A DNA stretch of 24,942 bases from the IMG/VR virus record IMGVR_UViG_3300043568_000370, positions 1-24,942 of that record. One strand, given 5' to 3'. The notes beneath the pieces were generated by a model that searched no databases, was not told the origin of the DNA, and worked only from the letters and a program-made list of their open reading frames with translations. This DNA comes from a virus. Positions 1 through 24,942 of this stretch are shown piece after piece (the stretch's first letter is position 1; every line of letters starts with the position of its first letter). A program made the translations under genes and the position numbers.

Positions 1-1640
1 TATATTTTTTTGATGTTTATAATAATAAACCATTAAAGGTTGAGTTATATAATTTCTTTAAATCTATGAACGATAAATGGATTGCAGGAAATTCTATAGG
101 TCAAAGGTCACTTTTAGAAGAGTTTTTATTTTTAGATAAGGCCAATAAAGACATAGGTAATGAATATTATATAGACATAGCACGATTACTTAATTTAGGA
201 GAACCCGAAAACATTAAACAAAATTTATTCAGTTCAATATCAATATTATTACAAGATACGGGTTTTGATTTAAGGGCATTACCAGCTTATATTAATTTCT
301 ATGGAACAAATTTTTCAAACACACCTAAATTAACACCATCCAAAAAAATAGCACAAAATATATTTGGAACATTCTTAGAAGTTGATTATCAAGAATCATC
401 ACCTAAAATTATTGTACAATATGTAGGTAAAAATTCGACAAGACCTGATATGTCAGATAATAAAAAATATAGATTTACTGACGATAGTTTTAATATTGGT
501 AATACCAATAACAATCCAGTTATGATTACTTTACCTAAAGTATTTCAAACAGGAGATTTATCTAAAACAAATAAAGTAGTTGCATTTGAAGTAAGTTTTG
601 GAGATCAAAATCAAAGTATTTTTAAAGGTATTAGTTTAGATCAGGCATCAATTAAAAATACTACAGAGTCATTTTATGTATTAGAAAACTTAGCTAGAAG
701 TGAATCAGGTTCATCATCACATAATGTTGATATTGGTTTATATGAGTATTATAGACAAGCGGCATACACATGTGAAATAACTTGTATGGGTAATGTTATG
801 ATACAACCTACGATGTTTTTCTATTTAAAAAATATCCCTATGTTTAAAGGAACATATTGGATAACTGAAGTTGGTCATGAAATTAGAAATAATAATATTG
901 TAACCAAATTTAAAGGATCAAGAATGCCATACACGGCATTACCAGATTTGACAGATTCATTTATGTCAAGTTATAGAACATTATTTGATAAACTACAACA
1001 AAAGGCAATCAATAGGGTTAATGGTTCAGATAAAGTTACGGAAACAAGTGCATCTATTGTCACTGCCGATGGTAGTCAATACACATATGATATGGGTCCT
1101 GATAAAAAGAAAGTACCGGGAGAAAAGGTTACTTTAGACGATGTGGGAGTAACCGTAAATGGAATACCATATAATGGATTTAATGAATTTAGATATATTG
1201 TTCAAGTTGAATATAAAGGAGATAAATGGTTAAGAGCACAGGTGGTTAGAATGGGAGAATCAAATTATTCAATGAACGATACAGATAGTATGTCTTTAAT
1301 AACTAAATCTAATTTTAAACAAGATCCAGCGTTTACTTGGGGTAATATTAGACAATTTAGTGATAAAAATTATTTCTATTCAACCAGATTTATTTTAGAT
1401 AAAATGGATGTTAATGAAACATTAACAGATTATAAAACACTTTTCCTAAATCCAAATAAAAATAAAAATATAACAGTAAATCATCAAGATAGTTCAGATA
1501 AAACTAAACCAATAGCTAGAGGTCCAATTGACAATATTAGGGATGAAAAAGAATATGGAATTGCTCTATCACCTAAATTGATGAAAGATTTAGATTTACA
1601 AGATGGTGATATTGTTTATTTTAAATTGGAGAAAGTGTAA
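1..1640 (+). CDS. Baseplate-hub-like structural protein (5' end outside window)
   Basis: The frame is open from the first bases of the window through the ATG at 66, with no stop, so the gene very probably begins upstream and 66 is an internal methionine. At least 545 residues are visible. Around positions 786-930 there is a segment of the type MGNVMIQPTMFFYL followed by NIPMFKGTYWI and EVGHEI. This resembles the C-terminal part of tail-hub and late-control-type proteins (T4 gp27, XkdQ, gpD), where a beta domain ends in a V-x-H turn. The C-terminal stretch (about 1555-1640) reads as a small beta-rich domain ending in DGDIVYFKLEKV. No catalytic motif is evident. Membership of the phage structural block is supported by its neighbours. 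The specific role as a hub protein is an inference of moderate confidence; another baseplate component is the alternative. Confidence 0.55.
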   Translation, partial: YFFDVYNNKPLKVELYNFFKSMNDKWIAGNSIGQRSLLEEFLFLDKANKDIGNEYYIDIARLLNLGEPENIKQNLFSSISILLQDTGFDLRALPAYINFYGTNFSNTPKLTPSKKIAQNIFGTFLEVDYQESSPKIIVQYVGKNSTRPDMSDNKKYRFTDDSFNIGNTNNNPVMITLPKVFQTGDLSKTNKVVAFEVSFGDQNQSIFKGISLDQASIKNTTESFYVLENLARSESGSSSHNVDIGLYEYYRQAAYTCEITCMGNVMIQPTMFFYLKNIPMFKGTYWITEVGHEIRNNNIVTKFKGSRMPYTALPDLTDSFMSSYRTLFDKLQQKAINRVNGSDKVTETSASIVTADGSQYTYDMGPDKKKVPGEKVTLDDVGVTVNGIPYNGFNEFRYIVQVEYKGDKWLRAQVVRMGESNYSMNDTDSMSLITKSNFKQDPAFTWGNIRQFSDKNYFYSTRFILDKMDVNETLTDYKTLFLNPNKNKNITVNHQDSSDKTKPIARGPIDNIRDEKEYGIALSPKLMKDLDLQDGDIVYFKLEKV

Positions 1641-1657
1641 TATTAATAAAACTTGGG

Positions 1658-1666
1658 ATATTTATA
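1658..1666 (+). promoter_or_regulatory. TATTTATA element, candidate late promoter
   Basis: ATATTTATA lies 17 nt before the ATG at 1684 and is followed by an A/T-rich tract. Closely similar elements precede the genes at 10546, 12885 and 22315. The sequence partly resembles the Bacteroidota -7 consensus TAnnTTTG. In such an AT-rich genome chance occurrence is a real possibility. Confidence 0.35.
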
Positions 1667-1683
1667 GTAATAAAACAAATATT

Positions 1684-1887
1684 ATGGAAAATAATAGATT
1701 AAATAATACCATGGATCAGTTTTTAAACCCTAAAAAGGTTAAAAACGTATCTAATGATGGTATGGAAAGAGAAGAATGTGATTTAGTAACAGGAGAATGT
1801 TATACAATCAGAGAAAAAGACGGTATCGTTGAAAGAATAAATAAAAGATATATTACCAATGACGGTAGACAATTATTACAAGATTAA
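1684..1887 (+). CDS. Small hypothetical protein (67 aa) with two cysteines
   Basis: The frame is open from 1603, but the upstream part overlaps the end of the previous gene. The ATG at 1684 follows a TATTTATA element and an A-rich leader, so it is the preferred start. The product is 67 residues, charged and hydrophilic, with C32 and C39 in ECDLVTGECY and a C-terminal part rich in charged residues. No signal peptide or membrane segment is seen. I do not recognise the family. The next gene starts 3 nt after its stop, which suggests co-expression with the structural genes that follow. It could be a minor virion protein or a chaperone; neither is shown by the sequence. Confidence 0.65.
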   Translation: MENNRLNNTMDQFLNPKKVKNVSNDGMEREECDLVTGECYTIREKDGIVERINKRYITNDGRQLLQD

Positions 1888-1890
1888 GCC

Positions 1891-2568
1891 ATGTTAGAGA
1901 AAAAATTATTAGAAGAAGTAAAACGTTTTAATGCTATCAACAAGTATAGTAAGAAAATGATCATGGAGCAAGACGCTCCACCACCAGCACCAGCAGAAGA
2001 TCCATTAGGTGATGTACCACCTCCACCAGCAGGTGATGTACCTCCTCCACCTCCAGCAGGTGACATGGGTGGTGATGTACCACCTCCACCAGCAGATGAT
2101 ATGGGAACCCCTCCAATGGATGAAGCAGGTATGGGTGGTGATACTGAAGAAATGGATATTACAGATTTAGTTAATATGACTAAGAATATCAAAAACGACC
2201 TTGAAAATAATAAACAAGACAATTCTGCGGTTATAAATAAAATGGACGACGTATTCACCAAATTGAATGACTTAGAAAGTAAATTGGCTCAAATGGATCA
2301 AGTTATGGCTAAGATTGACCAATTAGGAGCAACAGTTGAGGCTAACAAACCTAAAACTGAAATTGAAAAATTGGAAATGAGATCTTTAGATTCATACCCA
2401 TTCAATGAAAAACCACAAGAGTTCTTCGCACACAAACAAGGTGAAATGAGAGCTAGTGGTAAAAACGAATATGTATTAACTAAGGATGATGTTGAAAACT
2501 ACGCTCCTGACGCATTAAGATCATCATTTAACCCAAACGAAGAACAAAAAGATGAATATAGCTTCTAA
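1891..2568 (+). CDS. Proline-rich, coiled-coil structural protein
   Basis: The product is 225 residues in three parts. The N-terminus (1-27) is a basic amphipathic helix. Residues about 29-80 are a low-complexity region built from PPPP blocks separated by AGD or MGGD spacers. Residues about 88-165 form a predicted helical coiled coil with repeated hydrophobic positions (NDLESKLAQMDQVMAKIDQL). The acidic C-terminus ends in DEYSF. The layout suggests an elongated, multimeric virion or assembly protein, with the proline region as a flexible spacer. The start at 1891 lies 3 nt after the previous stop. The 3' end overlaps the next gene by 17 nt, so translation of the two is probably coupled. No known family is recognised. 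Confidence 0.7.
   Translation: MLEKKLLEEVKRFNAINKYSKKMIMEQDAPPPAPAEDPLGDVPPPPAGDVPPPPPAGDMGGDVPPPPADDMGTPPMDEAGMGGDTEEMDITDLVNMTKNIKNDLENNKQDNSAVINKMDDVFTKLNDLESKLAQMDQVMAKIDQLGATVEANKPKTEIEKLEMRSLDSYPFNEKPQEFFAHKQGEMRASGKNEYVLTKDDVENYAPDALRSSFNPNEEQKDEYSF
2008..2100 (+). repeat. Proline-coding short repeats
   Basis: GGTGATGTACC begins at 2008, 2032 and 2071, each followed by a CCT/CCA-rich tract encoding DVPPPP. The spacing is uneven (24 and 39 nt), so these are degenerate in-frame repeats, not a perfect tandem array. They make the proline-rich spacer of the surrounding gene. Confidence 0.7.
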
Positions 2569-2923
2569 AATAAAGTTCTTAATGGAACTTCAGGCTCAAG
2601 TTAAGATTAACCATTGGCAAACCAAAGGTTACGCAAGACATAAAGCCTTTGACAAGTTATATGAAGGATTAGTTGATTTGACAGACACGTTTGCTGAGGC
2701 CGCGATGGGTAAGTACGGTAGATTTAAATTAGAAAATGAAGATAAAACATTAAACGTTGTAAATTTATCTGAATTGGATTTAAAGAACATGTTACAAACA
2801 TCTAAAGAGGCGTTAATCCAATGGAGTAGTGAGTTTGATTCAACAGATACGGATTTATTGAATATCCGTGATGAGATTTTAGGACTATTAAATAAAATAA
2901 CATATCTATTAACATTAGAATAA
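2552..2923 (+). CDS. Compact Dps-like (ferritin-fold) protein, DUF5856-like
   Basis: The product is 123 residues and mostly helical. Residues 21-49 contain H21-W22, G26, H30, D34, D45 and E49. E. coli Dps has ferroxidase ligands H51, H63, D67, D78 and E82, with W52 beside H51. The H30/D34/D45/E49 spacing (+4, +11, +4) matches H63/D67/D78/E82 exactly, and HWQTKG matches HWNMRG. The loop between the two histidines is three residues shorter. A C-terminal helix, about residues 98-123, matches the position of the last Dps helix, so the four-helix core seems complete. The protein lacks the DNA-binding N-terminal tail of E. coli Dps. It also resembles phage DUF5856 proteins as I recall them. Predicted role: iron oxidation and storage or peroxide protection, or a structural protein that keeps the ferritin fold. 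The gene overlaps the preceding structural gene by 17 nt. Confidence 0.7.
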   Translation: MNIASKIKFLMELQAQVKINHWQTKGYARHKAFDKLYEGLVDLTDTFAEAAMGKYGRFKLENEDKTLNVVNLSELDLKNMLQTSKEALIQWSSEFDSTDTDLLNIRDEILGLLNKITYLLTLE

Positions 2924-2944
2924 AAATAAAAAAAAATATTTAAG

Positions 2945-3172
2945 ATGCAATCAGGATCAGCAGCAAGAACAGCTTCAAATACAGCAACAGGTTCATTAAC
3001 ATATATCGATGGTTTAATATCAGGAGCAACAGCTCAAGGACAATATCAAATTACTTTAGACCCAAGATACGTGAATGACGCAATAGTAACCACATTAAGA
3101 AATTATGGTTATAAAATTCAGACTAAGAACAATTTCATGGGTACCAATAACGATTATGTGATTAGTTGGTAA
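2945..3172 (+). CDS. Small hypothetical virion-block protein (75 aa)
   Basis: The product is 75 residues. The N-terminus is rich in Ser, Ala, Thr and Gly. A compact domain follows, with ISGATAQGQYQITLDPRYV, a short helix and GYKI, ending in DYVISW. The pattern (strand, helix, strand, hydrophobic C-terminus) suggests a small alpha/beta module that may be part of the particle. There are no cysteines, signal peptide or membrane segment. It is the last gene before the terminator at 3198-3226 and follows the Dps-like gene by about 20 nt. I do not recognise the family. The start is the only ATG near the 5' end; no Shine-Dalgarno is present. Confidence 0.65.
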   Translation: MQSGSAARTASNTATGSLTYIDGLISGATAQGQYQITLDPRYVNDAIVTTLRNYGYKIQTKNNFMGTNNDYVISW

Positions 3173-3197
3173 CAAAAAAATACTTTAAAAATAATTC

Positions 3198-3226
3198 AAC
3201 CCAGATTTTATAGTCTGGGTTTTTTT
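3198..3226 (+). terminator. Intrinsic terminator after the small structural genes
   Basis: An 8-bp perfect stem, AACCCAGA with TCTGGGTT, encloses an 8-nt loop. The 3' arm runs into a seven-T tract at 3220-3226. This is a textbook rho-independent terminator. It separates the structural block from the replication island. Confidence 0.9.
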
Positions 3227-3272
3227 ATGTATATTATAACATAAATGATTTTATAATTTAAATTTTAATTCT
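3227..3272 (+). promoter_or_regulatory. Leader and probable promoter region of the SSB gene
   Basis: These 46 nt between the terminator and the SSB start are almost entirely A/T and include TATAAT at 3252-3257. Because a strong terminator lies directly upstream, transcription of the replication island probably starts here. The TATTTAT element seen before the structural genes is absent. No Shine-Dalgarno sequence precedes the ATG. The exact start site cannot be read from sequence. Confidence 0.45.
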
Positions 3273-4115
3273 ATGAGTACATTTGATGCAGTACTTGCAC
3301 AGTACGAGAAAAACAAAAACGCCACAGGTGGCAACAACAACAAGATATCCTCAGAGGATAGATTAAAACGTTATTTCACAACCGTATTACAAAAAGGTTC
3401 TAAAGGTGAAGAAAGACGTATCCGTATTTTACCTACAAAAGATGGTTCTTCACCATTCGTAGAGGTAAAGTTCCACGAAGTTCAAGTGGACGGAAAATGG
3501 GTTAAATTATATGACCCAGCACAAGAAGGAAAACGTTCTCCATTAAATGAGGTTTACGAAGGATTGATGATGAGTGGTGTAGATTCTGACAAAGAATTAG
3601 CACGTAACTACCGTTCTCGTAAGTTTTATATCGTTAAAGTGATCGATCGTGATCATGAAGCTGATGGAGTTAAATTTTGGAGATTTAAACATAATCACAA
3701 AGGTGATGGTGTTATTGACAAAATCTTCCCAATCTTCCGTAATAAAGGAGATGTTACCAATCCTGAAAATGGTCGTGATTTGATCTTGTCTTTGGCTTTA
3801 ACAAAAGCGGGAACAGGTAAAGAATACACAGTTATCAATTCAGTATTAAACGACGATCCAAGTCCATTACATACTGACGCAGACGTTGCAAAAACGTGGT
3901 TAGATGATGAGTTAACTTGGTCAGATGTTTACTCTAAAAAAGGTGAAGATTATTTGGAAATGGTTGCGAGAGGTGAAGTTCCACGTTGGGATACCGCAAG
4001 TAGCAAATGGGTTTCTAATTTAACAACAGAAGAAACTATCGGAGCACCGAAGTCTTCAACTCCTGTTGTTGATCCACAAGATGACGCAGAAGTAGACGGT
4101 GACTTACCGTTCTAA
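3273..4115 (+). CDS. 32: gp32-like single-stranded DNA-binding protein
   Basis: The product is 280 residues, near the size of T4 gp32 (301). It should coat single-stranded DNA during replication and recombination. The basic N-terminal part (about 1-60) contains RLKRYF and GEERRIRILP. The core has WVKLYDP, RNYRSRKFYIVKVI and FWRFKHNHKG, characteristic of gp32-like OB folds. The C-terminus is acidic and ends DGDLPF. T4 gp32 binds zinc through cysteines; this protein has no cysteine at all, so a zinc site of that kind is absent. The DLPF end resembles the DDDIPF tip of bacterial SSB, which recruits host repair proteins, and is unlike the T4 gp32 end. Arginine is often coded by CGT here, more than in the tail genes, which may reflect high expression. 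The gene is first in the replication island. Confidence 0.85.
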   Translation: MSTFDAVLAQYEKNKNATGGNNNKISSEDRLKRYFTTVLQKGSKGEERRIRILPTKDGSSPFVEVKFHEVQVDGKWVKLYDPAQEGKRSPLNEVYEGLMMSGVDSDKELARNYRSRKFYIVKVIDRDHEADGVKFWRFKHNHKGDGVIDKIFPIFRNKGDVTNPENGRDLILSLALTKAGTGKEYTVINSVLNDDPSPLHTDADVAKTWLDDELTWSDVYSKKGEDYLEMVARGEVPRWDTASSKWVSNLTTEETIGAPKSSTPVVDPQDDAEVDGDLPF

Positions 4116-4126
4116 TTATTAACGGA

Positions 4127-4158
4127 GGGGTGGAGATAACGTCAGAAACCCCATTTTT
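4127..4158 (+). terminator. Possible weak terminator or attenuator between SSB and recombinase genes
   Basis: GGGGT at 4127-4131 can pair with ACCCC at 4148-4152, leaving a 16-nt loop, with five T residues at 4154-4158. The stem is short and the loop large. If active it would let SSB be made in excess of the downstream proteins. It may equally be chance. Confidence 0.3.
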
Positions 4159-4169
4159 AAAACAATATT

Positions 4170-5150
4170 ATGGCAGGTATAAAAAAGACTGATTTTTCAG
4201 CAATTAAAAAGAAGTTCTCGAAAGAGGCAGAATATAAACCAGATCGTTTCTTTGATTTGGGAGATGCTTTCTTAGACGCTTGTGGTATTCCAGGTCCTGC
4301 AATGGGACACATCAATATGTTGTTAGGACATAGTGATACGGGTAAAACAACAGCACTTGTAAAAGCTGCGGTTGATGCACAAAAGAAAGGAGTCGTTCCT
4401 GTGTTTGTTATTACCGAACAAAAATGGAGTTGGGATCATGCGGAGTTAATGGGGTTTAATAAAGATGGAGACTATCTTTTCAATAGTGATTTTGAATATA
4501 TCGAACAAATTACAGAATATATCAACGAACTATTAGACGCACAAGAGAAAGGAGATTTACCTCACGATTTATTAATCTTATGGGATTCGGTAGGTTCGGT
4601 TCCATGTAAGATGACTTACGATGGTAAAGGTGGTAAACAACACAACGCATCGGTATTAGCCGATAAAATTGGAATGGGTATCAACCAACGTATTTCAGGG
4701 TCAAGAAGAACAGATAAACCTTATACAAACACATTAATCATTGTTAACCAACCTTGGGTAGAATTACCTGATAATCCTTTCGGACAACCAAAGATTAAAG
4801 CAAAAGGTGGAGAAGCAATTTGGTTAAACTCAAGTATCGTATTCTTATTTGGTAATCAAAAAGGAGCGGGAACAACAAAAATCTCAATCACAAAAGATAA
4901 GAGAAAAGTAAAAATTGCAACAAGAACGAAAATCTCAATTATGAAAAACCACATCAATGGTTTAGGATATGAGGATGGACGTATCTTGGTTACATCACAC
5001 GGATTTATGCCAGGTAGAGAAGACACTGAAGAGAAGAAATCTATCGAGGAGTATAAAAAAGAAAGTGGTGATTACATCAGTAAGATGTTAGGTGTTAATG
5101 TTACAGACATCGCAGACGTAGAAGTTGTAACAGAAGAAAGTGATCTTTAA
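4170..5150 (+). CDS. uvsX: UvsX/RecA-like recombinase
   Basis: The product is 326 residues, shorter than E. coli RecA (352) or T4 UvsX (391). It should form filaments on single-stranded DNA and catalyse strand exchange using ATP. Residues 53-60 are a canonical Walker A motif, GHSDTGKT, with K59. E83 in VITEQ is a candidate for the catalytic glutamate (RecA E96). HDLLILWDSVGSVP at about 130-143 is Walker B. The DNA-binding loop region follows, with GINQRISGSRR and the NQPW strand at about 190-200, and then a lysine-rich region. The acidic C-terminus (EEKKSIEEYKK to EESDL) is typical of the family. T4 UvsX has a divergent P-loop, so this protein looks closer to cellular RecA at that site. It lies between SSB and the 5' nuclease, as expected for recombination-dependent replication. 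Confidence 0.88.
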   Translation: MAGIKKTDFSAIKKKFSKEAEYKPDRFFDLGDAFLDACGIPGPAMGHINMLLGHSDTGKTTALVKAAVDAQKKGVVPVFVITEQKWSWDHAELMGFNKDGDYLFNSDFEYIEQITEYINELLDAQEKGDLPHDLLILWDSVGSVPCKMTYDGKGGKQHNASVLADKIGMGINQRISGSRRTDKPYTNTLIIVNQPWVELPDNPFGQPKIKAKGGEAIWLNSSIVFLFGNQKGAGTTKISITKDKRKVKIATRTKISIMKNHINGLGYEDGRILVTSHGFMPGREDTEEKKSIEEYKKESGDYISKMLGVNVTDIADVEVVTEESDL

Positions 5151-5159
5151 ATTTAACAA

Positions 5160-6194
5160 ATGTCGGTTTTACTTGTTGATGGAGACAATCTATTAACTAT
5201 TGGTTATTACGGTGCAAAGAACGTGTTTTATAAAGGAACGCACATCGGTGGTATCTACCACTTTCTAAACACTTTAAGAAGATCTTTTGAACAATACCAA
5301 TTAGATAAGATTGTTGTCTTTTGGGACGGATTAGAAGGATCTCAATGTAGAAGAAAAATATATTCTCATTACAAGGAAAACAGAAGACAAAGAGTTAGAA
5401 CAGAAGAAGATTTACAATCTTACTTATATCAGAGAGATAGAATCAAACAATATCTTGAAGAGGTTTATGTAAGACAAGGGGAATTTGAGTATTGTGAGAC
5501 TGATGACAACATCGCTTACTATACTCAAAATTCACCCAACGAAAGGAAAATTATTTATTCATCAGACGGGGACTTAACTCAACTCGTTTCACAAAACACA
5601 CAAGTTTACAATCCATCACATAGGAAATTATATTCACCTAATGATATAATCGTTTACGAACACGAAGAAATTCTCATCGAAAATGTTCGTTTAGTTAAAA
5701 TGATTTGTGGAGACTCATCAGACAACATTGCAGGAATAAGAGGAATGGGACTCAAAAGATTATTGTCTTTGGTTCCTGAACTAAGAAATCAACCAATTAC
5801 AGTTGATCAGGTTAGAGATAGATGTAACCAATTATTTGAACAAGACAAACATAATAAGTTAATTGCTAATTTATTGACAGGTGTTACAAAACACGGTGTA
5901 CTCGGTGAGGAATTCTTCGACGTAAACAATAGGATAGTAAGTTTGGATGAACCGTTTTTAACGGACGACGCAAAAGAAACCATAGATCTATTAATAAATG
6001 AACCGTTAGACCAAGAAGGTAGATCATATAAAAATGCAATGAAGATGATGCAAGAAGACGGAATCTTCAACATCTTACCAAAAGCGGAAGACGCTTGGAT
6101 AAATTTTATAAACCCTTTTCTTAGATTAACAAGAAAAGAAAAAAACATAAATAATAATAAAACAAAAACAATTAAAGTAAGACCCTATGAGTAG
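5160..6194 (+). CDS. rnh: FEN/T4 RNase H-type 5'-3' nuclease
   Basis: The product is 344 residues of the flap/5' nuclease family, with a PIN-like fold followed by a helix-hairpin-helix. Metal-binding acids appear in the expected order: D7 and D9 in LLVDGDN, D56 in VVFWDG, E113, D115 and D116 in ETDDN, D136 and D138 in SSDGDL, and D185 and D188 in CGDSSDNI. GIRGMGLKR at 192-200 is the H2TH-type DNA contact. The usual job is to remove RNA primers and flaps from lagging-strand fragments. T4 RNase H is 305 residues, so this is slightly longer, with extra C-terminal sequence ending in a lysine-rich, poly-Asn tail. It starts 9 nt after the recombinase stop, and its last 8 nt overlap the next gene. 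Confidence 0.88.
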   Translation: MSVLLVDGDNLLTIGYYGAKNVFYKGTHIGGIYHFLNTLRRSFEQYQLDKIVVFWDGLEGSQCRRKIYSHYKENRRQRVRTEEDLQSYLYQRDRIKQYLEEVYVRQGEFEYCETDDNIAYYTQNSPNERKIIYSSDGDLTQLVSQNTQVYNPSHRKLYSPNDIIVYEHEEILIENVRLVKMICGDSSDNIAGIRGMGLKRLLSLVPELRNQPITVDQVRDRCNQLFEQDKHNKLIANLLTGVTKHGVLGEEFFDVNNRIVSLDEPFLTDDAKETIDLLINEPLDQEGRSYKNAMKMMQEDGIFNILPKAEDAWINFINPFLRLTRKEKNINNNKTKTIKVRPYE

Positions 6195-6645
6195 AGATTA
6201 CCAAAACCAAGACAACATAACCAAATTTGAGTTCTTGTTGTCATTAGAAGGACATATCGTATGTCAAAGATTTTTTAACGTTAGAGATCATGTTGATCAG
6301 GCTAGACGTTCAATGGATCTTCACTATTATATAAAAAATATTTGTGAGGATTTTATGGAAGATTTGAAAATAAAAAGTTCTAACTATCTATGTGAGAATC
6401 AAAACTATATCCTTCATTCGGAGGTTGTGGATGAGTCGGCAATTCCAGAAAAAGAACATTTTTTAATGGAAATTAAGTTGGGCGAGGATGTATTTATTCA
6501 AAGACTATTCCCCGCATATCTTTATCATCCAAAGGCAAGATACACGGTGGACATTCGTCCAAGATTGAAGAGAATTTTGTCAGATTTGACAGACATTTTG
6601 TCTTCAGAAGAATTGGAGACAAGTTATTTAGGATACGAATTATAA
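6187..6645 (+). CDS. Conserved-context protein of unknown function (152 aa)
   Basis: The product is 152 residues, apparently soluble, with mixed alpha/beta character. It begins with NITKFEFLLSLEGHIVCQRFF, like a short beta hairpin, then a helical region with HYYIKNICEDFMEDLK. Two similar strand segments follow, HFLMEIKLGEDVFIQRLF and YTVDIRPRLKRILSDLTD. The FLLSLEGHIVCQRFF and MEIKLGEDVFIQRLF segments look like two related strand pairs, suggesting an internal duplication or pseudo-symmetry. No catalytic motif is recognised. The gene overlaps the 5' nuclease by 8 nt and lies 25 nt before the helicase gene, so a replisome accessory role is plausible, but nothing in the sequence proves it. Confidence 0.7.
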   Translation: MSRDYQNQDNITKFEFLLSLEGHIVCQRFFNVRDHVDQARRSMDLHYYIKNICEDFMEDLKIKSSNYLCENQNYILHSEVVDESAIPEKEHFLMEIKLGEDVFIQRLFPAYLYHPKARYTVDIRPRLKRILSDLTDILSSEELETSYLGYEL

Positions 6646-6670
6646 GAAAAAACAATATATAATAAACACT

Positions 6671-8047
6671 ATGGAAGAAAGGAATTTTGGGTATTTGGGG
6701 TTTTCGTTTCAACAATCCCTTATTAAAGCGATCATTGAAGATAAGAAGTATGGAGAAACAATTATTGATGTATTAGATAGTAAATTTTTTGATAATAACT
6801 CATTTAGATTTATTATGGAAAATACAAAGGAGTTGTATAAGAATTACAATAAAATTCCTGATTACAATACATTGGCACAGAAAATCATGGCTGAAGGTGG
6901 TAACAAAGATTCCTCTAAAATTCACGTAGATACATTAGAAGCAATTAAAAATAATGATTCTCAAATTGAGTATGTTAAAGATACCGCACTTAATTTTTGT
7001 AAACAACAAAACTTGAAAAGAGAGTTAAAAAGTGTACAGAGTATTATTGAAAGTGGTGAGTTCGAGGCTTACAATAAGATTGAGGAAATTATCCAAAAGG
7101 CATTACAAGTTGGTATTTCAAATGATGAAGCGACGGATGTATTCCATGATATTGATGGAGCGTTAGAAAAGGACTTTAGACACCCATTACCGACAGGTAT
7201 TGTGGGAATTGACAACTTACTTAAAGGTGGGTTAGGGATCGGAGAATTGGGGGTTGTATTAGCTCCCACAGGTACTGGTAAAACTACCTTACTTACTAAG
7301 TTCGCTAACACCGCATATAACTTAGGTTATAATGTCGTTCAGATTTTCTTTGAAGATAATCCGGGTAATATTAAAAGAAAACACTATACGATTTGGACTG
7401 AGATTGCACCTGATAGTCAACCTGAATTTAAAGAAGAAGTTAAAGCTAAAGTAGAGGAAGCTCAAGCTAAATCTAAAGGTAGTTTAAAATTATTAAAATT
7501 AGCAAGTGATAATGTTACAGTTTCTGAGATTAAAAATAAAATCAGAAAGATGAATTCTGATGGAACTAAAAAAGTTGATTTATTAGTAATAGATTATGTA
7601 GATTGTATTTCAACTGATAAATCAGCTAATGGTGAAGAATGGAAAGGTGAAGGTTCTATTATGAGAAGTTTAGAATCAATGACAGGAGAATTTGAAATGG
7701 CAATATGGACGGCAACACAAGGTAACCGTGAATCAATTTCAAGTGAAGTAGTAACTGGAGATCAAATGGGTGGGTCAATTAAGAAAGCACAAATTGCACA
7801 CGTTATATTATCTATTGGTAAAACATTAGAACAAAAAGATCATAACTTAGCAACTCTTACATTATTAAAATCTCGTATTGGTCGAGATGGTGTTGTATTC
7901 CAAAACTGTAAATTCAATAACGAGTTTCTTCTTATTGATACAGAGTCTCAAAATACATTATTGGGACACGAAGAACAAAAAGTTCAGATAAATGCTAATA
8001 GAGCGGCGGAAGCATTTAAAAGGAGACAACAAGTGGCTGGAAAGTAA
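6671..8047 (+). CDS. 41: DnaB/gp41-like replicative helicase
   Basis: The product is 458 residues, typical for DnaB-family helicases and close to T4 gp41 (475). It should be a hexameric ATP-driven 5'-3' helicase at the fork. The N-terminal helical domain covers about 1-160 (FSFQQSLIKAIIED, YNTLAQKIMAEGG). The RecA-like motor follows, opening with PLPTGIVGIDNLLKGGLG. Walker A is APTGTGKTT at 198-206 with K204. Walker B is DLLVIDYVD near 302-310. TATQGNRE and GGSIKKAQIAH match the later DnaB motifs, and LLKSRIGRDG contains the arginine-finger region. No primase domain is present, so the primase must lie elsewhere. It is preceded by a 25-nt A/T-rich gap. Confidence 0.9.
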   Translation: MEERNFGYLGFSFQQSLIKAIIEDKKYGETIIDVLDSKFFDNNSFRFIMENTKELYKNYNKIPDYNTLAQKIMAEGGNKDSSKIHVDTLEAIKNNDSQIEYVKDTALNFCKQQNLKRELKSVQSIIESGEFEAYNKIEEIIQKALQVGISNDEATDVFHDIDGALEKDFRHPLPTGIVGIDNLLKGGLGIGELGVVLAPTGTGKTTLLTKFANTAYNLGYNVVQIFFEDNPGNIKRKHYTIWTEIAPDSQPEFKEEVKAKVEEAQAKSKGSLKLLKLASDNVTVSEIKNKIRKMNSDGTKKVDLLVIDYVDCISTDKSANGEEWKGEGSIMRSLESMTGEFEMAIWTATQGNRESISSEVVTGDQMGGSIKKAQIAHVILSIGKTLEQKDHNLATLTLLKSRIGRDGVVFQNCKFNNEFLLIDTESQNTLLGHEEQKVQINANRAAEAFKRRQQVAGK

Positions 8048-8080
8048 TTAATAAAACAAACATAAAAGAAAAAAGAACAA

Positions 8081-10342
8081 ATGCAGAAAGGTAAAAAATT
8101 TCTGAGTGACTTAAAGTTACACTCAGACTATTTCAAATGGAAGGAAGATGAAAAAAGATATGAAACGTGGGAAGACGCGTGTGAGAACATAATTGACGGA
8201 CACAGAAAAAAATATGTGGATTATGCTGAGGCAATTGAACCATATTTACAATCTGCCGTTGAGAGTATGAAAGATCAAGCTGTATTAGCTTCACAAAGAA
8301 ACTTACAATACAGACACGAACAAATTATGAAACATAACACGAGAATGTTTAACTGTACATCAGGACACATTGCACGTAATAGAGTATTCCAAGAGATTTT
8401 TTACTTGGCATTATCTGGTTGTGGATTCGGTGGAGGATTATTAACTCCTTTTGTAAATAATTTAAGTAGAATTCAAAAAAGAACTTTAGGGACTAAAACT
8501 TTTTATATTGAAGATTCAATTGAAGGTTGGGCAAACGCATTGGGTGTATTGTTATCATCTTACTTTGTTGACGAACAACCATTCCCTGAATATGCAGGTT
8601 ATGAAGTTAAATTAGATTATTCTTTAATTCGTGAGAAAGGTTCATTCATCAGCGGTGGTTTTAAAGCACCTGGTCCTGATGGTTTAAAACAATCTTTAGA
8701 AAAAATAGAATCGTTAATTGAAAAGTGGTTAACTAATGAAGGAGAAAAAATTCGTCCTATCTTAGCGTTTGATATTATTTGTCACTCAGCGGATGCAGTA
8801 TTGTCGGGTGGTGTTAGACGTTCAGCGTTGAATATGATCGTTGATCCTAATGATGATGAGATGATCCACGCTAAGACAGGTAATTGGAGAATAGAAAACC
8901 CACAAAGAGGTCGTAGTAATAACTCAGTTATTTTATTGAGAAGTGAAGTTGTTAAAGAACAATTCAATTACTTGGTACAATTAAATGACGGAGCAAATGA
9001 TATTGGTTTTGTTTTTGCGAACAGTTGGTTTGATATGTTTAATCCATGTTTTGAGATTATGAAAATCCCTGTATTAGATACAATTGATTTTGGTAAAATC
9101 AAATATGATGAAGTTGAACAATATGTTAAAGACAACAAATCTAAGTTCGGTATTCAAGGTTGTAATTTAACCGAGATCAATGCTGAGAAGGCAACAACAA
9201 AAGAAAAGTTTTTAAAGGCATGTAAAGATGCTTCTTTCTTAGGAACATTACAAGCGGGTTATACTAATTTTCCTTATTTAGGTGAAACAAGTAAAGCAAT
9301 CTTTGAAAGAGAAGCTTTGTTAGGTGTTAGTATTACAGGTTGGATGAATAATCCTAAATTATTTAATGCTGAATTATTAGAAGAAGGAGCACAAGCCGTA
9401 AAAGATGCTAATAAAGAATTGGCAGCGGTAATTGGAATTAACCAAGCGGCAAGAACTACTTGTGTAAAACCTTCAGGTAATGCGTCAGTTGTATTAGGAA
9501 CTGCATCAGGTATTCACCCTGAACACTCTGAAAAGTATTTCCGTATCATGCAGTTAAATAAAGAAAGTAACACTGCAAAATGGTTAGAAGAAAATATGGC
9601 TTTCTTATTAGAAGAAAGTGTATGGTCTTCAACTAAATCAGATTATGTTGTATTCGTTCCTGTTGAAAATCCAAAAGTTGGTTTATTCAAAAAAGATATG
9701 AAAGGTATTAAACACCTTGAGTTAATTAAGTTGGTTCAACAACATTGGGTAAATGCTGGAACTAATCCTGAGTTATGTGCTTATATGCCGGTAAATCATA
9801 ATACATCTTGTACAGTTATTATTGACGATAAAGATGCAATTGTTGATTATATTTGGGAACAAAGAGATTTATTTACTGCGGTTAGTTTCATGTCAGACTA
9901 CGGAGATAAAGATTTCAATCAAGCGCCATTTACGTCAGTATTAAATCTTGACGAATTAGTTGAGGTATATGGTAAAGGTTCGGTATTAGCATCTGGTTTG
10001 ATTATTGATGGTTTACATTATTTTAATCAAAACTTATGGTTAGCAACAGATACTTTATTAGACGATTCAATACAAATTACAGGAACAAGAGAACAAGTCT
10101 TATTAAAGAAATATTGGATCTCAAGAGCGAAGAAATTTGCGAAGAATTACTTTAAAGGTGATTTGAAGAAGATGGTTTATTGTTTAAAAGACGTTCATTT
10201 ATTCTATAAGTGGGAGACTATTACTCGTCAATTCAAAGAAGTAAACTTCGGTGAAATTTTAGATAAACCACAATACAAGAGTATTTCCGATTATGCGGCA
10301 CAATCTTGTAGTGGAGCACAATGTGATGTGACAAGTATCTAA
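8081..10342 (+). CDS. nrdJ: Class II (adenosylcobalamin-dependent) ribonucleotide reductase, monomeric type
   Basis: The product is 753 residues, close to the 739-residue Lactobacillus leichmannii ribonucleoside-triphosphate reductase, in which C408 carries the thiyl radical, C119 and C419 are the redox pair, and C731 and C736 reload the active site. Here NPCFEI (N321, C323, E325) is the N-x-C-x-E active-site motif. C361 in GCNLTEIN is the likely partner and C92 in NCTSGHI the other redox candidate. C743 and C748 form the C-terminal C-x4-C pair. SGCGFGGG lies in the N-terminal region. It converts ribonucleotides to deoxynucleotides using B12 and no oxygen. The distance between C323 and C361 is 38 residues, longer than the 11 in L. 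leichmannii, which implies an inserted loop. The stop codon overlaps the start of the next gene (TAATG). Confidence 0.92.
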   Translation: MQKGKKFLSDLKLHSDYFKWKEDEKRYETWEDACENIIDGHRKKYVDYAEAIEPYLQSAVESMKDQAVLASQRNLQYRHEQIMKHNTRMFNCTSGHIARNRVFQEIFYLALSGCGFGGGLLTPFVNNLSRIQKRTLGTKTFYIEDSIEGWANALGVLLSSYFVDEQPFPEYAGYEVKLDYSLIREKGSFISGGFKAPGPDGLKQSLEKIESLIEKWLTNEGEKIRPILAFDIICHSADAVLSGGVRRSALNMIVDPNDDEMIHAKTGNWRIENPQRGRSNNSVILLRSEVVKEQFNYLVQLNDGANDIGFVFANSWFDMFNPCFEIMKIPVLDTIDFGKIKYDEVEQYVKDNKSKFGIQGCNLTEINAEKATTKEKFLKACKDASFLGTLQAGYTNFPYLGETSKAIFEREALLGVSITGWMNNPKLFNAELLEEGAQAVKDANKELAAVIGINQAARTTCVKPSGNASVVLGTASGIHPEHSEKYFRIMQLNKESNTAKWLEENMAFLLEESVWSSTKSDYVVFVPVENPKVGLFKKDMKGIKHLELIKLVQQHWVNAGTNPELCAYMPVNHNTSCTVIIDDKDAIVDYIWEQRDLFTAVSFMSDYGDKDFNQAPFTSVLNLDELVEVYGKGSVLASGLIIDGLHYFNQNLWLATDTLLDDSIQITGTREQVLLKKYWISRAKKFAKNYFKGDLKKMVYCLKDVHLFYKWETITRQFKEVNFGEILDKPQYKSISDYAAQSCSGAQCDVTSI

Positions 10343-10515
10343 TGAAATTAGAGGAAGGAGTAGATTATTACATAGATGAGAAGTCGGGGCTTATGGTTCT
10401 GACTTCTCTTTTTTTACAGAAGAGAGGACATTGTTGTTCCAATGGATGCGCAAATTGTCCTTATGACCCCCCACATATTATAAAAGGGAACTCAAAAATA
10501 AAAGAGGATACATAA
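10342..10515 (+). CDS. Small cysteine-rich protein, DUF5522-like (57 aa)
   Basis: The ATG overlaps the RNR stop as TAATG, so translation is probably coupled by reinitiation. The product is 57 residues. Residues 29-41 read GHCCSNGCANCPY, with C31, C32, C36 and C39. This matches the compact CC-x3-C-x2-CPY pattern of DUF5522-type small proteins, which I know mainly from Bacteroidota, and is also reminiscent of the cysteine core of oxidoreductase-like proteins. The four cysteines could bind a metal or form an iron-sulfur site. The N-terminal half (EEGVDYYIDEKSGLMVLTS) also fits the family pattern, a short acidic start followed by a beta hairpin. A terminator-shaped hairpin with a T-run lies within its coding sequence. 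The function is unknown. Its position after a redox-active RNR allows, but does not prove, a related role. Confidence 0.7.
   Translation: MKLEEGVDYYIDEKSGLMVLTSLFLQKRGHCCSNGCANCPYDPPHIIKGNSKIKEDT
10378..10415 (+). terminator. Terminator-shaped hairpin inside the cysteine-rich gene
   Basis: GAGAAGTC at 10378-10385 pairs perfectly with GACTTCTC at 10401-10408, and seven T residues follow at 10409-10415. The 15-nt loop can add G-U and G-C pairs, extending the stem to about 12 bp. By form this is an intrinsic terminator for the RNR transcript. It lies within codons 13-25 of the overlapping small gene, so expression of that gene's cysteine motif requires read-through. Confidence 0.75.
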
Positions 10516-10531
10516 CCATTTTAGGTTTATC

Positions 10532-10540
10532 TATATTTAT
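10532..10540 (+). promoter_or_regulatory. TATATTTAT element before the gp25-like gene
   Basis: TATATTTAT ends 5 nt before the ATG at 10546. It shares its core with the elements before 1684, 12885 and 22315, and it lies just after the replication island, where new transcription of the late genes would be expected. If it is a -10 type element here, the transcript would start at or near the ATG, so a leaderless message is possible. An alternative is a translation-related signal. Confidence 0.4.
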
Positions 10541-10545
10541 TGAAT

Positions 10546-10998
10546 ATGGCAGTAACGTACGGTATTGATTATCCATTTAGAGATAGTCCTAAAGGAGATT
10601 ATCTTAATATGACTGAAATCCCTGAAAAGGAGATTAGAGCCAATCTTATACACCTTATTTTAACAAGAAAAGGTAGTAGATATTACTTACCTGATTTTGG
10701 AACAAGAATATATCAATATATTTTTGATCAAAATGACGCAATTACATATAATTTAATTGAAGAAGAAATCAGAGAAGGAGTTAAAAAATTCATACCAAAC
10801 TTAGATATTACAAATATATCTATAACATCCGCCGAAGATGATCCAAATCGACAAAGAAGTATTGCACAAGATGAAGATGAAAGATTATTTAGGGTTTCTG
10901 ATGAATCGACAAAACCATATACGGCGGTAGTTAAAATAGAATATACAGTTAATAACGGGTCATTTTCAACTTCCGACTTTATAATTTTAAACATATAA
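10546..10998 (+). CDS. 25: gp25-like baseplate wedge protein
   Basis: The product is 150 residues from the ATG at 10546. A TTG two codons upstream is an inferior start. gp25 is a core piece of the contractile-tail baseplate wedge, related to components of type VI secretion and R-type pyocin baseplates. Residues 23-60 show the family's helix (TEIPEKEIRANLIHLILT), then RKGSRYYLPDFGTRIYQYIF, matching the usual turn into DFG and the lysozyme-like core. The C-terminal strands contain the charged segment AEDDPNRQRSIAQDEDERLF, which looks like an inserted loop. It is followed after one base by the gp6-like gene. T4 has gp53 between gp25 and gp6; no such gene occurs here. Confidence 0.85.
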   Translation: MAVTYGIDYPFRDSPKGDYLNMTEIPEKEIRANLIHLILTRKGSRYYLPDFGTRIYQYIFDQNDAITYNLIEEEIREGVKKFIPNLDITNISITSAEDDPNRQRSIAQDEDERLFRVSDESTKPYTAVVKIEYTVNNGSFSTSDFIILNI

Positions 10999-10999
10999 G

Positions 11000-12829
11000 A
11001 TGAGTAAACAGATATCATACGCAACAAGAGATTTTCAGGGATTAAGAAATGAATTAGTAACATTAACTAAAAATTACTATCCTGATTTAGTTAAAAATTT
11101 TAACGACGCATCGATTTATTCGGTGTTATTAGATATTAATGCCGCGGTTGCGGATAACTTACACTTTCACATTGATAGAGTTTGGCAGGAAACTATGTTG
11201 GATTTTGCACAACAAAGACAATCATTATATCATATTGCAAAAACATATGGTATTAGATTACCAGGAGTTAGACCATCAGTTGCATTATGTGATTTTTCAA
11301 TTACTGTGGATGTTAGAGGAGATAAAGAAGATGTTAGATATTTGGGTATATTAAAGAGTGGTGCTCAAGTTTCAGGAGGAGGTCAAGTTTTTGAAACAAT
11401 TGATGATATTGATTTTTCTGTTCCATTTAATAAAAAAGGAGAACCTAATAGATTAAAGATACCAAATTTTGATGTAAATAATAGATTAATATCTTATACA
11501 ATTACAAAAAGAGAACCTGTTGTAAATGGTATAACAAAAATTTATAGAAGAGTTATAAACCAAGCGGATCAAAAACCTTTCTTAAAATTATACTTACCCG
11601 AACAAAACGTATTAGGAGTAACATCTGTTATTCATAAGGACGGTACAACTTTTACAAGTAATCCAACATCAAATGAATTTTCTAATACCTCAAACAAATG
11701 GTATGAGGTTAAATCATTAATTCAAGATAAAGTATTTGTGCCAGACCCAACGTCTGTATCGGATACAAATAATTTTACCGCAGGAACGTTTTTACCTGTT
11801 AATAATAAATTCATAACAGAATATACACCTGAAGGTTATTTTTCATTAACATTTGGTTCGGGTACAGTTAATCCATTAGACAATTTGGACAACTATATGA
11901 CAGGACAATTGAAAGTTAATTTGGCGAGTTATTTAAATAATCTATCATTAGGAACTACACCAAAAATTAATACAACATTATTTGTACAATATCGTGTGGG
12001 TGGTGGTAAAGATAGTAACTTAGGGGTGAATGTAATTACAAACGTAGATGATGTTGAATTTATAGTTTCAGGACCTGTGCCAGCAAAGAATACTGGTGTG
12101 GTACAATCACTTAGAGTTAATAACATAACACCTGCAGTAGGTGGTGCGGACCAACCAACAATCGAAGAAATTCGTAATATGGTTTCATATAACTTTGCAG
12201 CACAAAATAGGGCGGTTACATTAAATGATTATAAATCATTAATTGAAACGATGCCATCAACATACGGAGCACCAGCTAAGGTTAATGTTATGGAGGAAGA
12301 TAATAAGATTAGAATTAAATTATTATCATATGACGACCAAGGTAATTTAACTGATACTGTTTCTTATACACTAAAATCGAACATTTTAACCTATCTTACG
12401 GAATATAAAATGATTAATGACTATTTGGATATTGTAAGTGGTGAAGTCATCGATATGGGGTTAGAAATTGATTTAAACATAGATAAAAACGCAAATCAAA
12501 CTGATATTATACAAACGGTAATTCAGGACACAATTGAACATTTTGCAATAGAAAAACGTAAAATGGGTGATCCTTTGTTTATCGGAGCTTTAAACAAAAT
12601 CATAGGTAGCGTATCAGGTGTGATAAATGTAATTGAGACAAGAGTTTACAGTAAAATAGGAGGTGAGTATTCATCTGCGGAGCCATCACAAACAACAGAT
12701 CAAAACACTAGATTGATAAATCAATCCGATAATATGATCTTTATGAAGTCAAATCAAATCTTCCAAATTAGATTCCCAAATAAAGATATTAAAGTTAGGG
12801 TTAAAACATTAGGAACGGCTACATTTTAA
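11000..12829 (+). CDS. 6: gp6/J-like baseplate wedge protein
   Basis: The product is 609 residues, close to T4 gp6 (660). gp6 forms the ring of dimers that gives the baseplate its shape and triggers sheath contraction. The N-terminus (MSKQISYATRDFQGLRNELV) and ASIYSVLLDINAAVADNLHF are typical of the family. The Baseplate_J signature is clear: GGADQPTIEEIRNMVSYNF at about 380-398, then QNRAVTLNDYKSLIE at about 402-416. The C-terminal part has an alpha/beta domain (EVIDMGLEIDLNID) and a final beta region. The middle section (about 130-340) is longer and less conserved, probably the outward-facing domain. The gene starts one base after the gp25-like stop, so the two wedge proteins are coexpressed. 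Confidence 0.87.
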   Translation: MSKQISYATRDFQGLRNELVTLTKNYYPDLVKNFNDASIYSVLLDINAAVADNLHFHIDRVWQETMLDFAQQRQSLYHIAKTYGIRLPGVRPSVALCDFSITVDVRGDKEDVRYLGILKSGAQVSGGGQVFETIDDIDFSVPFNKKGEPNRLKIPNFDVNNRLISYTITKREPVVNGITKIYRRVINQADQKPFLKLYLPEQNVLGVTSVIHKDGTTFTSNPTSNEFSNTSNKWYEVKSLIQDKVFVPDPTSVSDTNNFTAGTFLPVNNKFITEYTPEGYFSLTFGSGTVNPLDNLDNYMTGQLKVNLASYLNNLSLGTTPKINTTLFVQYRVGGGKDSNLGVNVITNVDDVEFIVSGPVPAKNTGVVQSLRVNNITPAVGGADQPTIEEIRNMVSYNFAAQNRAVTLNDYKSLIETMPSTYGAPAKVNVMEEDNKIRIKLLSYDDQGNLTDTVSYTLKSNILTYLTEYKMINDYLDIVSGEVIDMGLEIDLNIDKNANQTDIIQTVIQDTIEHFAIEKRKMGDPLFIGALNKIIGSVSGVINVIETRVYSKIGGEYSSAEPSQTTDQNTRLINQSDNMIFMKSNQIFQIRFPNKDIKVRVKTLGTATF

Positions 12830-12841
12830 AATGTTTTTTCG

Positions 12842-12882
12842 TTATAATATATAGAAAATCACATAGTTTCTATTTATTATAA
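12842..12882 (+). promoter_or_regulatory. Long near-perfect inverted repeat directly before a structural gene
   Basis: TTATAATATATAGAAA at 12842-12857 and TTTCTATTTATTATAA at 12867-12882 are reverse complements with a single mismatch, separated by 9 nt. The right arm contains the TATTTAT core shared with other late-gene leaders and ends 2 nt before the ATG at 12885. No T-run follows, so it is not a standard terminator. It could be an operator, a pair of opposed promoter elements, or an RNA hairpin that governs translation. Confidence 0.65.
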
Positions 12883-12884
12883 GA

Positions 12885-15800
12885 ATGATACAAAAGCATA
12901 GAATTTCAACCAATATTGGGGTTGACCAAAAAATCACAGTTGAGTTAAAACAAGATTTTGACGTTTTAGAGATTTTATCTTTAAAATTTAGTCAAAAAGA
13001 GATTTACACTTCGATGTGCTCTGATTACGGAGTTGTCTGTGGTAGAGTTACTGCAAACAATGGTTTTGGACTCGGTAATGTAAGAGTATCAATATTTGTA
13101 CCATTAACAATAGAAGATGAAGAGGATCCTGTAATTTCTACTCTTTACCCATATAAGGAAGTTACTGACAGAGACGAAAATAATTATCGTTATAACTTAT
13201 TACCATCAAGACAACAACATAGTGGACATGCAAAAACGGGGACGTTTCCCGATCAAACTAATATTTTAGAGAGAGAAGAAGTTTTAGAGGTATATGAGAA
13301 ATATTACAAATACACAGTTAAAACAAATAGTGCGGGTGATTTTATGATTTGGGGTGTACCTATTGGTGCACAAACAATACATATGGATGCTGACTTATCT
13401 GATGTCGGTTGTTTCTCTTTAAGACCGTATGATTTTATTAGACAAGGAATAAATGTCGATGGATTTAAAAACAAATTCTCATTTAAAGAATCTGAAGATT
13501 TAGACTCTTTACCACAAATTGTTAGTATAAATAAAATCATCCAAGTTTATCCTTTTTGGGGAAATGAATCTTTATGTGAGATTGGTATTACAAGAACAGA
13601 TTTTGACTTAACAGAAAACGGAGTTAATATTCAACCTAAAGCATATGTAATTGGTGGTATTTTTACTGACAGTAGTAAAAATGCAATTAATAAAGCTTGT
13701 ACCCCAAGAAGAAAAATGGGAAGAAAATGTGATTTAGTTGCTAAGTCAGGTAAGATTGAAGCTATTAGATTCACACCTCAAAAAGATGATAACAATTACC
13801 CACGTTTAGAAGTTGTTAATATAAATGAGGATATACCCGATGACGGTGGATTTGTATTACCGGTTGTTATGAACATGGATTATGTAATTACAAATGAATT
13901 TGGTGAGAATGAAATAACTAATGATATTAATAGAGGTATTCCAACATCAGGATGTTATAGATTTAGAATTAACATGAATGATAATGATTTAACGAGAGTT
14001 AGATTTAATGCTGATTATTTGTTACCAAACATAAGAGAGTATCAATTAACCGAAACGTTAGGTGGATTTTCTTATGATGTTCCAAATGATAAATCATATG
14101 CGTTTTCAACAAGTCTAAGTGATTATCCATCTGAGGCTTTACCATTAATTTTAAATAATGATGGAGGTGAGTATTATCCACAAGATTATTTTTATAGATT
14201 TACATATAATAAAGTCTATACAGTATCGTCATTTCAACAGAGATATAACGGCACAAATTTAATTGGACAAGTCGGTTTCGCTAATATAAATGACACAATT
14301 CCAAGTGAAGAAGAAGATTGTGGAGATAAACTAACACCACCATCAAATTTTGGTATAAAGAATTATACATTTCCATTATTAATTGCCGATTTTTTATTAG
14401 TATTGGATTTTGTTATTAAATTTTTAACATTACAATTTTTAAATTTTACAGTTTTTATTTTAGGATTTATAGTCGAAGCGTTAATTTCTGTTGCGGCAAA
14501 AAGGAATAGACCTCTAAGATCAAGACTTACAGAATTTGTTATTAATAATCAAACAAAATTAAGTTTAATTAATTATCCTGAATGCGTCGAATGTTCAGAT
14601 GAAAGTTCCACTATTGGAGGTGGAAATGGTTCTGGCATATCTTATAGTGGAAATAGTAGTTGTGGTTATTATGATACATTATATGATGATAATTTGGTGA
14701 CAGGGTATTTTGTTACGAATACTAGTAATACGAGTGAATTTAAAGGTTGCGGTTATAATGCTACACTTTTACCAGAAAATATAGGAAGAAAATATGTTCA
14801 AACTAATGCACAATTAAAAACAGAATTAAGTGCAGGTAATATATTAATCTCCACCGCAATTTATGGGGGAGCAATAAATGTGCCAGAATCATATTATCCA
14901 TATAATTCAGGTAATCCATTCGTAACAGGTGTTCAAGATTTTGCTTGTGAAAGTTATAATTATAATGGAGGATACGCAACCCCAAGTGCAAGAAGTGAAT
15001 TCGCAAACGGAGTTTTTTATATTGTTCCAGGTACTCAAACTCCAGCAAGATTAACAGGTATATTGAGAGAATACTATAGAAGAAAACGAGTGGGTAAAAT
15101 GTTTTGTGGTGGTGTCGTTAATTATGGTTTTATTGATAATTGGTTATCTGGATCACTATATTTTTTACAATTTAAAGCTAAAGGAGTTACTAGAGCTATA
15201 AGTAGTAATAATGAAAAATTAATAAGATATTGTAGGACATTGGTAAGATTCGTAGGTAACGGAATTAATAAATTTTATTATAGGTCAGCTAAATTTAAAA
15301 ATGGTAATTTTATACCTAATGAATTAAATCACCCTACGACATTTGTAGATTTAGGACCAAGAGATGAATTTATTAAAGAAATATGTATTGATAAAAGATT
15401 AGATCCAAATTGTTCTGTATCAAGAAGTATTGGACCTACCTCATATCAAGACATTGGAGATTTACTTGGATTAGCAATTAATTATAGAATGGATGTCGGA
15501 GGAGCTCTCGGAAATTTAGATATGTTTTTTACCAACAAAGGATTTCAAAATAAAATAGGTCTAAGACAAATTTTAGATGGAGATATTCTACAATTATTAT
15601 CTATTAATAATGAAGCCGGTATAGAAGGATTTGATTTAGAAAATTCAAAATATCTTGCATATCAATTCAATAAGTTAGATCCTGAGATTTATCCTGAAGT
15701 TTTTAAAACCGTAAACTCTCAATATGGACCATTACCGGTTACTTTCGATCTAAAAGAAGATGGTGAAAGAATTAGAGCGTGTTTAAATGAACCAGGAAGA

Positions 15801-16502
15801 TTGGGTTGGGATTCTGATACTTATGGATCTTCACAAAAAGTACCGTTTTATTTGTGGGATAAGGGAGGTGAAGGATTTGGCCCATATAATGAATATAAAG
15901 ATAGTCAATCTTGGGATTATGGTTCCGTTGAATTACAACCTTTACAAGGAATGACATATGCTTATAATATTAATGGAGCACCAAATGATTCGTCAGACAA
16001 ATATTTGTTATTACCAATGACTTATACTTTTAGTGGTTTAACAATAAATGGAGATGGTACAGATCAAATTGATTTTGATATTGTTGATCTTGATGAAAAT
16101 CCTTTTGATAGTAGTGAGGACTATGGTTTAGAATATCCTGGTTTTACTTATTTACACGTAACAGGATTTACAAATCAATTATTATCTGGTGGGTCGGGAC
16201 AATATACTAAGGCACCAACAGGAGGAACATTATATACAAGAGTTGGTCCAGTATCGGGTAACTCAACATACCAAGGTATTACAATAACAAATGGTTGGCA
16301 CTCACAATTTTGGAGTAGTTCAATTGATTATATCATAAGACCAACAATTGATTATTACAGTGGAAATAGACAAATCCTTTCGACACCATTTCATTTTTAT
16401 TTTGGACTAATGGCGGGTAAAACGGGAATGGATAAGTTTGTAGATTTATTTGGTCCTAAAGGGGCATTTAATTTACTTGAATGTGAAAACCAAGTTCCTT
16501 AA
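12885..16502 (+). CDS. Large baseplate/tail structural protein with internal hydrophobic segment
   Basis: The product is 1205 residues. Near residues 45-75, SDYGVVCGRVTANNGFGLGNVRVSIFVP, and near 145-170, TNSAGDFMIWGVPIGAQTI, together match a carboxypeptidase-regulatory-like beta-sandwich, apparently split by an inserted loop. The next several hundred residues are beta-rich. Residues about 493-538 form a long hydrophobic stretch (LLIADFLLVLDFVIKFLTL, then FTVFILGFIVEALISVAAK) that could be two helices; this is unusual for a soluble baseplate protein. A Gly/Ser-rich linker follows near 570-590. The rest is beta-rich. The position after gp6 suggests a baseplate or tail-tip role. It could be an arm that meets the host surface, or a protein that inserts into the membrane during infection; the sequence does not decide. 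I do not recognise a full-length family. Confidence 0.7.
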   Translation: MIQKHRISTNIGVDQKITVELKQDFDVLEILSLKFSQKEIYTSMCSDYGVVCGRVTANNGFGLGNVRVSIFVPLTIEDEEDPVISTLYPYKEVTDRDENNYRYNLLPSRQQHSGHAKTGTFPDQTNILEREEVLEVYEKYYKYTVKTNSAGDFMIWGVPIGAQTIHMDADLSDVGCFSLRPYDFIRQGINVDGFKNKFSFKESEDLDSLPQIVSINKIIQVYPFWGNESLCEIGITRTDFDLTENGVNIQPKAYVIGGIFTDSSKNAINKACTPRRKMGRKCDLVAKSGKIEAIRFTPQKDDNNYPRLEVVNINEDIPDDGGFVLPVVMNMDYVITNEFGENEITNDINRGIPTSGCYRFRINMNDNDLTRVRFNADYLLPNIREYQLTETLGGFSYDVPNDKSYAFSTSLSDYPSEALPLILNNDGGEYYPQDYFYRFTYNKVYTVSSFQQRYNGTNLIGQVGFANINDTIPSEEEDCGDKLTPPSNFGIKNYTFPLLIADFLLVLDFVIKFLTLQFLNFTVFILGFIVEALISVAAKRNRPLRSRLTEFVINNQTKLSLINYPECVECSDESSTIGGGNGSGISYSGNSSCGYYDTLYDDNLVTGYFVTNTSNTSEFKGCGYNATLLPENIGRKYVQTNAQLKTELSAGNILISTAIYGGAINVPESYYPYNSGNPFVTGVQDFACESYNYNGGYATPSARSEFANGVFYIVPGTQTPARLTGILREYYRRKRVGKMFCGGVVNYGFIDNWLSGSLYFLQFKAKGVTRAISSNNEKLIRYCRTLVRFVGNGINKFYYRSAKFKNGNFIPNELNHPTTFVDLGPRDEFIKEICIDKRLDPNCSVSRSIGPTSYQDIGDLLGLAINYRMDVGGALGNLDMFFTNKGFQNKIGLRQILDGDILQLLSINNEAGIEGFDLENSKYLAYQFNKLDPEIYPEVFKTVNSQYGPLPVTFDLKEDGERIRACLNEPGRLGWDSDTYGSSQKVPFYLWDKGGEGFGPYNEYKDSQSWDYGSVELQPLQGMTYAYNINGAPNDSSDKYLLLPMTYTFSGLTINGDGTDQIDFDIVDLDENPFDSSEDYGLEYPGFTYLHVTGFTNQLLSGGSGQYTKAPTGGTLYTRVGPVSGNSTYQGITITNGWHSQFWSSSIDYIIRPTIDYYSGNRQILSTPFHFYFGLMAGKTGMDKFVDLFGPKGAFNLLECENQVP

Positions 16503-16515
16503 TAAAAACTAAAAA

Positions 16516-18684
16516 ATGAAAAAGAAACAAATTTTATTACCGAGTAAAAGATATTTTAAGGCAGATGAACAGGATCTTAATCTTAATGTTAAATTAGATA
16601 ATGATGAGACATTGATGAGAGAAGGTGATAGAAATATAATGTTAAATCTAACCGAATTATTTGATGATGAAAGAAACCAAAGTTTTAATTATAAAATATA
16701 TGGTAAATTAAAAATGGTTTTTAGAAACATGTATAATGGTTTTACTGATTATATTCCACTATTAAGAAACCTTTATTTATGTGGTGACGGAACGGGAAAT
16801 GATTTAGGATTTGTACCATATAATGAATTTGCATTTTTAAGAAATGATGTTTTACGAGAAAGGACAACCCCTTCATATGGATCTACATTAGGAACAACAA
16901 ATGTAATACCAAAAATTGATTTATTTGACGGAACACCATTTGGAAGATACACCGGTCATACCATCACAACATCAATCGACGCTCCTTATAAAAATTGGAA
17001 TTTATATTTAAGTTATGTGAACGGACAAGATAGTGGATTCACTATGAACTATACTTTATCAGATGAAACTAATTTTAACTTTGTTGCTGGTAACGGAATA
17101 CCATTTAGAGTAGACAGTACAACAGATCCAAATTATTATATATTAACATCACCAGTTGAACACGGAATATCACAAGGGGAATATATTATTCTATCGGGAG
17201 GTACATATACTTCTCATAATTGGGTTTCAGGAGTTACCTATAGTAAAGATAATATTATACATTATTCTGATAAAATATATACATCAAAAATAAATAGTAA
17301 TGTAAATAACATACCACCACTAACAGGAAATACAAATTGGAAATTAGTTACTAATTGGAATTCAACTGAAACTTATGATGTTAATAATTTAGTTTTTTAT
17401 TCGGGAGCAACTTATAAATCTTTAGTAAATTCTAATTTAAATAATATACCACCGATTACGGGATCAACAAGTTTCTGGCAACAAACATCTAATAGACAAT
17501 ATTATACAATACCAATTACTTCCGACACCGAAAAATATAGAATTTACTATATCGATAGTGTTGGTAATCAAACTTATAATTCAGAAAATTATGTAATCAA
17601 CATATTAAAAAATGAATTTTCGTCGGGAACAATATTAAGCTCAGTTGTGTTAGGTAAAAGATGTTTAGATATTAAAAATATTTCAGGAACAACGTCACAA
17701 TATTATGTTCATAAACATAAAACATTAACAGGAGATCAACAATATATTATGGATAAAGTTGGTTTTGAATCATCAATTTTTGAAGACGAAAGAAAAATAT
17801 TATTCGAAAATCCATTACAAGAAAATGATATATTAGTAGAAAGAAATCGACAAGAATCTGTATTATTTGATTTTAAAGAAACATTCTCATTAACCGGAAT
17901 AACCAATAATTTGGGTTACACACCAACAGAAGTTTATGTAAGTATAATTTTTAAAAACGGTAACGGATTATTTGATTACCCACCAAAAGTAGGATTTAAA
18001 TTTAATTTTCATGATAATTGGTTGGATAATCAATTTAGTGGAACAACATCGGTTGAAAAGGTAATGACAGGATTAACACAAACGTTCAGTGGTAAAACAA
18101 ATACAATATTAGGTAGTACCTACAATTATACGGGTGTAACATTTACTGGCGGAACAACTATACCGGTAGGAACCACAGGTCTTACAGGTGCCTTCGTTGA
18201 ATACAATAGAAAAGAATTAAAAGAAAGAATTATTAGTGAGGCGTTTCATAAATTTTCACACAAAACAATTTTTTCTGGAACAACAGTAGGTGGAAGTAAT
18301 AGATTATTTTATCACTCACAAGATCAAGATAGTTTTTATCAAGGAGCAACACCATCAAATACAGTCGGGTATTATTACCAACCACACTACAGAGTTAAAT
18401 TAAGAGAACTATCTCCATATATCGAAAGTTCAAAAACAAACGATTTAATCAATTTACCCGAAAATGCAATTTACGATAATGATGATAAATTATGGAAATG
18501 GAGAGATTTATATGATCATGGATTTGTGGATCAAGATGGTAATGGAACAAGATTTCCATATATGAATAATACACACTATGTTGTAAATGATATTAATTTT
18601 TATTTAAGAAATGAAAAATCATATAAAAATAAAAATGATCTATTTGGTGGATTTAATAATTATAAAAATAAAACTAACTGTTAA
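16516..18684 (+). CDS. Baseplate/tail protein with two carbohydrate-binding-like modules
   Basis: The product is 722 residues. The N-terminal 120 residues are hydrophilic and include GDGTGNDLGFVPYNEFAFLRND; I do not recognise them. Residues about 236-279 and 281-323 are tandem copies of a module with W at the start, then TY, an acidic or Asn turn, FYSG or HYSDKIY, N-x-NNIPP-x-TG and a closing W. This is the pattern of small CBM5/12-type (ChiC-like) carbohydrate-binding domains. The C-terminal part is rich in TG-x-T motifs and beta strands. Binding host surface sugars is the natural prediction. The stop overlaps the start of the next gene (TAATG). It belongs to a run of large beta-rich proteins that probably make the distal baseplate or short fibres. 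Confidence 0.65.
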   Translation: MKKKQILLPSKRYFKADEQDLNLNVKLDNDETLMREGDRNIMLNLTELFDDERNQSFNYKIYGKLKMVFRNMYNGFTDYIPLLRNLYLCGDGTGNDLGFVPYNEFAFLRNDVLRERTTPSYGSTLGTTNVIPKIDLFDGTPFGRYTGHTITTSIDAPYKNWNLYLSYVNGQDSGFTMNYTLSDETNFNFVAGNGIPFRVDSTTDPNYYILTSPVEHGISQGEYIILSGGTYTSHNWVSGVTYSKDNIIHYSDKIYTSKINSNVNNIPPLTGNTNWKLVTNWNSTETYDVNNLVFYSGATYKSLVNSNLNNIPPITGSTSFWQQTSNRQYYTIPITSDTEKYRIYYIDSVGNQTYNSENYVINILKNEFSSGTILSSVVLGKRCLDIKNISGTTSQYYVHKHKTLTGDQQYIMDKVGFESSIFEDERKILFENPLQENDILVERNRQESVLFDFKETFSLTGITNNLGYTPTEVYVSIIFKNGNGLFDYPPKVGFKFNFHDNWLDNQFSGTTSVEKVMTGLTQTFSGKTNTILGSTYNYTGVTFTGGTTIPVGTTGLTGAFVEYNRKELKERIISEAFHKFSHKTIFSGTTVGGSNRLFYHSQDQDSFYQGATPSNTVGYYYQPHYRVKLRELSPYIESSKTNDLINLPENAIYDNDDKLWKWRDLYDHGFVDQDGNGTRFPYMNNTHYVVNDINFYLRNEKSYKNKNDLFGGFNNYKNKTNC
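17221..17484 (+). repeat. Tandem CBM5/12-like protein modules
   Basis: Two modules of about 43-45 residues each begin with Trp (codons at 17221 and 17356) and share the Tyr, SG and NNIPP positions. A third copy, encoded at about 21010-21135, lies in the protein two genes downstream. The similarity is at protein level; the DNA copies are diverged. Confidence 0.7.
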
Positions 18685-20816
18685 TGGAAATTTTAAAAAA
18701 TAGTAACAATTTAAATATTGTAGTTAATAGTGAACAAAGTTTTAGAACCGATTTGGGTTGGCAGGATAATCTTGCCGATTTTGAAGATGAAGTTTTAAAA
18801 GATATTATTAATCCATCTAAAAATTATGAAACAGTTAGATACATTCATAAACCATATATTGTAACGGGAAACACTTACCCACCTAATTTTACACAAACTG
18901 ACATATGGTTTCAATTTTATTTTGCAACAAGTGGAGACACACCAAATTATGTTTTAGATTATAATCCTGTTGGTATATCAACACAAGAAAATCAATTGAT
19001 GACAAAACAATCAACTGAAAGTTTCTTTAGATTAGAGTTTTATAAAACACCCGGTAGTATAACAAATTATGTTTTAACATGTGAGCCACCGACAAGACAA
19101 AATAGAAGATTAATAAATTCTAAAAATTTAGCATTACCCTTAGGTGAAAAATATTTTCATACAGGTAGTAACTATGGGTATAATATATTTGTACCTGTTT
19201 TTACAGGTTCAAATTATCGAAACAAAGAAAATATGTATTTGTTTTGGTTTGATAATGAGAGTGTTTTAACAGATACTAATTTAAGTGGAACTACAACATT
19301 AGATATGTATAGTTTTACCGCAACAACGGAACAAACTATTTTATTTACAAATGAAAATAACGATATAACACAAGTAAACATACCAATAACTACAGGTACT
19401 ACAGGTACCACATTAATTGGTTGGACGGGACAAACATTTCAATATCCAAATTTAACATATGAAATTATAAAAAACCCAAATGATAATAAATCACCATTTT
19501 ATCACGGAATGAATACGTTTTTCATGACAGCAAAATTTTTCAATGCGGATAGAGGTGAGATATTAGATTTTATAAATTCAGGTCAAACAACAAGTTATAA
19601 TATAACGGAAGAAAAAGATATGTATTATCAAATTGATTTTGATCACTATGAAAGAACATATCAAATATATAGATATACGGGGACAACAAAATTAGATAGA
19701 ATAGGTACAGGTTATACAACGACTGATAGTATAACATTCTACGAAAAAGGAGGAGGAGTATTATTACCGGTATCAACCCCAACTCCGACACCTATTGGTG
19801 GAGTTACGGCGACACCTAGACCAACGTCAACACCTTTCCCAACTTCAACACCTACACCAGTGGCTACGGTAATTCCTACAATAACCCCAACACCTACAGA
19901 AAGTCCTTGTGTAACGTCAGTAAGTTTTGAAGTTGATTTTGGTGGAACTGTTAGATATTTTAATTGTGAGGGTAGTGAAGTTACGGAGACATTTGGTATT
20001 GGACCACAAGTAATTAATGATTGTATTCAAAATAATTCATTATCAGGAGTAATCGCGTCAATTTCATCTGTGTTTTATGGTGAAACGTCATGTCTTCCAT
20101 CAACCGCAACACCAACACCAACATCAACTCCTTTACCACCAACGGCGACACCAACTCCTTTACCACCAACTGCAACACCAACTCCTTTACCACCAACTCC
20201 AACACCATTCCAAACTACATTTAGTGGTTATGTGAGTTTAGTTAATGGTCCATCAGCTTGTAGTGGTGGTGAATATGAGGCGGTGACTGTTACAGTTCAA
20301 GGTACTTCATTATGTAACCTAACTAAAGTATTAGGTTTATCTTCTTCAATATATGGTAACGTATATGGTGATATGACTAATAACACTACATTTTGGGTTT
20401 CTGATGGTACTGATGAAAGAGAATTTATGAGAGATGGTTCGGCACAAACAGGAACAGCTCAAACAGCATGTACCTCTTGTTCAGGTGTGCCAACTGCAAC
20501 TCCAACCGCAACGCCAACAGCAACTCCTGGCGGTTCAACACCAACGCCTACTCCAACAGCAACTACAATACCTTTAACAACATATACAGGTTGTGGTAGA
20601 GGAAATACATTTAGTGGAGTTTGTAATGACGCATCAAATAATAGAACATTCTATTCTGATTGTGGACCATTTGATTTTACAACAGGATGCTTTGTATATG
20701 TTGATACATTCCCTAATGCTTTGATAGGATACGAATATGTTCAAATTAATGGAGAAACGTGGGATATTAATAATAGTACAGGACAAATAACAGGATTATC
20801 ATCAGAACAGTGCTAA
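18684..20816 (+). CDS. Modular adhesin-like tail protein with Thr/Pro linkers and cysteine-rich modules
   Basis: The product is 710 residues. The N-terminal 360 residues are beta-rich, begin with LNIVVNSEQSFRTDLGWQDN, and probably attach to the baseplate. Three Thr/Pro-rich linkers follow, at about 362-408, 472-508 and 602-633, each a series of TPTP or TATPTP units. They separate three C-terminal modules of roughly 60-95 residues that contain several cysteines (near the ends of modules one and two, distributed in the third, which ends in SSEQC). Such linkers occur in secreted modular enzymes and adhesins and act as stiff spacers. The modules are candidates for receptor-binding domains. The family is not recognised. 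The ATG overlaps the preceding stop, and the next gene begins 1 nt after its stop. The second linker is encoded by a 27-bp tandem repeat that could change length by slippage. Confidence 0.68.
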   Translation: MEILKNSNNLNIVVNSEQSFRTDLGWQDNLADFEDEVLKDIINPSKNYETVRYIHKPYIVTGNTYPPNFTQTDIWFQFYFATSGDTPNYVLDYNPVGISTQENQLMTKQSTESFFRLEFYKTPGSITNYVLTCEPPTRQNRRLINSKNLALPLGEKYFHTGSNYGYNIFVPVFTGSNYRNKENMYLFWFDNESVLTDTNLSGTTTLDMYSFTATTEQTILFTNENNDITQVNIPITTGTTGTTLIGWTGQTFQYPNLTYEIIKNPNDNKSPFYHGMNTFFMTAKFFNADRGEILDFINSGQTTSYNITEEKDMYYQIDFDHYERTYQIYRYTGTTKLDRIGTGYTTTDSITFYEKGGGVLLPVSTPTPTPIGGVTATPRPTSTPFPTSTPTPVATVIPTITPTPTESPCVTSVSFEVDFGGTVRYFNCEGSEVTETFGIGPQVINDCIQNNSLSGVIASISSVFYGETSCLPSTATPTPTSTPLPPTATPTPLPPTATPTPLPPTPTPFQTTFSGYVSLVNGPSACSGGEYEAVTVTVQGTSLCNLTKVLGLSSSIYGNVYGDMTNNTTFWVSDGTDEREFMRDGSAQTGTAQTACTSCSGVPTATPTATPTATPGGSTPTPTPTATTIPLTTYTGCGRGNTFSGVCNDASNNRTFYSDCGPFDFTTGCFVYVDTFPNALIGYEYVQINGETWDINNSTGQITGLSSEQC
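20125..20205 (+). repeat. 27-bp tandem repeat encoding a Thr/Pro linker
   Basis: CAACTCCTTTACCACCAAC begins at 20125, 20152 and 20179, a period of exactly 27 bp (nine codons). The copies differ by a few third-position and junction bases. The repeats keep the frame and encode TPLPPTATP-type units. Copy-number change would alter linker length without a frameshift. Confidence 0.88.
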
Positions 20817-20817
20817 A

Positions 20818-22290
20818 ATGAAAAAAAACGAATATACAATATTAAAAAGACAGATACCTGATGTTAATTTACATTCAGAAACTGGTACTTTTTGGTTTGA
20901 TACAGAAATAAACGATTGGAAATCTTGGTATAGTGCGTCAGTCCCAATAGATGGTATGGTACCGTCTTCAAATGAGACAGGTAGTTTACATTTGGTACGT
21001 GACATAAAATGGTATCCTGATATTACATACACAGGAAGCGTTGTTTTATTTTATAGTGGTAAAACGTATCAATCATTAACAGGTAGTAATTTAAATAACA
21101 TACCATCTGGTAGTGTATATTGGAAAGAGGTTGAACAAGTTGCAATTAACAATACAAAGGGGAAATATTATAAATGGGATGGAGATAATTGGAATTTATA
21201 CACGGGATTTACGGGTTATGAATATGAGATACCAATTTATTTAGAATCGGATGTGGATGAAATGGGTGTTATGGTTTCATTCGATGGAAATATGGAACAA
21301 GTAGAACAATTAGTTAATTTTACATATAGAATATCAGGATCACATGTTACGATTTATAGTACTGTAAATCCTGATAAATTAAGAAAAATTGTTGATCAAG
21401 ATTTTACAATAGATTGGGGAGTTAAACAAAATATAACAGGATCACTATCAATTACAGGTTCATTAGATTCAAATGGAGGAGTTTTATATTCAAATTTTCC
21501 AACCGCGTCATTTAATTATACACCATATACATCGTCATATACAGGTTCATATAAAGAAACATATTCGGGATCAAATATAAGTAGTTTTGATATATCAATT
21601 TTTTTAAACTCTCCATGGTCAAATCAAAAAATAACTAAAAACATAACCATTTTTAATACAGGTTCTATTACTGATAATGTTAATGTATTAGGGACATTTA
21701 GCGGGTTTACAATACCATATACACAAATAACAGGATCTTTAAATTATTTAAATGATTATGAATATTCTAACACAGGATATACTGCAACACCCACAAAGAC
21801 ATTTAAATTTATGGCAATAGGTCAAAGCAGAATTGGTGAATTTAAGAGATATGGTGAAACCACACCTTATGGTGTTGATTCAGGATCATTATCTGATGGA
21901 ACAAAGTATACAGGATATACGGTAGATGATTTATATTATATGGATAGAGAAGATGGATTTACACAAATAACGGGAAGTGTTCCAAATTATAGGTTTGGAC
22001 CAACTAGTGGTTATACATATGAAATATCGGGAAACACAATAAATACTGTACCATATTTAACAACAAGTGGTAATACAACAGAATTTGCTACCGAGTATGT
22101 TATAAATCATATGTTAACAAGAAACGAACATTTCTTAGGTTTTATCGATGACCCAACAGTATATTCTGACATTTTTGTGGAAAGAGGACGTCAAGGTGTC
22201 ATGGAGGTTAATCTAAGATTGGGTGAAATTGACAACATGAGTGAGTTAGATGTTTATGGAAATGGATTTTTTAAAGTTAAAAAACAATAA
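20818..22290 (+). CDS. Beta-rich baseplate/tail protein with one carbohydrate-binding-like module
   Basis: The product is 490 residues. Near the N-terminus GTFWFDTEINDWKSW is a Trp-rich strand pair. Residues about 65-103 form a module with the W, TY, FYSGKTY, NLNNIP and closing W pattern of the CBM5/12-like copies encoded upstream. The middle (about 150-330) is rich in short TGS and SGS turns, suggesting stacked beta structure. The C-terminus ends with VERGRQGVMEVNLRLGEI and then ELDVYGNGFFKVKK; this looks like a conserved attachment motif, but I cannot name the family. No enzymatic residues are seen. Its role is probably a baseplate appendage that contacts the host. Confidence 0.65.
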   Translation: MKKNEYTILKRQIPDVNLHSETGTFWFDTEINDWKSWYSASVPIDGMVPSSNETGSLHLVRDIKWYPDITYTGSVVLFYSGKTYQSLTGSNLNNIPSGSVYWKEVEQVAINNTKGKYYKWDGDNWNLYTGFTGYEYEIPIYLESDVDEMGVMVSFDGNMEQVEQLVNFTYRISGSHVTIYSTVNPDKLRKIVDQDFTIDWGVKQNITGSLSITGSLDSNGGVLYSNFPTASFNYTPYTSSYTGSYKETYSGSNISSFDISIFLNSPWSNQKITKNITIFNTGSITDNVNVLGTFSGFTIPYTQITGSLNYLNDYEYSNTGYTATPTKTFKFMAIGQSRIGEFKRYGETTPYGVDSGSLSDGTKYTGYTVDDLYYMDREDGFTQITGSVPNYRFGPTSGYTYEISGNTINTVPYLTTSGNTTEFATEYVINHMLTRNEHFLGFIDDPTVYSDIFVERGRQGVMEVNLRLGEIDNMSELDVYGNGFFKVKKQ

Positions 22291-22294
22291 GATT

Positions 22295-22304
22295 TATATT
22301 TATA
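22295..22304 (+). promoter_or_regulatory. TATATTTATA element before the 303-aa gene
   Basis: TATATTTATA ends 10 nt before the ATG at 22315, and TAATAAAAG follows, as in the 1658 element. It lies in one of the few real gaps (24 nt) within the tail cluster. Together with the other copies it supports a shared late-gene element. Confidence 0.4.
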
Positions 22305-22314
22305 ATAAAAGAAT

Positions 22315-23226
22315 ATGGCAGTAGGATCATATGGAATAGTTAGACCGGCGGATGTATCACCCGATGATGTAGAAATACTTTATCATTATGCACCCAATCG
22401 GATCTCAACAACTCCAACAGTATTAAAGAAATTAACCCCAAATCAGGTATTAACACCTATTTTACATAATGGAAATACCGGTGGAGAAAGTGGTGTGGAA
22501 ATCTTAGGAGGTTTATATAATCTTAAATTAAATGCAACAGATTTTCCTGATTTAGGAATATACACACTTCATATCAGACCAAAACAAATTAGAACAACAA
22601 TTATGGATTGTGGTGTTTTAGCATCATTACCATCAGTAAGAGGACTAATCTTGGATTTATCAAATGTTAAGTCTGAAGATAGAAATAAATTTACACCACA
22701 AGGTTTAGTTGGTTATAGGATTGAATATATAAATTCTAATAACAAACAAAAAACACCAAATTTCTATAAAATTGTTACGTCTTCTTTTTATTGTACTCCT
22801 GTTACGGCGAATCTAAATAGTTCAACACAAAAGTCAGTAAGATATCAATATAGTGAAGGTGCAACAAACTTTATGTTTTTAACAATTACACCATCGTCTG
22901 CACCGTCAAACAAACCAAATACCGTTCCATTTATTGGTAGTCCAGGTCAAATGGTTATTTTATCAAATACATATATGAACCCAACAACTATCGAAATTGA
23001 TATGGTTGAACATGATGCGTCAACACTTGCAAATGCTCTTTACGGTAATCAAACTAAGGCGGTTACTCCAGGTATTTACACAATTTACGATAAAGATAAT
23101 AACATCTATAAACAATATAACTTATTTGAAATTAAAGACAACTTTAACGAAACTCTATATGAGGTTAGAGAAAACCGTAATGATATTGATGAAAATTTAA
23201 ACTTTGATACAATCACTAATATCTAA
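22315..23226 (+). CDS. Putative baseplate/tail structural protein (303 aa)
   Basis: The product is 303 residues. It begins MAVGSYGIVRPADVSPDDV. A beta-rich core contains LGIYTLHIRPKQIRTTI and VRGLILDLSNV. The C-terminal part has PGIYTIYDKDNNIYKQYNLF, a beta strand with turn, and an acidic, asparagine-rich end. Repeated G-[IV]-Y-T phrases suggest two similar beta domains. No enzymatic motif, signal peptide or membrane segment is seen, and I do not recognise the family. It lies between the appendage genes and the large tail gene, and its stop overlaps the next start (TAATG), so stoichiometric coexpression with that protein is likely. Confidence 0.65.
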   Translation: MAVGSYGIVRPADVSPDDVEILYHYAPNRISTTPTVLKKLTPNQVLTPILHNGNTGGESGVEILGGLYNLKLNATDFPDLGIYTLHIRPKQIRTTIMDCGVLASLPSVRGLILDLSNVKSEDRNKFTPQGLVGYRIEYINSNNKQKTPNFYKIVTSSFYCTPVTANLNSSTQKSVRYQYSEGATNFMFLTITPSSAPSNKPNTVPFIGSPGQMVILSNTYMNPTTIEIDMVEHDASTLANALYGNQTKAVTPGIYTIYDKDNNIYKQYNLFEIKDNFNETLYEVRENRNDIDENLNFDTITNI

Positions 23227-24942
23227 TGGCAAAATTACGTAAAATTCCAAGTCAAGCTGCGAGTGGTGCCGATACATTCAGTGACAATCTAGTCGGTAAT
23301 CAAATTACCACGGGTACCGGTCAATTGACTAATACGAACTTTGCGTTAGATAGTGAGGTAATACAAAGAGATACAAAGAATTTTAAAACAAATCCGTTTT
23401 CTAATTTTTTAACATTAGATGATTTAAAAGGACAAACTTCAAGTACAACTACGAGTGGTACTACAAGTAAAAATAAAGAAATAAAATTTAAAGGTTCTAA
23501 AAATGATGCTGCTAAATCTTTATTTGGATCATTAAAAAGTAGACTAGGTGTTGCGACAACTAATATAATTAATAATTTTCCTGCGGCTATTTTAATTGAT
23601 TCTAATAGTTTAATTAAAGTAACGAATTTTACCGCTAATAATATTACATATGATAATATAAGTAACACCACTCAATTTAAAGTTGAGTACAGTAAACTAT
23701 ACAATCCATTTTCGATTGTTATGGTTACACCGAAAAGTAATACCATATTACCTTCAATTAATAAAAACAGAGATTTTTATACTTCTTTTAAAAACTATTT
23801 AATTTCAATAAGTGGAAAAACATATGATGTAATTTCATATATTGAACCTAATAGTGATAATATAATTTCATTAAAGGTAAGTGGTAAACCATTTGATAAC
23901 TTAACGGGGTTTTCTGAAAATATATTAATTAAACCAAATGATGGTGTTGTTGAAGAGTTCTTTAAAGGTTTAGATGATTTAGAGGAAAGTTTATTAAACA
24001 GAGACACTTTTCCAAAATATACTTCAAGTTTTAAGGTACCAAGAGATAGTTTTGACGAAACAAAAACCGAATTAATTTCAGTAAATTATAGTTGGCCGTT
24101 ATCCGATAAGGAAGATTGGAACATTAAAATTACAGGTTTAGAATATGATAGTTATTTAACAAATTTAAGTAATATAGCAGATGAAATTGATGATTATAAG
24201 TCTAACTTATTTGTTAGGTTTTTAACATCACCTCAATTGTTTGAATTTGATAGTCCCGATAAAAAGGCCGAATCATTATTTCAATTATATGGACAAAGTT
24301 TTGATAGTGTAAAAAAATATATTGATAATATTGCTTACATGAGAAATGTAAGTTATGACGGTATTAATAACGTACCCGATGTATTGTTAAAAAACTTGGC
24401 AAATACTTTAGGGTTAGATACAATTAACTTAATTGATGAGAAAGGTTTAGATGAATTATTATACACTAAGACATCACAACAATATTCTGGATTAGTATCG
24501 GGAACGTCTTTAATAGACGCCGAATATGAATTTTATCGAAGGTTGTTAGTTAACTTGGCTTACATTTATAAATCAAAAGGTACAAGACAATCTTTAGAAT
24601 TTTTTTTAAGATTTTTAGGTGCTCCTGAACCAATGATTAAAATTAATCAATATGTTTACAAGGTAATATCTTTACCTAAATCATTTGATTTAAAAGGTGA
24701 CATTTATGATGTTATATCGGGAACTAAAACTTACAAAACAGGAATATTCTTACCAACAGGTGGAACTATTAATGGTGTAACATATCTTCCATATAGATAT
24801 TATACTGGTATAACTACAGGTACAACAACATTTAATTCTGAAAATTATCCCGTTAATGGAGATACGTTATTACCTAAAGGAATTACGGGATCAACAGAAT
24901 ATTTTTTCCAAAAAGGATCTGGTTGGTATGATAATACTACAG
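23226..24942 (+). CDS. Large tail/baseplate protein, P2 gpI-like motif (3' end outside window)
   Basis: The ATG overlaps the preceding stop as TAATG, and the frame is open to the end of the window, giving 572 codons. The N-terminal 120 residues are Ser/Thr-rich and low in conservation. A beta-rich region follows. Residues about 438-472 contain RLLVNLAYIYKSKGTRQSL followed by FFLRFLGAPEP. This matches the signature of P2 gpI-like tail proteins, in which an iyktKGT turn is followed by a helix and a glycine. Those proteins join the wedge to the fibres in contractile tails. Here the domain sits in a much longer chain than the roughly 180-residue P2 gpI, so it is likely a multi-domain baseplate component. 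The motif match is from memory; the length is unknown because the gene is cut. Confidence 0.7.
   Translation, partial: MAKLRKIPSQAASGADTFSDNLVGNQITTGTGQLTNTNFALDSEVIQRDTKNFKTNPFSNFLTLDDLKGQTSSTTTSGTTSKNKEIKFKGSKNDAAKSLFGSLKSRLGVATTNIINNFPAAILIDSNSLIKVTNFTANNITYDNISNTTQFKVEYSKLYNPFSIVMVTPKSNTILPSINKNRDFYTSFKNYLISISGKTYDVISYIEPNSDNIISLKVSGKPFDNLTGFSENILIKPNDGVVEEFFKGLDDLEESLLNRDTFPKYTSSFKVPRDSFDETKTELISVNYSWPLSDKEDWNIKITGLEYDSYLTNLSNIADEIDDYKSNLFVRFLTSPQLFEFDSPDKKAESLFQLYGQSFDSVKKYIDNIAYMRNVSYDGINNVPDVLLKNLANTLGLDTINLIDEKGLDELLYTKTSQQYSGLVSGTSLIDAEYEFYRRLLVNLAYIYKSKGTRQSLEFFLRFLGAPEPMIKINQYVYKVISLPKSFDLKGDIYDVISGTKTYKTGIFLPTGGTINGVTYLPYRYYTGITTGTTTFNSENYPVNGDTLLPKGITGSTEYFFQKGSGWYDNTT

Follow-up and report, generated by a model that had tools for sequence, protein, structure and literature searches.

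The 24,942-nucleotide stretch of viral DNA analysed here (the window) encodes, at positions 2552 to 2923, a 123-residue protein that in all probability has a ferritin-like fold with homology to Dps. The source virus is a large tailed phage, and the protein belongs to the Pfam family DUF5856, whose member in T4 is rI.-1 (MobD.6). It is probable (roughly 60%) that the protein is a shortened, tail-less mini-ferritin of the Dps type, used mainly by viruses, that would oxidise and store iron in the infected cell. The interest of the finding lies in the link to T4 rI.-1 and in the breadth of DUF5856, as 1264 of 50,697 phage records contain a relative of rI.-1 (tblastn, E ≤0.01), mostly enterobacterial phages by name, and these proteins have no settled function. 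Were these relatives mini-ferritins, control of iron and peroxide would be a common phage strategy, testable in T4 on E. coli K-12, and wider than the picture of Dps-like enzymes in phages given in the accessible parts of Benler et al. (2021; PMC8008677).

Predicted fold and candidate metal ligands of the encoded protein

The gene and the codons discussed below are the following:

2552..2923, plus strand: CDS of the Dps-like DUF5856 protein, 123 aa (ORF list; PF19174, E 9.8e-22; phrog_858, E 1e-20; AlphaFold2 four-helix bundle)
2612..2617, plus strand: codons of H21-W22 (E. coli Dps H51-W52); H21 invariant, W22 replaced by Leu in most relatives
2639..2641, plus strand: codon of H30 (Dps H63); invariant in 260/260
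2651..2653, plus strand: codon of D34 (Dps D67); Asp in 35/260
2684..2686, plus strand: codon of D45 (Dps D78); invariant in 260/260
2696..2698, plus strand: codon of E49 (Dps E82); invariant in 260/260
2870..2875, plus strand: codons of D107-E108, acidic residues conserved in the last helix and a possible pore lining (alignment, VIA)

The iron site of E. coli Dps is formed by H51, H63 and D67 of one subunit together with D78 and E82 of its neighbour. All five Dps-type ligand residues (H, H, D plus D, E) are present in the window protein, and the spacing H30-D34-D45-E49, which an earlier note on this DNA had equated with H63-D67-D78-E82, was verified in both sequences, the residues of E. coli K-12 Dps (H51, W52, H63, D67, D78 and E82) being read from the MG1655 genome. 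The two ligand sets align with a gap of three residues between the histidines, both in the alignment and by hhalign; the His-His distance is 9 in the window protein and 12 in Dps, so the shorter loop described in that note is real. Its statement that the DNA-binding tail is missing also holds: the alignment of the model to E. coli Dps starts only at residue 31 of the latter, a basic N-terminal tail is absent and the computed pI is 5.2.

The structure was predicted with AlphaFold2 from alignment A4, which holds 75 of 76 representatives at 88% identity, five of them with a later start codon. The result is a confident four-helix bundle (mean pLDDT 93.5, pTM 0.87), the fold on which the Dps reading of the note depended, with helices at residues 3-23, 27-55, 62-65, 77-94 and 100-121. 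On the short BC-loop helix of Dps subunits the two models give a divided picture: a four-residue helix stands at 62-65 in the window model, and in the T4 model no helix of four or more residues was seen there.

Foldseek against the PDB gave no match under E 0.001 (best E 0.039), and its ranks 1-45 were all Dps-type chains at a probability of 0.98-1.00, counting two rows of a Dps-bacterioferritin chimera and three of TpF1, which we take to be a Dps. VIA comparison, in which helical bundles may reach a Z of up to about 13 through a shared general arrangement alone, scored the window model at Z 12.9 against MsDps2 (rmsd 2.9, 123 aligned) and 11.5 against E. coli Dps (rmsd 2.9, 121 aligned), with non-Dps scores of 12.2 for YciE, 11.8 for mini-bacterioferritin and 11.7 for bacterioferritin. 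Since VIA scores Dps, bacterioferritin and YciE alike, the fold itself says ferritin-like, and it is the profile match of the sequence that points to Dps. The A4 profile (75 relatives) matched NapA among PDB sequences at E 3e-5, and 18 of its best 20 rows bear the name Dps or neutrophil-activating protein, including one Dps-bacterioferritin chimera; the remaining two are 'CAIP' and 'putative bacterioferritin'. Counting against Dps, hhalign aligned E. coli Dps taken alone with 37% probability over 44 columns, and the Ferritin and DUF5856 profile results given below weigh on the same side. The assignment to a Dps-like ferritin fold is thus upheld by the model, the Foldseek ranking, the significant profile match and the four invariant ligand positions described below.

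T4 rI.-1, modelled from a 100% identical copy (L088), shows the same four main helices (AlphaFold2, pLDDT 89.0), and in the VIA comparison it scores highest against MsDps2 (Z 13.8, rmsd 2.2, 116 aligned). Its Foldseek list is mixed, with non-Dps rows that include the copper/silver-binding CopM and a pectin methylesterase inhibitor. The window protein matches the family over its full length and shares with rI.-1 32% identity (tblastn), the predicted fold and four ligands, but the first histidine is followed by Trp in the window protein and by Phe in rI.-1.

A search of viral structures in BFVD gave 12 matches with E ≤0.001, among them Pithovirus LCPAC404 (A0A481ZC29; E 5.5e-6), Fadolivirus (A0A7D3V608; 6.3e-5) and a phage 'DpsA' (2.5e-4); M1HGL9 is listed in this search without a name. 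The proteins of Pithovirus LCPAC404 and Fadolivirus, which are viruses of eukaryotes (the former from a metagenome), match in predicted structure over the whole length at 30% and 35% identity (TM 0.86 by query). The accessible part of a giant-virus survey mentions giant-virus ferritin in general terms and does not name DUF5856 (PMC7136201).

Conservation of the ligands was followed in 260 relatives, one per locus, with the window included and both its copy (L001) and E. coli Dps (L087) excluded. H21, H30, D45 and E49, the counterparts of H51, H63, D78 and E82, are identical in all 260, and they are invariant in 23 of 23 clusters formed at 70% identity, among which pairs fall to 16% identity. 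These counts are to be read knowing that many relatives were gathered with peptide patterns containing H21, H30 or D45 plus E49, and that some of the 260 are mutually identical. As a pattern-free control, the four ligands are kept in 15/15 annotated phage records (L082-L086, L252-L261), which lie among the tblastn hits and within the 260, T4 having been taken by accession. Nine columns of A4 are invariant (H21, T24, H30, D45, E49, G53, D107, Y118 and L120). The chance that four named positions fall among nine invariant columns of 123 drawn at random is P = 1.4e-5, a rough figure because residues differ in mutability and some were in the search patterns. A chance motif was ruled out by the four ligands invariant in 260 relatives together with the Dps-type chains that stand first in the profile search.

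The fifth ligand fares differently. At the position of D34 the relatives carry Asp in 35 cases, Gly in 141, Asn in 69 and other residues in 15, and Asp is retained in 8 of the 23 clusters, so that conservation of all five ligands had to be given up for four of five. The pairing of H21-W22 with Dps H51-W52 holds in part as well: both residues are present and H21 is invariant, but the position of W22 is Trp in only 83 of the 260 (Leu in 164, Phe in 13). When an acid that might replace D34 was sought in the 23 clusters, column 42 alone was mostly acidic (19/23) besides D45, E49, D107 and E108, and to our knowledge it corresponds to no Dps ligand. The D67 position of E. coli Dps serves the weaker, second metal. 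With D34 lost from the majority of relatives, most of DUF5856 probably retains the main metal position and has a weakened second one, judging from the aligned residues.

Acids are also conserved in the last helix, where the 23 clusters have Asp (22) or Glu (1) at D107 and an acidic residue at E108 in 22. In the VIA alignments, model residue 123 pairs with MsDps2 residue 157 and with E. coli Dps residue 165. On the assumption of an ungapped helix D, Y118 falls on W160 of E. coli Dps, and in MsDps2 N104 falls on D138 and D107 on H141, two positions described as gated-pore residues in the titles of mutant entries. Read from these end-points, the D107-E108 region may possibly line a pore.

Family membership, distribution and names

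The window protein matches DUF5856 (PF19174) at E 9.8e-22 over residues 21-120, and its 78.3 bits lie well over the curated cut-off of 34.6 bits. Pfam Ferritin (PF00210), the other profile proposed in the note, was not matched at E ≤1 by this protein, and the contig gave no match to it either. Among the 75 members of A4, all match DUF5856 at E ≤1 and three reach PF00210 at that threshold (best E 0.0031). With E. coli Dps as the query, DUF5856 was absent from the matches at E up to 10, and one of 14 control genomes, that of Bacillus subtilis, contained a weak PF19174 match under the cut-off.

Besides T4, relatives occur in Ackermannviridae, in Caulobacter phage GB2A, in Microcystis phage Mel-JY01 and in small Manatee Spring phages. 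Two pattern scans of viral contigs matched at least 599 stretches each, with at least 587 and at least 590 relatives among them. The T4 protein as a query in viral contigs found four near copies, and the Microcystis phage protein seven stretches, none of them a relative. A scan of bacterial and archaeal genomes (84,980 species) for two conserved patterns, which detects only members carrying them, gave 44 stretches, nine of which were relatives. H, H, D and E are kept in 9/9 of these cellular relatives (by eye), one of which has a longer loop, and around five of them (L278, L280, L281, L282 and L283) several neighbours match genes of the viral loci. The many relatives in viral contigs, set against nine in cellular genomes, suggest from sequence data that DUF5856 is mainly a viral family.

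The names given to these proteins are inconsistent. The window protein matches phrog_858, 'starvation-inducible transcriptional regulator', at E 1e-20 and more weakly phrog_3636, 'DNA binding protein' (E 1.1e-5), and RefSeq gives T4 rI.-1 the same regulator name. Other phage records read hypothetical protein, starvation-inducible transcriptional regulator, transcriptional regulator (GB2A), zinc finger protein (T2) or rI lysis inhibition regulator (one Salmonella phage). The assignment is therefore only partly new: phage Dps is in print, and the label 'starvation-inducible transcriptional regulator' that databases give DUF5856 already points towards Dps. A literature search, with most subscription journals outside it, found no paper naming DUF5856 or PF19174, or rI.-1 together with ferritin. 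No paper on a phage miniferritin or bacteriophage ferroxidase of this kind was found by title or by the start of the abstract.

Such names, together with the fifth ligand missing from most relatives and the CopM row among the fold matches of the T4 model, could be taken to mean that the site holds another metal (Zn, Mn or Cu), or that the protein mainly binds or condenses nucleic acid, and that iron is not oxidised. This reading is quite improbable, considering that the four invariant positions coincide with the iron site of Dps, that the basic tail is missing and the computed pI is 5.2, and that the regulator name, as far as seen, rests on annotation transfer, no experiment having been found behind it.

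Proposed function and published precedents

As a Dps-type mini-ferritin, the protein would pair its subunits as Dps does, probably into a small cage, with H21 and H30 of one subunit meeting D45 and E49 of the other. In Dps itself the ligands come together at the two-fold interface, and the cage has 12 subunits. Fe(II) bound at this interface would be oxidised with peroxide or oxygen and stored as a ferric mineral. Produced in the infected cell, it would reduce free iron and, with it, the Fenton chemistry that harms iron-sensitive proteins and the phage DNA under replication. Coating of DNA is not expected, since the tail is missing, and neither is a structural part in the virion.

Besides T4 rI.-1, a close known system is Dps/NapA, with which the window protein shares the four-helix bundle, remote sequence similarity, the H-H-D-E positions and also the fifth ligand Asp. 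It differs from E. coli Dps in length (123 against 167 aa), in the absent DNA-binding tail and in the His-His loop shorter by three, and from Dps/NapA in falling below the Pfam Ferritin cut-off and in belonging to a family that has mostly lost the fifth ligand.

Ferritin-like proteins borne by phages and proposed to act against oxidative stress have been described before. Gut phages ('Gratiaviridae') carry Dps and Mn-catalase according to the available portion of Benler et al. (2021; PMC8008677), which states that Dps-like enzymes had earlier been observed only in seven Lactobacillus phages, and Kyrkou et al. (2019; PMC6669764) report a ferritin-like protein of Lactobacillus phages. The proteins of both articles are described as Dps or as Lactococcus Dps-like, and neither DUF5856 nor rI.-1 is named in the accessible parts. 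Infection of Yersinia ruckeri by phage YerA41 strongly induces the host's dps and catalase, in the part of that study available (PMC7354516). This induction, taken with the phage-borne Dps and Mn-catalase, indicates that iron and peroxide control matters in some infections.

Against an iron role, the reported phenotype of T4 rI.-1 is confined to lysis inhibition. A comparison of T4 lines lists, in its accessible part, a frameshift of rI.-1 at Glu61 (PMC8573959), which is by position the E82-type ligand (T4 gene at L082:1320-1706). The frameshift suggests that the gene is dispensable in the laboratory; intact copies are common.

Gene neighbourhoods in the window and its relatives

The genes and signals around the Dps-like gene are the following:

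1891..2568, plus strand: overlapping upstream gene, 225 aa, proline-rich then helical (ORF list; next upstream in 77/81 loci of the window's group)
2945..3172, plus strand: 75-aa gene between the Dps-like gene and the terminator (ORF list, PHROG search, neighbour count)
3198..3221, plus strand: terminator-like hairpin followed by a T run (5 terminator-like sites in 1400-4500, 1.4 expected)
3273..4115, plus strand: gp32-like protein binding single-stranded DNA, at the start of the replication block (PF08804, E 2.6e-14)

The note had placed the gene among virion genes, overlapping a structural gene and preceding a terminator, and each of these statements survives in part. The overlap with ORF 1891-2568 amounts to 17 bases, but that ORF has only weak coiled-coil-type matches. 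A hairpin does follow at 3198-3221; a position of ORF 2552-2923 directly before it was ruled out by the intervening 75-aa gene. Upstream lie the 225-aa protein, a 94-aa ORF and a 524-aa ORF; by its layout, the last corresponds to the final part of a protein of 1936 aa encoded in G001, a 211-kb record. Still further upstream, on the same strand, G001 encodes a baseplate wedge protein (E 4e-6) as well as tail tube and tail sheath proteins. The hairpin is followed by gp32-like, UvsX-like, 5'-3' exonuclease, DnaB-like helicase and ribonucleotide reductase genes and then by baseplate wedge genes. With tail genes upstream and replication genes downstream, the Dps-like gene stands at the end of the tail block, before the replication block. 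Either gp32 or the 75-aa gene is next downstream in 80/81 loci of the window's group. Matches to TATAAATA, taken here to be the T4 late promoter pattern, numbered 4 against 7.4 expected and thus gave no signal.

Expression with the virion, or a repurposed structural part, had been suggested from this position and finds little support; as an explanation it is highly improbable. The same-strand tail sheath, tail tube and baseplate genes upstream in the window's phage speak for it, as do a portal-type gene next upstream in 69/80 loci of a third group and two BFVD entries labelled 'prohead protease' whose fold is weakly similar. Elsewhere the gene keeps other company: it lies by tk and rI in T4 and most of its fetched kin and among tRNA genes in Aeh1, and relatives at large adjoin antiholin, endolysin, peptidase, portal, tRNA or unnamed genes. 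In RaK2 the relative is filed under lysis and host interaction and is not named among the virion proteins in the available part of the report (PMC3622015). Neighbours as varied as antiholin, endolysin, portal and tRNA genes do not favour a virion role. The two 'prohead protease' proteins (A0A6J7XDU5 and A0A6J7WIS1, uncultured phage; E 0.14 and 0.30) are possibly Dps-like domains fused to a head protein.

Lysis genes recur among the neighbours. A gene named rI or lysis inhibition stands directly upstream in six of eight fetched T4-type records (not in Nando or Aeh1), whereas the window has no adjacent antiholin gene and its Dps-like gene follows the tail block and precedes gp32. The gene overlaps an endolysin gene in GB2A (L258:2444-3261), and a peptidase M15 gene is next upstream in one Manatee Spring phage. 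Within the group of that phage (L083, L092-L171), 41/81 loci have one of the four endolysin types tested 16 to 1456 bases away. The bacterial contig L279 has an endolysin-like ORF 1.3 kb downstream of its Dps-like gene.

These neighbours, and the slight extension of T4 lysis inhibition by over-expressed rI.-1 (Golec et al., 2010, according to section 5.2.4 of PMC6832632), raise the alternative that a protein of Dps fold shifts the timing of lysis, either as a sensor of iron or redox state or by binding a holin or antiholin, with iron storage secondary or lost. It is unlikely. The same four endolysin queries found nothing in 81 loci of the window's group, in 81 of the portal group or in five T4 copies; RaK2 has a relative, but its authors report no homologue of rI, rIII, rI.1 or t in the part of the article accessible (PMC3622015); and the invariant metal ligands exceed the needs of a binding partner. 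Across the groups there is no constant partner that points to a structural role, and lysis genes recur, though not everywhere.

Iron oxidation and storage in the infected cell by a Dps-type mini-ferritin remains the preferred reading. A wider proposal, offered tentatively and with considerable doubt, would make DUF5856 a virus-specialised mini-ferritin lineage of T4-like phages, Ackermannviridae, podovirus-like and other tailed phages and, by predicted structure, giant viruses of eukaryotes. The lineage would have a reduced, mainly one-metal ferroxidase site and recur beside lysis genes, and T4 rI.-1 would couple the iron or redox state of the cell to infection and lysis timing.

The nearest relative of the window's UvsX is that of Flavobacterium phage immuto (42.5%; only four records reach E ≤1e-10), a phage with the same order of gp32, recombinase, exonuclease and helicase. 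Similarity and gene order together prompt the guess, from sequence comparison, that the host of the window's phage belongs to the Bacteroidota. No gene named Dps occurs in the 27 kb of the 160-kb immuto genome that was viewed. Where the window has a ribonucleotide reductase at 8081-10342, matching phrog_367 and, weakly, the insertion domain of a B12-dependent class II enzyme, immuto carries an NrdF-type beta subunit.

Four large proteins (1205, 722, 710 and 490 aa) are encoded after the baseplate wedge genes at 12885-22290 of the window; their Pfam and PHROG matches are absent or weak, one being a weak match to CBM_5_12. The tail sheath of G001 (L272:1467-4451) is 994 aa long, and its PHROG sheath match covers residues 691-992 only, which indicates a large extra N-terminal part.
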